Source of the DNA: Erysipelotrichia bacterium
Lineage (GTDB): Bacteria; Bacillota_I; Bacilli_A; Erysipelotrichales; Erysipelotrichaceae
Assembly: GCA_030525245.1 (NCBI GenBank)
Contig: JAUNFB010000009.1
Coordinates: forward strand, 1-48,070
Direction: 5' to 3'
Length of the DNA: 48,070 nt
Shown: in pieces, positions 1 through 48,070 of the stretch
Layout: each line of letters starts with the position of its first letter
How positions within the stretch are numbered: position 1 is the first letter of the stretch
Made by a program: the position numbers and the translations under genes
The notes under the pieces: generated by a model
What the model was told of the DNA's origin: nothing
The model's database searches: none
What the model saw: the letters and a program-made list of their open reading frames with translations, nothing else

Positions 1-820
1 CCTGCAAATCAAAGCGGGAGCAGCGGTGAAGCAGGTACGCCTTCTCCAACTTCTCTAAGTAGCTGTAAACCGTTTCGTTGTCCAGCGCACGGTGCTCCGC
101 TTTCAGATAATCCGAAATGGATTTTGCCGAGAAGGTATTGCCCACATTGTTAAAGGTGTACTTGACCACACGCTCCAACTGGTCGATCTTTCTCACTTGA
201 TTGCGCTTGACAATATCCGAGAAGATCGTGGAGTTGTAAATATCCCGCACGATGGTGTAGACCTCATCCTGAGAATAAGCCTGCAAGTGTGTTGCCGGAA
301 AACCGCCCAAGCGCACATAGTTTGCAAGCTCGGCTTTCGGTTCTCCAACCTCGGTATATTGGCTTTTGAACATCAGGTATTCGCCAAAGGACAAGGTGAA
401 GATGCGGAAAGACACATATCGTCCCGTCAGATAGGTTGAGATCTCAGAGGACATCATACGGGAGTTGGAGCCTGTCACATACAGGTCAACATCAAAGTCG
501 GACGCCAGCGAATTGACGACCTTTTCCCAGCCCTTGATTTCCTGCACCTCATCGAGAAACAGATAGGTCTTTCCCTCCGGGGACAGGCGCTCTTTCAATT
601 CAGCGTACATCTGCTTTGCCGTCATATCCTCATATTCCATCGAGTCATAGCGGCAACTGACAATGCGCTCCTCCGGAATATTCCGCTGGGTTTTCAGCCG
701 TTCCATAATCATTTTCAGGATCGTTGACTTTCCGCAGCGGCGCACTCCCGTGAGGATTTTTACAAATGGCGTATCCACATAAGCCATAATCTTATCTACA
801 TACAAAGGTCTGTAAATCAT
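1..820 (-). CDS. AAA family ATPase (AAA_14/DUF4143 type), partial
   Basis: An open frame of about 273 codons starts at ATG 820-818 and runs off the left edge, so the C-terminus is missing. It is preceded by a strong GGAGG site. Near residues 26-34 it has a P-loop of the form TGVRRCGKST, and further on YLFLDEVQ (Walker B) followed by VTGSNS (sensor 1). FRIFTLSFGEYL and the later LGGFP match the AAA_14-DUF4143 ATPases that are common in gut bacteria and archaea. Their cellular role is not well established; some are linked to nuclease domains. Codons are GC-rich (GAG, CTG, CGC), unlike every other gene here, which suggests recent transfer. The family call is confident, the function is not. Confidence 0.85.
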   Translation of the reverse strand, partial: MIYRPLYVDKIMAYVDTPFVKILTGVRRCGKSTILKMIMERLKTQRNIPEERIVSCRYDSMEYEDMTAKQMYAELKERLSPEGKTYLFLDEVQEIKGWEKVVNSLASDFDVDLYVTGSNSRMMSSEISTYLTGRYVSFRIFTLSFGEYLMFKSQYTEVGEPKAELANYVRLGGFPATHLQAYSQDEVYTIVRDIYNSTIFSDIVKRNQVRKIDQLERVVKYTFNNVGNTFSAKSISDYLKAEHRALDNETVYSYLEKLEKAYLLHRCSRFDLQ

Positions 821-843
821 CGTGACCACCTCCGTTTGTAGAT

Positions 844-872
844 AGTATACCGCAACTCTCATCAAAAATCAA
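844..872 (-). promoter_or_regulatory. Sigma-70-type promoter of the AAA ATPase gene
   Basis: Read on the minus strand: -35 TTGATT (872-867), a 17-base spacer, and -10 TATACT (849-844), about 24 bases upstream of the ATG. The -10 lies inside one copy of a near-repeat (TTGCGGTATACTATC at 855-841). The other copy is TTGCGGTTTATAATC within 897-881. Confidence 0.7.
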
Positions 873-920
873 TTTGCTTTGCGATTATAAACCGCAAGAC
901 TTTTTAACAATTTATTCAAC

Positions 921-1160
921 TGCGGATTGCGTGTAAAAAGTCAGAAGTTAAGCACCCTCGTCCGGTTTGGTAGTCATCAGCTTGTAGAGCTTCGTGCAAG
1001 TCCAATGCTCAAATTGACCGCTGTGGTCACATTTAACTCAATCTCATCCCCCCCTCAAATGCGTAAAAGGAAATCAACAGGCTTTCGCCCCCGATCAGGA
1101 ATGTACCTGTTGAATGTGTATTTGATTTTCAAGGTTAGTAAGATTTGACCCCCCACTAAC
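921..1160. other. Gene-poor stretch, possible insertion-sequence remnant
   Basis: No intact gene is supported between the ATPase promoter and the flavoprotein terminator. The DNA is compositionally different from its surroundings, with C-runs at 1050-1056 and 1149-1153. It contains the inverted pair GACC/GGTC around 1017-1029 (gaccgctgtggtc) and a second GACC at 1147-1150. Repeated GGTCAA-type words are reminiscent of IS21-family ends, but I find no transposase motif. A 73-codon plus-strand frame here has no ribosome binding site and no recognisable domain, so I do not call it a gene. Confidence 0.2.
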
Positions 1161-1240
1161 CAATTGGGAAATTTTTTTCGATTTGAACGAAGTTTTTTGG
1201 AAATTTTTCAATAAAAATCTTTCAATCGCCTTTCAGAGAC

Positions 1241-1284
1241 AAAAAAAGCCCTTTGAGAAAAGAATTTCTCCTCTCTCAAAGAGC
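1241..1284 (-). terminator. Intrinsic terminator of the flavoprotein gene
   Basis: On the minus strand, CTTTGAGA (1281-1274) pairs with TCTCAAAG (1258-1251). After GGC comes a seven-T run (complement of 1247-1241). It lies 27 bases past the flavoprotein stop. Confidence 0.8.
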
Positions 1285-1310
1285 AAGTTCGCAAACTTGA
1301 ATTTGTTTGC

Positions 1311-1952
1311 TTAAGCTTTTGTAGCTAGTCTGCATCCAATTTCAAATGCAGCTTGCAAATCTTTAGGAAATTGTTCTTCATATACTTTTCTCTTATGATT
1401 TTCATCAAAAAAGCTTGCATTATATTTTGAATAATCCATGAACTGATATGTATCACAAGCCGCATATACTTCTACTGTACCACCCAAAAGTTTCAAAAGA
1501 TTCGTTCTGAATTGCAATCCTTGCTCCATATTTTCTTTATAGTATTTTTCGCTGGCATTCATGGTGTAAAACATTGCAACATTGATTTTTCCATCGAATA
1601 ATTTTTTATTTGGTTTGTTATAGGATAAAAGCGGGAATGCTAATCTTTCAAAAAAGCTGACCATTTGTCCTGTCATGTCACCAAAGTATATCGGCGTACC
1701 AAGAAATACGGTGTTCGCTTTTAATATCTCATCAAGTATCGGTTTCAATTCATCTTTTATCAAACAGTGACAGTCTTCCATGCCTTTTCTCTTACATCCG
1801 AAGCAACTTTTACATCCTGTGTAGTTCAAATCGTATAGTTGTACGAGTTTTGTTTCTGCGCCCATAGAGGAAGCTCCTTTTAGAGCTTCTTTCAATAATG
1901 CTTCTGTATTCCAACCCCTTCTAGGGCTGCCGTTGATTGCGATTGCTTTCAT
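1311..1952 (-). CDS. Flavodoxin-fold NAD(P)H-dependent oxidoreductase, iron-sulfur flavoprotein type
   Basis: A 213-residue cytoplasmic flavoprotein. The N-terminus MKAIAINGSPRRGWNT is the FMN-phosphate-binding loop of the NADPH-dependent FMN reductase/flavodoxin-like family. A cysteine cluster, CKSCFGCKRKGMEDC, at about residues 46-60 resembles the compact cluster-binding motif of iron-sulfur flavoproteins, suggesting electron transfer from a reduced donor to FMN. GTPIYFGDMTGQM is the second flavin-contact loop. I chose ATG 1952 because GGAGG sits eight bases upstream; a TTG at 1958 would add two residues but lies too close. It is a single gene with its own terminator. The physiological electron partner cannot be inferred. 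Confidence 0.85.
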   Translation of the reverse strand: MKAIAINGSPRRGWNTEALLKEALKGASSMGAETKLVQLYDLNYTGCKSCFGCKRKGMEDCHCLIKDELKPILDEILKANTVFLGTPIYFGDMTGQMVSFFERLAFPLLSYNKPNKKLFDGKINVAMFYTMNASEKYYKENMEQGLQFRTNLLKLLGGTVEVYAACDTYQFMDYSKYNASFFDENHKRKVYEEQFPKDLQAAFEIGCRLATKA

Positions 1953-2047
1953 TTTCAAATCCTCCTTTTTGTTTCTCTAGTTGTACTAATCATAGTTCGG
2001 GATTGTTCCGGTAAATTCCGATTTGCATTTCCATTCGTTTTAGAAAA

Positions 2048-2073
2048 TGGGCAACTCCGATTGGAATTGCCCA
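2048..2073 (-). terminator. Probable terminator hairpin downstream of lysS
   Basis: GGGCAA (2049-2054) pairs with TTGCCC (2067-2072), and an inner TCC/GGA pairing extends the stem. On the minus strand the hairpin is followed by ATTTTCTAAAA, which is only a weak U-tract. It lies about 100 bases past the lysS stop, and no other gene intervenes. Confidence 0.5.
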
Positions 2074-2175
2074 CTCATTGCACTAATTATGCGATTTTTC
2101 TTACTCGCACTTAATTTTTGCATCAAATGAAGTATGTCTCGTCTATTTGGTAAAACGGTACATCTTTACATCATC

Positions 2176-4113
2176 TTAATAGAGCTTTGCGCCTGCCGGA
2201 ATGTGAGGATCGACCATCAGTAAATGCAACTTTTCTTCGCCGTTTTCGTGATGCACGGCAGAGAGCAGCATACCACAGGAGTCGATACCCATCATCGCTC
2301 TCGGAGGCAGATTGGTGATTGCAATGCAGGTCTTACCAACCAGTTCTTCCGGCTCATAATATTCGTGAATACCACTCAAAATGACCCTATCTACGCCGGT
2401 TCCGTCGTCCAAAACGAACTTTAAGAGCTTTTTGGACTTCTTCACAGCTTCGCATTCCTTGACCTTTACGGCACGGAAATCACTCTTGGAGAAGGTGTCA
2501 AAATCGACCTTATCTTGGAACAGAGGCTCGATCTGAACATTGGAAAAATCAATTTTTTCCTCGACTTCGGGAGCCGCCTGAGTTGCCTCCGCAGAAGCCG
2601 AAACTTCCTTGGAAACCTTCTTGTCAGAGTCCAACGGCTTCATTGTTGGGAATAAGATTACATCCCTGATTGATTCCGATTCGGTAAAGAGCATGCATAA
2701 TCTGTCGATACCGTAGCCGATGCCACCTGCAGGCGGCATACCGTATTCCAATGCTTCGATGAAATCCATATCTATATCGTTGGCTTCATCGTTACCTAAA
2801 TCTCTTTCGGCCAATTGCTTTTTAAATCTTTCTAATTGATCGATCGGATCATTTAACTCGGTATAGGCATTAGCAAATTCTTTTCCGCCGATAAATAATT
2901 CAAAACGATCAACGAAGCGTGGATCTTCTACGTTTGCTCTGGTCAAAGGTGATATTTCAACCGGGTGACCATAGAGGAAAGTCGGTTGAATTAAATCCTC
3001 TTCAACATATTTTTCGAAGAAAGCATTGATTATATGACCGACAGTAAAGTGTTTTTCTACTTCAATCTGATGTTGCTGAGCCAATTGTGTTGCTTCCTCT
3101 AAAGTTATCTGTTTTTTGAAATCAATACCGGTTTTTTCTTTGACAGCTTCAACCATCGAAATACGTTTCCAAGGTTTCTGCAGGTTAATCGTATGACCGT
3201 TAAATATATATTCATATTTATGTAATACTTTTTCCGCGATTGTTGTGAACATGCCTTCGGTTAAATCCATCATTCCTTCTAAATTAGAATAAGCCAAATA
3301 AGCTTCCATTAAAGTAAATTCCGGATTATGCATCGGATCCATTCCTTCATTGCGGAATGTTCTGCCGATTTCATAGACAGCTTCCATACCGCCTACCAAT
3401 AATCTTTTTAATGGTAATTCTAAGGCAATTCTCAGATACATGTCGATATCTTGACTGTTATGGTGAGTGATAAATGGGCGAGCACTGGCACCGGTTAGAA
3501 GGGTTGTCAAAATAGGCGTTTCTACTTCGGTAAATTGATTGTCATCCATATATTGGCGAATGCATTTAATTATTTGCGGTCTCAAAAAAGCAACTTTTTT
3601 AGCATCTTCATTCATGAATAAATCGACATAACGACGACGGTATCTTTCTTCCTTATTAGTTAAACCATGGAATTTTTCCGGCATCGGTGTCAATGATTTA
3701 CATAGGTGAGTGTAAGAGGTAGCTTTTACGGAAAGTTCACCGGCATCGGTTTTGACAACATAGCCTTCAATTCCGACAATGTCACCGACATCGTTAATTT
3801 TGAAAATTTCGTAAGTTTCTTCTCCCACAACGGCCTTGTTGACAACTACCTGGATTTGACCGCTACGGTCCTGAATGTGCATAAAACCTAATTTGCCCAT
3901 TCGACGTTTACTCATGATTCTTCCTGCTATTTTAACCTCTAAATGTTTTTCTTCTAGTTCTTCTTTGGTTAAATCTTGACATTCCTGGCGAATTTGTGCG
4001 GCAAGATGAGTGCGATTGTAAGCATTGCCGAACGGATAAATACCCATTTGAGATAATTGGTTCATTTTATCACGTCTGGCTTGTTGCTGATCGTTTAATA
4101 ATCTTTCTTCCAT
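2176..4113 (-). CDS. lysS: Class II lysyl-tRNA synthetase with C-terminal tRNA-binding domain
   Basis: LysRS charges tRNA-Lys using ATP. The protein has 645 residues against about 490-500 for ordinary bacterial LysS. Order of parts: an N-terminal OB-fold anticodon-binding domain (GRIMSKRRMGKLGFMHIQDRSGQIQ), the class II core with motif 2 (TFRNEGMDPMHNPEFT) and motif 3 (GGIGYGIDRL), a short Glu/Ala-rich linker, and then about 105 residues (from FDTFSKSDFRAVKVKECEAV) of the tRNA_bind/EMAP-like fold that normally ends MetRS. The start is ATG 4113, with AAAGGAG seven bases upstream; the upstream in-frame codons lie in the T-box terminator and are rejected. Transcription is controlled by a T-box leader. 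Confidence 0.95.
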   Translation of the reverse strand: MEERLLNDQQQARRDKMNQLSQMGIYPFGNAYNRTHLAAQIRQECQDLTKEELEEKHLEVKIAGRIMSKRRMGKLGFMHIQDRSGQIQVVVNKAVVGEETYEIFKINDVGDIVGIEGYVVKTDAGELSVKATSYTHLCKSLTPMPEKFHGLTNKEERYRRRYVDLFMNEDAKKVAFLRPQIIKCIRQYMDDNQFTEVETPILTTLLTGASARPFITHHNSQDIDMYLRIALELPLKRLLVGGMEAVYEIGRTFRNEGMDPMHNPEFTLMEAYLAYSNLEGMMDLTEGMFTTIAEKVLHKYEYIFNGHTINLQKPWKRISMVEAVKEKTGIDFKKQITLEEATQLAQQHQIEVEKHFTVGHIINAFFEKYVEEDLIQPTFLYGHPVEISPLTRANVEDPRFVDRFELFIGGKEFANAYTELNDPIDQLERFKKQLAERDLGNDEANDIDMDFIEALEYGMPPAGGIGYGIDRLCMLFTESESIRDVILFPTMKPLDSDKKVSKEVSASAEATQAAPEVEEKIDFSNVQIEPLFQDKVDFDTFSKSDFRAVKVKECEAVKKSKKLLKFVLDDGTGVDRVILSGIHEYYEPEELVGKTCIAITNLPPRAMMGIDSCGMLLSAVHHENGEEKLHLLMVDPHIPAGAKLY

Positions 4114-4119
4114 TTTTTT

Positions 4120-4328
4120 CTCCTTTAACAAAAAAACGCCCTGTCTAAGGACGTAAATAACGCGGTACCACCTTAGTTCATATCAAAAAAGATATGCCCT
4201 TAAAAGTTTTAACGCTGACAAGCGATTCGCTCCAAGTCTTTATTCGACTGTGTTCTGTTGTTTCCATTACACCAAAAAGGAAATTCTCTTTAACAGAAGT
4301 GGCAGTGTACTCCTCTTTTCATTGCGAC
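4120..4328 (-). promoter_or_regulatory. T-box riboswitch leader of lysS (Lys specifier AAA)
   Basis: Reading the minus strand, the leader carries the invariant T-box sequence AAGGTGGTACCGCG (4182-4169). A terminator follows: ACGTCC, loop TTAGACA, GGGCGT, then a run of T. Upstream is a Stem I-like region ending in GAATAAAGACTTGGAG, where AAA is in the specifier position expected for lysine. Uncharged tRNA-Lys should pair with both specifier and T-box and favour the antiterminator. The T-box core is certain. The specifier assignment is an inference from the flanking GAA...GGAG pattern. Confidence 0.92.
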
Positions 4329-4334
4329 ACTAAT

Positions 4335-4364
4335 ATTGTAGATTATTTGGTTGAAATTTGTAAA
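4335..4364 (-). promoter_or_regulatory. Promoter of the lysS T-box transcript
   Basis: On the minus strand: -35 TTTACA (4364-4359), an 18-base spacer, and -10 TACAAT (4340-4335). Transcription would begin near 4328, just before the T-box Stem I. Confidence 0.55.
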
Positions 4365-4528
4365 TATTTTTTTAAATATTATGAATTTCATAAATAGAAA
4401 TGTATCATTTATGGTATTGGATGAAATGGGAAATATTATGTGCGTTGGAAAAATATATCGATTTATAATTATATTTAAATACTATCGGGGTCTTTTTACT
4501 GTAAAATATTAGGCAGGTGGTGGTTTGT

Positions 4529-5296
4529 ATGTATTTAAAAGTATTATGTGACAACAATTCGATAATCGATCATTATTTTTTGGCTGAACCGGCTCTCTCT
4601 TTTTATATTGAGGATAATGAGCATAAAATATTATTTGACTTAGGTTATTCAAATGTTTTTCGACAAAACAGTGATAAGATGAAAATTGATTTGAAAGAAG
4701 TGGACACGATAGTTTTCAGTCATGGTCACAATGATCATACCGGAGGTTTGCGTTATATTACTGATTTTACTCAATCGCTAAAAGTGGTTTGTCATCCAAA
4801 TACCGATGAAAAAAAGTATTATTGCGGATTGGATATTTCCGCTCCGATCAATTTTAACGATTTACCGGATAATTTTGAAGTGATAAAAACCGAGCAACCT
4901 TATAGGATATCCGAGCATATTACTTATATGGGGCAAATCAAACGGAATGTTCAGCATGTAGACCCTTTAGAAGATGATAATGTGTACGATGACAGTGCGA
5001 TGGTTTATGAAAATGAGAAAGGTATATTTATTATTACGGGTTGTTCACACAGCGGTATCTGTAATATTATAGATCAAGCAATTAACTTAACCGGTAAAAG
5101 ACATATTATCGGTATTATCGGTGGTTTTCATATGTTGAATAACAAGAATTTAAATAAGGAAGTATGTGACTATTTTTCTCGGTTGGATATAGAAAATTGT
5201 TACCCTTGTCACTGTACGGATTTACAGGCAAAGATTGCGTTAAGCAAAGTTGTTAAGGTTAATGATGTAGGTGTTGATTTCGATATTGAGATATAG
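4529..5296 (+). CDS. MBL-fold metallo-hydrolase
   Basis: A 255-residue metallo-beta-lactamase-fold protein. The metal-binding signature FSHGHNDHTGG lies at about residues 67-77. TGCSHSGICNII, IIGGFHML and the C-terminal PCHCTDLQA follow in the order typical of the subgroup annotated as dihydropterin-ribofuranosyl-aminobenzene phosphate synthase-like or general MBL hydrolases in Firmicutes. The substrate is unknown. ATG 4529 is preferred over upstream GTG codons because AGGTGG at 4515-4520 is properly spaced from it. It stands alone between the lysS promoter and the MarR promoter. Confidence 0.85.
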   Translation: MYLKVLCDNNSIIDHYFLAEPALSFYIEDNEHKILFDLGYSNVFRQNSDKMKIDLKEVDTIVFSHGHNDHTGGLRYITDFTQSLKVVCHPNTDEKKYYCGLDISAPINFNDLPDNFEVIKTEQPYRISEHITYMGQIKRNVQHVDPLEDDNVYDDSAMVYENEKGIFIITGCSHSGICNIIDQAINLTGKRHIIGIIGGFHMLNNKNLNKEVCDYFSRLDIENCYPCHCTDLQAKIALSKVVKVNDVGVDFDIEI

Positions 5297-5306
5297 AACA
5301 AAATAA

Positions 5307-5335
5307 TTGACACAGTAATATGTACATAGTAAAAT
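5307..5335 (+). promoter_or_regulatory. Promoter of the marR-ABC operon
   Basis: A perfect -35 TTGACA (5307-5312), a 17-base spacer and -10 TAAAAT (5330-5335). It lies about 30 bases before the MarR start codon. Confidence 0.8.
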
Positions 5336-5336
5336 G

Positions 5337-5350
5337 GTTAACGAGTTAAC
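5337..5350 (+). promoter_or_regulatory. Likely MarR operator palindrome
   Basis: GTTAAC-GA-GTTAAC is a two-armed inverted repeat that starts one base after the -10 and covers the expected transcription start. Its position between promoter and MarR ribosome binding site fits autorepression by the adjacent MarR protein. This is inferred from position and symmetry only. Confidence 0.65.
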
Positions 5351-5366
5351 AATCGGAGGTGAATGA

Positions 5367-5858
5367 ATGTATTCGGAAATTACATTTAAGATGATTAGAA
5401 TAAATCAATTAAAAAAATGGCACAATGCGGTTAATTTGCGTAAGCACGGCGAGATGTTTTTTGGTCAGATGCCGATGTTGGAATATATAGATCGCCATCC
5501 CGGCTGTAATCAGAAAATGATTGCTGATCGATTTGCGTTTACCAGAGCTGCTATCAGCAAAGCTGTTACCAAACTGGTGAACAAGAATTTAGTTATTCGC
5601 AAAACTAATGATATTGACGGCAGAGAATATCAATTGTATTTGACAGACTCGGGCAGAGAAAGTATCAAGATGTTTAGCGGCTGTTTTGAGGAAGTAAATA
5701 AATTGTCTTTTCAGAATTTTACGAAAGATGAATTGGAACAATTTGATCATCTTTTAACTAAAATGTTGCAGAATTTAGAAACGGATTATACTTGCGGAAA
5801 GAATCCGGAGAAATTGATCAAGGAATTCGAAAAAATAGAAAACGAGGAAGATAAATGA
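5367..5858 (+). CDS. MarR family transcriptional regulator
   Basis: A 163-residue winged-helix regulator. The HTH region (GCNQKMIADRFAFTRAAISKAVTKLVNKNLVIRK, around residues 50-83) is followed by the wing (DGREYQLYLTDSGRE), the hallmark of the MarR fold. It is the first gene of an operon and overlaps the following ABC gene by four bases (ATGA), so it probably represses the exporter pair and itself, with a ligand that is a transporter substrate. A GGAGGTG site precedes ATG 5367; an out-of-frame ATG four bases earlier is ignored. Confidence 0.9.
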   Translation: MYSEITFKMIRINQLKKWHNAVNLRKHGEMFFGQMPMLEYIDRHPGCNQKMIADRFAFTRAAISKAVTKLVNKNLVIRKTNDIDGREYQLYLTDSGRESIKMFSGCFEEVNKLSFQNFTKDELEQFDHLLTKMLQNLETDYTCGKNPEKLIKEFEKIENEEDK

Positions 5859-7570
5859 AGAAAATATTAGCTTGTACAAAAAAATATTTACCTTTTATTA
5901 TATTGGCTCCGATAGTATTAATTATTGAAGTTATTTTGGAAGTAAATATTCCTAAAGTAATGGCTCAAATTATTGATACCGGCATTCCTTCGGGAGATCC
6001 GGAAGTGGTAATTGCTTTAGGAAAGAAAATGGTATTGATGGCTTTATGTTCTTTTGCGGCTGGAGCAGTCGGCTGTTATTTGAGTTCGACAGGAGCCATG
6101 GGTTTCGGTGCCGAATTGCGTAAAACGGTATTTAACCGTATTCAAGATTTTTCTTTTGAAAATATTGACGGTTTCCAACAGTCATCTTTGCTTACCCGTT
6201 TGACAACGGATGTTGATTATGTCCAACAAGGGCTAAGGATGTTGACAACGATGTTCATCAGAGCACCGTTTATGATGATTGCTGCCGCTGTTGTGGCTTT
6301 CAGACTGAATAAAGATTTGTTTGTTGTTTTTGAAGTGGCTGTACCGGTAGTCATTATCATTATTGCTTTATTGAGCCATTTTGCTTTGCCTAAATTTCGC
6401 TACATGTTGACTAAATATGACGGCTTAAACGATATGGAGCAGGAATATTTGACTAATGTCAGAGTAGTTAAAGCATATGTTCGGGAAGAGCATGAAAAGA
6501 AGAAATTTGCCGATGTCAATTGGCAATTGATGACTTCCTCTATTGATATTGAGGGCATGTTATGTTTATTAGGACCGGTTATGCAACTGGTTATTTACGG
6601 ATGTATTTTGGCTGTTTATTATTTGGGTGGAGTGGATATTGCCCGCGGACAAATGGAATTCGGTTCTTTAACGGCTTTTGTCAGTTATATCTCTCAAATA
6701 TTAATCGGTTTGTTGATGATGGGCATGATTTTTATGAATATCATTCGTTTAAAGGGTTCTGTCGAACGTCTGTCGGAAGTATTAAACACGCAATCTACTT
6801 TGCTTGATGGCAATTATGACGGTAATGTTAAAACCGGTGATATTGATTTCGAACATGTAAGTTTTACTTACAACAAGGCTGCCAGAGAAAGTTTGTCCGA
6901 TGCCGATTTCCATATTGCTTCCGGGGAGACTATCGGTATTATCGGTTCTACCGGCAGTGGTAAGACAACTTTGGTACAGTTAATTCCACGCTTGTATGAT
7001 GTATCTAGTGGAACGATAAAAGTCGGCGGAATCAATGTCAAAGATTACAAGCTGAAGAATTTACGTGATGACGTGGCGATGGTTTTACAGCAAAATGTTT
7101 TGTTCTCCGGAACAATTAAGGATAATTTGAAATGGGGCAATCCTGATGCAACCGATGAAGAAATTATTACTGCATGTAAGCAAGCGGCAGTTGATGATTT
7201 TATTCAAACATTGCCGTTGAAATATGATACGGATTTAGGGCAAGGCGGAGTAAATGTTTCCGGTGGTCAAAAACAGCGTTTATGTATTGCTCGAGCATTG
7301 TTGAAAAAACCTAAAATTATTATCTTAGATGATTCTACCAGTGCGGTAGACACGCATACGGACAGTTGCATTCGTCAGGCTTTGAAAGAAGAATTAAGAG
7401 GTACAACCACTTTGATAATTGCGCAAAGAATTGCTTCGGTTAAAGATGCCGACAGAGTTATTGTTTTAGATGACGGCAAAATTGTTGATTTTGATACACC
7501 CGATAATTTGTTGCAACACAATTTGATTTATCAAGAAATTTATAATACGCAAATGAAAGGAGTGGAATAA
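5855..7570 (+). CDS. ABC exporter half-transporter, degenerate-site subunit
   Basis: A 571-residue type IV ABC exporter half: a membrane domain with about six helices in residues 1-310, then an ATPase domain. Walker A GSTGSGKTT lies near residue 363, the signature is NVSGGQKQRL, and the Walker B segment is IIILDDSTSAVD near 490. The catalytic Glu after Walker B is replaced by Asp (LDD instead of LDE), as in the non-catalytic subunit of heterodimeric exporters such as BmrC or TM287. It presumably pairs with the next gene, which has a canonical site. Context with MarR suggests drug or toxic-compound efflux; the substrate is unknown. Confidence 0.92.
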   Translation: MKKILACTKKYLPFIILAPIVLIIEVILEVNIPKVMAQIIDTGIPSGDPEVVIALGKKMVLMALCSFAAGAVGCYLSSTGAMGFGAELRKTVFNRIQDFSFENIDGFQQSSLLTRLTTDVDYVQQGLRMLTTMFIRAPFMMIAAAVVAFRLNKDLFVVFEVAVPVVIIIIALLSHFALPKFRYMLTKYDGLNDMEQEYLTNVRVVKAYVREEHEKKKFADVNWQLMTSSIDIEGMLCLLGPVMQLVIYGCILAVYYLGGVDIARGQMEFGSLTAFVSYISQILIGLLMMGMIFMNIIRLKGSVERLSEVLNTQSTLLDGNYDGNVKTGDIDFEHVSFTYNKAARESLSDADFHIASGETIGIIGSTGSGKTTLVQLIPRLYDVSSGTIKVGGINVKDYKLKNLRDDVAMVLQQNVLFSGTIKDNLKWGNPDATDEEIITACKQAAVDDFIQTLPLKYDTDLGQGGVNVSGGQKQRLCIARALLKKPKIIILDDSTSAVDTHTDSCIRQALKEELRGTTTLIIAQRIASVKDADRVIVLDDGKIVDFDTPDNLLQHNLIYQEIYNTQMKGVE

Positions 7571-7571
7571 A

Positions 7572-9434
7572 ATGGCTAAAGATGAAAAGAAATATCAAAA
7601 AGCAAACAATCCGCTTCAAACATTAAAGAGGCTTCTGACTTTCATGAAAGATAAAATTCCAATGTTGATAATCATCTTTATTATCATTGGAATTAACAGC
7701 TTATTCACGGTATATGCTACTCACCTTATTAATCCGTTATTTGTATCTATCGGAAATATGATGAAGGATTTTAATGCCAATTATCCGCATTTCTTAAAGT
7801 ATATTGAAATATTGGCGTTAATTTATGTATTAACGGCTATATTGCAGTTTACTTCCGATAGAATTATGACTTCGGTGGTAAACAGAACACTAAATAAAAT
7901 TCGTAATCAGTTGTTCTCTAAAATGCAAAAACTACCCTTATCATTTTTTGACAGTAATACTCATGGTGAATTAATGTCTTATTATACCAATGATGTCGGA
8001 GCGATTCGTGATGCTTTGGGAGACTCGCTTGTTTCCTTAGTTTCGGCTATTGTTACCTTAATCAGTACTTTCGTTATGATGATATTGATTTCACCGCAAT
8101 TGACAATTGTTATTATTGTGCTAATTATTATTATGACTTTATTGACTAAAGTTATCGGTAAAAAGAGTATCAGCAACTATCAATTTCAGCAGAGTTCGGT
8201 AGCCAAACTTAACGGCTATATGGAGGAAATGATGGCCGGTCAAAAGGTTGTTAAAGTATTTAATCACGAACAAAATGTTAAGAATGATTTTAATAAGATT
8301 AATGAAGATGCCCGCATTGCTTCAACAAAGGCTAATTTCTATGCCGGAGTAATGGGACCTATTTCCAATAATTTATCACATATCAATTTTGCGATTTGTT
8401 CGATTTTGGGTGCTTATTTTGTTATTAAGGGTTCAATTAATGTAGCTGATTTGATTGAATTCTTACAGCATGCCCGTAATTTTTCCAATCCATTAAGTCG
8501 TATCATGCAACAGTTTAATTCGTTGACCAGAGCCATTGCCGGTGCGGAAAGAATATTTAATATCTTTGATATGCCGGATGAAGTTGATGACGGTAATGTT
8601 TCTTTGGTTTATGCCACTTATGATGAAAACAATCAATTGATTGAAAGTGAAGAAAGAACAGGTTTATGGGCTTGGAAAGACGGAACACAACTTACCCGTT
8701 TACGCGGAGATGTGCGATTTATTGATGTGCATTTCTCTTATGACGGGAAAAAGGAAATTTTGCACGATGTCAGTTTCTATGCTCGTCCGGGACAAAAGAT
8801 TGCTTTTGTCGGGGCAACCGGTGCCGGAAAGACTACTATTACCAACTTGATCAATCGCTTCTATGAAATCAATGAGGGACAAATATTATATGATGGAATA
8901 GATATTCGCAAAATTAAAAAGTCCTCACTGAGAATGTCTTTGGCGATGGTTCTTCAAGATACTCATTTATTCACCGGTACGGTAAAAGATAACATTCGTT
9001 ATGGCAAATTGGACGCTACTGATGAAGAGGTTGTTGCTGCTGCCAAGTTGGCCAATGCCGATGAATTTATTACCCGTTTACCTCAAGGCTATGATACGGT
9101 ATTAACAGGTGACGGCTCTAATTTATCGCAAGGTCAAAGACAATTGTTGTCTATTGCCCGGGCTGCCATTGCCGATGCTCCTGTATTGATTTTGGATGAA
9201 GCAACAAGTTCTATTGATACCAGAACCGAAAAATTTATTGAAGACGGTATGGATAATTTGATGGTCGGCAGAACAGTGTTTGTCATAGCTCATAGATTAT
9301 CAACAGTCAGAAATTCCAATGCGATTATGGTATTGGAAAATGGTAGAATCATTGAAAGAGGAGATCATGATGATCTGATTGCTCAAAAAGGCAAGTATTA
9401 CATGCTTTATACCGGACAATTTGAATTAGATTAA
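7572..9434 (+). CDS. ABC exporter half-transporter, catalytic subunit
   Basis: A 620-residue partner of the preceding gene, starting one base after its stop with AAAGGAGT as ribosome binding site. It has about six membrane helices (residues 30-330), a longer linker and strand insert around residues 340-375, then Walker A GATGAGKTT near 413, signature NLSQGQRQLL and a canonical Walker B with catalytic Glu, VLILDEATSSID, near 541. Heterodimeric exporters of the BmrCD/LmrCD/EfrAB/TM287-288 type show this one-good-site, one-poor-site arrangement. A strong terminator follows immediately. Confidence 0.92.
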   Translation: MAKDEKKYQKANNPLQTLKRLLTFMKDKIPMLIIIFIIIGINSLFTVYATHLINPLFVSIGNMMKDFNANYPHFLKYIEILALIYVLTAILQFTSDRIMTSVVNRTLNKIRNQLFSKMQKLPLSFFDSNTHGELMSYYTNDVGAIRDALGDSLVSLVSAIVTLISTFVMMILISPQLTIVIIVLIIIMTLLTKVIGKKSISNYQFQQSSVAKLNGYMEEMMAGQKVVKVFNHEQNVKNDFNKINEDARIASTKANFYAGVMGPISNNLSHINFAICSILGAYFVIKGSINVADLIEFLQHARNFSNPLSRIMQQFNSLTRAIAGAERIFNIFDMPDEVDDGNVSLVYATYDENNQLIESEERTGLWAWKDGTQLTRLRGDVRFIDVHFSYDGKKEILHDVSFYARPGQKIAFVGATGAGKTTITNLINRFYEINEGQILYDGIDIRKIKKSSLRMSLAMVLQDTHLFTGTVKDNIRYGKLDATDEEVVAAAKLANADEFITRLPQGYDTVLTGDGSNLSQGQRQLLSIARAAIADAPVLILDEATSSIDTRTEKFIEDGMDNLMVGRTVFVIAHRLSTVRNSNAIMVLENGRIIERGDHDDLIAQKGKYYMLYTGQFELD

Positions 9435-9438
9435 TATT

Positions 9439-9472
9439 AAAGGAAGATTCAACTATGGAGTCTTCCTTTTTT
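9439..9472 (+). terminator. Terminator of the marR-ABC operon
   Basis: AAAGGAAGA (9439-9447) pairs with TCTTCCTTT (9461-9469) and is followed by a T-run. It starts five bases past the stop of the second ABC gene. Confidence 0.9.
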
Positions 9473-9531
9473 GATACGCAATAGATGTGATTCGGGTCGG
9501 AAAGCGGAAATATAGTATTATAATTGATCAA

Positions 9532-9831
9532 TCAAATTGATGATAGTCTCTTTGTTGTTTCATCAACTTTTCGATCATATAGTTCGATGTTACTGTCTTT
9601 AAATTGGTGGATAGTAAATAGTTAATAGTGTACGGTTGTGTTTTCATATTGGATGAGTTCATCAAGAAGTTGCGAAATATTGGTATACTCAGGCGGATAT
9701 ATTTTGATGTTTCGGTTTTGGGAAATGCTTGCGTTAATCTTTTTCTTAGGCACTTGTGACTACCAAGGGATAACTTTTACACAAATAATCTGATTGTATT
9801 TTTGTTTGATATGTTCAACATTATATTTCAT
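9532..9831 (-). pseudogene. Broken unidentified gene with two internal stops
   Basis: A single reading frame from ATG 9831 to TGA 9532 would encode about 99 residues if not interrupted by TAG at 9762-9760 and TAA at 9624-9622. All three segments look protein-like: KYNVEHIKQKYNQIICVK first, then IKIYPPEYTNISQLLDELIQ, then KDSNIELYDRKVDETTKRL. Their composition is typical of coding DNA in this genome. I do not recognise the family. Two different stop types argue for decay rather than recoding. The gene ends before the ABC operon terminator and has no visible promoter. Confidence 0.45.
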
Positions 9832-9855
9832 TACATGCAGAAAGACGGTAATAAA

Positions 9856-9880
9856 AAAATCACTTGTGAAAAGTGATTTT
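9856..9880 (-). terminator. Terminator of tRNA-Arg
   Basis: AAAATCACTT (9880-9871 on the minus strand) pairs with AAGTGATTTT (9865-9856) and is followed by further T residues. It is located 13 bases after the tRNA 3' end. Confidence 0.8.
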
Positions 9881-9892
9881 AGAATAAAAAAA

Positions 9893-9969
9893 TGGCGTCC
9901 ACGGGGGGACTCGAACCCTCGACCGTCCGCTTAGAAGGCGGATGCTCTATCCAGCTGAGCTACGTGGAC
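9893..9969 (-). tRNA. tRNA-Arg (anticodon TCT)
   Basis: A 77-base cloverleaf with encoded CCA. The acceptor stem is GTCCACG/CGTGGAC, the D-arm is GCTCAGCTGGATAGAGC, and the anticodon stem TCCGC/GCGGA encloses loop CTTCTAA, giving anticodon TCT that reads AGA. The T-loop is GTTCGAGTC. It has its own promoter and terminator. Confidence 0.97.
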
Positions 9970-9984
9970 AACTTCAGTACAGAT

Positions 9985-10013
9985 ATAATAGCATTGTCAT
10001 TTCTAAAAATCAA
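9985..10013 (-). promoter_or_regulatory. Promoter of tRNA-Arg
   Basis: On the minus strand: -35 TTGATT (10013-10008), a 17-base spacer, and -10 TATTAT (9990-9985), about 15 bases before the tRNA 5' end. Confidence 0.75.
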
Positions 10014-10212
10014 CTGTAATTTATTAAAAAAGCTGATATTTGAAAACTTTTTGCATAATATTAATTGAATTATGAAATAAGCATGAAAAAAGCATCCTCG
10101 AAAAGATGTTTAATACGATGAATATTTATAGCACATTTTATGATGAATTAATGGCTAATTTATTGAGATTTATTTGTCTCTTAAACAAAAGTTCGATTCA
10201 ATATTTTATTAG

Positions 10213-10596
10213 AAAATATTTTTTGACTATGGCGGATATGTTAAATCATCGATTTGTGATTGGAATCATACAGTATTTGATGGCACAAAGTTTAAATATG
10301 ACGGTGATTCCGAATTGTAGCTGTGGCAAATTCATATTTTCGCAGAAAACGCGTGGTATTTCAGAAACACTCTTGTTCGTGCCAATTATACTGATTTACA
10401 AAAGGGAATTCATAAAACAACGGAATATCTTGAAGTTTTTCTCAGAAATTTGTTGCTGAATGAAAATAATGCTCTTGATAATCGTGATTTTCACATAGAT
10501 GGGATAGATGGGCTTTTGAATGATGAAAAAGTGGACATTCAGAATACAAAAGTGGATATTCAAGATAAAGAAGTTGTATCCCAAGAACACAGTTAA
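10213..10596 (+). pseudogene. Fic domain protein remnant, catalytic motif deleted
   Basis: The frame ending at TAA 10594-10596 reads DWNHTVFDGTKFKYDG, a TAG at 10318-10320, then LWQIH joined directly to IFAENAWYFRNTLVRANY, followed by LQKGIHKTTEYLEVFLRNLLL and a degenerate repeat-like tail. In Fic proteins of this type, WQIH begins the catalytic HxFxEGNxR motif and about 25-30 residues follow before FAxNxWYFRNxLVRANY. That block is missing, so the AMPylation or related transferase site is gone. With the internal stop, another stop at 10210 and no proper N-terminus, this is a dead gene. Family identity rests on my recall of Fic C-terminal sequences. Confidence 0.75.
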
Positions 10597-10827
10597 TTTT
10601 ATTTAGACTAGGTATTAGAGGTATAATAAATAAATGGAAGAGAAAGAAACGGATCATAAAAGTATACGCTGCTTGATAGCTTGTAGACTGGTGCAAAATG
10701 TATTCTTTGTGCAATGAGGAAAGAAAGACGATTACACAGCCACAGCAAGGGCTATGTCAAAAAATAATAATATATAAATTAATAAATGTAGTAGAAACAT
10801 TGTGGGTAAACTGGGAATAAAACAGAA
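10597..10827. other. Intergenic stretch without recognised gene
   Basis: This lies between the Fic remnant and the hairpin at 10828. A TATAAT-like word at 10622 precedes a 27-codon frame with no ribosome binding site. I see nothing I can assign. Confidence 0.4.
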
Positions 10828-10858
10828 ATGGTAGCTGGTGTGCCGCTACCATTTTTTT
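10828..10858 (+). terminator. Hairpin terminator between Fic remnant and exonuclease
   Basis: ATGGTAGC (10828-10835) pairs with GCTACCAT (10845-10852), followed by seven T on the plus strand. On the minus strand the same hairpin is followed by TTCTGTTTT, so it probably also serves the exonuclease gene, whose stop overlaps its edge. Confidence 0.75.
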
Positions 10859-11843
10859 ACTGATCTAAAATCATATCGTAAAATACGTTTTCTGAAAGAA
10901 TTTGTATATCTTTACCCTTTAATATAAGGTCTTCTGCCTTTTTCTGCTTATTGCTTTTTCCGTCTTTGATAAGGGTACAAAAATCATTATTTCCAAGAAT
11001 CAAATAGTCTGTTTTTGCTGTAACATTATCGCCACATTTTCCGCCGAGATTTACAACAAGCTGCATAGCGTCTTTGCGCGCCATTTTCTCAAGAGTGCCA
11101 GTAAATACACAAAGCTTACCATATAGCGGGTGGCTAGTATCAAAATTATCAGTAGTCGCCGTAATGTCTTTAGCGTGTAATTGCTTATGATTAGAGTTAG
11201 AAGCTTTAAAAGCTTCAAGGTTACCATACTGAGCGATTGCATCAGAAAGTAAAGCTTGATAACAAGCGTTGCAAGTCTCACAATCTGCATAAGACCGATG
11301 TGCCGGATAAGAAACTTTATAGTGATCTGCTACGGTTCCAAGTTTGTGATTTTTTAAATCTGGTAGCAGTTTTTTTGCAAATCTCATAACATCAACAAAT
11401 GAGTTTGTGAAATCAAGTCCGTGTTTATTTTGCAATACATCATAAATAAAGTTTATATCAAAGTGAACGTTGTAGCCAACAAGAATGTCAGAGCCTACAA
11501 AGTCATAAAAGCTTTTTATTGCGTTGGATATTGTTGGAGCATCAGAAACAAGATCATTTGTAATTCCTGTAAGTTCAGTAATAAAGTCGTCAATAGGTTC
11601 CGTTGGTTTAACAAGAGTAGTAAAAGAATCAATTAAAGAACCATTTGAGTAGCGTAAAGCCGATAATTCTATGATTTCATAAAAACGTGGATCAAGCCCT
11701 GTTGTTTCAATGTCGATAACCGTATAGGTATCTGGCGTGGCAATAAGGCTATGCCCTTTATTCGGACGGCTGGACTTTTTCATTTTGTCAGATGTTGAAA
11801 CAAAAGGCTTGCCATTTTCATCAATTCCGATAGAAATAAACAT
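10857..11843 (-). CDS. DEDDh 3'-5' exonuclease with C-terminal BRCT domain (DNA Pol III epsilon-like)
   Basis: A 328-residue protein. Residues about 38-205 are a DnaQ-type exonuclease: ExoI VIDIETTGLD, ExoII GYNVHFDINFI and ExoIII HRSYADCETC, carrying the D, E, D, H, D metal-binding set. After a linker, residues about 240-328 form a BRCT domain of the DNA-ligase type (LCVFTGTLEKMARKDAMQLVVNLGG, TDYLILG). Such stand-alone fusions occur in Firmicutes and mobile elements and are thought to act in DNA repair or processing; the precise role is uncertain. ATG 11843 is preceded by AGAGGG nine bases upstream. It is a single gene, divergent from a broken XRE regulator. Confidence 0.9.
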   Translation of the reverse strand: MFISIGIDENGKPFVSTSDKMKKSSRPNKGHSLIATPDTYTVIDIETTGLDPRFYEIIELSALRYSNGSLIDSFTTLVKPTEPIDDFITELTGITNDLVSDAPTISNAIKSFYDFVGSDILVGYNVHFDINFIYDVLQNKHGLDFTNSFVDVMRFAKKLLPDLKNHKLGTVADHYKVSYPAHRSYADCETCNACYQALLSDAIAQYGNLEAFKASNSNHKQLHAKDITATTDNFDTSHPLYGKLCVFTGTLEKMARKDAMQLVVNLGGKCGDNVTAKTDYLILGNNDFCTLIKDGKSNKQKKAEDLILKGKDIQILSENVFYDMILDQ

Positions 11844-11896
11844 ATTAAAATACCCTCTTTCGTATAATTTGTTTAGTCGTGCTAATCTTTAACACA

Positions 11897-11925
11897 ATTA
11901 TGCAGTTTAAATGTGCTAAAGTCAA
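11897..11925 (-). promoter_or_regulatory. Promoter of the exonuclease-BRCT gene
   Basis: On the minus strand: -35 TTGACT (11925-11920), a 17-base spacer, and -10 CATAAT (11902-11897). The word GTGCTAA occurs at 11879 and again at 11913, flanking the -10, and could be an operator pair. Confidence 0.65.
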
Positions 11926-11949
11926 AAAAATTCTGGTTATTAACATATT

Positions 11950-12294
11950 ACAGGGGTGAAGTGTGAAAAAAAGGATGAGTAAAAGAGCACGACAAAAACA
12001 AGTATAAAGCCGCATAGATATTGACTGTCATCCGGCGATATTTAGTCAATTGATTAAATCAATGCTAAGTGTTCAGGCTCTAAGTCCAACTTGTTTGTGC
12101 TTGTAAGGATGACGGCGACTGATAAAAATTCAGGATATTTGTAAACAACAAATGGCCTACTCAGCTCACCGTGCTCTGTAGTGTATCTATACCTCCTAAG
12201 CACACTAAGCACAGTATAAAGAGGCAGATTTGACCGGTATTTTTCATTACCGGTTTGTGAAGGCGTAAGAAAGGCCGCCTTAATGGGTGAAAAA
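11950..12294. other. Non-coding accessory stretch with two hairpins
   Basis: No gene longer than a 14-codon frame (KKRMSKRARQKQV-like, 11963-12006) is visible. Two adjacent hairpins lie just before the XRE remnant. The first is ACCGGTA/TACCGGT (12233-12254) and the second is AAGGCG/CGCCTT (12260-12281). The stretch is more GC-rich than the ribosomal cluster and probably belonged to the same mobile module as the regulator remnant. Confidence 0.4.
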
Positions 12295-12465
12295 ATGAAA
12301 ATATACGCATATAAGGGGAAAAGTAATCTACGCGGGGGATGTCAAGAGTTAGAGACAGGATAATGCAAAGCGATTTAGTGACACGTATGCAGGTTGCGGG
12401 GATAAATTTAGAAAGAGACAGCGTAAGTTGTATAGATAATTGGTGTAAAATTTGTAACGGATTAG
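12295..12465 (+). pseudogene. XRE family HTH regulator remnant, frameshifted
   Basis: ATG 12295 begins MKIYAYKGKSNL, typical of small mobile-element XRE repressors, but the frame stops at 12361-12363 (ETG then TAA). The adjacent frame continues the homology with SRVRDRIMQSDLVTRMQVAGINLERDSVSCI. A third frame then supplies IGVKFVTD before a TAG at 12463-12465. Intact relatives read SRVRxLR...QxDLAxRMQVAGINLERDSVSRIExGxRFVxDYEL as one chain. At least two frameshifts and a truncated C-terminus make it non-functional. It probably marks a decayed mobile element; identity rests on recalled family sequence. Confidence 0.75.
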
Positions 12466-12581
12466 TTAGTGTGGATGTACGGATTATGTTGTATTCATAT
12501 CCCTCTTACTATAATCCATAATTACAATTTTACTTTACAATTGAAGCAATAGAATATGAAATAAAAATGTTAAAAAAATTG

Positions 12582-12610
12582 TTGAATGTAGATGGCAATT
12601 GTAGTAAACT
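12582..12610 (+). promoter_or_regulatory. Promoter of the S10 ribosomal operon
   Basis: -35 TTGAAT (12582-12587), a 17-base spacer and -10 TAAACT (12605-12610). This leaves an untranslated leader of about 120 bases before rpsJ. It is the best candidate for driving the 13.6-kb ribosomal cluster. Confidence 0.6.
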
Positions 12611-12616
12611 TATTGT

Positions 12617-12737
12617 TGCGACCGTATGGATGTGCGAGGTTGCCGACACACTGATGTTCGTTGTCATGGTGTGTAGTCGGGGAATTCGCATTGAACGGGT
12701 CTATCATGGAAATAGACAAGCAGAGGAGGAAATATCC
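12617..12737 (+). promoter_or_regulatory. Structured 5' leader of rpsJ, candidate autoregulatory element
   Basis: The leader contains a hairpin at 12643-12680: CCGA+CACAC pairs with GTGTG+TCGG across a three-base bulge, with an inner TGA/TCA pairing. Bacterial S10 operons are often autoregulated through such leaders, for example by L4 in gamma-proteobacteria. Whether that holds here is inference. There is no T-run, so it is not a simple terminator. The rpsJ site AGAGGAGGA follows at 12722-12730. Confidence 0.45.
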
Positions 12738-13049
12738 ATGGCAAAAAATTCAGTAAGAATTCGTTTGAAAGCCTATGAGCATCGTTCTCTTGATTCAGCT
12801 ACACAAAAAATAGTTGAAACAGCATTGAAACATGGTGCTAAGAAGGTTGTCGGACCGGTACCACTACCTACCGAAAAACAGGTGGTAACAGTAATCAGAG
12901 CTACTCACAAGTACAAAGATTCAAGAGAGCAGTTCGAAATCAGAACCCACAAGAGATTGGTTGAAATCATCGGCCCAACCAGTGAAACAATTACAGCTTT
13001 AACCGGTTTGGAATTGCCTTGCGGAGTCGATATTGAAATCAAACTTTAA
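12738..13049 (+). CDS. rpsJ: 30S ribosomal protein S10
   Basis: 103 residues, the normal length. It carries the S10 core ([14 protein letters not shown] near the N-terminus, [11 protein letters not shown] and [12 protein letters not shown]). S10 is in the 30S head and also serves as NusE in transcription antitermination. I start at ATG 12738, preceded by AGGAGGA; the frame is open 57 codons further upstream, but that part lies in the leader and lacks S10 similarity. First gene of the cluster. Confidence 0.98.
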
Positions 13050-13071
13050 GAGAAATTAAGGAGGAGACATC

Positions 13072-13755
13072 ATGAAAGGCTTAATGGGACGTAAGCTTGG
13101 TATGACCCAAGTATTTACGAATGATGGGACGCTCATTCCGGTTACAGTCGTTGAAGTAACACCTAATGTTGTAATTCAAAAGAAAGATGTTGAAAACGAC
13201 GGTTATGTAGCACTACAACTCGGAATGGAAGACTTAAAAGAAAACAAAGCTACAAAGGCCAACAAGGGCCACGCTGCAAAAGCGAACACTGCCGCTAAGA
13301 GATTCTATCATGAATTCAAGAGCGACGAGATGGCTGACTTAGAAGTTGGCGCAACTGTTTCTGCTGATTTATTCGCAGCAGGTGACAAGGTTGATGTTCA
13401 GGGAACATCTCGCGGTAAAGGTTACATGGGTGCCATTTATCGTAACAATCAGCATATGTTGCCGGCTACTCACGGTACAGGACCTGTACACAGAACTGCC
13501 GGATCTATGGCTACAATCGGTCGTAACAATGGTTATATTAACAAAAATAAAGTTATGGCCGGTCAAGAGGGTAATTATACTACCACTAACCAAAACCTTG
13601 AAATTGTTAAGGTTGATATGGAACACAACTGTTTATTGATTAAAGGCAATGTGCCGGGTCCGAGAAAAGGATTGGTATTTGTTAAAACTACAGTTAAACC
13701 TGTTAAACATGTTGAACCTGTAGAATTGATAAACTACGAAATTAAGGAGGCTTAA
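13072..13755 (+). CDS. rplC: 50S ribosomal protein L3
   Basis: 227 residues, slightly longer than the usual 205-210 because of a Lys-rich C-terminal tail ending in NYEIKEA. Family markers are MKGLMGRKLGMTQVF at the start and RNNQHMLPATHGTGPVHRTAGSMATIG in the loop that reaches toward the peptidyl-transferase centre. L3 is an early-assembly 23S rRNA binder. It is 22 bases after rpsJ and two bases before rplD. Confidence 0.98.
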   Translation: MKGLMGRKLGMTQVFTNDGTLIPVTVVEVTPNVVIQKKDVENDGYVALQLGMEDLKENKATKANKGHAAKANTAAKRFYHEFKSDEMADLEVGATVSADLFAAGDKVDVQGTSRGKGYMGAIYRNNQHMLPATHGTGPVHRTAGSMATIGRNNGYINKNKVMAGQEGNYTTTNQNLEIVKVDMEHNCLLIKGNVPGPRKGLVFVKTTVKPVKHVEPVELINYEIKEA

Positions 13756-13757
13756 GG

Positions 13758-14387
13758 ATGACAACTATTAAAGTAACTGACCAAAAAGGTACAGAATTAC
13801 GTGACATCGAATTGAATGAAGCCGTATTCGGAATCACTCCGAACAAACAGGCAATGTTTGATGCTGTTGTTATGCAAAGAGCTTCATTGCGTCAAGGTAC
13901 ACATGATACTAAGGGAAGAAGCGAAGTTCACGGTACCGGTAAAAAATCAATTCGTCAAAAAGGCACAGGCGGAGCAAGACATGCTCAAAAGACTGCTCCT
14001 CAATTTGTAGGTGGCGGAGTTGTATTTGGACCTACACCTAGAAGTTATGGTTATAAAATTAATCGTAAAGTTGCTAGATTGGCATTACGCTCATATTTAT
14101 CGACAGCAGTTGCTGAAGGAACTTTCAAGGTTGTTGATAAGATTGAATTGGAAGCAATTAAGACAAAAGATTTTGTTACAGTTATGAAAGACTTGAATGT
14201 AAATCGTAAAGTGTTATTTGTGTTTGATGTTGAAGAAAATTGGGAAAATGTTGAACTTAGCATGCGTAACCTTCCGGAAGCATCATTCCAATTTGCTGAC
14301 GGAATCAATTGCTTAGAGTTGGCAGATGCTTATACAGTAGTTGCTACCGAAGCAGCAGTTAAGAGAATTGAGGAGGCATTACAATAA
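13758..14387 (+). CDS. rplD: 50S ribosomal protein L4
   Basis: 209 residues with the L4 extended-loop signature (RQGTHDTKGRSEVHGTGKK...QKGTGGARH) that lines the nascent-peptide exit tunnel. L4 is also the known autoregulator of S10 operons in some bacteria, relevant to the structured leader at 12643. It starts two bases after rplC and overlaps rplW by one base. Confidence 0.98.
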   Translation: MTTIKVTDQKGTELRDIELNEAVFGITPNKQAMFDAVVMQRASLRQGTHDTKGRSEVHGTGKKSIRQKGTGGARHAQKTAPQFVGGGVVFGPTPRSYGYKINRKVARLALRSYLSTAVAEGTFKVVDKIELEAIKTKDFVTVMKDLNVNRKVLFVFDVEENWENVELSMRNLPEASFQFADGINCLELADAYTVVATEAAVKRIEEALQ

Positions 14388-14674
14388 TGGCAGCCAGAGA
14401 TATTATTATTCGCCCAATCGTAACTGAAAAATCTATGCAAGCTCAAGAAAAAGATAACAAGGTTACCTTTGAGGTTGCTAAGGGCGCAAACAAGACAGCT
14501 GTTAAATTGGCTGTAGAAGAAATCTTCAATGTTAAAGTTGAAAAGGTAAACGTTATGAACACTGCAGAAAAGCAGAGAAGAGTTGGACGTTATACCGGTA
14601 CAGTTCAAGGTTACCGCAAGGCTATTGTTAAATTGGCTGAAGGTTACAAAATTGATTTGTACAACAAGGATTAA
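14387..14674 (+). CDS. rplW: 50S ribosomal protein L23
   Basis: 95 residues. It opens with DIIIRPIVTEKSM, the L23 hallmark, and has VEKVNVMNTAEKQRRVGRYTG in the second half. L23 sits at the tunnel exit and docks trigger factor and SRP. The ATG shares its A with the rplD stop (TAATG), suggesting translational coupling. It is followed by a 60-base gap, the largest in this cluster. Confidence 0.98.
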   Translation: MAARDIIIRPIVTEKSMQAQEKDNKVTFEVAKGANKTAVKLAVEEIFNVKVEKVNVMNTAEKQRRVGRYTGTVQGYRKAIVKLAEGYKIDLYNKD

Positions 14675-14684
14675 GTAATCCATA

Positions 14685-14712
14685 TATCGGAAGAAAACGC
14701 TATTTCCGGATA
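14685..14712 (+). other. Small hairpin in the rplW-rplB gap
   Basis: TATCGGAA (14685-14692) can pair with TTCC-GATA (14704-14712, one bulged G) in the only sizeable gap of the cluster, 22 bases before the rplB start. There is no T-run. It may influence rplB translation or mRNA processing; speculative. Confidence 0.3.
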
Positions 14713-14734
14713 ATTGCGTAAGGAGGAAAAAACA

Positions 14735-15571
14735 GTGGCAATTAAAAAGTATAAACCTACGACTCCCGGTCGTAGAGGGATGACTACTATTGATTACAGT
14801 GCAGATATCACTGCAATAAAGCCAGAACGTTCATTATTAGCTCCTATCAAGTCGAAGGGCGGCCGTAACAACAATGGCCGTATTACCACCAGACATCAAG
14901 GTGGCGGACATAAGAGAGCTTACCGTTTGATTGATTTCAAACGTAATAAAGATGGTATTAAAGCAACAGTTGCAACAATCGAATACGATCCTAACAGAAG
15001 TGCATTTATTGCATTGTTACATTATGTAGATGGCGAAAAGCGCTACATTATCGCACCTGACGGATTAAAAGTTGGAATGCAGGTTGTTTCGGGAGAAACT
15101 ACAGATATTAAGGTCGGAAACAGTTGCCAAATGTGCAATATGCCTGATGGAACATTTATTCACAATGTGGAATTGAAACCTGGAAAAGGCGGACAATTGG
15201 CAAGAAGTGCCGGTTGCAGTGCTCAAATTTTAGGTTCTGAAGGCAGATATGTATTGGTAAGATTGTCATCTGGCGAAGTAAGAAAAATCTTAGGCGTATG
15301 CCGTGCAACAATCGGTGTAGTCGGTAACGGCGATCACAGCTTGGTTAATGTCGGTAAAGCAGGAAGAACTCGTTGGATGGGTGTCAGACCGACAGTCAGA
15401 GGTTCAGCTATGAACCCTATCGATCACCCACATGGCGGTGGTGAAGGTAAGTGTCCTATCGGACGTAAGTCACCGATGACTCCATGGGGAAAGAAAGCTA
15501 TGGGTGTTACTACTCGTAAGAATAAGAATAAGAGCAATAAATATATTGTTCGTAACCGTAAAGGTAAGTAG
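14735..15571 (+). CDS. rplB: 50S ribosomal protein L2
   Basis: 278 residues from GTG 14735, which follows AAGGAGG; an in-frame TTG 21 bases upstream is rejected because it precedes that site. L2 signatures are [13 protein letters not shown] at the start, [20 protein letters not shown], and the C-terminal [14 protein letters not shown] loop near the peptidyl-transferase centre. L2 is a primary 23S rRNA binder needed for subunit joining. Confidence 0.97.
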
Positions 15572-15590
15572 ATGAAAGGAGACAGGTAAA

Positions 15591-15863
15591 ATGAGTCGTA
15601 GTTTGAAAAAAGGTGCATTTGTTGACGATTATTTAATGAAAAAAGTCGACGCAATGAACAAGAGCGGCAAAAAAGAAGTTATTAAGACTTGGTCTCGTCG
15701 TTCTACTATCTATCCATCATTCTTGGAACATACATTTGCTGTTCATAACGGAAAAGAATTTATCCCTGTTTATGTTACAGAAGATATGGTAGGACATAAA
15801 TTAGGTGAATTTGTTCCTACAAGAAAATTCGGCGGTCATACCGATGATGACAGAAAGGCTTAA
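15591..15863 (+). CDS. rpsS: 30S ribosomal protein S19
   Basis: 90 residues. The S19 opening [18 protein letters not shown] and the internal [12 protein letters not shown] and [13 protein letters not shown] are present. It binds the 30S head together with S13. It follows rplB by 19 bases. Confidence 0.98.
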
Positions 15864-15881
15864 TTGGGAGGTTAAATTATT

Positions 15882-16217
15882 ATGGAAGTAAAAGCAGTTG
15901 CTAAAAACGTCCGTTTGACTCCAAGAAAAGTCAGACTGGTATTAGACTTGGTTAGAGGAAAAGATGTTAAGGAAGCCTTAGCAATCTTGAAATTTACTCC
16001 GAGAAACACTTCACCGGTAGTTGCAAAAGTCATTAAATCGGCAGTTGCAAACGCTACTAACAATCATCAACTTGACGGCGATAAATTGTATGTTAAAGCT
16101 TGTTGGGCTGATGAAGCAAGAGTGTTAAAACGTTGGATGCCAAGAGCAAAGGGCTCTGCATCACAAATTTTGAAGAGAAGCAGTCACATCACTGTTGTGG
16201 TTGCGGAAAGAGAATAG
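15882..16217 (+). CDS. rplV: 50S ribosomal protein L22
   Basis: 111 residues with the L22 opening [21 protein letters not shown] and the beta-hairpin region [28 protein letters not shown], which forms part of the exit-tunnel wall and is the usual site of macrolide-resistance changes. No abnormality is seen. Confidence 0.98.
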
Positions 16218-16229
16218 GAGGAGAGTAAT

Positions 16230-16994
16230 ATGGGTCAGAAAGTATCACCTATTGGAATGCGTGTCGGCGTCATTCGTGATTGGGAATCAAGATGGTATGC
16301 TGAAAAGGGATATGGCGATTTATTACAAGAAGATGTTAAGATCCGTAATTGCCTATTCACAGAACTTAAAGATGCTGCAGTAAGCAGAATCGAAATCGAA
16401 AGAAGCAAAAACAGTGTTCAAGTTTACATTAAGACTGCTCGTCCGGGTGTCATTATCGGTACAGATGGCGAAAGAGTTGAAAAATTAAAGAAAAAACTTG
16501 AAAAAATTACCAATGGCAAAAAGGTGAATATCAAGGCTGTTGAAATTGCTAATCCTGATTTAGATGCTAAATTAGTAGCAAGATCAATCGCTGATCAATT
16601 GGAAGCCAGAGCATCATTCAGAACTGCTCAAAAGAAGGCTATCCAAAAGACAATGAGAGCCGGAGCTAAAGGTATCAAAACATCTGTTAGCGGAAGACTT
16701 GGCGGTGCAGATATTGCCAGAGCTGAAGGATATTCGGAAGGTGTAGTTCCTTTGCATACAATCAGAGCCGATATCGACTTTGCTAAGGAAAATGCAATGA
16801 CTACTTACGGTATTTTAGGCGTTAAGGTTTGGATCTGCCGCGGTGAAGTATTAAAGGGCGAAATGGTTAAGGAACCGGAAGCTCCTAAATTCAATAATGC
16901 TCGTAATGACCGTCGCAGAAATCAACGTCCAAGAAGAGATAACAGAAACAATGCTGAAACAACAGCAAGTGAAAAGAAGGAGGCTGCTGAATAA
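16230..16994 (+). CDS. rpsC: 30S ribosomal protein S3
   Basis: 254 residues, about 35 longer than Bacillus S3. The KH domain ([20 protein letters not shown]) and the S3 C-terminal domain ([30 protein letters not shown]) are complete. The extra part is a low-complexity tail after [18 protein letters not shown], rich in Arg, Asn and then Glu/Ala. S3 shapes the mRNA entry channel. It overlaps rplP by one base. Confidence 0.97.
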
Positions 16995-17413
16995 TGTTAA
17001 CACCAAAGAGAACAAAGTACAGAAGACCTCACAGAGTCAGCTATGAAGGACGCAGTAAAGCTGGAAGAGAAGTTGCTTTCGGTGAATATGGCTTGGTAGC
17101 TGAAGAAGGCGCATATATTACTAATAACCAAATTGAAGCAGCCCGTGTTGCTATGACTCGTTATATGAAACGTGGTGGTAAAGTTTGGATTAAAATTTTC
17201 CCTCATATGGCTAAAACGAAGAAACCGTTGGAAGTTCGTATGGGTTCCGGTAAAGGTGCTCCGGAAGGATGGGTAGCTGTAGTTCAAGCAGGTCGTGTAC
17301 TGTTTGAAGTAGGCGAAGTTGACGAAGCTGTAGCAAGAGAAGCATTACGTTTGGCTTCTCATAAATTGCCAATTAAAACACGCTTTGTAATCAGAGGACA
17401 GGAGGAAAAATAG
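16994..17413 (+). CDS. rplP: 50S ribosomal protein L16
   Basis: 139 residues. It opens with [14 protein letters not shown] and contains [18 protein letters not shown] and [15 protein letters not shown], all standard. L16 organises the A-site tRNA region of the 50S. The start shares a base with the rpsC stop. Confidence 0.98.
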
Positions 17414-17416
17414 TTT

Positions 17417-17614
17417 ATGGAAAAAATGAAAGAAATCCGTCAATTGAGTAATGAAAACTTGATGAAACAGGTTGAAGATTTGAAAGAAGAACTATTTAAT
17501 CTTCGTTTCCAACAGGCTACAGGCGTATTGGAAAATCCGGCACGTATTAAAGAAATCAGAAAGACTATTGCTCGTATTAAAACTGTTTTGACTGAACGTC
17601 AAAACAACGCTTAA
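17417..17614 (+). CDS. rpmC: 50S ribosomal protein L29
   Basis: 65 residues, largely alpha-helical: [31 protein letters not shown], then [19 protein letters not shown]. It sits at the tunnel exit next to L23. Its ribosome site overlaps the end of rplP. Confidence 0.97.
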
Positions 17615-17628
17615 GGAGGATCTAAAAA

Positions 17629-17892
17629 ATGGAAGAAAGATCAACTCGTAAAGTTTACCGTGGCGTTGTTGTCAGCAACAAGATGGACAAAACAATTGTT
17701 GTAGAAGTTGCAAGTGCTAAAAGACATGCAATGTATGGAAAACGTGTAAAGAATTCAAGAAAGTTTGTTGCTCATGATGAAAACAATATTGCTAATGAAG
17801 GCGATGTTGTAACAATCATGGAAACAAGACCGTTATCGGCTACAAAACATTTCCGCTTATTGGAAGTTGTTGAAAAAGCCCAAGTGTTATAG
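17629..17892 (+). CDS. rpsQ: 30S ribosomal protein S17
   Basis: 87 residues, an OB-fold primary 16S binder. [16 protein letters not shown] and [25 protein letters not shown] are characteristic. Spacing to both neighbours is 13-14 bases. Confidence 0.98.
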
Positions 17893-17905
17893 GAGGTAAT
17901 GATAA

Positions 17906-18274
17906 ATGATTCGCAATGAAACTCGTTTAAAGGTTGCCGATAACACAGGCGCAAAAGAATTATTGGTTATTCGTTGCTTAGGCGGTTCAAATCGTAAGAC
18001 TTCAACAGTCGGCGATGTTGTAGTATGTGCTGTAAAGAGTGCTACTCCAAACGGAACAGTTAAAAAGAGCGATGTTGTTAAAGCAGTAATCGTTAGAACT
18101 ACTTATCCTGTAAGAAGAGAAAACGGTACTTACATCAGATTTGATGATAATGCTGCTGTAATTATTAAAGATGACAAGTCACCAGTAGGGACACGTATTT
18201 TCGGGCCTGTTGCCAGAGAAGTAAGAGATGCCGATTATACTAAGATTGCTTCCCTTGCTGCTGAAGTATTATAG
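17906..18274 (+). CDS. rplN: 50S ribosomal protein L14
   Basis: 122 residues with the L14 signature ([25 protein letters not shown], then [25 protein letters not shown]). It contributes to intersubunit bridges and is the classic first gene of the spc segment; no separate promoter is evident. Confidence 0.98.
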
Positions 18275-18285
18275 GAGGCAAGACT

Positions 18286-18612
18286 ATGAAAATTAAAAAA
18301 GGTGATAAGGTCCAAGTTATTGCCGGTAAGGATAAGGGCGTTACAGGTGATGTATTAGCTGTATATCCTGAGGAACATAAGGTTGTTGTCGAAGGCGTAA
18401 ACATTCTTAAAAAACATGTAAAACCTTCACAAATCAATCCTGACGGCGGTATTGTCAGCAAAGAAGGACCTATTGATATTTCTAATGTAATGATTTATGA
18501 CGCTAAGGAAAAGGTTGCCGGCAGAGTCGGATACCGTTTCGAAGATGGCAAAAAAATCAGATTCAATAAGAAAACCAAAGCTAAAAAAGAAATTAAGATT
18601 ACCAAGAAATAA
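18286..18612 (+). CDS. rplX: 50S ribosomal protein L24
   Basis: 108 residues. A KOW motif at the N-terminus ([21 protein letters not shown]) initiates 50S assembly by binding the 5' end of 23S rRNA. The C-terminus is Lys-rich. Normal length. Confidence 0.98.
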
Positions 18613-18623
18613 GGAGGAGAAAT

Positions 18624-19163
18624 ATGAACCGTTTAAATCAAAAATACAATGATGAAATCGTTAATAAATTGATGGAAAAGTTCAATTACTCTTCTGTCAT
18701 GGAATGTCCGAAACTTGTAAAGATCGTTATCAATATGGGTGTCGGTGATGCTATCGCTAATCCGAAAGCATTGGAAGAAGCAGTCAGTGAAATGACTGCC
18801 ATTGCCGGACAAAAACCGGTAATCACAAAGGCTAAGAAATCAATTGCAAACTTCAAGTTAAGAGAAGGTATGCACATTGGTTGTAAAGTTACTTTGAGAG
18901 GCGAAAGAATGTACGATTTCTTTGATAAGTTAGTTAATATCGCTTTGCCGCGTGTACGTGACTTCAGAGGTGTCAGCAAGACTGCTTTCGACGGAAGAGG
19001 AAATTATACTTTAGGTATTAAAGAACAAACAATTTTCCCGGAAATTAATTATGATAAAGTAACTATTACCAGAGGTATGGACGTTGTTATCGTTACTACC
19101 GCTAAAACAAATGAAGAGGCATATGCTTTACTTGAAGCATTAGGAATGCCTTTCGCTAAGTAG
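18624..19163 (+). CDS. rplE: 50S ribosomal protein L5
   Basis: 179 residues. [23 protein letters not shown] and GLKIKEQT-like [15 protein letters not shown] are diagnostic. L5 binds 5S rRNA and contacts the P-site tRNA. Preceded by AAGGAGGA. Confidence 0.98.
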
Positions 19164-19178
19164 GAGGAATGAGGAATT

Positions 19179-19364
19179 ATGGCAAAATTATCGATGAAAA
19201 ATAAAGCACATGCTAAACCTAAATTCTCAACAAGAGCATACACAAGATGCGAACGTTGCGGAAGACCTCATTCAGTCTTAAGAAAATATAAATTATGCCG
19301 TATTTGCTTCAGAGAATTAGCTTACAAGGGCGAAATTCCGGGAGTTAAGAAGGCTAGTTGGTAA
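19179..19364 (+). CDS. rpsZ: 30S ribosomal protein S14, zinc-binding short form
   Basis: 61 residues, the type Z form. Two CxxC pairs (CERC and CRIC) bind zinc, and the family opening [23 protein letters not shown] is intact. A zinc-free long paralogue is often encoded elsewhere under Zur control; none is in this window. Confidence 0.97.
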
Positions 19365-19379
19365 AAGGAGGAAAACACT

Positions 19380-19775
19380 ATGTCAATTACAGATCCAATT
19401 GCTGATATGCTTACACGCATTAGAAATGCTGTTTCAGCTAAACATGATAGTGTAACCATTCCTTGCAGCAAAGAAAAACTTGAAATCGCAAAGATTTTGA
19501 AATCAGAGGGTTATATTGCCGATTATGCTGTAGAAGGCGAAACAAAGAAAAATATAGTTGTTACTTTAAAGTACAGCACTAACGGTAAGAAAGTTATCAC
19601 CGGATTAAAGAGAATTTCAAAACCTGGTTTGCGCGTTTATGCAAAAGCCGATGAATTACCAAGAGTATTAAACGGCTTAGGCATCGCAATTATTTCTACA
19701 TCTAAAGGTATGTTAACCGATAAAGACGCTAAGTTAAAAGGTGTCGGTGGCGAAGTAGTTGCTTACATCTGGTAA
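19380..19775 (+). CDS. rpsH: 30S ribosomal protein S8
   Basis: 131 residues. It opens with [15 protein letters not shown] and ends with [11 protein letters not shown], both diagnostic. S8 is a central-domain 16S binder and in E. coli the translational repressor of the spc operon; no comparable site was identified here. Confidence 0.98.
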
Positions 19776-19798
19776 TATAAAGAGAGGAAAAGACTACT

Positions 19799-20347
19799 AT
19801 GTCACGTATCGGAAATAAGACGATTACCATTCCGGCAGGAGTTGAAGTATCAATTGCTGACGGTAATGAGGTGACTGTTAAGGGCCCTAAGGGAACCTTA
19901 ACTCGTCAATTTAATGAAATGATTACAATTCACGTTGACGGTAATGTTATTACTGTTAAACGTCCAAATGATGAAAAGGTAACTAAACAGTTACACGGCA
20001 CAACCAGAGCATTGTTACACAACATGGTTGTCGGTGTTTCTGACGGATTCCAAAAGGAATTGGTTATCGAGGGTGTTGGTTACAGAGCTGCAGTCAGCGG
20101 TAACACATTGACATTGAATATGGGTTATTCTCATCCGGTAGTAATTACTGCTGAAGAAGGATTAACTATTGAATGTCCAAAGAACCAACAGATCATTGTT
20201 AAAGGAATCGACAAACAAAGAGTCGGTGAATTAGCTGCTAATATTCGTGCAGTCAGAAAACCTGAACCTTATAAAGGAAAAGGTATTGCTTACAAGGGTG
20301 AACATATCCGTCGTAAGGAAGGTAAGACTGCTGCTGCAGGTAAGTAG
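19799..20347 (+). CDS. rplF: 50S ribosomal protein L6
   Basis: 182 residues. It starts [16 protein letters not shown] and ends with [21 protein letters not shown], the conserved L6 rRNA-binding tail near the GTPase centre. Standard length. Confidence 0.98.
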
Positions 20348-20364
20348 GAAAGGAGATTTGATTT

Positions 20365-20721
20365 ATGATTAATAAAGCATATAAAAATGAAGAAAGAATT
20401 CGTCGTCATCTCCGTGTTCGTACAAAAGTATCTGGCACAGCAGAGACTCCGCGTTTGAATGTATTCCGTTCAAATGCTAATATTCACGCTCAAATTATCG
20501 ATGATGTAACTGGTACAACATTGGTAAGTGCTAATTCAGTAGAAATGAAATTGGAAAACGGCGGAAATATTGAAGCCGCTAAACAAGTTGGTGCTGAAAT
20601 TGCTAAGAGAGCATTGGAAAAGAATATTAATAAAGTAGTATTTGACCGTGGTGGTTATGTATATCACGGAAGAGTTAAGGCTTTAGCTGATGCTGCAAGA
20701 GAAGCAGGATTACAATTTTAA
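20365..20721 (+). CDS. rplR: 50S ribosomal protein L18
   Basis: 118 residues with [37 protein letters not shown] at the N-terminus and [28 protein letters not shown] at the C-terminus. It carries 5S rRNA into the large subunit with L5. Confidence 0.98.
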
Positions 20722-20735
20722 TAGGAGGAGAAACA

Positions 20736-21359
20736 ATGTCAGAAATGGAAAATAAAGTTGAAGAAGTTACTGAAGTTGCTTCTCAACCGGTAGAAACTGC
20801 CGAAAAAGCAGAAAAAAGCGAAAGAAGACAACGCCGTAATGACAGAGGCGAAAAGAGATTCAGAAGAACTGAACGTCCTGAAAAAGAATTTGAGGAAAGA
20901 GTAGTTAAGATCAATCGTATCACCAAAGTTGTTAAGGGTGGTAGAAGAATGAGATTTGCTGCTTTAGTAGTAGTAGGTGATAAGAAAGGTCGTATCGGTT
21001 TCGGTACCGGTAAGGCTAAGGAAGTTCCTGATGCTATTAAAAAGGCAACAGAAATGGCTACTAAAAATGTAGTTAGAGTATCATTGGTAGGTACTACATT
21101 ACCTCATGATACTGTAGGTATTTACGGCGCAGCTAAAGTTGTATTACGTCCGGCTGCTAATGGTACCGGTGTTATTGCTGGTGGTCCGGTTAGAGCCGTA
21201 TTGGAACTTGCAGGTGTAACTGACGTTCTTTCTAAATCATTGGGTTCAAGAACTCCGATCAATTTGGTAAGAGCAACTGTATGTGGTTTACAATCAATGG
21301 TTACAATCGAAGATGTTGCTGAACTAAGAGGCAAGAAGCCTACTGAAATTCGTTATTAG
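20736..21359 (+). CDS. rpsE: 30S ribosomal protein S5 with N-terminal extension
   Basis: 207 residues, about 40 more than Bacillus S5. The conserved part starts near residue 52 ([31 protein letters not shown]) and continues through [15 protein letters not shown] to the end. The extra N-terminus is an acidic Glu/Val stretch, then a basic Arg-rich stretch ([15 protein letters not shown]). S5 helps decoding fidelity and mRNA helicase activity with S3. The next gene is rplO: the usual rpmD is absent. Confidence 0.97.
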
Positions 21360-21371
21360 GAGGTATAATTT

Positions 21372-21812
21372 ATGAAATTACATGAATTAAAATATACAGA
21401 AGGTTCCAGAAAAGACGGATTCAGACTTGGTCGTGGTCAAGGAAGCGGCAACGGCAAGACTTCAGGTAAAGGTAATAAGGGCCAAAAAGCCAGAAGTGGC
21501 GGAATGGGTAAAGTAGGATTTGAAGGTGGACAAACACCTTTAGCAAGACGTTTACCTAAACGTGGCTTTACTAATTATACGCGTAAAGAATATGCTATCG
21601 TAAATTTGGATCAATTGAACAAATTTGCTGATGGAACAGAAGTAACTGTAGAATTATTAAAGAGCTGCGGCGTAGTAAAAGATTTAAAGAATGGAGTAAA
21701 AATCTTAGGCGAAGGCGAACTTGATAAGAAATTAGTTGTTAAAGCTAATAAGTTCTCTAAATCTGCTGTAGCTATGATTGAAAAAGCAGGCGGAAAAGCC
21801 GAGGTAATCTAA
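21372..21812 (+). CDS. rplO: 50S ribosomal protein L15
   Basis: 146 residues. The long Gly/Lys/Arg-rich N-terminal arm ([24 protein letters not shown]) threads into 23S rRNA; the C-terminal globular domain ends [16 protein letters not shown]. It starts 12 bases after rpsE, leaving no room for L30. It ends one base before secY. Confidence 0.98.
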
Positions 21813-21813
21813 T

Positions 21814-23139
21814 ATGTTTAAGACCGTTATCTCCTTATTTAGAAATAAGGAAACGCGCCAAAGAATATTGTTCACTTTAGCAATGTTATTGGTTTTCAGG
21901 ATTGGTGCATCAATTACCATTCCTGGAATCGATACATCTAAGTTGATTTCCGGTTTGTCATCAAATGCATTGGTTACTATGATGAATATCATGGGAGCCG
22001 GCAGTTGGCAAACATTCTCAATATTTTCGATGGGTGTCGGACCGTATATCACTGCCAGTATCGTAATTGAATTGCTGGCAATGGATATTATTCCGCCACT
22101 TGCCGAATTGCAGAAAGATGGACAAAAAGGGCGCCAGAAACTTGATCAAATTACACGTTATACAGCCGTTGTATTAGGATTTGCTCAAGCTTACACCTTA
22201 ACAATGACTTTTGATAAGGCATATGGCATATTGGTAGATAACAGTACTACATCATATTTGTATATTGCAACAATTTTAACAGCCGGTACATTCTTATTGG
22301 TTTGGATCGGCGACCGTATTGCTTCATATGGTATCGGTAATGGTATTTCAATGATTATCTTTGCCGGTATTGTGGCAAATTTACCTTATCAATTCAGTTC
22401 GTCATTCACTCAATTGGTTGATTTTACAGCTGAAGGATCTGCAGTATTTACCGGATTATTAAGATTCGCACTGTTGGTTGTGATTTATATTGCGATAATT
22501 GTCTTGGTTATTTATACATCAAGTGCAACTCGTAAGATTCCTATTCAATATACTTCTAATTCAAGCAGAAGAGGAAGTAAAGACACCAACTACTTACCTT
22601 TAAAGATAAACAGTGCTTCGGTTATGCCGGTAATCTTTGCATCGACTGTTTTGGTTGCTCCGAGAACAATCATGAGTTTAATCAGCGGTGCATCATTTTA
22701 TAAAACTACTGACTTCACTAAGAAGTTAATAGAAATATTCGATTATATCTCTGACTTTACTAAAGCCGGTGGATTGATTATTTATGTAATATTAATTTTC
22801 GCATTTACTTATTTCTATACGAATTTACAAGTAGATCCGGAAAAAATCAGTGAAAATTTGAAGAAAAACGGTTCGTATATTCCTGGTGTAAGACCGGGTA
22901 CGGAAACAACCGAATATGTATCGAAAGTTCTTAATAGAATCACATTCTTCGGTGCATTGTTCTTGTGCTTCATCGCTGCATTACCGTATTTATTAAGTAT
23001 GTTCACCGATATTCCGAGTACAATTACTATGGGTGGTACATCAATTATCATCGTAGTAGGAGTTGCTTTGGAAACAGTCAAAGACTTGGAAGATAAATTA
23101 ACACAACAACGCGAATACAGAGGTTTCGGCAAGAGGTAG
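21814..23139 (+). CDS. secY: Protein translocase subunit SecY
   Basis: 441 residues, the channel of the Sec translocon with ten expected membrane helices. Markers are RILFTLAMLLVFRIGASITIPG in helix 1, the plug/helix 2 region MGVGPYITASIVIELLAMDIIP, and the cytoplasmic loop GSYIPGVRPGTETTEYV. It lies directly after rplO, as in most bacteria. It exports or inserts proteins with SecE, SecG and SecA. Confidence 0.98.
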   Translation: MFKTVISLFRNKETRQRILFTLAMLLVFRIGASITIPGIDTSKLISGLSSNALVTMMNIMGAGSWQTFSIFSMGVGPYITASIVIELLAMDIIPPLAELQKDGQKGRQKLDQITRYTAVVLGFAQAYTLTMTFDKAYGILVDNSTTSYLYIATILTAGTFLLVWIGDRIASYGIGNGISMIIFAGIVANLPYQFSSSFTQLVDFTAEGSAVFTGLLRFALLVVIYIAIIVLVIYTSSATRKIPIQYTSNSSRRGSKDTNYLPLKINSASVMPVIFASTVLVAPRTIMSLISGASFYKTTDFTKKLIEIFDYISDFTKAGGLIIYVILIFAFTYFYTNLQVDPEKISENLKKNGSYIPGVRPGTETTEYVSKVLNRITFFGALFLCFIAALPYLLSMFTDIPSTITMGGTSIIIVVGVALETVKDLEDKLTQQREYRGFGKR

Positions 23140-23144
23140 TCGTA

Positions 23145-23795
23145 ATGTTAAAGATGTTAATTATGGGACCTGCCGGTTCAGGTAAAGGGACAATGTCGGA
23201 TTTGATTGCCCAAAACTATCCGGTAGCACATATATCTTCTGGAGATATGTTCAGAGACGAAATTAAACATCAGACATTATTGGGGAAAAAGGCTCAGAGT
23301 TATATAACTCAAGGCCTTTTGGTCCCGGATGATGTTACTATCGCGATGGTAAAAAACCGTCTGCAAAAAGATGATTGTCAGCAGGGATATTTATTGGATG
23401 GTTTCCCAAGGTCGCTGGCTCAGGCGAAAGCAATTGAAGATTTGGGTATCAATATGGTATTAAATCTAACAATTGATGAACAATTGTTAGTCGATCGAAT
23501 TGTCTATCGTCGTTTGTGTAAGGACTGTGGTGCAATCTATAACATAAAATTAAATCCAATCGCTGACAATGAAGTCTGCCAAAAGTGCGGTGGTCATCTT
23601 CATCAAAGAGATGATGACACCTATGAAAAATTAATGGTAAGATTGAATTCATATCGTGAAGAAACTCAACCGGTAATAGATTTTTATCGGAATAAAAATA
23701 TTGTTCACGATATCGATGCCGGACAAGCGGTAGAAGATGTCTATAAGCAGATTTCAAAAGTCCTGACAGAAAAATCGGAGGAAATAACTGAATAA
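23145..23795 (+). CDS. adk: Adenylate kinase, zinc-LID type
   Basis: 216 residues. It interconverts AMP and ATP with two ADP. P-loop GPAGSGKGT lies at residues 8-16 and the AMP-binding SSGDMFR and DGFPRS motifs follow. The LID has CKDC and CQKC, the four-cysteine zinc site of Gram-positive enzymes. It follows secY by five bases and overlaps infA by one base; map, which often lies between adk and infA, is absent. Confidence 0.97.
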
Positions 23796-24016
23796 TGGCA
23801 GATAAGCAAGACGTTATTGAAGTTGAAGGTGTTGTGGAAGATACACTTCCAAATGCACAATTTAAAGTGAAATTACCTAACGGACATGTAGTATTGGCCC
23901 ACGTTTCTGGTAAAATCCGTATGAATTACATTCGCATTTTACCGGGTGATCGTGTCACTATTGAAATTTCACCTTATGATTTAACACGTGGGCGTATAAC
24001 ATTCAGACACAAATAG
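23795..24016 (+). CDS. infA: Translation initiation factor IF-1
   Basis: 73 residues, a single OB fold: [35 protein letters not shown], then [22 protein letters not shown]. It blocks the 30S A site during initiation. The ATG overlaps the adk stop (TAATG). Confidence 0.98.
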
Positions 24017-24032
24017 TCTAGGAGGAAAAACG

Positions 24033-24146
24033 ATGAAAGTTAGACCATCAGTAAAACCAATTTGTGACAAATGCCGTGTTATTAAGCGTAAAGGACGCGT
24101 CATGGTTATTTGTGAAAATCCTAAACACAAACAAAGACAAGGTTAA
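24033..24146 (+). CDS. rpmJ: 50S ribosomal protein L36
   Basis: 37 codons from ATG 24033 with GGAGG upstream. The sequence begins [13 protein letters not shown] and ends [12 protein letters not shown]. Cys11, Cys14, Cys27 and His32 form the zinc ribbon of the zinc-containing (C+) type. It lies between infA and rpsM as in other Bacillota. Confidence 0.97.
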
Positions 24147-24166
24147 TTGGAGGAAAGAAGAGAAAT

Positions 24167-24532
24167 ATGGCTCGTATAGCTGGTATTGATATTCCACGCG
24201 ATAAATGCGTCGGAATTGCATTAACTTATATTTACGGTATCGGTGCTACAAAGGCTAAAGAGGTTTGTGCTGCAGCCGGTGTTGATACTACAATCAGAGT
24301 AAAAGATTTAACAGATGCACAAGAAAATGCATTGCGTGCAGAAGTTGATAAAATTAAAGTTGAAGGCGATTTAAGAAGAGAACAAAGTTTGAATATTAAA
24401 CGTCTTATGGAAATCGGTTGTTACAGAGGTGTTAGACACCGTAAGGGTTTACCGGTTCACGGACAAAGAACTAAAACAAACGCTCGTACACGTAAAGGAC
24501 CTCGTCGTACAGTAGCAAATAAGAAGAAATAG
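24167..24532 (+). CDS. rpsM: 30S ribosomal protein S13
   Basis: 121 residues. It opens [25 protein letters not shown] and ends with a basic tail after [25 protein letters not shown] that contacts P-site tRNA. Normal length and spacing. Confidence 0.98.
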
Positions 24533-24552
24533 TTGACAGGAGGTAATATTAT

Positions 24553-24948
24553 ATGGCAGGAAATAAGAAAACAACTGTAAGAAAACGTAAAGTTAGAAAG
24601 AATATTGCCCGCGGTGTCGCTCATATTCATTCTACATTTAATAATACAATCGTCACAATCTGTGATGAAAACGGTAATGCCGTTGCTTGGTCAAGTGCCG
24701 GAGCATTAGGTTACAAAGGTTCTCGTAAATCGACACCGTTTGCTGCTCAACAAGCTGCTGAAGCTGCTGCTAAGGCTGCAGTTGATCACGGTATGAAGAG
24801 CGTTGATGTTAATGTTAAGGGACCTGGTCCGGGAAGAGAAGCTGCTGTCAGATCATTACAGGTAGCCGGACTTGAAATCAGTTCAATTAACGATGTAACT
24901 CCTATCCCACATAACGGTTGTCGTCCACCAAAACGTCCGCGTGGTTAA
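24553..24948 (+). CDS. rpsK: 30S ribosomal protein S11
   Basis: 131 residues. [46 protein letters not shown] and the C-terminal [13 protein letters not shown] are diagnostic. It forms the 30S platform near the E site. It is directly followed by rpoA; rpsD is not inserted here. Confidence 0.98.
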
Positions 24949-24969
24949 TAAAAATAGGAGGAATAGTTG

Positions 24970-25932
24970 ATGCAACAATTTGAAAGAGCAGATTTTAAAA
25001 TTGAACAATACGTTGAAGACAAACATTATGGAAAATTTGTATTGTCGCCTTTAGAAAGAGGATTCGGTACAACTATCGGTAATGCTATTCGTAGGGTATT
25101 ATTGGCCGCTATGCCCGGCGGTGCCGTATATTCAATAAAAATTGATGGTGTTTACCATGAATTTACAGCTATTCCAGGAATTGTTGAGGATGTTACAGCT
25201 ATCATTCTTAATATCAAAAACTTAATTTTAAGCATTGATGATGACGAATCATATACTTTAAGAATTAACTGTGTAGGTGAAAAAACAGTCACTGCCGGTG
25301 ACATTATTTGTCCTACAGGCGTTAAAGTTTTAAATCCGGATTTAGTTATTTGTCACATAGCTGAAGGTGGCAAGTTAGAAATGGAATTGAGAGCAAGAAA
25401 AGGCAGAGGATACTTGAGTTCTGATGAAAATAAAGCAATTTATCAGGGTTCTTCTCAAGGAATAGGCACAATCTATACTGATTCAATTTTTACTCCGGTA
25501 ACGAAAGCAACATTTGAAGTTAATCCGACTCGTGTTAAACAAAATGCTAAATATGATAGCTTAACAATTGAAGTGTGGACGAATGGATCAATTCAACCAC
25601 AGGAGGCAGTTGCCTTAGCCAGCAAGATTTTGATTGAACACTTGCAATTGTTGACATCTGTAAAAAATGATGTTAATGAAATTGGCGGTTTAATCAAAGA
25701 TGTTACAACTGATGATACTATCAAGGGTAACAATATGCCGATTGAGGATTTGGATTTGACTGTACGTTCTTACAATTGTTTAAAACGTGCAGGTATCGCA
25801 ACTGTAGATGAATTAACTCAACGTACCGAAGAAGAAATGATGAGAATCAGAAACCTTGGAAAGAAGTCTTTCAAGGAAATCAAAGAAAAACTTCAGGCAA
25901 TCGGCAAGGGATTCGCTCAAGCTGATTCGTAG
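24970..25932 (+). CDS. rpoA: RNA polymerase alpha subunit
   Basis: 320 residues. The N-terminal dimerisation domain has GFGTTIGNAIRRVLLAAMPGGAVYSIKIDGVYHEF, and the C-terminal domain (about residues 250-310: LDLTVRSYNCLKRAGIATVDELT, RIRNLGKKSFKEIKEKL) contacts UP-element DNA and activators. I prefer ATG 24970, eight bases after GGAGG, over the TTG immediately before it. Confidence 0.97.
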   Translation: MQQFERADFKIEQYVEDKHYGKFVLSPLERGFGTTIGNAIRRVLLAAMPGGAVYSIKIDGVYHEFTAIPGIVEDVTAIILNIKNLILSIDDDESYTLRINCVGEKTVTAGDIICPTGVKVLNPDLVICHIAEGGKLEMELRARKGRGYLSSDENKAIYQGSSQGIGTIYTDSIFTPVTKATFEVNPTRVKQNAKYDSLTIEVWTNGSIQPQEAVALASKILIEHLQLLTSVKNDVNEIGGLIKDVTTDDTIKGNNMPIEDLDLTVRSYNCLKRAGIATVDELTQRTEEEMMRIRNLGKKSFKEIKEKLQAIGKGFAQADS

Positions 25933-25956
25933 AATGATTAAGGAGGAAAACCTGAG

Positions 25957-26322
25957 ATGCAAAATCGTAAATTAGGACGCAAGGCCGACCATCGTAAAGC
26001 TTTATTCCGTAATTTAGCAACCGATATGATTGTTTACGGTAAAATTAATACAACTGAAATGAAAGCAAAGGAATTGAGAACTGTTGTTGATGAATTAGTA
26101 ACATTAGCAAAGAAAAATGATTTACATGCTCGTCGTCAAGCAGCAAGTTATGTTAAAGATGTAGTTGCTGATAAGAAGACAGGCAAAACTGCTTTACAAA
26201 AGTTGTTTGATGAAATCGGACCTAAATTTGCCGATGTTAACGGCGGTTATACACGTGTTGTAAAGACCGGTGTTAGAAAAGGCGATGCAGCTCCGATGGC
26301 TTACATTGAATTTACAAAATAG
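25957..26322 (+). CDS. rplQ: 50S ribosomal protein L17
   Basis: 121 residues. It starts [25 protein letters not shown] and ends [22 protein letters not shown], standard for bacterial L17. It is the last gene of the ribosomal cluster; a perfect-stem terminator begins seven bases after the stop. Confidence 0.98.
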
Positions 26323-26328
26323 TTATTA

Positions 26329-26359
26329 AAGGCGACTTGTAGAATAAAGTCGCCTTTTT
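26329..26359 (+). terminator. Terminator of the ribosomal protein cluster
   Basis: AAGGCGACTT (26329-26338) pairs perfectly with AAGTCGCCTT (26347-26356) and runs into TTTTT. Confidence 0.95.
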
Positions 26360-26442
26360 ATGGGAAAGTTTAAGAGAATATAATCAAGATTGTTTCGTGA
26401 ACCACTTGGTGGTATCTAATGACAAATCAATTTATCGTAATT

Positions 26443-26476
26443 GAAATAGGAACTAATCCAACTTAGTTCCTATTTC
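26443..26476 (-). terminator. Hairpin overlapping the 3' end of the deaminase-like gene
   Basis: A perfect 14-base stem: GAAATAGGAACTAA (26443-26456) with TTAGTTCCTATTTC (26463-26476), loop of six. On the minus strand it contains the last codons and the TAG stop of the gene at 26453, followed by AATTACG, so the U-tract is poor. It could be a terminator or a 3'-end stabiliser. Confidence 0.55.
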
Positions 26477-28930
26477 ATATTTTTTATGGATTATTTTATC
26501 AATTACTGATTTACTGTCGGTACATGATGTGATATATCCGCGTAAAGATATTAGCTTTTCTTTTAAAGTTTTGCAGCCGGTACTTAGATAAATATCTGCT
26601 TTTCCTTTTCCGTTTCGGGCTTCTTGAACAAGGTTGCCTAAAGCAGAATTTCCTTCAAAAGCCAGTACAATTGAATTTCTTCTTTCGAATATCTCATAAT
26701 TGAAGGATTTATAAATGCCCATTTCCTGAGATTCTGTAGAAATTCGGAAATTATCAATTGGTGAATTGAGTAATTTTTGACAATCATTTTTGGATAGAAG
26801 TGAAGGTACAATAGCAAAGATGGTAAATCCTTGAGTGTTATTTTCCACTAAATATTTCTCATAGGCAGTTAATTTATGCCCAATAACAAAGAAAAATTTG
26901 TCGGGATCCAGCTTTTTTAATAATTGTTGAATAATATCTTTTTCTAATTGATGGGTACGAATATTGGCGTTGCTTGTAAAACTGCCGCCGGCTAAAATAA
27001 TTGGTAATTTATTCCATGGTAATTCTTTTACTCTCTCTTTTAGTATTTGGTAGGAAGAAACCTTTTTAATTTTAAATGTCGGAATATTTGCGGAGTTGTT
27101 GAGTTGTTGCAGTTTATTTGTATAATAGTCTTTAACGGAATAATGATTTAATTCATCTTGAAAAGCATTAAATTTGAGTATAAAGTAACTTCTGGCATTA
27201 TTTAATACTTCTTCTTCGGTAGAACGCATTTGGATAAACTCCTCATTACTTATATTTAGTAAGTTTTGTAGAGCTAATTGTTCATCAATGGTATCTGTAC
27301 CATATAAACCACATCCGTCTGTTCCTTGGACGCATTTGATTCCGTATTTTAAATATTTTCTCAAAGGATGATTGTTTAAAATTGTTAAATTGTTTAAACG
27401 CACATTACTGGTTAATTGGAATTCTAAAATAACGCCGTTTTCTTTTATTTGTTTCAAAGTTTCTTTGCCGCTTTTAGTTTTAAAATCAGCACCATATATA
27501 CCATGACCGATTCTTACAGGCGGGTACTTTTGGTTAGGTAGTAAAGAGTCTTTAACACAATTGATTGCTTTTGCCATGTTGTGTTTCAAGGTATCATTTT
27601 CTCCGGCATGAATGCGGATAGTAAAATGCGGATCCTTCGAGGCGATCTTTTGAACTATTTCTCTAATAACATCTTTTAGTTCGGAAATATCATTGATTTC
27701 TTCACCGACGAAGTCACAGCCTACAACATAAGGATCACGAGCAGTCAACTTTAATACTTCGATATTCTCGCTTAAATAGTTGGTTGAAGCAATATTGTCT
27801 TTTACAATAGTCAAAGGTATCCGCCTTAAGGCTGCCAAATAGCGGATAGTTACACCGGTTTCTTGTTCAACAAGAGGCAATATATAATGTATTTGTTCCA
27901 ACATATTGATTAAGGATTGATCTTTTTTAACTAAGGTTGTATCCGATATTTCAATATAATTTATATGCTGTTGTTGATAAGAGCGACCAATCCATAAAAG
28001 TGTATCTTGAAATAAAGTAAGGTTTTGATAATTTTTATTATTGGTATCTTTCAACATCTTTAAGAGGTTTTTATAGACATCAATATCAGGAATTTTAGAA
28101 AAATTATTCAGTGGCACTGTATAATCGCATTTTATTCCTTTAGTAAAAACATAACGATACAGATACAGTTTTTCTAAATTGGTAAAAACGGCTTGAGAAT
28201 CTTTTAGTATAACTAAGGAGTTGCGAATCTTATTAATGTTATAGTTAGCATTTTCCAAGTTATTTAAAATTAAATCGGCAAAATTGATAAAGGTCATATC
28301 GTTTATTTTTCTGTTAACATGTTTATCCTTTAGATCAAGATCATTACCGAATTGTTTAATCACTTCTTGTCGGCGTTGTTTAATAAATTCTGTTTGTTTT
28401 TCATTTAGAATCAAGTTCAACTTGTAAATATAATATAGAGGATATCTGATCTGATGCTTAATACCCAAAGCAATTAGGACATCAGGGTTTAAAGTTGCAT
28501 TACCGTGAGTATGTAAATCCGTTTTAAATTTCACATCTTCTAAAATATAGGATTTAATTAAAGTATGGCGTATATCGAATTTATAATCTTTGGTTTGGGA
28601 CATCAAGGTTTTGGAAATAGCGGGTATCGTTGCGTTGATTTCAATTTTTCCGTTTGGGTAGATATTGGCGATTTTTGTACCTGCTAATCTAAATACATAG
28701 ACTTCTTGACCATCGCCTTTAATGAAACAAGGAATAGTTCCTTTGACTACTTTTAATTGTTGCCGATTGAGACTTAATGGTTGTTGTAATATTTTTGCCA
28801 AATTACAAATCAAATTATCTGTGTGATGATTTGGCGTTTCTAAGCAATATGAAAGAATATTATGCTTCAAAAACAGATTAACAACGATGTCTTTTTCTTT
28901 ATCCATATAAAATTTTCCGAAATATCCCAT
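26453..28930 (-). CDS. Adenosine/AMP deaminase-like protein with C-terminal DprA/SLOG-like domain
   Basis: 825 residues. Residues 137-580 show the adenosine deaminase metal-site series: DLHTHGN (H140, H142), HAGEN (H441, E444), RIGHG (H476) and QGTDG (D538). LTSNVR sits before the HPLRKYLKYG helix as in ADA. The usual second Asp after D538 is Gly. Residues 640-800 are a separate Rossmann-like region: LPIILAGGSFTSN, FFFVIGHK, then FERRNSIVLAFEGNSALGNLVQEA, which resembles the RN(R/S)II...SG motif of DprA/SLOG nucleotide-binding proteins. About 130 N-terminal residues are unassigned. Likely a nucleoside or nucleotide deaminase with a nucleotide-sensing module; substrate unknown. The start could also be ATG 28906. 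Confidence 0.7.
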   Translation of the reverse strand: MGYFGKFYMDKEKDIVVNLFLKHNILSYCLETPNHHTDNLICNLAKILQQPLSLNRQQLKVVKGTIPCFIKGDGQEVYVFRLAGTKIANIYPNGKIEINATIPAISKTLMSQTKDYKFDIRHTLIKSYILEDVKFKTDLHTHGNATLNPDVLIALGIKHQIRYPLYYIYKLNLILNEKQTEFIKQRRQEVIKQFGNDLDLKDKHVNRKINDMTFINFADLILNNLENANYNINKIRNSLVILKDSQAVFTNLEKLYLYRYVFTKGIKCDYTVPLNNFSKIPDIDVYKNLLKMLKDTNNKNYQNLTLFQDTLLWIGRSYQQQHINYIEISDTTLVKKDQSLINMLEQIHYILPLVEQETGVTIRYLAALRRIPLTIVKDNIASTNYLSENIEVLKLTARDPYVVGCDFVGEEINDISELKDVIREIVQKIASKDPHFTIRIHAGENDTLKHNMAKAINCVKDSLLPNQKYPPVRIGHGIYGADFKTKSGKETLKQIKENGVILEFQLTSNVRLNNLTILNNHPLRKYLKYGIKCVQGTDGCGLYGTDTIDEQLALQNLLNISNEEFIQMRSTEEEVLNNARSYFILKFNAFQDELNHYSVKDYYTNKLQQLNNSANIPTFKIKKVSSYQILKERVKELPWNKLPIILAGGSFTSNANIRTHQLEKDIIQQLLKKLDPDKFFFVIGHKLTAYEKYLVENNTQGFTIFAIVPSLLSKNDCQKLLNSPIDNFRISTESQEMGIYKSFNYEIFERRNSIVLAFEGNSALGNLVQEARNGKGKADIYLSTGCKTLKEKLISLRGYITSCTDSKSVIDKIIHKKYEIGTKLD

Positions 28931-28950
28931 AACTCACCTATATTTCCATA

Positions 28951-28959
28951 AGTATAGCA
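28951..28959 (-). promoter_or_regulatory. Extended -10 promoter of the deaminase-like gene
   Basis: TGCTATACT on the minus strand (28959-28951) is an extended -10 element about 21 bases before the ATG; AGGTGA (28939-28934) is the ribosome site. The gene may therefore be transcribed separately from the DUF2804 gene behind it. No convincing -35. Confidence 0.5.
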
Positions 28960-28984
28960 CAAATAAGCTGATAAGGGTGATAAA

Positions 28985-30010
28985 TTACCAACGGTTACGT
29001 ACTTTTTCCGCAAAGCCCAATTGACCGTCCAATGTTATTGTGCGCGTATCATCGAGTTTACATTGCCCGTAAAATTTTCCGAATACTTGATGCTGATCGC
29101 TTTCGATAATTAAGGCATTAGTACGATTAGCGCGGTCTAAAATCGGCTCAAAGCGTAAATCAAGTTGATTATTATTGTCTGTAAAATGCCAGATTCCATA
29201 GAAGTGATCACGATTGTCAACTTGAGGGAGGCCGAAATCAACTTGATCCAACTTGTAGGCTTTTCCATCATAGAACAACATATTCTCACTGGCAGCGCTG
29301 GTGTTTCCAAAACCATAACCTAAATTAAATCCGAACGGAACGTTGTTTACATAACAGCTTAGAGAACTCCAATACCATGTATTATCATAGGTCCAAATTC
29401 CTCTGCCCCAATCTAACACTGACGTTGTTTTTTCCGAAAAATCGTAATTTTTTTCACCGATCATGACGGTTCCGCATGCTTTCATGCAATTGATTTTTTG
29501 ATTATAGTAAAAGCAACCTTTCTTGTTGAAAGGAGTGCAAATTACAATGCTTTCATCAGGAACATCAGTCAATTTGATATTCCATTTTATAGTATTATTT
29601 CCTTGGAAATTATGCATGTAACCTTGCAGAATTCTTTCGCTTTGTTTGTTTATAAACGAAAGAGCGTAGTTTTTTCCTTTTGAAGTAAGATCGCCTGTTA
29701 AAGATGAACGCGGATGATTCTTTTTTCCTAAAGTCATAAATTGCATAGGAGATTTGGTGATTTCCCATTTTTCATTGAAATCTAAGAATGAAACGGAATC
29801 TAAACCCATATATCCGTTATCAGCAATTGTCAGAGCTAAACCATAGTTTTGATTACCTATATAATAGTAATCCCATTCTTTAGTCTTGAATCGGCTAATA
29901 AGATCGGTTTTCTTATTGTAGATAGGTAACATATCGGTACAATAACCCGGTTCGATAATATTATTGTCTTTATCTAGTAAGTTTTTAGCCGCAATTATTC
30001 TATTTTGCAT
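28985..30010 (-). CDS. DUF2804 family protein
   Basis: 341 residues, no signal peptide or membrane helix. The central motif VLDWGRGIWTYDNTWYWSS and the GFNLGYGFGNTSAASENMLFYDGKAYKLDQV segment are typical of DUF2804, a beta-rich family related in fold to the lipocalin/AttH-like proteins, with unknown function. The start at ATG 30010 has AAAGGAG upstream. It precedes the deaminase-like gene on the same strand with a 54-base gap; co-function is possible but unproven. Confidence 0.8.
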   Translation of the reverse strand: MQNRIIAAKNLLDKDNNIIEPGYCTDMLPIYNKKTDLISRFKTKEWDYYYIGNQNYGLALTIADNGYMGLDSVSFLDFNEKWEITKSPMQFMTLGKKNHPRSSLTGDLTSKGKNYALSFINKQSERILQGYMHNFQGNNTIKWNIKLTDVPDESIVICTPFNKKGCFYYNQKINCMKACGTVMIGEKNYDFSEKTTSVLDWGRGIWTYDNTWYWSSLSCYVNNVPFGFNLGYGFGNTSAASENMLFYDGKAYKLDQVDFGLPQVDNRDHFYGIWHFTDNNNQLDLRFEPILDRANRTNALIIESDQHQVFGKFYGQCKLDDTRTITLDGQLGFAEKVRNRW

Positions 30011-30210
30011 TTTATTCTCCTTTTTAGTTATTCTCTTTTCATATTAACACAAAGGAGCATATATTAATATGAAAAAAATATCGAAAAAAATTTCTATTTA
30101 ATGTAAAAATTTCATATAAATTTCATAAAAGTAGTGTTTAATAATATTGTAATTTTAGAGAGAATTACCTCGTTTCCCCCTTCTTGAATAAAATTTTGAA
30201 AAAAATAAAT

Positions 30211-30226
30211 GGTGTCGTTTGACACC
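30211..30226 (+). other. Hairpin upstream of the PPC-domain gene
   Basis: GGTGTC-GTTT-GACACC is a perfect six-base-pair hairpin followed by TTTATTTTG. It lies 36 bases before the chosen start codon and could be an attenuator or regulator site. Its presence inside the longer open frame argues against the upstream ATG at 30209. Confidence 0.4.
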
Positions 30227-30262
30227 TTTATTTTGTTAGGTTATGATTTTGACGGTGATATT

Positions 30263-30667
30263 ATGTTTTTAGCAGTAAGATTAAAAAAAGGTCAGGATTT
30301 AAAGAAAGAAATTGAAAAAATTATTAGAGAAAACAAGGTAAAGGCGGCTGTTGTCATCAGTGCAGTAGGTTGCTTGGATAATTTGTGTATTCGCTTGGCC
30401 GGAGGGAAGACTTTTTTGGAGAAAAAGCAGGATTATGAAATTGTGTCTTTGATGGGGACGATATGTAAGGATGGCTCCCATCTGCATATAGCGGTAAGTG
30501 ATGCGAACGGAAAAACATATGGTGGACATTTGTGCTATAATTGTATTGTCAATACAACCTGTGAATTGGTACTGGCTTGTATTGATGCTGAATATGATTT
30601 TTCACGTGTTTATGATGATACTACCGGATATAAGGAGTTGGTCATCAAAAAGGAGGAACTTGAATGA
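30263..30667 (+). CDS. PPC/DUF296 domain protein
   Basis: 134 residues from ATG 30263. The whole chain is one PPC (DUF296) domain: LAVRLKKGQDLKKEIEKII, AAVVISAVGCLDNLCIRL, then GSHLHIAVSDANGKTYGGHL near residues 75-95, which carries the conserved histidines. Bacterial single-domain PPC proteins form trimers; their role is not known, although plant homologues bind AT-rich DNA through a separate hook absent here. The frame extends to ATG 30209, but the family N-terminus fits 30263. It overlaps the next gene by four bases. Confidence 0.8.
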   Translation: MFLAVRLKKGQDLKKEIEKIIRENKVKAAVVISAVGCLDNLCIRLAGGKTFLEKKQDYEIVSLMGTICKDGSHLHIAVSDANGKTYGGHLCYNCIVNTTCELVLACIDAEYDFSRVYDDTTGYKELVIKKEELE

Positions 30668-30903
30668 AAAAATTAACTAAATATTTTGTTGGCAGCCAAG
30701 AGGCAAAAAAAGATTTGTTGCATTTATTGATTCTTATTTTGGTCTATGCACTTGTAGCTTGGTTGATTAATATTGTCGGCGGTGTGCTATCAATTATTCC
30801 GATTGTTAATATTATTGTCGGCGTAGTGGTAAAAATTTGCATATTATATTTAGCTTTGTGTGTAGTGGTTTCTGTGCTGGCATTTTTCAAAATTGTTGAT
30901 TAA
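30664..30903 (+). CDS. Small hydrophobic membrane protein
   Basis: 79 residues, not recognised. A Lys-rich N-terminus (MKKLTKYFVGSQEAKKD) is followed by two or three hydrophobic segments (about residues 18-40 and 42-75) with Gly/Ile/Val repeats. It is translationally coupled to the PPC gene (ATGA overlap, AAAGGAGG upstream), so it is genuinely expressed with it. A terminator follows at once. Function unknown. Confidence 0.7.
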   Translation: MKKLTKYFVGSQEAKKDLLHLLILILVYALVAWLINIVGGVLSIIPIVNIIVGVVVKICILYLALCVVVSVLAFFKIVD

Positions 30904-30910
30904 TTAAGGT

Positions 30911-30946
30911 TATATCTCTTTGGTTTCAAAGAGATATATTTTTTTT
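30911..30946 (+). terminator. Terminator of the PPC/membrane-protein operon
   Basis: TATATCTCTTT (30911-30921) pairs with AAAGAGATATA (30928-30938), followed by eight T. Confidence 0.93.
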
Positions 30947-31028
30947 GGCGGAATTATGAAGATAAAAAATTTGTTATGTATGAATATCTGCTAAAATTGG
31001 GTGCTGTGTAATAAGAAATAATCTTACA

Positions 31029-32252
31029 TTATATTGAGGATTTTGTATCTTTTTTTATCAGTAAAATGATTAGATCATTAACATTTGTGTTTGTAGGACC
31101 GGTAAAAATTAAAGCGTTCAACTTCTTTAATAAATTATAGCTATCACAGTTATTGATATATTCATCTAAATTGTATCGGAGAGCTTGTTGGGCGATATTT
31201 TGATCGCAATATCCGCCATCGGCATCTGTCGGACCGTCTGTTCCGTCGGAACCGCAAGCAATCAGCGTGGTATTATAAAGCGTTGAGAATCTTTTTAGAC
31301 ACAGAGCTACTAAGTGTTGACAACGTCCTCCTAAACCGTTTGTCCGGACAGTTAAAGTTAATTCGCCGGAAAAGATAAATGCTAAGTCGGAAGTCGGATG
31401 TTGATTGAAGTTGGCTAAGGCAATAATTTCGCGAGCAAAATTATTAATATCACCGTTGACAGTTGTTGATACCACTGTTGTTTGATAACCGAGTTTTTGA
31501 CAAATTCTGTGTGCCGAATCGGCTAATAATATATTAGAGCCGATTAAAAAAGAGCGGACGTTATTTAATCTAGGAAACGGTGACAATAATAAATTTTGTG
31601 GAATATTCAGCCGGTATTTACGGTTTATTTCCGTTGCTAAAGGGATGTTATCTTTGCTTTCGACTGTTGGCCCGGATGCAATAGTCGATAAATCATTGCC
31701 GATAACATCGCTTAAAATATAGTTATAGATATTGGCTTTTGTCAAAGAAGCTAACTTTCCGCCTTTTACTTGAGATAATTTTTTACGAATAAGATTTATT
31801 TCTTGAATTGATGCGGAGGAATGTAACAATTTATTGTTAATAAGTTGAAGTTGTTCTAAAGGTATTAACGGTAATTCCATTAATGAACTGCCGCCTCCGG
31901 AAATGAGAAAAATAATGTCATCACATTCTTTTAATGGTTTAATTAAATCAATGATGGCTTGGGTAGTCAGTAAAGAATTATTGTCTGTTAAGGGATGACC
32001 GGCTTCGAATATTGTAAAATCAGGAATGTTTCCTTGGGAGTGTCTGTATTTTGTCAGAACTATTCCTTGGTCAATCTTTTTGGAAAGAAAGTTCTGACAG
32101 ATCTTTCCCATCAACCAGCTAGCCTTCCCGATAGATATGACAATCAACTTTCCGCTATGAAAAGTCTGCCTCGATAAATATTGAGACAGTAGTTTATCAG
32201 GTTTACACTCGTTGATCGCGTAATCAACTATTTTTTTAATTTCTTCATTCAT
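31029..32252 (-). CDS. Glycerate 2-kinase, class II (GckA/TtuD/DUF4147-MOFRL type)
   Basis: 407 residues. It phosphorylates glycerate to 2-phosphoglycerate. The N-terminal domain has VISIGKASWLMG, EAGHPLTDNNS, the phosphate-loop FLISGGGSSLMELP and LSDVIGNDLSTIASGPT. The C-terminal MOFRL-like domain has FSGELTLTVRTNGLGGRCQHLVAL and CGSDGTDGPTDADGGYCD. Normal length. The minus-strand -10 TATAAT lies only seven bases from the ATG and no Shine-Dalgarno is visible, so the mRNA may be leaderless. Monocistronic. Confidence 0.9.
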   Translation of the reverse strand: MNEEIKKIVDYAINECKPDKLLSQYLSRQTFHSGKLIVISIGKASWLMGKICQNFLSKKIDQGIVLTKYRHSQGNIPDFTIFEAGHPLTDNNSLLTTQAIIDLIKPLKECDDIIFLISGGGSSLMELPLIPLEQLQLINNKLLHSSASIQEINLIRKKLSQVKGGKLASLTKANIYNYILSDVIGNDLSTIASGPTVESKDNIPLATEINRKYRLNIPQNLLLSPFPRLNNVRSFLIGSNILLADSAHRICQKLGYQTTVVSTTVNGDINNFAREIIALANFNQHPTSDLAFIFSGELTLTVRTNGLGGRCQHLVALCLKRFSTLYNTTLIACGSDGTDGPTDADGGYCDQNIAQQALRYNLDEYINNCDSYNLLKKLNALIFTGPTNTNVNDLIILLIKKDTKSSI

Positions 32253-32259
32253 AGTTAAA

Positions 32260-32265
32260 ATTATA
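32260..32265 (-). promoter_or_regulatory. -10 element of the glycerate kinase gene
   Basis: A perfect TATAAT on the minus strand, seven bases from the ATG at 32252; the -35 region (near 32283-32288, CATATT) is poor. Confidence 0.5.
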
Positions 32266-32279
32266 GCGCAAAATAAATA

Positions 32280-32304
32280 AAAAATATGCTTAATTAAGCA
32301 TATT
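32280..32304 (-). terminator. Terminator of tRNA-Gln (20-base palindrome)
   Basis: ATATGCTTAATTAAGCATAT (32284-32303) is a perfect palindrome. On the minus strand it is followed by TTTT and lies 11 bases after the tRNA 3' end. Confidence 0.7.
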
Positions 32305-32314
32305 AATTAACAAA

Positions 32315-32390
32315 TGGCTGGGATAATAGGATTCGAACCTATGTAATGTCAGAGTCAGAGTCTGATGCCTTACCGCTTGGCGATATCCCA
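32315..32390 (-). tRNA. tRNA-Gln (anticodon CTG)
   Basis: 76 bases with encoded CCA. The acceptor TGGGATA/TATCCCA has the U1-A72-type weak pair usual for tRNA-Gln. Anticodon stem TCAGA/TCTGA encloses loop CTCTGAC, giving CTG that reads CAG. T-loop TTCGAAT. Confidence 0.95.
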
Positions 32391-32404
32391 ATGATAACAG
32401 GAAT

Positions 32405-32410
32405 ATTATA
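32405..32410 (-). promoter_or_regulatory. -10 element of tRNA-Gln
   Basis: TATAAT on the minus strand ends 14 bases before the tRNA 5' end; the -35 is weak. It is back-to-back with the plus-strand -10 at 32431. Confidence 0.5.
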
Positions 32411-32430
32411 CAACAAAAAAGTTATTATGG

Positions 32431-32436
32431 TATAAT
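32431..32436 (+). promoter_or_regulatory. -10 element of the E2-like gene
   Basis: A perfect TATAAT, 25 bases before ATG 32461, in the spacer shared with the divergent tRNA-Gln promoter. Confidence 0.5.
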
Positions 32437-32460
32437 TATTTGCGGAAAAGGAAAAGATTT

Positions 32461-33339
32461 ATGGAAAAAAGAAAAAAACACTATCTTGATCGGGCAGATG
32501 GCTATTATTTGAAAGATATTGATTCATTTCATAATTATTTTGCTCATTTAAATCCACGCAGAACAGACTGTGAAGTATGTATGCTTTCTCATTTGGATGT
32601 CACCAAAGCGTTGGAATATTTACATATGAAGAATGAAAATAGTGATTGTAAGATAACATTCTTTCATTTGATTTTGACTGTGATGGCTAAAATGGTTTAT
32701 AATCGGGAAAAAATGAATCGCTTTGTAGCCGGAAGAAGATTTTATCAAAGAAAAAAAGTTATTTTGTCTTTTGTGGCCAAAAAGAAATTTACTGATCAAG
32801 CTGAGGAAGCTTTAATGATGCTTCATCCGAAGCAGGGAGATAATTTGAATAGTATAGCTCATAAAGTCAGCGGAGAAGTCAAACAGGCACGCAAAGAAAA
32901 TAACAAAGAATACGGAGCTGATGCTGCTTTGAATACTTTGGCTAAATTACCTAGATTTTTAATGATAATGGTTATGGGAGTATTGAAATGGTTAGATAAA
33001 AACGGTTTGTTTCCGGAAAGCTTTATGCGAGTTGATCCGAACTATTCAACTATCCTTTTAAGCAATTTAGGTTCAATAAAATGCGATGCGGTATATCATC
33101 ATTTATCTAATTTCGGTACTAACAGCATTGTTTTGACAATTGGAACTATTCATAAGGAAAAAGTGCTTAATGAAAATGCGCAAGAAGAAATTAAGGATGT
33201 TGTTAATTTCGGCATTACTATTGATGAAAGAATAGGAGATGGCTTCTATTTTGCTAAATGTATGAAATTTGTTCAATTTGTTTTGGATCATCCGGAATTA
33301 TTGGATGATGATGTTACATCGATAGTTGACTATCAGTGA
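32461..33339 (+). CDS. Stand-alone 2-oxoacid dehydrogenase E2/CAT-fold acyltransferase-like protein
   Basis: 292 residues matching only the catalytic (CAT-fold) domain of E2 acyltransferases: FFHLILTVMAKMVYNREKMNRFVAGRRFYQRKKVILSF near the N-terminus and FGTNSIVLTIGTIHKE, VNFGITIDERIGDGFYFAKCMKFVQFVLDHPELL at the C-terminus. There is no lipoyl or peripheral-subunit-binding domain. The catalytic HxxxDG is ERIGDG: the His is replaced. No E1 or E3 genes are nearby. It is probably a CAT-fold acyltransferase relative of unknown substrate or a non-catalytic homologue. ATG 32461 is preferred over an upstream TTG. Confidence 0.8.
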   Translation: MEKRKKHYLDRADGYYLKDIDSFHNYFAHLNPRRTDCEVCMLSHLDVTKALEYLHMKNENSDCKITFFHLILTVMAKMVYNREKMNRFVAGRRFYQRKKVILSFVAKKKFTDQAEEALMMLHPKQGDNLNSIAHKVSGEVKQARKENNKEYGADAALNTLAKLPRFLMIMVMGVLKWLDKNGLFPESFMRVDPNYSTILLSNLGSIKCDAVYHHLSNFGTNSIVLTIGTIHKEKVLNENAQEEIKDVVNFGITIDERIGDGFYFAKCMKFVQFVLDHPELLDDDVTSIVDYQ

Positions 33340-33353
33340 GTTTATCCGACAAG

Positions 33354-33373
33354 GCCGACTTTTTGTCGGCTTT
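33354..33373 (+). terminator. Terminator after the E2-like gene
   Basis: GCCGAC (33354-33359), loop TTTTT, GTCGGC (33365-33370), then TTTAA. Short U-tract. Confidence 0.65.
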
Positions 33374-33422
33374 AATGTTAAAGGCAAATATGATAAAATA
33401 ATAAGGTTAGGTGGTGTTTAAA

Positions 33423-34250
33423 TTGGATGCTGTAAGAGTAGAAAATCTTAATTATAGTTATCATGGTGATAAGATGACAATTGATGATATTTCTTTTACA
33501 ATACCTCAAGGTTCATATACAACGGTTATCGGGCATAATGGATCCGGTAAAAGTACATTGGCTAAATTGCTTTTAGGCTTATTAGAGAAAAAATCGGGAA
33601 ATATTTATATTAACGATTTGGAACTGAATTATGAAAATTTGAATAAAATCAGAAATAATATCGGAATAGTTTTTCAAAATCCCGATAATCAATTCATTGG
33701 TTCAACGGTTCGTGATGATATTGCTTTCGGTTTGGAAAACCATTGCTTTCCTCGTGAAGAAATGGATCCTATTATTGAAAAGTATGCCGCCGAAGTAAAT
33801 ATGAGCAAATTTTTGGAAAACGAACCGACAAAATTGTCGGGTGGGCAAAAACAAAGAGTCGCTATTGCTTCGGTATTGGCGATGAATTTGAACATTATTG
33901 TTTTTGATGAAGCAACAAGTATGTTGGATCCAACGGGAAAAAGAGAAATAAATCGTTTGATTAACAAAATACATCAACAGCAGAAAATTACGATAATTTC
34001 AATTACTCATGATATTGAAGAGGTTGCTCAGAGCGATAATGTTTTAGTGATCGATAATGGAAAATTGGCTATGAGCGGTAAACCGGAGCAGATATTTAAA
34101 AACGAAAAAATGATGGTGAGAATGAAATTGGATATTCCTTTTGCTTATAAGTTGCGCAATGAATTGGCAAAAAGGGGCGTAAAAGTAGCGGACACACTTG
34201 ATTTGGAAAGGATGGCTGAAGAAGTATGTCAATACGTTTTGAAAAAGTAG
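33423..34250 (+). CDS. ecfA1: ECF transporter ATPase EcfA1
   Basis: 275 residues. One of two ATPases powering energy-coupling-factor vitamin/metal uptake with EcfT and variable S components. Walker A GHNGSGKST, Q-loop FQNPDNQFIG, signature LSGGQKQRVAIAS and Walker B IIVFDEATSMLDP are intact. AGGTGG at 33409-33414 is best spaced to TTG 33423 (protein LDAVRVENLNYSYHG); a GTG at 33411 would overlap that site. It overlaps ecfA2 by 25 bases. Confidence 0.93.
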   Translation: MDAVRVENLNYSYHGDKMTIDDISFTIPQGSYTTVIGHNGSGKSTLAKLLLGLLEKKSGNIYINDLELNYENLNKIRNNIGIVFQNPDNQFIGSTVRDDIAFGLENHCFPREEMDPIIEKYAAEVNMSKFLENEPTKLSGGQKQRVAIASVLAMNLNIIVFDEATSMLDPTGKREINRLINKIHQQQKITIISITHDIEEVAQSDNVLVIDNGKLAMSGKPEQIFKNEKMMVRMKLDIPFAYKLRNELAKRGVKVADTLDLERMAEEVCQYVLKK

Positions 34251-35083
34251 ATCATATTTATTCGGAAAATACTCCTTTTGCTTATCAAGCATTGAGTGAT
34301 GTCGATTTGGATATTTCCGAGGGCAAAATAACGGCAGTAATCGGTGCTACCGGAAGTGGCAAGACAACACTTGTACAACACTTAAACGGGCTTTTGTTAC
34401 CTTCTAAGGGTATTGTGGAAGTAAATGATGTTACAATTCGTGCCGGGGAAAAAGTGAAGGATATTAAGCATCTGCGCAGTCAGGTAGGACTTGTCTTCCA
34501 ATTTGCCGAATATCAATTATTTGAAGAAACTTTAATTAAAGATGTAGCTTTTGGCCCTCAAAATTTCGGCATGGAAGTTACGCAAGCCGAAAAATTAGCT
34601 AAGGAGGCACTTAAAACTTGCGGAATAAGTGAAGCTGACTTTGACAAATCACCATTGGAATTATCCGGCGGGCAAAAAAGAAGAGTAGCTATTGCGGGAA
34701 TAATTGCCATGCAACCGCAAGTATTGGTGTTGGATGAACCTACTGCCGGTTTGGATCCGCAAGGAGCTAAAATGATGATGGATTTATTTGCTCAATTAAA
34801 TAGACAACGGCATATTACCATTATTATTGTTACCCACAATATGGAACATGTATTGAGCTATTGCGATGAAGTGGTGGTTATGGAAAACGGTAAGATGATT
34901 ATGCATTGTGATAAAAACAAATTTTTTGAAAACGAACAATATATGCAGAAAGCCTTAATTGATCCACCGGTAATTATCTCCTTTAAAAAACTATGCGCAG
35001 AAAAGGGCGTGCAATTTTCTGCTGATGTTTTGGATATTAAAACGTTGGCTGACAAAATAGCTAAGAGGTGTGTAAATGAATAA
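34226..35083 (+). CDS. ecfA2: ECF transporter ATPase EcfA2
   Basis: 285 residues, the second ATPase. Walker A GATGSGKTTL, Q-loop FQFAEYQLFEETL, signature LSGGQKRRVAIAG and Walker B VLVLDEPTAGLDP. The EcfA2 characteristic FxEYQLFE is clear. It starts inside the end of ecfA1 and ends inside the start of ecfT, so the module is tightly coupled. In most Bacillota this module follows rplQ directly; here seven genes intervene. Confidence 0.95.
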   Translation: MSIRFEKVDHIYSENTPFAYQALSDVDLDISEGKITAVIGATGSGKTTLVQHLNGLLLPSKGIVEVNDVTIRAGEKVKDIKHLRSQVGLVFQFAEYQLFEETLIKDVAFGPQNFGMEVTQAEKLAKEALKTCGISEADFDKSPLELSGGQKRRVAIAGIIAMQPQVLVLDEPTAGLDPQGAKMMMDLFAQLNRQRHITIIIVTHNMEHVLSYCDEVVVMENGKMIMHCDKNKFFENEQYMQKALIDPPVIISFKKLCAEKGVQFSADVLDIKTLADKIAKRCVNE

Positions 35084-35876
35084 TGTTACTTTAGGAAAAT
35101 ATTTGCCGCTTAATTCATTTGTCCACAGATTAGATCCGCGCACGAAGATTTGCGTGATGTTTGTTTTACTTGTGGGTATATTTTTGCCTTGTGGCTTTAT
35201 AGGTTACGGTATTATCGGATTATTTCTTTTGATCAGCGTATTTTTAAGCAAATTATCGGTGGGATATATTTGGAAAAGTTTTAAACCGACTTTGATCACA
35301 CTGGCTTTTTTGCTTGTTATCAACATTTTTGTTATTAAGACAGGAGATGTTTTGATAAGTTTTTGGAAGATTACAATTTACAAAGATGCTTTGATTCAAA
35401 CACTGTATATTGTTGTCAGATTATTATTGATGATAGTAATCACAACTTTATTGACGGCTACAACGAAACCTTTGGATCTGACTTTGGGTATTGAAGATTT
35501 ATTAATTCCGTTTGAAAAACTTGGCTTTAGAACACATGATTTGGCAATGATGATTTCATTGGCTTTGCGTTTTATTCCGACACTTTTAGAGGAGGCCCAA
35601 AGAATATTAAAGGCACAGGCTTCAAGAGGTGTTGATATGGAAAACGGCAGTTTTAAAGAAAAAATTACCGCTATTCTTTCTTTGATTGTGCCATTATTTG
35701 TTTCTTGTTTCCAAAAGGCTGATGATTTGGCTGACGCAATGGAGGCAAGAGGGTATATTGTCGGAGCAAAAAGGGTTAGATATAAACAATTAAAATTTGC
35801 TTGGTATGATTTTGCGGTATTGTTTGTTTCCAACGGATTGTTGGCATTATTGATTTATATTTGGTTGAGTAAATGA
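35076..35876 (+). CDS. ecfT: ECF transporter transmembrane subunit EcfT
   Basis: 266 residues with about five hydrophobic helices. PLNSFVHRLDPRTKICVMF at the start and two coupling-helix motifs (ILKAQASRGVDMENG and DAMEARGYIVGAKR, the Ala-Arg-Gly signatures) bind the two ATPases. No S component is encoded nearby, as expected for a shared group II ECF module. The stop overlaps the truA start (ATGA). Confidence 0.95.
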   Translation: MNNVTLGKYLPLNSFVHRLDPRTKICVMFVLLVGIFLPCGFIGYGIIGLFLLISVFLSKLSVGYIWKSFKPTLITLAFLLVINIFVIKTGDVLISFWKITIYKDALIQTLYIVVRLLLMIVITTLLTATTKPLDLTLGIEDLLIPFEKLGFRTHDLAMMISLALRFIPTLLEEAQRILKAQASRGVDMENGSFKEKITAILSLIVPLFVSCFQKADDLADAMEARGYIVGAKRVRYKQLKFAWYDFAVLFVSNGLLALLIYIWLSK

Positions 35877-36631
35877 GATATAAATGTATTGTAAGTTATG
35901 ATGGTACAGCTTATGCCGGCTGGCAAAGGCAAAATGGCAAAAGATCGATTCAGCAAACTATTGAAGAGGCTTTGAAGAAAATTGTTTGTCAAGATATCAA
36001 AATTTATGCTTCCGGAAGAACTGATGCTCAAGTTCATGCCAGAGGACAGGTTTTTCATTTCGATTGCGATAAGAAATTTGCCGATTTCAGAAAAGCATTG
36101 AATTCGCAATTGCCGAAGGATATTTATATTCTGTCTATGGAACCGGTGGCTGATGATTTTCACAGCCGTTTCTCGGCATGTTACAAGCATTATGATTATT
36201 TGATTAATGATGGCGATTATGATCCTTTAATGGTTAATTACTGTTGTCAAACAAATAGAAAATTAGATATTGCATTGATGGAAAAATTTAGTAAAATATT
36301 TATAGGCGAACATGATTTTACCAGTTTCAATGCGACAAAAAAAGCAGAGGTGGAAAATCAGGTGCGTACAATATATCGTATTGATGTAAAAAGACACGGT
36401 AATATGATCAAAATATCTTATTATGGGAACGGATTTTTGCGTTATATGGTACGCATATTGTCGCAATGCTTGATTGAAGCTGCATTAGGTAATTTGACCG
36501 AGAAGCAATTAACGGAAATGTTAGAGGCGGAAGATAAGCGAGCTTGTCATTATAACGGACAACCGCAAGGTCTTTATTTGATGGAGGTATCATACAAACC
36601 TTATTTAGTTGCACCGGTGGCGGAATGGTAG
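35873..36631 (+). CDS. truA: tRNA pseudouridine(38-40) synthase
   Basis: 252 residues. It isomerises uridines 38-40 in the anticodon arm. The catalytic Asp is in ASGRTDAQVHARGQVFHF; KHYDYLI and the C-terminal GNGFLRYMVRILSQCLIEAALG are TruA features. Normal length. The last six codons and the stop (APVAEW-TAG) are the first 21 bases of the tRNA-Leu gene on the same strand. In most Bacillota truA follows ecfT, as here. Confidence 0.96.
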   Translation: MRYKCIVSYDGTAYAGWQRQNGKRSIQQTIEEALKKIVCQDIKIYASGRTDAQVHARGQVFHFDCDKKFADFRKALNSQLPKDIYILSMEPVADDFHSRFSACYKHYDYLINDGDYDPLMVNYCCQTNRKLDIALMEKFSKIFIGEHDFTSFNATKKAEVENQVRTIYRIDVKRHGNMIKISYYGNGFLRYMVRILSQCLIEAALGNLTEKQLTEMLEAEDKRACHYNGQPQGLYLMEVSYKPYLVAPVAEW

Positions 36632-36694
36632 ACGCGTACGTTTGAGGGGCGTATGGCATTAGTCGTGTGAGTTCAAGTCTCATTCGGTGCACCA
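36611..36694 (+). tRNA. tRNA-Leu (anticodon GAG)
   Basis: 84 bases with encoded CCA and a long variable arm. Acceptor GCACCGG with its partner before ACCA. Anticodon stem TACGT/GCGTA, loop TTGAGGG, anticodon GAG reading CTC/CTT. D-arm GGCGGAATGGTAGACGC. It overlaps truA by 21 bases and probably depends on read-through from the ecf-truA operon, since no room for its own terminator-separated promoter is obvious. Confidence 0.95.
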
Positions 36695-36702
36695 TTAAAA
36701 TT

Positions 36703-36732
36703 AAATCGTTGTATTATACAGCGATTTTTTTT
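36703..36732 (+). terminator. Terminator of tRNA-Leu / ecf-truA operon
   Basis: AAATCGTTGTA (36703-36713) pairs with TACAGCGATTT (36717-36727, one G-T pair), followed by eight T. Confidence 0.9.
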
Positions 36733-36733
36733 G

Positions 36734-36766
36734 TAAAAAAAGGAACAAATATTCATATTTGCTCCT
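36734..36766 (-). terminator. Terminator of the M13 peptidase gene
   Basis: On the minus strand AGGAGCAAATA pairs with TATTTGTTCCT (36766-36741), followed by seven T (complement of 36740-36734). Confidence 0.88.
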
Positions 36767-36774
36767 CAATATAG

Positions 36775-38676
36775 TTACCAAATAATTATGCGTTTGTCTT
36801 CCGGAATATACATTTGATCTGTTTCTTTGACATCAAAAGCTTCGTACCATTCTTTGAAATTTCTGACTTGGATGTTAGCTCTCAGTTTTGCTGGAGAATG
36901 CACATCATTGTTCAGCAAGAATTGCATATATTGTTCTGTGGCTTTGATACACCAAATTCTAGCCCAATTGATGAAATATTCCTGGAAGTTGCAGCTGTCT
37001 AAAGTATGCATTAGCTCGATTGTAACAGCCATTCCACCGTTATCGGCAATGTTTTCCGAAACAACTAATTCACCATTTACTTTTCCGCCGGCGAATTCAA
37101 TGCCATCCCATTGCTCAATCATTGATTTGGTTAAATCTTTAAAGTTTTGATAATCCTTTTCTGTCCACCAATCACTTAAGTTACCGAACTCATCAAAGTG
37201 AGCACCATTGTTATCAAAAGCATGAGATATTTCGTGAGAAATAACAGCTCCGATACCTCCTAAGTTTTCAGAAACTGTTTGTTCGATTGAATAGAAAGGT
37301 TTTTGTAAAATTGCTGCCGGGAATGTTATGTCGTTTCTGCTAGGGTCATAACAAGCATTGACCATATGGGCAGGCATTAGCCATTCACTTTTATCAACAG
37401 GTTTATTTAATTTTTCAAATTCATAATTTGTATAAATTTGATTGATTTTATTGACAGCTTGGTAGTAGTTATCTTCATCATTTATTATGAATTTTTTATA
37501 AATGTCTCTAACATCATCAGGATAACCCAGTTTTAAATTGATGGTAGAAAGTTTTAATAAAGCTTTGTCTTTGGTTTGTTGTTGCAGGAAAGTATTTCTG
37601 CTTACTCTTTTTTTCCAAGTTGTTAATATTTTATTTACTAGTTCGGTGATATCTTTTTTAGATTCTTCACCAAAATATGTTCTTCCGTAGTAAATACCGA
37701 TAGGTTGAGAGAAAAAGCTTGAAACAACGCGATATGCTTGTTTATCTAAAGGAGAGTCACATTCGATACCTAATAGTGTGCGACGATACAAACCGCCTAA
37801 AGTAGCTAATTGAATCGATAATTGTGAAGTGTGACTCAACAGCGTTTTGACATATGCCCAATGAGTATATAAAGTCAAATTATCTTTATTAAAATAGAAA
37901 GACATTTCTTTAATTGCTTTCGGATCGGCAACGATAATTTCTTGCGGAATGTTTTCACCGTAAAAATCTTTTAATAATCCGATGAAGTCAAATGGTTGCA
38001 GATAATTGCTTACTTCAGCAGTTGTAAAAGGATTGTAATTATTAACATAATCAGCCCATTCTAATTGACTTTTAACTTTTTGGGCTATTAAAGCATCATA
38101 AGTTAAAGTATCTTGAATGAACTGCTGTTTTTCTTCGGCAGATAAGTCGGTGAAATCAAGAACTTGCTGAACCATGTTCTTATATACTTCCAACAATTGT
38201 TTTCCGGTTTGATTATCCGGATGATAATAGGTTGTATCCGGTAGGATTGTGTTCGGACCGTAAAGATTTAAGGAATTCTTAGTGGCATTTTTCATATCGG
38301 CTTCTACTGTGATATTGATCGGTAATAGAGCCTGATTGAGTAACAACTCTTTGGCTGACTTGTTGAGTTCTTCAACTGTTTTAATGCTTTTGATCTTGTT
38401 TAATAAAGGCATGATCGGAGCAATTCCGTCTTTATTTCTTTGTTGTTCGTCGATGACTTTTTTATATAATTTGATTGCCTGCTCAATTGTAGGAACATCG
38501 GTTGTTTTTGTGCCTTGGACAAATTGTTTAAAATCACTCATTAATAATTTTTCAACATTTTGATCCAAAGTTTCAAAGCCACCTGTTGTTGGTCTGTCTT
38601 TGGGAATAACGGCAGTTTCTAACCATTTTCCGTTAACGGCTTGGTATAAATCATCTTGTATTCTGATATTTTCCAT
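36775..38676 (-). CDS. pepO: M13 family zinc metallopeptidase (PepO/neprilysin-like)
   Basis: 633 residues. A cytoplasmic-type endopeptidase (no signal peptide) for small peptides. The zinc site HEISH in GAVISHEISHAFDNNGAHFDEFGNLSDWW, the third ligand in ENIADNGG, and the substrate-binding NACYDPSRNDITFPAAILQ are all intact. The N-terminal M13 domain begins DDLYQAVNGKWLE. ATG 38676 follows AGGAGG by five bases; upstream in-frame codons fall in the leader hairpin. The terminal residues are RIIIW; the family often ends in a CxVW motif. Confidence 0.95.
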   Translation of the reverse strand: MENIRIQDDLYQAVNGKWLETAVIPKDRPTTGGFETLDQNVEKLLMSDFKQFVQGTKTTDVPTIEQAIKLYKKVIDEQQRNKDGIAPIMPLLNKIKSIKTVEELNKSAKELLLNQALLPINITVEADMKNATKNSLNLYGPNTILPDTTYYHPDNQTGKQLLEVYKNMVQQVLDFTDLSAEEKQQFIQDTLTYDALIAQKVKSQLEWADYVNNYNPFTTAEVSNYLQPFDFIGLLKDFYGENIPQEIIVADPKAIKEMSFYFNKDNLTLYTHWAYVKTLLSHTSQLSIQLATLGGLYRRTLLGIECDSPLDKQAYRVVSSFFSQPIGIYYGRTYFGEESKKDITELVNKILTTWKKRVSRNTFLQQQTKDKALLKLSTINLKLGYPDDVRDIYKKFIINDEDNYYQAVNKINQIYTNYEFEKLNKPVDKSEWLMPAHMVNACYDPSRNDITFPAAILQKPFYSIEQTVSENLGGIGAVISHEISHAFDNNGAHFDEFGNLSDWWTEKDYQNFKDLTKSMIEQWDGIEFAGGKVNGELVVSENIADNGGMAVTIELMHTLDSCNFQEYFINWARIWCIKATEQYMQFLLNNDVHSPAKLRANIQVRNFKEWYEAFDVKETDQMYIPEDKRIIIW

Positions 38677-38689
38677 TGGTTCCTCCTCT

Positions 38690-38728
38690 AAGGATTTTAT
38701 TAGCAAATCCTTACTGTTTATTATAGCA
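38690..38728 (-). promoter_or_regulatory. pepO promoter and leader hairpin
   Basis: On the minus strand an extended -10 TGCTATAAT (38728-38720) is followed by AAGGATTT/AAATCCTT (38712-38690), an eight-base-pair hairpin directly before the AGGAGG site. The hairpin may stabilise the 5' end of the transcript. Confidence 0.6.
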
Positions 38729-38789
38729 TTGTTTGGTGTTGATATTGTTGTTAATTTGTCTTACAATATCCTTTCAATTGCAGAAAGGA

Positions 38790-39923
38790 GAAGAAACGGA
38801 ATATATCAGTATTTCTTGAAAAGATGTTTAATGAAGAAACATCAAAACCGTACACAAGAAAGTATATGCAAACAAAGGAGCAGGCAGACTTGACTAAGCT
38901 ATAATCAATGAACTTTAAGAATATATGAAATAGCATTAGAAAAGTATTAGTCAATAAGTCCGAGAGAAAAAACACAAACAGCAACTTGCATTAAGGGTAG
39001 AAATATCTAAGCCGAATGGCGGAGTACTAAATTGGGAATTTCCATGGTAATTGATAGAGTTATAAGTATAAATCCCCTCTATTTGATTCAATGCTCAACG
39101 AAAACATTAATGGTTTTTAACCGAACAGAATATGTGAGCATGCAATAGTAGAAATGCTCGAATAGTTTAATTGCAAATATTGACCTTGAAAAATCCTTTA
39201 ACAATGTACTGCACAAGTCAAGTTGATTAGGTATGTTGGTAGAGTAAAACACCGTGGGATACATAAAGTTTAATCAGAAATTATCTCAAAGCAGGGGTTA
39301 TGAACAAAGGCGCATTCGAAGCAAAGAACATAGAGGTATCCCCTATAAGATGGGAATTTGTCGCCCTTTCTCAGCAACATAGTGCTGAATGAACTTAAAA
39401 GGCGAGTATTGCAATTTACACGATATGCCAAGGATGTAAGTGATTGTAGTAAGACACGAAGCGGTATCAAAAAGGGCAATGTATTCCATAACGGATTGGA
39501 TAGAAAGGAAATTCGGATTAAAGTTAAAAGCAACAAAAGTAAAGATAACTTCATTGAGTAAACTCAAATATTTTGACTTTGACTTTTGGAAAGATGAAAC
39601 TGAATGTAAATATAAGACCTCGCGAAAGTTAAAAAAGTTCAAAAGAAAGCTTAAAATCATAGACGAACATCTAAGAACGATGCTGAGGGTGATGATTTGG
39701 AAATAGTCGTGAAAACTGCAAAGAGGCTAAAATATTGATTATTAAAAACTCGAAGTGCCTGAGCGGAAATCGAAAAAGTTGGCGAATTGGGGAGATCATT
39801 ACCAATTCGTAGCACAAAATCTGTTTTTAAAAGAACCATTTCAAAAGAAATACTGACCAAGTAGGGCTTAGTCAGTATCTGTGACTACTACCTAAAAGTA
39901 GCACATATTTAATTTTGAATTGA
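38790..39923 (+). pseudogene. Group II intron reverse transcriptase/maturase, decayed
   Basis: Pieces of a single RT appear in order across three frames. VYANKGAG comes first, then INEL*EYMK, then LRVEISKPNGGV. LGISMVIDRVI (38.98-39.06 kb) follows, then LNENINGF*PNR, CEHAIVEMLE, and NIDLEKSFNNV (the YxDxxKFFD region). SPFLSNIVLNEL comes next, then FTRYAKD (YADD active site changed to YAKD), and WIERKFGLKLKATKVKITSLSKLKYFDFDFWKD. The C-terminus is KEILTK*GLVSICDYYLK. Many stops and frameshifts and a mutated active site make it dead. Orders and motifs match LtrA-like proteins. Confidence 0.88.
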
Positions 39924-39987
39924 ACATTCTTGTGCTTAACTGTATGCATAAGTGGTATGAGAAGAGAAAAATCCCGCTTACTCGATG
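39918..39987 (+). mobile_element. 3' RNA domains (V/VI) of the decayed group II intron
   Basis: Directly after the maturase C-terminus the sequence follows the 3'-end layout of bacterial group II introns: GAAC...TGTGC...GTATGCA...AGTGGTATGAGA (degenerate domain V), then GAGAAGAGAAAAATCCCGCTTACTCGAT (domain VI-like, ending in the usual ACTCGAT). The 5' RNA domains are missing because the pepO promoter lies within about 70 bases of the first RT fragment, so the element is 5'-truncated. The end lies about five bases from the stop of the NagB-like gene. Confidence 0.6.
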
Positions 39988-39991
39988 ACGT

Positions 39992-40744
39992 CTAATATAT
40001 AATATTGTGTTTAATTAGAGAGGCAGCATCTTTATCTAAAATTACAGTAACATCTCGATGCAGCTGGAAGATGGAAACCGGAAATTCTTCTTTAATTGGT
40101 CCGAAGAAGGCTTTTTGAACGGTTTCTGCTTTTTCTTTTCCTGATAAAATGAATACAATACTTTTAGCTTGCATAATGGTTCTTGGCCCCATTGTAATGT
40201 AGTTATTTGGAATTAGACTTTCATCATTACTGTTATAATCATTGTGAAGCAGTTCGAGCATAAGATTTTCGACCGTTTTTGTTGCATGACGATCAATAAG
40301 ATGAACACCTTCATTCCAATTTTGAAATGTGTGAGGCTGATTTCCGCAAAAATGTCCATTTGTGCCTATTCCCATAATTACCATATCTAGGCCACCATCA
40401 TTTTGTAATTGAATGTCGTAATTTTGATAATTTTCATAATTTAAATCATGGATATTTTCTTCTTCTACTCCGGCCAGGTCAAAGTATTTGTAATCAAGAG
40501 AACGACGGCAGTCTCCCTTTTTGTCACCCTTAAAATAGAACTCATCAAAAATATAATAATGAACGTTGTTAAAGCATTTTTTCCCTTTTACGAACTCAGC
40601 TAATAATTTGTATCCTTGAACAGGAGTTCTGCCTGTAGTTATAGCGATATTTACTCGAGGCTTTTGGCTGTACATGTGTTTCAACATTTGACATTTCATT
40701 GCCTCGCTAAGCTCGGCATAATTTTCAGTAATAATAAATTTCAT
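39992..40744 (-). CDS. NagB-like sugar-phosphate isomerase/deaminase
   Basis: 250 residues of the glucosamine-6-phosphate deaminase / 6-phosphogluconolactonase fold. ITTGRTPVQGYKLL is the phosphate loop, YYIFDEFYF holds the equivalent of NagB Asp72, and GIGTNGHFCGNQP aligns with NagB GxGxDGHIAFNEP. In that loop the usual catalytic Asp is Asn and the Glu is Gln, while the His remains. Substrate probably differs from glucosamine-6-phosphate. It has GGAGGA before ATG 40744 and diverges from the PTS regulator, so it is likely part of the same catabolic system. Confidence 0.8.
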   Translation of the reverse strand: MKFIITENYAELSEAMKCQMLKHMYSQKPRVNIAITTGRTPVQGYKLLAEFVKGKKCFNNVHYYIFDEFYFKGDKKGDCRRSLDYKYFDLAGVEEENIHDLNYENYQNYDIQLQNDGGLDMVIMGIGTNGHFCGNQPHTFQNWNEGVHLIDRHATKTVENLMLELLHNDYNSNDESLIPNNYITMGPRTIMQAKSIVFILSGKEKAETVQKAFFGPIKEEFPVSIFQLHRDVTVILDKDAASLIKHNIIY

Positions 40745-40911
40745 AAATATTCCTCCAACATATAAATAATAAATTAAAAGTAATAAATATTTGTCAGAGT
40801 TGAATTATTTATCTATAAACTGTATTGAATAGTTTTAAATAATCACTTAAAATAAAAAAAGATGATAGTGTTCAAGAAAAATATATAGTGTTTAAAAAAT
40901 GGAGAGATATT
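40745..40911. promoter_or_regulatory. Divergent control region of the NagB-like gene and PTS regulator
   Basis: This AT-rich 167-base spacer holds both ribosome sites. AGTGTTCAAGAAAAAT (from 40867) and AGTGTTTAAAAAATGG (from 40887) are imperfect direct repeats one 20-base step apart. The inverted form TTAAACACTAAT recurs at 43653-43664, just ahead of the PTS genes. These may be operator sites. No clear -35/-10 pair or catabolite-response element was found. Confidence 0.35.
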
Positions 40912-43641
40912 ATGGCGGAAAAGACAAGGAAACTAATAGAAGAAAAAATTGTAGAATATACAAACGAATTTTGTTTTGGCAAAGTAGTCAAAAATGATGC
41001 ATCAGCAATTGCAGGTCAGTTGTATATTTCACGCTCACTGGCCTCAAATTATCTAAATGAGATGTATCAAAAATCCAAATTATTAAAAATTAATACTCGA
41101 CCGGTTCTTTTTTTGGATAAAAAAACAATTGAAAAAGTGTTTAAGATTCACTTAAGCGAGTGTGAGTTTGATTGTATTGAAGATTTGATGGAACTGATAG
41201 ATAATAAAAAGGTTAGTAAAGGAAGTTTTATTAAAGCATGTGGATATGATGGCTCATTGAATTATATAATTAATCGTATGCAGAGTGCTGTAAAATACCC
41301 GCCATATGGACTGCCTATTTTGCTGTTAGGGAATATTGGGGTCGGCAAGAGTTTTTTAGCAGAATTATTGGCTCGCTATTGCATTGATGAAGAATTGGCT
41401 GATAGTTCTAAAGTAATGAAATTGTATTTTAATGAAGTCGACAGCATTCAAACTGTCAACAGAAAACTATTTGGAAAATATAATTCAGAATCAAAGAAAA
41501 TTGAAGGAGGCTTGCTGAGTAAGTGTGATAACGGATTTTTGATTTTAGAAGATATTCAAAAATGTAATGATGATACTTTGAAGAAACTTGTTGATTATTT
41601 CAAAAAGGGTTATTATAAAGTTGAAGGTTGTGCGCAAAAATTGTCTGCACATTGTCGGATTGTATTGACTTCTTCTTATGAAAATAGTAATCAACAATGG
41701 TTGGAAAAAGAAATCCCAATAGTTTGCTCGATACCTTCATTACACGAAAGACCATATATTGAAAGAGAGAATATTGTTGTAAATCAATTTATTGATGAGG
41801 AAAAAAGAATAGGGAAAATGATCCTAATTTCTAATCAAGTATTTTATAATTTGGTTCATTATGAATATCAGGCAAATATCAAAGAACTTCAAGCTGTAAT
41901 TAAATCTGCTTGTTCTGATGCTTACGATGCAGACAATGACAAGATAATTGTCAATTCACATTCGCTGCCTAATAGTTTTTTCTTTTTAGAAAATCATAGA
42001 CCGTTTATTTTGGATGAGTCAAATTTGATTGAGATTGATCAGTATAATAGCGAAGAGTATAAAGAACCAACCTTAGTTTATATGGATATTCTATTATCAT
42101 TGTTTAAGTCATATCAAAATAATGAAATTGATGAGTCAGTTTTTATGGAAGAAAGCTTTGACCGAATGAATGATTATTATAATTATATCGCATTTGAAAA
42201 GCAATTTGAAAATATACGAATTAAATCTTTTGAAAACAGTTTAAATCATATAGTTGATTATCTTTTTGATCAAAATCAAACAGTATTGCCTTCGTCTTGT
42301 GTTCATGTAATAGCTAAAGCAATTTATAACTATATTTATAATCGAGCAGTGATAGATAATTGGGAAAATGAAAATAATGATACATTAGTTTCTTTAAAAA
42401 AATATTTACAGATACGATATTTTAAATCATTTAAGTACGCTGAAAGTTTTGTCGATGAGATTAAAATGGTTTTTGATATTGAATTGGATGTGCCTGATTT
42501 GATTTTCATATTTTTTAATATTCATTTTTATAATCGTGATTTTGATGAATTAAATTATTGCTGTTTAATTATTGCTCATGGTTATTCCACCGCTTCATCA
42601 ATTGCAGACAGTGTTAATAAAATGGTAGGCATGCATATTTATGATAGTATTGATATGCCTCTAAATACAGGATTCGATGAAATTCTTCAACGAGCGGAAA
42701 AATATTTTAATTCAATAAAAAATTGTTATAATTTTATAATACTGATTGATATGGGGTCACTTGAGCAAATCGACAAATTGAATGTTAATAAGGAGAGCAT
42801 CAATTTGGGAATTATTGATAACGTCAATACTAAATTGGCACTAGACATAGCTATGAAAGTTAAATCATCAATAAGTATTGATGAAATAGTCACAGATAAT
42901 TGTTGTAAAAATAATTTGAGCAGTTATAAACTGTACATGCGAGCAAAAAAAGAAAATATAATTTTATTTACTACAGAAGTTGGAGAAACAGCTAGTGAAA
43001 GGATTGTACGCTTGTTTAAGAATAGCATTCCAAAATCATGTGCAATCAATATTATGACCTATTCTTATGCTAAGTTGAAACAGAACGGAAATAATGATGA
43101 AATATTTAAACAAAAAAATGTAATATTGATAATCGGCCTAACGAAATCAGACAACTTGGATGTTCCGTTTATGTCTTTAGAAGATATTGTTGCTTTCAGT
43201 GATTTTGATTTAATTACTTCCACTTTTTCACCATACATTGATATAGAAGATATGAAAATATTTAACAAAAATTTAGTAAAGAATTTTTCGCTTTCTAGTA
43301 TTATGGATAACGTCACAATTTTAAACGCATCTGTCTTGTTGGAAGTTATCGAAAAGTCTTTGACAAAATTAGAAAAGAACTATAATGCTGTAATTCCTAA
43401 CAAAATTAAAGTCGGTATATATATTCATGTTAGTTCGCTTGTGGAAAGAATTGTAATGAAACAGACGGAAAGCAGTCTTCCTTCTGTGCAGGAAAATAGC
43501 CAGCAATTTAAGAAGTTCAGTAAAATATTTAGCGATTCGTTTAATGAAGTTAGTGAATATTATAATATTCGTTTCCCTAATAATGAGATATTTTACTTAT
43601 ATAATTATTTATTGAAATATATCATTGAAAATGAAAGTTAG
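40912..43641 (+). CDS. LevR-like PTS-regulated transcription factor (AAA + PRD + EIIA-Man + PRD)
   Basis: 909 residues. N-terminal helix-turn-helix (about 15-65: ASAIAGQLYISRSLASNYLNEM). AAA+ domain at about 110-340 with Walker A LGNIGVGKS and Walker B-like FLILEDIQ. First PRD at about 430-530. EIIA-Man-like domain from about 545 with IIAHGYSTASS (phosphorylatable His). An EIIB-like region follows, then a second PRD at about 805-909. This is the LevR/ManR layout. The sigma-54 contact motif GAFTGA is replaced by FGKYNSES. ATG 40912 is chosen (GGAGAG upstream). It presumably senses PTS flux and controls the next operon and the divergent gene. Confidence 0.85.
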   Translation: MAEKTRKLIEEKIVEYTNEFCFGKVVKNDASAIAGQLYISRSLASNYLNEMYQKSKLLKINTRPVLFLDKKTIEKVFKIHLSECEFDCIEDLMELIDNKKVSKGSFIKACGYDGSLNYIINRMQSAVKYPPYGLPILLLGNIGVGKSFLAELLARYCIDEELADSSKVMKLYFNEVDSIQTVNRKLFGKYNSESKKIEGGLLSKCDNGFLILEDIQKCNDDTLKKLVDYFKKGYYKVEGCAQKLSAHCRIVLTSSYENSNQQWLEKEIPIVCSIPSLHERPYIERENIVVNQFIDEEKRIGKMILISNQVFYNLVHYEYQANIKELQAVIKSACSDAYDADNDKIIVNSHSLPNSFFFLENHRPFILDESNLIEIDQYNSEEYKEPTLVYMDILLSLFKSYQNNEIDESVFMEESFDRMNDYYNYIAFEKQFENIRIKSFENSLNHIVDYLFDQNQTVLPSSCVHVIAKAIYNYIYNRAVIDNWENENNDTLVSLKKYLQIRYFKSFKYAESFVDEIKMVFDIELDVPDLIFIFFNIHFYNRDFDELNYCCLIIAHGYSTASSIADSVNKMVGMHIYDSIDMPLNTGFDEILQRAEKYFNSIKNCYNFIILIDMGSLEQIDKLNVNKESINLGIIDNVNTKLALDIAMKVKSSISIDEIVTDNCCKNNLSSYKLYMRAKKENIILFTTEVGETASERIVRLFKNSIPKSCAINIMTYSYAKLKQNGNNDEIFKQKNVILIIGLTKSDNLDVPFMSLEDIVAFSDFDLITSTFSPYIDIEDMKIFNKNLVKNFSLSSIMDNVTILNASVLLEVIEKSLTKLEKNYNAVIPNKIKVGIYIHVSSLVERIVMKQTESSLPSVQENSQQFKKFSKIFSDSFNEVSEYYNIRFPNNEIFYLYNYLLKYIIENES

Positions 43642-43642
43642 T

Positions 43643-43673
43643 GTAAAAAAAATTAAACACTAATTATTTTTAC
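43643..43673 (+). terminator. Possible terminator after the LevR-like gene
   Basis: GTAAAAAAAATTA (43643-43655) can pair with TAATTATTTTTAC (43661-43673) with one mismatch. Nearly pure A/T, no further U-tract. Weak. Confidence 0.35.
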
Positions 43674-43799
43674 TGTCGAAACCTAAAATTAATGTTTTAT
43701 TACTTTATAAAAGTGCCTAAAAGGTTTGTAACAGAAAAAAATATGATTTATTAATTTAAAATGTTTGCATAGAGCTCATGAAAAGAAAGGATTATGGCC

Positions 43800-44270
43800 A
43801 TGGTAAATTTATTTAGAATTGATTTTAGATTATTGCATTTCCAAACAGCGAATGTTTGGCCGCAAAAAACAGGTTGCAACGAGATAATTGTTGCTAATGA
43901 TTCGGTTGTGAAAGATACAATGAGAATGAGTTTAATGAAAATTAGTGCTCCTCATGGAATTAAACTCAAGATTTGTTCTCTTTCTCAAACAATTGAGTAC
44001 TTATTATCGGAAGAAAGTTCAAATAAAAAAATTGAATTGTTAGTTGATTCACCAAAAGATGCTTTTACTTTGACTGAAAGAGTAGCATATTTAAATGAAA
44101 TTAATGTTGCGTTACTAAAGGGTGGAGAAGGAAAAAGAATGGTAAGTCCCTCGCTCTATTTTTCTGAGGAAGATGAAATGTATTTAAGAAAAATGGCAGA
44201 AAAGGGAATAATAATGGAATCTTATGTTGCTTGTGATGATAAAAAAGTACCGATAGATAAATATTTATAA
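43800..44270 (+). CDS. PTS mannose/fructose/sorbose-family EIIB
   Basis: 156 residues. It transfers phosphate from EIIA to the incoming sugar. The N-terminal active loop is FRIDFRLLHFQ with His13 as phosphorylation site; the family consensus is RIDDRLIHGQ, so Asp and Gly are both replaced by Phe. The rest (EIIVANDSVVKDTMRMSLMKISAPHGIK, LNVGGM-region VALLKGGEGKRMVSPSLYFS) fits. ATG 43800 is better spaced from AAAGG than ATG 43794. First gene of a five-gene operon. Confidence 0.88.
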   Translation: MVNLFRIDFRLLHFQTANVWPQKTGCNEIIVANDSVVKDTMRMSLMKISAPHGIKLKICSLSQTIEYLLSEESSNKKIELLVDSPKDAFTLTERVAYLNEINVALLKGGEGKRMVSPSLYFSEEDEMYLRKMAEKGIIMESYVACDDKKVPIDKYL

Positions 44271-44286
44271 TGTAAGGAGAAAAAAT

Positions 44287-45024
44287 ATGAAAATGGCACT
44301 ACTTTTAGGTTTGGTGTATATCTTTGGATGGTGCGCTGATAATGTATTTGGAGCATCTTATATGCATAGACCTATCATTATTTGTGCGTTAACCGGTTTG
44401 GTTATGGGGCACTTTAATGAAGGTCTTGTAATAGGCGGAACTATGGAATTGGCTTGGATGGGGTTTCTTCCCTATGCTGGAATGATTACAGGTGAAGAAA
44501 GAATTGGAGCAATTTTAGGAACATATTTTGCAATTTCTACGGGAAATTCCTTTGAAGTAGCGATTGCAATTGCTTTGCCAGCAGCAATTTTAGGTGCTAA
44601 TGTATCTACTGCGTGCAATACAGTAGCTAGTTATTATATGCATAAATGTGATAAGTGGGCTGAAGAAGGCGACATTGATAAGATCAATAAAACTCATGTT
44701 GGCTATGGAATTATTAAGTGTACTTTAATGACTTTGGTTGTAATAGCAGCAGTTGATTTGGGTACTGATGCAATATCAACAGCTATTAATGCTATACCAG
44801 AAAGTATTATGAACGGGTTAGGAAAGGCCAGTGATTTGTTACCGGCAGTTGGATTCGCTATGCTAATTAATACAATGTGGGATAAGCGATTCTTCCCATT
44901 ATATTTTGTTGGTTTTGTATTGAGCGCTTATTTGAAGTTGGATGTTATGGCAGTAACGATTTTGGCGTTAGGCTTTGCTTTATTTAGATTATTCTCTATG
45001 GAAGGAGAAACTAACAATGACTAA
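44287..45024 (+). CDS. PTS mannose-family EIIC
   Basis: 245 residues, membrane channel component. Several hydrophobic segments; GLVMGHFNEGLVIGGTMELAWMGFLPYAGMI is the IIC signature near residues 35-70. With IID it moves the sugar across the membrane while IIB phosphorylates it. Good AAGGAG site; overlaps the IID start by eight bases. Confidence 0.92.
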   Translation: MKMALLLGLVYIFGWCADNVFGASYMHRPIIICALTGLVMGHFNEGLVIGGTMELAWMGFLPYAGMITGEERIGAILGTYFAISTGNSFEVAIAIALPAAILGANVSTACNTVASYYMHKCDKWAEEGDIDKINKTHVGYGIIKCTLMTLVVIAAVDLGTDAISTAINAIPESIMNGLGKASDLLPAVGFAMLINTMWDKRFFPLYFVGFVLSAYLKLDVMAVTILALGFALFRLFSMEGETNND

Positions 45025-45835
45025 AAAATTTGATATAACTAATAATGATTTAAATAAAATGTTTTGGCGTTCAATGCCTATTGAATTATCTTATAATAGT
45101 GAGAGAATGCACAATTTATTATATGTATTTACATTGACACCAATTTTGAAAAAAATCTATGCCGATAATCCGGAAGGAATGAGAAATGCTTTAAAAAGAC
45201 ATGTTGAATTCTACAATACAACTCCACAAATTGAGCCTTGGGTTCTAGGTATAACTGCTGCGTTAGAAGTACAAAATGCTGAAAACGATGACACTATGGG
45301 TGAAACAATTACAGCCGTAAAAACAGGATTAATGGGGCCTATATCTGTTATCGGCGATACACTGTTTTTTACAAGTGGATTTAGAGTAATGGCTGCTTCT
45401 GTGGGAGCTACTCTAACAATATCTGGAAATCCCTTAGGATTGTTACTGTATTTTTTGATATTTAATGTACCTAACTATGTTTGCCATTATTATGGAATTC
45501 ATGCCGGATATAAATTGGGAACATCTTTTATTGAAAAAATCATGGCATCAGGTTTATTGCAAAAAATAACGGATGTAGCACTTATTGTTGGTATGATGGT
45601 ATTGGGCACCTTGACTTCCTCTTATGTATATTTATCAACAAATATTCGTATTGTATATGATCAAGCTTCGATTGATTTACAGGCAATTTTGGACGGTATA
45701 TGCCCAAATTTGTTGCCGATCAGTGTTACACTGTTATTTGCCTGGTTAATGCGTAAGAAAAATGTCAATGCTACATTGTTGATGATTATAGTTATAGTAG
45801 TCGGTATAGTATTGGGAACTATTGGTATTATTTAA
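45017..45835 (+). CDS. PTS mannose-family EIID
   Basis: 272 residues from ATG 45017 (AAGGAG upstream); an upstream in-frame start would lie deep in IIC. Opening KMFWRSMPIELSYNSERMHNLLYVFTLTPILKKIY, then RHVEFYNTTPQIEPWVLGITAALE and MGPISVIGDTLFF are diagnostic of IID. C-terminal membrane helices follow. Overlaps the next gene by one base. Confidence 0.93.
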   Translation: MTKKFDITNNDLNKMFWRSMPIELSYNSERMHNLLYVFTLTPILKKIYADNPEGMRNALKRHVEFYNTTPQIEPWVLGITAALEVQNAENDDTMGETITAVKTGLMGPISVIGDTLFFTSGFRVMAASVGATLTISGNPLGLLLYFLIFNVPNYVCHYYGIHAGYKLGTSFIEKIMASGLLQKITDVALIVGMMVLGTLTSSYVYLSTNIRIVYDQASIDLQAILDGICPNLLPISVTLLFAWLMRKKNVNATLLMIIVIVVGIVLGTIGII

Positions 45836-46932
45836 TGCAAGAGAACAATAAATTATTAGAATGCCTAAGAGAAATAAAACCAACTGTTCGAGATATTTTA
45901 GATAAAAGAGAGATTATAACACGAGAGTTTGTCTCTCTTTTTTCCAAAAAGAATATCAAAAAGATTTATTTTAGTGGACAAGCTAGTGGAATTTATGTGG
46001 CATTAATGCTTAAAAACTTTGTTGAAAATATACTACATATAGAGGTAAGTATAACCAATCCCTTTGAATTCAATGAATATGAAGATTTTAATGTCAATTC
46101 TGTCTATGCCACTGAACAACTTTGTTTGATTTGCCCAGCACATTCTGGCTCTACCACAGGACCAATAAAAATGGCGGAAAAATGTCAGAAAAAAGGTATT
46201 TCGGTTGTTTGTACAACGATAGATATTAACTCGCCTTTGGCTCATAATTCAGATGTAATTATTTACAAATACTGTGGCAATGAAGAAAGCTATATTGAAA
46301 CAAAAACACATTTTGCTTCCCTTGTTTGTTTATTTTTGTGCTTTATTGATTATGCCTTTTTTAGCAATAAAATATCTAAAATAGAATATGAAAAATATAT
46401 AATTCAGTTAAGCGATTCAATAAACAACTTGGATACAGTGATCGAAAAAACTATTGCTTGGTATAAAGAAAATGAAAAAATATTTCATAATGTTAACATG
46501 ATACGTTATGTTGCGTATGGTGAATTTCAAGGGGTCGCCTTGGAAGGCGGACTTAAAATAGCAGAAACAACACATATAGCTTGTTTGTATTATGAACTGG
46601 AAGAGTTTATGCATCGTTCAACAACTCAAATTAATGACCAATCATGCATAGTTATTATTGGAGGCCAATGTCAATTTACGAATAGAGTTCATGAGTTGAT
46701 TTCATGGTGTGAACAATATAGCAATAAGGTTATTGTTATTTCATCCAATGACGATATAATTGGAAGAAATATACTAACAATTAAAAGCAAGGATGCACCT
46801 TATTTCTCTGTATTGGAATATTTAATTTCATTGGAGGTATTAGCTTATTGTTTATCTCAGACAAGGAATGTCAGTGTCATTGAATGTACTAATGATGGAG
46901 CTTCTGCAATGTTGCATACACATATAAGTTAA
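45835..46932 (+). CDS. SIS-domain sugar-phosphate enzyme (FrlB/GlmS-isomerase/deglycase-like)
   Basis: 365 residues with two SIS domains. SIS1: KKIYFSGQASGIYVALML and CPAHSGSTTGPIKMAEKCQKKG (sugar-phosphate-binding Ser/Thr loop). SIS2: ALEGGLKIAETTHIACLYYELEEFMHRSTTQIND, where the Glu and His correspond to the isomerase/deglycase active site, then VIVISSNDD. Such proteins encoded with mannose-family PTS act on amino-sugar phosphates or deglycate fructosamine/glucosamine-type adduct phosphates (FrlB, GfrE/GfrF). Which of these applies here is undecided. Confidence 0.82.
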   Translation: MQENNKLLECLREIKPTVRDILDKREIITREFVSLFSKKNIKKIYFSGQASGIYVALMLKNFVENILHIEVSITNPFEFNEYEDFNVNSVYATEQLCLICPAHSGSTTGPIKMAEKCQKKGISVVCTTIDINSPLAHNSDVIIYKYCGNEESYIETKTHFASLVCLFLCFIDYAFFSNKISKIEYEKYIIQLSDSINNLDTVIEKTIAWYKENEKIFHNVNMIRYVAYGEFQGVALEGGLKIAETTHIACLYYELEEFMHRSTTQINDQSCIVIIGGQCQFTNRVHELISWCEQYSNKVIVISSNDDIIGRNILTIKSKDAPYFSVLEYLISLEVLAYCLSQTRNVSVIECTNDGASAMLHTHIS

Positions 46933-46943
46933 GGAGCAAAAAT

Positions 46944-47321
46944 ATGAAATATATTATAGCCAGTCATGGAAAAATGGCTTGGGGAATGAAAAAAACAATC
47001 GAGATGTTGATTGGTGAAAGAGAAGATTTGTTTGCGTTGACTGCTTATGTAGAAAGTCAAGACTTTCTGGTAGAGGTCAAAACATTATTAAAAAAATTTG
47101 CGAAAGATGAATTAATTTATATTTTTACCGATATTTTAGGTGGTAGTGTAAGTCAAACGATTGCGATGATTTTAAGTGAATATAATATACAATTGATAAG
47201 TGGAGTGAATTTGCCTTTGGTTTTGCAAATAATATTGCGTGATGAGTCACTTTCGGATGAAGAAATAGATAAATTAGTTGAACAAGCTCGACAACAAATT
47301 ATACATGTTAATAAAATATGA
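46944..47321 (+). CDS. PTS mannose-family EIIA
   Basis: 125 residues. KYIIASHGKMAWGMKKTIEMLIG contains the phosphorylatable His8; IYIFTDILGGSVSQTIAMIL and SGVNLPLVLQII are IIA-Man features. It accepts phosphate from HPr and passes it to IIB, and probably to the LevR-like regulator. Unusually it is last in the operon, after the SIS enzyme. Confidence 0.92.
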   Translation: MKYIIASHGKMAWGMKKTIEMLIGEREDLFALTAYVESQDFLVEVKTLLKKFAKDELIYIFTDILGGSVSQTIAMILSEYNIQLISGVNLPLVLQIILRDESLSDEEIDKLVEQARQQIIHVNKI

Positions 47322-47396
47322 AATGGTTAAGATTAAATCTTGGCTTTCATAAAAAATATCTCTCAATGAGGGAAAAAAATAAAATAAGATGAAGAA

Positions 47397-47422
47397 AAAA
47401 CAGTGAAAATATCACTGTTTTT
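47397..47422 (+). terminator. Terminator of the PTS operon
   Basis: AAAACAGTGA (47397-47406) pairs with TCACTGTTTT (47412-47421), loop AAATA, with T-run. Confidence 0.92.
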
Positions 47423-47880
47423 ATGTTGGGTGATGGTGTATAACACATAGGATTATGTATCCCTATGTATGGAAACCCTATGTTGCTTAATTGTATTGCC
47501 AATATTCCTTCTTTCGGTAATGTATTAAAAAAAATTAAAGGTGTTTCTTGCGTGTGCTGACAGTAAGCAAATAACTATTCTTCAGAATGAGTATAAAACT
47601 TAATTAAACGAGCTTTTATAGGAAAGGTATGTGATGATTCTTTAAATCGGATGTATCTGTACGACAATTGCTTAAAGTGCTTTCCTTTATACGATAATAA
47701 ATAAGGTAGTTCTACAATATAATCTATCTTCAAAACTGAAAGATATTATAAGATATAAATATTGAATGTTTTTAGACTTAATTGCTCATATGATTATCTA
47801 TGAGAATACTGTATCTCAATATTATCCGGAATATGCTTATAATTATCCGCCATATTTACGGGAGAGATGAAAATATACAG
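47423..47880. other. Intergenic stretch without supported gene
   Basis: About 460 bases. A 34-codon frame (begins MFLDLIAHMII, ends YNYPPYLRER, 47767-47871) has no ribosome site. CCCTATG-type words recur around 47450-47475. I cannot assign anything. Confidence 0.4.
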
Positions 47881-47883
47881 TGA

Positions 47884-48070
47884 TTCATCGATATCTTCAT
47901 ATCTTCATATTTTCATGAATTGACAGAAGATGACATTATGGAGTTTATAAACAGATGGAGTAGCGATAGAAATAATAATGATAAGATTTATTCAAGTGAG
48001 TCAATAAAATCGAAAAAATCGGAGACAGTTATTACATGGAATCCACTCATAAATTATTCTGCAGCAACAA
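47884..48070 (+). other. Open frame running off the right edge, unidentified
   Basis: After a TGA at 47881 the frame stays open to the window end, reading FHELTEDDIMEFINRWSSDRNNN and then a Ser/Lys-rich part. Possible starts are TTG 47920 or ATG 47938, neither with a clear ribosome site. Protein-like composition but no recognised family; it could be a gene remnant or the beginning of a real gene. Confidence 0.25.

Follow-up and report, generated by a model that had tools for sequence, protein, structure and literature searches.

A SLOG-deaminase fusion of a gut bacterium, apparently an undescribed one-gene system akin to RdrB and Cad1 of phage defence

The described systems closest to the protein studied here, which we call SLOG-ADA, are enzymes of the adenosine deaminase (ADA) fold and enzymes joined to SLOG domains. 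Cad1, the CARF-ADA effector of type III CRISPR systems that converts ATP to ITP, is like SLOG-ADA a Rossmann-type nucleotide sensor fused to an ADA-fold deaminase. It deaminates ATP and not adenosine, and the two positions that hold adenosine in mouse ADA, Asp19 and Asp296, are Gly and Asn in Cad1, so that both aspartates are replaced as they are in SLOG-ADA (PMC12669630). The CARF domain of Cad1 is N-terminal, whereas the SLOG domain of SLOG-ADA is C-terminal, and the residue after the metal Asp is Asn in the former and Gly in the latter. Furthermore, SLOG-ADA has an extra N-terminal domain and no adjoining CRISPR genes were seen. Like SLOG-ADA, RdrB of RADAR has the ADA fold, is extended at the N-terminus and carries a large insertion that separates the HxH from the HAGE motif; it also retains the histidine tetrad (PMC9994260). 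The RdrB proteins of relatives keep the DD pair, whereas SLOG-ADA has a SLOG domain, no RdrA and no RdrB profile match.

Human ADALP1 is an N6-methyl-AMP deaminase; it has Asn28 where mouse ADA has Asp19, and this residue contributes to holding the monophosphate (PMC11349198). ADA (Pfam: A_deaminase) and ADALP1 share the catalytic core with SLOG-ADA, and ADALP1 also the HxHxN motif, whereas the SLOG-ADA chain is about 2.4 times longer and has the SLOG domain and Gly539. KomA of the Kongming system helps to convert dAMP to an inosine-type nucleotide in phage defence; it acts with KomB and KomC, and the review cited reports no SLOG fusion for it (PMC12948488).

Two further systems join a SLOG domain to a nucleotide-acting enzyme. 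In Thoeris ThsA (SIR2-SLOG), the SLOG domain binds a nucleotide signal, which is coupled to NAD depletion (PMC11204291). The effector of ThsA is a SIR2 NADase with ThsB as TIR partner, in contrast to the deaminase of SLOG-ADA. Cap17/Detocs, which carry the TIR- and PNP-associating SLOG domain (Pfam: PF18178), again combine SLOG with a purine-acting enzyme. This phosphorylase destroys ATP. It is not a deaminase, the systems are multi-gene, and PF18178 is undetected in SLOG-ADA. In Cap17, SLOG is paired with a purine nucleoside phosphorylase (PMC10952713).

Domains and active site of SLOG-ADA

The SLOG-ADA gene lies at positions 26453..28930 (-) of the window, the whole 48,070-nucleotide stretch of DNA that was analysed. 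It is a single intact standalone ORF of 825 aa with an ATG start, and all of its features given below are on the same (-) strand. Homologues were gathered from 60 related genomes, from order, class and phylum samples and from named genomes. The family has a steady chain length of about 800-860 aa, in line with the earlier note on this DNA, which had described a chain far larger than ADA. The full-length homologues are only about 46-63% identical to the window protein, and H140, H142, H441, E444, H476, D538 and G539 are identical in 47/47 of them. The note had placed the ADA/AMP-deaminase motifs at exactly these residues and had read Gly at the purine-contacting Asp after D538. Chance would not preserve such residues at this level of identity, so both observations are borne out.

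The ADA-fold deaminase domain spans residues 136 to about 612 (27095..28525) and is identified by Pfam, by PDB sequence matches and by an AlphaFold model with Foldseek. It contains the metal-site motif H140-T-H142 (28505..28513), the HAGE motif H441-A-G-E444 (27599..27610), the catalytic H476 in RIGHG (27503..27505) and the pair D538-G539 (27314..27319), in which the metal Asp is retained and the second Asp is Gly. HxH, HAGE, GHG and the metal Asp thus follow one another as in the ADA-fold superfamily, on an ADA-type barrel. Pfam A_deaminase matches residues 320-568 with an E-value of 2.4e-15 and thus passes its curated cut-off. In the PDB, sequence searches matched adenosine deaminases, besides two marginal flavodoxin matches. 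With the full-length AlphaFold model (pLDDT 79.6), Foldseek places ADA structures at the top, AMP deaminase and Cad1 further down and DprA at rank 50. Moreover, hhalign aligns the family to the single sequence of the ordinary ADA of the same genome with 92% probability. Between H142 and E327 the domain is enlarged by roughly 100 residues relative to the general ADA layout. As the catalytic and metal residues are invariant in 47/47, SLOG-ADA is very probably an active enzyme.

Both positions that recognise adenosine in ADA are altered: Asp19 is Asn144 in 46/47 homologues and Asp296 is Gly539 in 47/47. N144 (28499..28501), in the HxHx[D/N] motif, corresponds to Asp19 of mouse ADA and Asn28 of human ADALP1 (PMC12669630, PMC11349198). 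With these two replacements SLOG-ADA departs from the canonical adenosine deaminases, and it scores 45 bits against NCBIfam TIGR01430, under the equivalog cut-off of 216.55. Since Cad1 is also altered at both adenosine-holding positions and ADALP1 at the first of them, the Asn/Gly pair by analogy points to a phosphorylated purine as the putative substrate. Gly539 might reduce activity on purines; the same position is Asn in Cad1 and Asp in RdrB. The ordinary-sized ADA of the window genome, encoded on another contig (L095:4515-5528), has NTDN, with its second active-site Asp changed to Asn, and keeps HFHLD.

The C-terminal domain (residues about 636-805; 26516..27025) is a DprA/LOG-like Rossmann domain whose predicted fold is clearly SLOG. 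An AlphaFold model of residues 620-825, built from 47 sequences, has a pLDDT of 90.3, and the best Foldseek match is Helicobacter DprA, followed by TRPM, molybdenum-cofactor carrier proteins and LOG. Five matches reach an E-value of 1e-3 or better, namely four DprA chains and one TRPM channel; TRPM channels carry a SLOG domain in their N-terminal region. Sequence searches of the domain with the Pfam SLOG profiles, PF18178 and LOG included, gave no match. Toprim_2 matched 14/47 of the domains (best E-value 0.0017); as the Foldseek matches point to SLOG, we put this down to the general resemblance of Rossmann folds.

The earlier note had pointed to a DprA-like C-terminal segment. This segment, RNSIVLAFEGNSALG, is present at residues 751-765 and its surroundings are conserved, with G760 inside it and N766, Q769 and N773 around it invariant. 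It belongs to a candidate SLOG ligand site at residues 740-773 (YKSFNYEIFERRNSIVLAFEGNSALGNLVQEARN; 26612..26713), in which Y740, K741, S742, E746, F748, G760, N766, Q769 and N773 are invariant in 47/47. S650-F651 in the loop of the first SLOG strand (26978..26983) is also invariant. The LOG-type catalytic motif PGGxGTxxE is absent from the domain, and the family consensus there is FDGNSAxxNLVQEA. The union of an ADA-like deaminase and a DprA/SLOG-like domain in one polypeptide, the central claim of the note, is confirmed by conservation, structure prediction and Foldseek. The note had counted a non-nucleotide fold of the C-terminal region as evidence against it, and Foldseek instead gives the nucleotide-binding SLOG fold. 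Sensing may be coupled to deamination in this protein, as the note had suggested.

The N-terminal domain (residues 1-135; 28526..28930) is of mixed beta/alpha composition and strongly conserved, for example in FYLDKEKDI and TPNHxTGNLI. Pfam and PDB sequence searches of these ~135 residues returned nothing at a meaningful E-value.

Occurrence and genomic setting

SLOG-ADA is present in 73/295 genomes of the order and in 16/60 of the related genomes. Samples of the class and of the phylum contained it in this order only, and three weak matches in the phylum sample lie in frames of 318-350 aa, about as long as an ordinary ADA. Two named MAGs labelled Clostridia bacterium, from roe deer gut and sheep gut, also carry it. 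A search of phages and viral contigs found no homologue, and plasmids gave no full-length SLOG-ADA and only partial ordinary ADA-like matches; on this basis we rejected carriage as prophage or plasmid cargo. In a viral fold search with SLOG-ADA, the sole significant match was an ADA-sized unnamed protein.

The identities of SLOG-ADA do not follow those of RpoA. In two genomes (G003 and G004), RpoA is 78-79% identical to that of the window genome and SLOG-ADA, at another locus, only 52-53%, whereas in three others (G001, G002 and G005) RpoA is 68-69% and SLOG-ADA, at the same rplQ site, 61-63% identical. In a quick gene tree, with weak support on 9/44 inner branches, the genus is split and copies from other genera and from another family are nested in its clades. 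From these identities and loci and from the conflict of the quick tree with RpoA identity, we read SLOG-ADA as probably exchanged horizontally within the order. Together with the patchy occurrence and the varying neighbours, this conflict agrees with an accessory system of one gene that spreads horizontally. An ordinary canonical ADA is found on another contig of the window genome, so salvage is already covered there, and canonical ADA is present in 7/7 sampled genomes of the genus, which rules out that SLOG-ADA replaces a missing ADA.

A comparison of 31 SLOG-ADA loci revealed no family-wide neighbour. The neighbours are ordinary chromosomal genes for enzymes, transporters and surface proteins, and a PADLOC scan of 115 neighbouring proteins found no recurrent defence family and no defence enrichment. 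Housekeeping purine-salvage operons, which the earlier note had named as a context that would speak against its reading, were not found in the surveyed homologue neighbourhoods. In one named MAG (L001:5159-7740), a protein with a RelA/SpoT-type synthetase domain and an HD-domain protein are encoded upstream of SLOG-ADA; these are possibly nucleotide-signal genes.

In the window, the slot directly downstream of rplQ (26322-31000) holds SLOG-ADA and a DUF2804 gene (28985-30010), which is encoded on the strand of SLOG-ADA and lies 54 bases upstream of it. This pairing is limited to the rplQ-site group of five genomes, and we therefore rejected DUF2804 as a conserved partner. In a close relative that lacks SLOG-ADA (G029, L098:7068-9569) the slot is occupied by a TIR-WD40 protein, and in G004 (L096:4694-9268) and G003 (L097:3238-7818) by a protein of 1524-1526 aa. 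The slot looks like a variable chromosomal spot among close relatives.

A TIR_2 search of the window genome (89% complete) had no match, so that neither a TIR-domain ThsB partner as in Thoeris nor a candidate maker of an ADP-ribose signal was found in it. Among the 60 relatives, TIR_2 occurs in 8/16 carriers and 10/44 non-carriers of SLOG-ADA, which we do not use as evidence because it is confounded by genus and because the window genome is without TIR_2.

Proposed function and alternatives

The large ADA-fold chain raises the question whether SLOG-ADA could be RdrB or Cad1 in divergent form, and so belong to RADAR or to the type III CRISPR effectors. Large proteins of the ADA fold, 811-928 aa long, do occur in related genomes, and the three tested score 1e-20 or lower against the PADLOC RdrB models. 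With these models neither the window protein nor two of its homologues gave a match, and hhalign of the SLOG-ADA family against the RdrBs of relatives gives 12% probability over 97 columns. An RdrA-like ATPase, which the earlier note had likewise not seen next to the gene, adjoins SLOG-ADA neither in the window nor at homologue loci. The profiles, with their positive controls, and hhalign rule out RdrB. PADLOC CARF_ADA matches SLOG-ADA weakly (1e-6) and over the ADA domain only; the ordinary ADA of the genome does far better (3e-39), so the match stems from the ADA part alone. Pfam and PDB sequence searches of the N-terminal domain detected no CARF, which, with this confined match, argues on sequence grounds against Cad1. 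Membership in either system is thus hardly credible. The RdrB-like proteins of relatives are found at L088, L089, L090, L091, L092, L093 and L094. The large proteins tested from next to these genes, such as one of 867 aa in L093 with a GDRGSGKSS P-loop, are not recognised by any RdrA model but could be divergent forms of RdrA.

We tentatively propose, at slightly less than an even chance, that SLOG-ADA is a one-gene, ligand-gated purine-nucleotide deaminase, whose action would arrest the cell or block a phage. The C-terminal SLOG domain would bind a ligand of nucleotide type, which is probably derived from an adenine nucleotide or from ADP-ribose, or would respond to a shift in a normal nucleotide. 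Ligand binding would switch on, or localise, the ADA-fold domain, which would hydrolytically strip the 6-amino group off a phosphorylated purine nucleotide. Deamination of the nucleotide pool (e.g. ATP/dATP to ITP/dITP) or an inosine-type signal would then lead to cell arrest or to a phage block, by analogy with Cad1 and RdrB. In this proposal we infer the activity, the phosphorylated substrate, the gating by SLOG and the defence role alike. A standalone, mobile-looking SLOG-deaminase fusion would most resemble ligand-gated immune effectors such as ThsA and Cap17. For the defence role itself, the patchy distribution, the horizontal exchange and the analogy make a plausible case that falls just short of even.

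The main rival, which we regard as rather unlikely, is a regulated metabolic or house-cleaning deaminase of an unusual purine nucleotide, e.g. N6-methyl-AMP or an adenine nucleotide that is damaged or modified, with SLOG as an allosteric sensor of purine status. Its HxHxN motif is that of ADALP1, and the ordinary chromosomal neighbours with no defence enrichment suit it, whereas the patchy occurrence with signs of horizontal exchange, the canonical ADA alongside and the absence of a purine-metabolism operon context do not. The conserved polar SLOG residues K741, S742, E746, Q769, N773 and K792 could also be catalytic, as enzymatic SLOG domains exist (PMC9503650). SLOG would then be a LOG-like N-glycosidase in a two-step enzyme, and coupled deamination and base release would destroy or make a nucleotide signal; without PGGxGTxxE and a LOG Pfam match in the domain, we hold this to be quite improbable. 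Returning to the gated deaminase, we see it as possible, with the balance somewhat against, that SLOG-ADA is an undescribed, standalone effector of immunity or nucleotide signalling encoded by one gene, whose C-terminal SLOG sensor gates a purine-nucleotide deaminase with an HxHxN and D-G site unlike those of ADA, Cad1 and RdrB, and which is exchanged horizontally among the gut bacteria of one order.

In the literature searched, whose scope did not include the founding SLOG survey (Burroughs et al. 2015), no description of the SLOG-ADA fusion was found, and a prior mention is possible. SLOG-ADA of this gut bacterium appears to be related to RdrB and Cad1, two deaminases of phage defence, and to be a transferable one-gene system that is undescribed. 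Among the known defence deaminases, that of RADAR depends on a partner ATPase, Cad1 on a messenger made by CRISPR and that of Kongming on further genes. If our proposal is true, the system would be compact and its sensed ligand open to biochemical search. The D-G active site would bear on substrate choice by ADA-fold enzymes, and the pattern of SLOG with purine-nucleotide destruction, seen in ThsA on NAD and in Cap17/Detocs, would widen to deamination.

Follow-up and report, generated by a model that had tools for sequence, protein, structure and literature searches.

A truA coding sequence that ends inside a tRNA-Leu(GAG) gene: a probable gene collision in the Erysipelotrichaceae

How does a bacterium obtain both a protein and a tRNA from a junction at which the stop codon of the one gene lies within the other? 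This question is raised by a 48,070-nt stretch of DNA from an Erysipelotrichia bacterium (hereafter the window), in which truA, specifying tRNA pseudouridine(38-40) synthase (positions 35873–36631, + strand; an open reading frame of 252 aa), runs into a same-strand gene for tRNA-Leu(GAG) with an encoded CCA end (36611–36694, +). The overlap described in a prior sequence-only reading is exact and spans 21 nt (36611–36631): truA codons 247–252 and the stop, read in frame as GCA CCG GTG GCG GAA TGG TAG, are tRNA nt 1–21, and the TAG occupies nt 19–21 in the D-loop. Both genes are well supported. The protein matches TIGR00071 with 197.2 bits (NCBIfam cut-off 142.85 bits), its residues 4–236 aligning to profile positions 4–228 of 228, and also matches PF01416, which places it within the TruA family; its named relatives are TruA proteins of Erysipelotrichaceae or Erysipelotrichia metagenome-assembled genomes (MAGs). 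The tRNA, found by ARAGORN, has paired stems, a GAG anticodon and a CCA end, and scores 46 bits against Rfam RF00005 (gathering score 29 bits).

RNase P cuts at the 5' end of a tRNA, and the cut expected here, placed from the tRNA 5' end, would fall between positions 36610 and 36611 (+ strand). As truA codon 246 ends exactly at 36610, the last base before the tRNA, this cut would leave 246 whole truA codons and remove the stop codon, bearing out a second proposal of that reading. The match to the TruA family ends at residue 236 (TIGR00071) or 241 (Pfam), so the truA codons within the tRNA form a non-conserved tail, and a product ending at residue 246 would retain the full conserved domain. The folding energy of the junction gave no signal in the three stretches analyzed (z 0.45, -0.52 and 0.07).

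We determined how the two genes are arranged in relatives. In all seven genomes of the window's genus, and in 7 of the 8 truA-bearing genomes of its sister genus, truA is followed on the same strand by tRNA-Leu(GAG); in the exception, L253, no tRNA is present at this place, and the eight exclude a ninth sister-genus genome without a truA match. By comparison, no tRNA lay within 400 nt downstream of truA in 98 of 110 sampled loci (duplicates included), among them all those from other Erysipelotrichaceae and more distant genomes; the 12 loci that did have one all belonged to the genus or sister genus, some being counted twice. Because the pairing is present in both genera and not in the other sampled loci, it probably arose once, before the two genera split, with the overlap as a later state. 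Gaps between truA and the tRNA in the 14 genomes carrying the pair are -21 nt in the window, -7 nt in each of two sister species (L004 and L006), and +22 to +97 nt in the remaining 11. The spaced state is probably ancestral on the tree, since the sister-genus copies carry TATAAT upstream of the tRNA. With overlap in only 3 of the 14 genomes, the suggestion that it is a coupling device kept across the clade fails, and we rejected the overlap as a conserved device.

The overlapping genomes differ in which gene gave way. In L004 and L006 the overlap of 7 nt puts the truA stop codon in the acceptor stem of the tRNA, and the truA C-terminus reads K/Q-M-Q-TAG. Three of the four spaced members of the genus end truA in N/D-M-E/D-stop, and the fourth, L008, has M-N plus a further tail. 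Given this resemblance to the M-[ED]-stop of spaced members, the M-Q-stop of the 7-nt pair looks like the old end of truA, kept while the tRNA changed. The first seven bases of the tRNA in these two genomes are GCAGTAG, as opposed to GCAYCGG in most relatives and GCACTGG in L143, and the 3' strand of the acceptor stem is CTGCTGC, so that pairing is intact at all seven positions, once as G-U. The acceptor stem is fully paired (100%) in each of the 11 tRNAs aligned, both bases having changed at 3 of the 7 pairs, and the pattern GCAGTAGTGGYGGAAT occurs in 2 of 272 genomes of the family, exactly L004 and L006. On the simplest reading, spacer loss in this pair would have put the truA tail in the place of the 5' strand of the tRNA, and the 3' strand would have adapted afterwards. 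For the window, the tRNA-Leu(GAG) acceptor stem equals that of the Leu(CAG) paralogue of the same genome, which argues that here the tRNA was kept and truA's own end lost. The TAG in the D-loop is the next in-frame stop for truA; it depends on a T ahead of AG at a variable position, which is A in L005, L007 and L009.

Whether the overlap arose once or twice was assessed with trees and with the junction itself. On the best tree of EcfA2, EcfT and TruA the overlap state changes twice, and a single clade of the three overlapping genomes is not rejected (AU p = 0.341). This tree places the window next to spaced members of its genus (support 81/74), unlike the tree of TruA only, where the sister genus, the 7-nt pair and the window share an open group. 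Counted from the conserved Tyr codon, the tRNA begins 15 nt downstream in the window and 14 nt downstream in the 7-nt pair, a spacing that fits a common ancestor with nearly abutting genes as well as it fits two events.

The consequences of the overlap depend on how the tRNA is transcribed. Among -10-like boxes upstream of the window tRNA, the highest score belongs to TATCAT, inside truA (36588–36593, +; score 8.0), which matches the -10 consensus at 5 of 6 positions; 17 nt separate it from the tRNA. It has no matching -35 (2 of 6 matches) and no TG extension, and an equally high score comes from 65% of shuffled versions of that upstream stretch (promoter shuffles keep base content only). A search for promoter-like matches on the + strand found none in the 200 nt upstream of the tRNA; the region as a whole holds 21, compared with 13.6 (sd 3.6) in shuffles. 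A TATAAT, TATTAT or TATCAT box lies 10–14 nt 5' of the tRNA in every one of the 11 spaced copies, which under one scoring scheme reach 9.5–13, against 8.0, 6.5 and 8.0 for the overlapping copies, a gap that amounts to a trend and not to an independent test because the genomes are related (the stretch upstream of the tRNA is identical in L251 and L252, and in L066 and L254, of which L066 is not among the 14). As controls we used tRNAs of the window genome (G000) outside contig C31 that had no other tRNA within 150 nt upstream, dropping upstream stretches shorter than 60 nt. Most of these lead tRNAs show -10-like boxes, with some exceptions; scores similarly low to those of the overlapping copies were obtained for a few, such as two Ser tRNAs (L041, 8.0; L057, 8.5) and a Phe tRNA (L047, 7.5) whose cluster is truncated by the end of a contig. 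Contig C31 carries a loose array of 22 ARAGORN tRNAs (L040, positions 4200–13190) and is probably a phage contig binned with the window genome.

Since promoter-like sequence is weakest in the overlapping copies, the tRNA is probably carried on the transcript of truA and the ecf genes upstream. Alternatively, the TATCAT box could act as a weak promoter within truA that gives the tRNA a short transcript of its own while truA mRNA reads on to the terminator, leaving the overlap uncoupled and of low cost. The quality of the -10 match and its position favor this alternative, as does the spaced relative L007, whose spacer contains the same box, likewise without a good -35. However, the missing -35 and TG extension and the frequency of equal scores in shuffles speak against it, and truA mRNA that reads through the tRNA would remain a substrate for RNase P regardless. 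We therefore regard it as unlikely, though it is the alternative that deserves most weight. An internal promoter had been named beforehand as something that could undo the idea of a coupled pair: a candidate box does exist, but without a -35 it is not favored.

The surroundings of the junction are compatible with a shared transcript. The truA gene is the fourth in a tight group, a presumed operon that starts with ecfA1 (33411–34250, +; TIGR04520 ECF_ATPase_1, 362.5 bits, cut-off 315) and continues with ecfA2 (34226–35083, +; TIGR04521 ECF_ATPase_2, 363.5 bits, cut-off 330) and a gene for an EcfT-like transmembrane component (35076–35876, +; TIGR02454, 77.9 bits, under the cut-off of 111.8). 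Successive genes overlap by 25 nt (ecfA1/ecfA2), 8 nt (ecfA2/ecfT) and 4 nt (ecfT/truA, ATGA). Directly 3' of the tRNA lies a hairpin resembling an intrinsic terminator (36703–36727, +; 11 pairs, 3 of them G-C, with a T-rich tail), and a further terminator-like hairpin precedes ecfA1 (33346–33369). No terminator-like site was found on the + strand between the truA start and the tRNA, so that the tRNA lies 3' of a coding sequence on the same strand with none intervening, as in an arrangement of the secG-leuU type. Two terminator-like sites within ecfT (35137–35156 and 35830–35844), if real, would reduce read-through to the tRNA; the total of such sites is 4 compared with 1.3 (sd 1.4) expected, or 5 compared with 2.4 (sd 1.6) in a second scan.

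Several other features flank this group. A gene for a PepO-like M13 peptidase (36775–38706, - strand) is convergent with the truA-tRNA unit and has its own terminator-like hairpin (36767–36740). Beyond it, positions 39270–39706 hold fragments with broken frames that carry SPFLSNIVLNEL and FTRYAKD, motifs that we take to be like those of a group II intron reverse transcriptase; a Pfam search of 39358–39561 gave no match. On the other side, ecfA1 directly follows rplQ in many Firmicutes, and the window has an interval (26323–33410) between rplQ (25957–26322, named by eye) and ecfA1 that encodes an 825-aa protein with an adenosine-deaminase domain (PF00962, residues 320–568), a DUF2804 protein, a MOFRL glycerate-kinase-like protein and an acyltransferase-like protein.

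Taken with the relatives, the observations at the junction make it likely, in our judgment, that the locus is a derived gene collision, a product of compaction in which two genes on a shared transcript were forced into a processing conflict, and not a purpose-built switch. The ancestor of the two sister genera would have had truA, a short spacer with a tRNA promoter, tRNA-Leu(GAG) and a terminator. In the window lineage the spacer and truA's own end would then have been lost, with truA running into the tRNA to stop at the D-loop TAG; in the two sister species the truA end would have been kept, the first seven bases of the tRNA becoming the truA tail GCAGTAG and the other strand being matched to it. 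Transcription would start upstream of ecfA1, or within the group, and proceed through the tRNA to the terminator, and with its promoter gone the tRNA would most likely be made from the ecfA1-ecfA2-ecfT-truA transcript. TruA would be made from this transcript while it is uncut. Cleavage at 36610/36611 would release the tRNA and leave a truA mRNA of 246 codons with no stop, a nonstop message presumably open to 3' decay and at whose end ribosomes would need rescue, for which the genome has a tmRNA (128.6 bits). Translation should in turn delay folding of the tRNA, as ribosomes finishing truA cover the sequence of its acceptor and D-arm, while the cut should stop productive translation, making the two fates sequential and competing. 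The statement of the sequence-only reading that mature tRNA-Leu and full-length truA message exclude each other thus stands for the end products but not for their order, as a transcript could be translated for several rounds and cut afterwards. The genome also encodes Leu(UAG) and Leu(CAG) tRNAs, which may ease the cost of the conflict; tRNAs with a UAG anticodon can often read other CUN codons.

More ambitious readings give the conflict a function. In one, 5' processing of the tRNA would be an on-off step, each ecf-truA transcript at a given moment serving either TruA synthesis or tRNA-Leu, with RNase P capacity setting the dose of TruA through tagging and degradation of nonstop mRNA, and with the acceptor stem of the sister species rewritten by a stop codon and still functional; we consider this scheme, taken whole, quite doubtful. 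Similarly, we judge it very unlikely that regulatory coupling has been selected, whether RNase P or demand for the tRNA sets the TruA level via nonstop decay of truA mRNA or truA translation delays maturation of tRNA-Leu. In its favor, the cut would lie precisely between two codons and take the stop away from truA, a tmRNA is present, and the arrangement is tolerated in two forms. On the other hand, the overlap is confined to 3 of the 14 genomes with the gene pair, the Leu(UAG) isoacceptor is also encoded, so that pressure on the GAG tRNA is likely small, and the tRNA offers TruA no U38–U40.

The last of these points also bears on the thematic tie that had been drawn between a tRNA-modifying gene and an adjoining tRNA. 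TruA acts on U38–U40 of tRNAs, and the window tRNA-Leu(GAG), with its anticodon at positions 34–36, has G38, G39 and C40. It is therefore not a TruA substrate, and its adjacency to truA is no sign of a feedback loop. We rejected a substrate link, as tRNA-Leu(GAG) of the genus lacks U38–U40; the sister-genus tRNA of L144 has U38, so the absence of a target applies within the genus but does not extend to all relatives.

An artefact, in which a base or assembly error erased a stop just before the tRNA, is highly improbable: the window does come from a single draft MAG (G000, contig 49; 1,681,872 bases in 133 contigs, 88.89% complete) and one base change in TTA (36605–36607) would create an in-frame stop, but Y-x-P-[YF] in the two relatives with 7-nt overlaps backs the frame to residue 244, a one-base indel error before that residue would break the match, only two codons separate the conserved tail from the tRNA, and two other assemblies overlap at the same junction, making sequencing error an unlikely source.

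To gauge how unusual the overlap is, we surveyed 136 distinct tRNAs (55, 47 and 34 from three of the seven genomes of the genus), found by ARAGORN in fetched stretches; ARAGORN returned 47 tRNAs for 48 Rfam hits in G005 and 34 for 36 in G001. Nine of the 136 have a same-strand open reading frame of at least 60 codons ending inside them. Random reading frames easily stop in tRNAs, so evidence that a frame is a gene matters: two of the nine are truA, and the other seven gave no Pfam family match. A truA end inside a tRNA is thus rare among the surveyed tRNAs.

Known systems share parts of this arrangement. In animal mitochondria, the ends of mRNAs are set by the excision of tRNAs, bases may be common to a coding gene and a tRNA gene, and stop codons can be completed by polyadenylation. 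Like this tRNA punctuation, truA and the tRNA share bases on one strand, 21 nt in the window and 7 nt in L004 and L006. We know of no stop repair of the polyadenylation type for bacterial mRNA, and a nonstop truA mRNA is therefore expected, unlike in mitochondria. In E. coli, secG ends before leuU, whereas truA ends inside the tRNA with its stop at nt 19–21, so that the cut destroys the stop. The E. coli pair is an mRNA-tRNA cotranscript according to a title cited in PMC3985628 and, as far as that source goes, resembles the window in that a tRNA-Leu gene comes immediately after a coding gene and ahead of a Rho-independent terminator, and in processing by RNase P. Protein genes overlapping tRNA genes also occur in a ciliate endosymbiont with a reduced genome, for which a modified Prokka was used to annotate them (PMC7969357); the window differs in that its draft genome measures 1.7 Mb and such overlaps are rare (a recognized gene at 2 of the 136 tRNAs surveyed in three genomes of the genus), and in having relatives that record stages of the collision. 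The phage attachment sites that PMC10865867 treats, which lie in tRNA genes, are not relevant to the junction. The literature searched, which covered few subscription journals, yielded no account of a bacterial truA whose end lies within a tRNA.

Annotation programs that forbid overlaps between coding sequences and tRNAs would mis-end genes such as this truA. The 14 genomes of the two genera form a small natural series that runs from spaced genes to a collision of a protein gene with a tRNA gene, and it contains two outcomes: in one, truA takes its stop codon from the tRNA; in the other, the acceptor stem is rewritten by the stop codon, with compensation on the opposite strand. Through this series one can directly test what a bacterium does when an RNA cleavage that it needs takes the stop codon off an mRNA.
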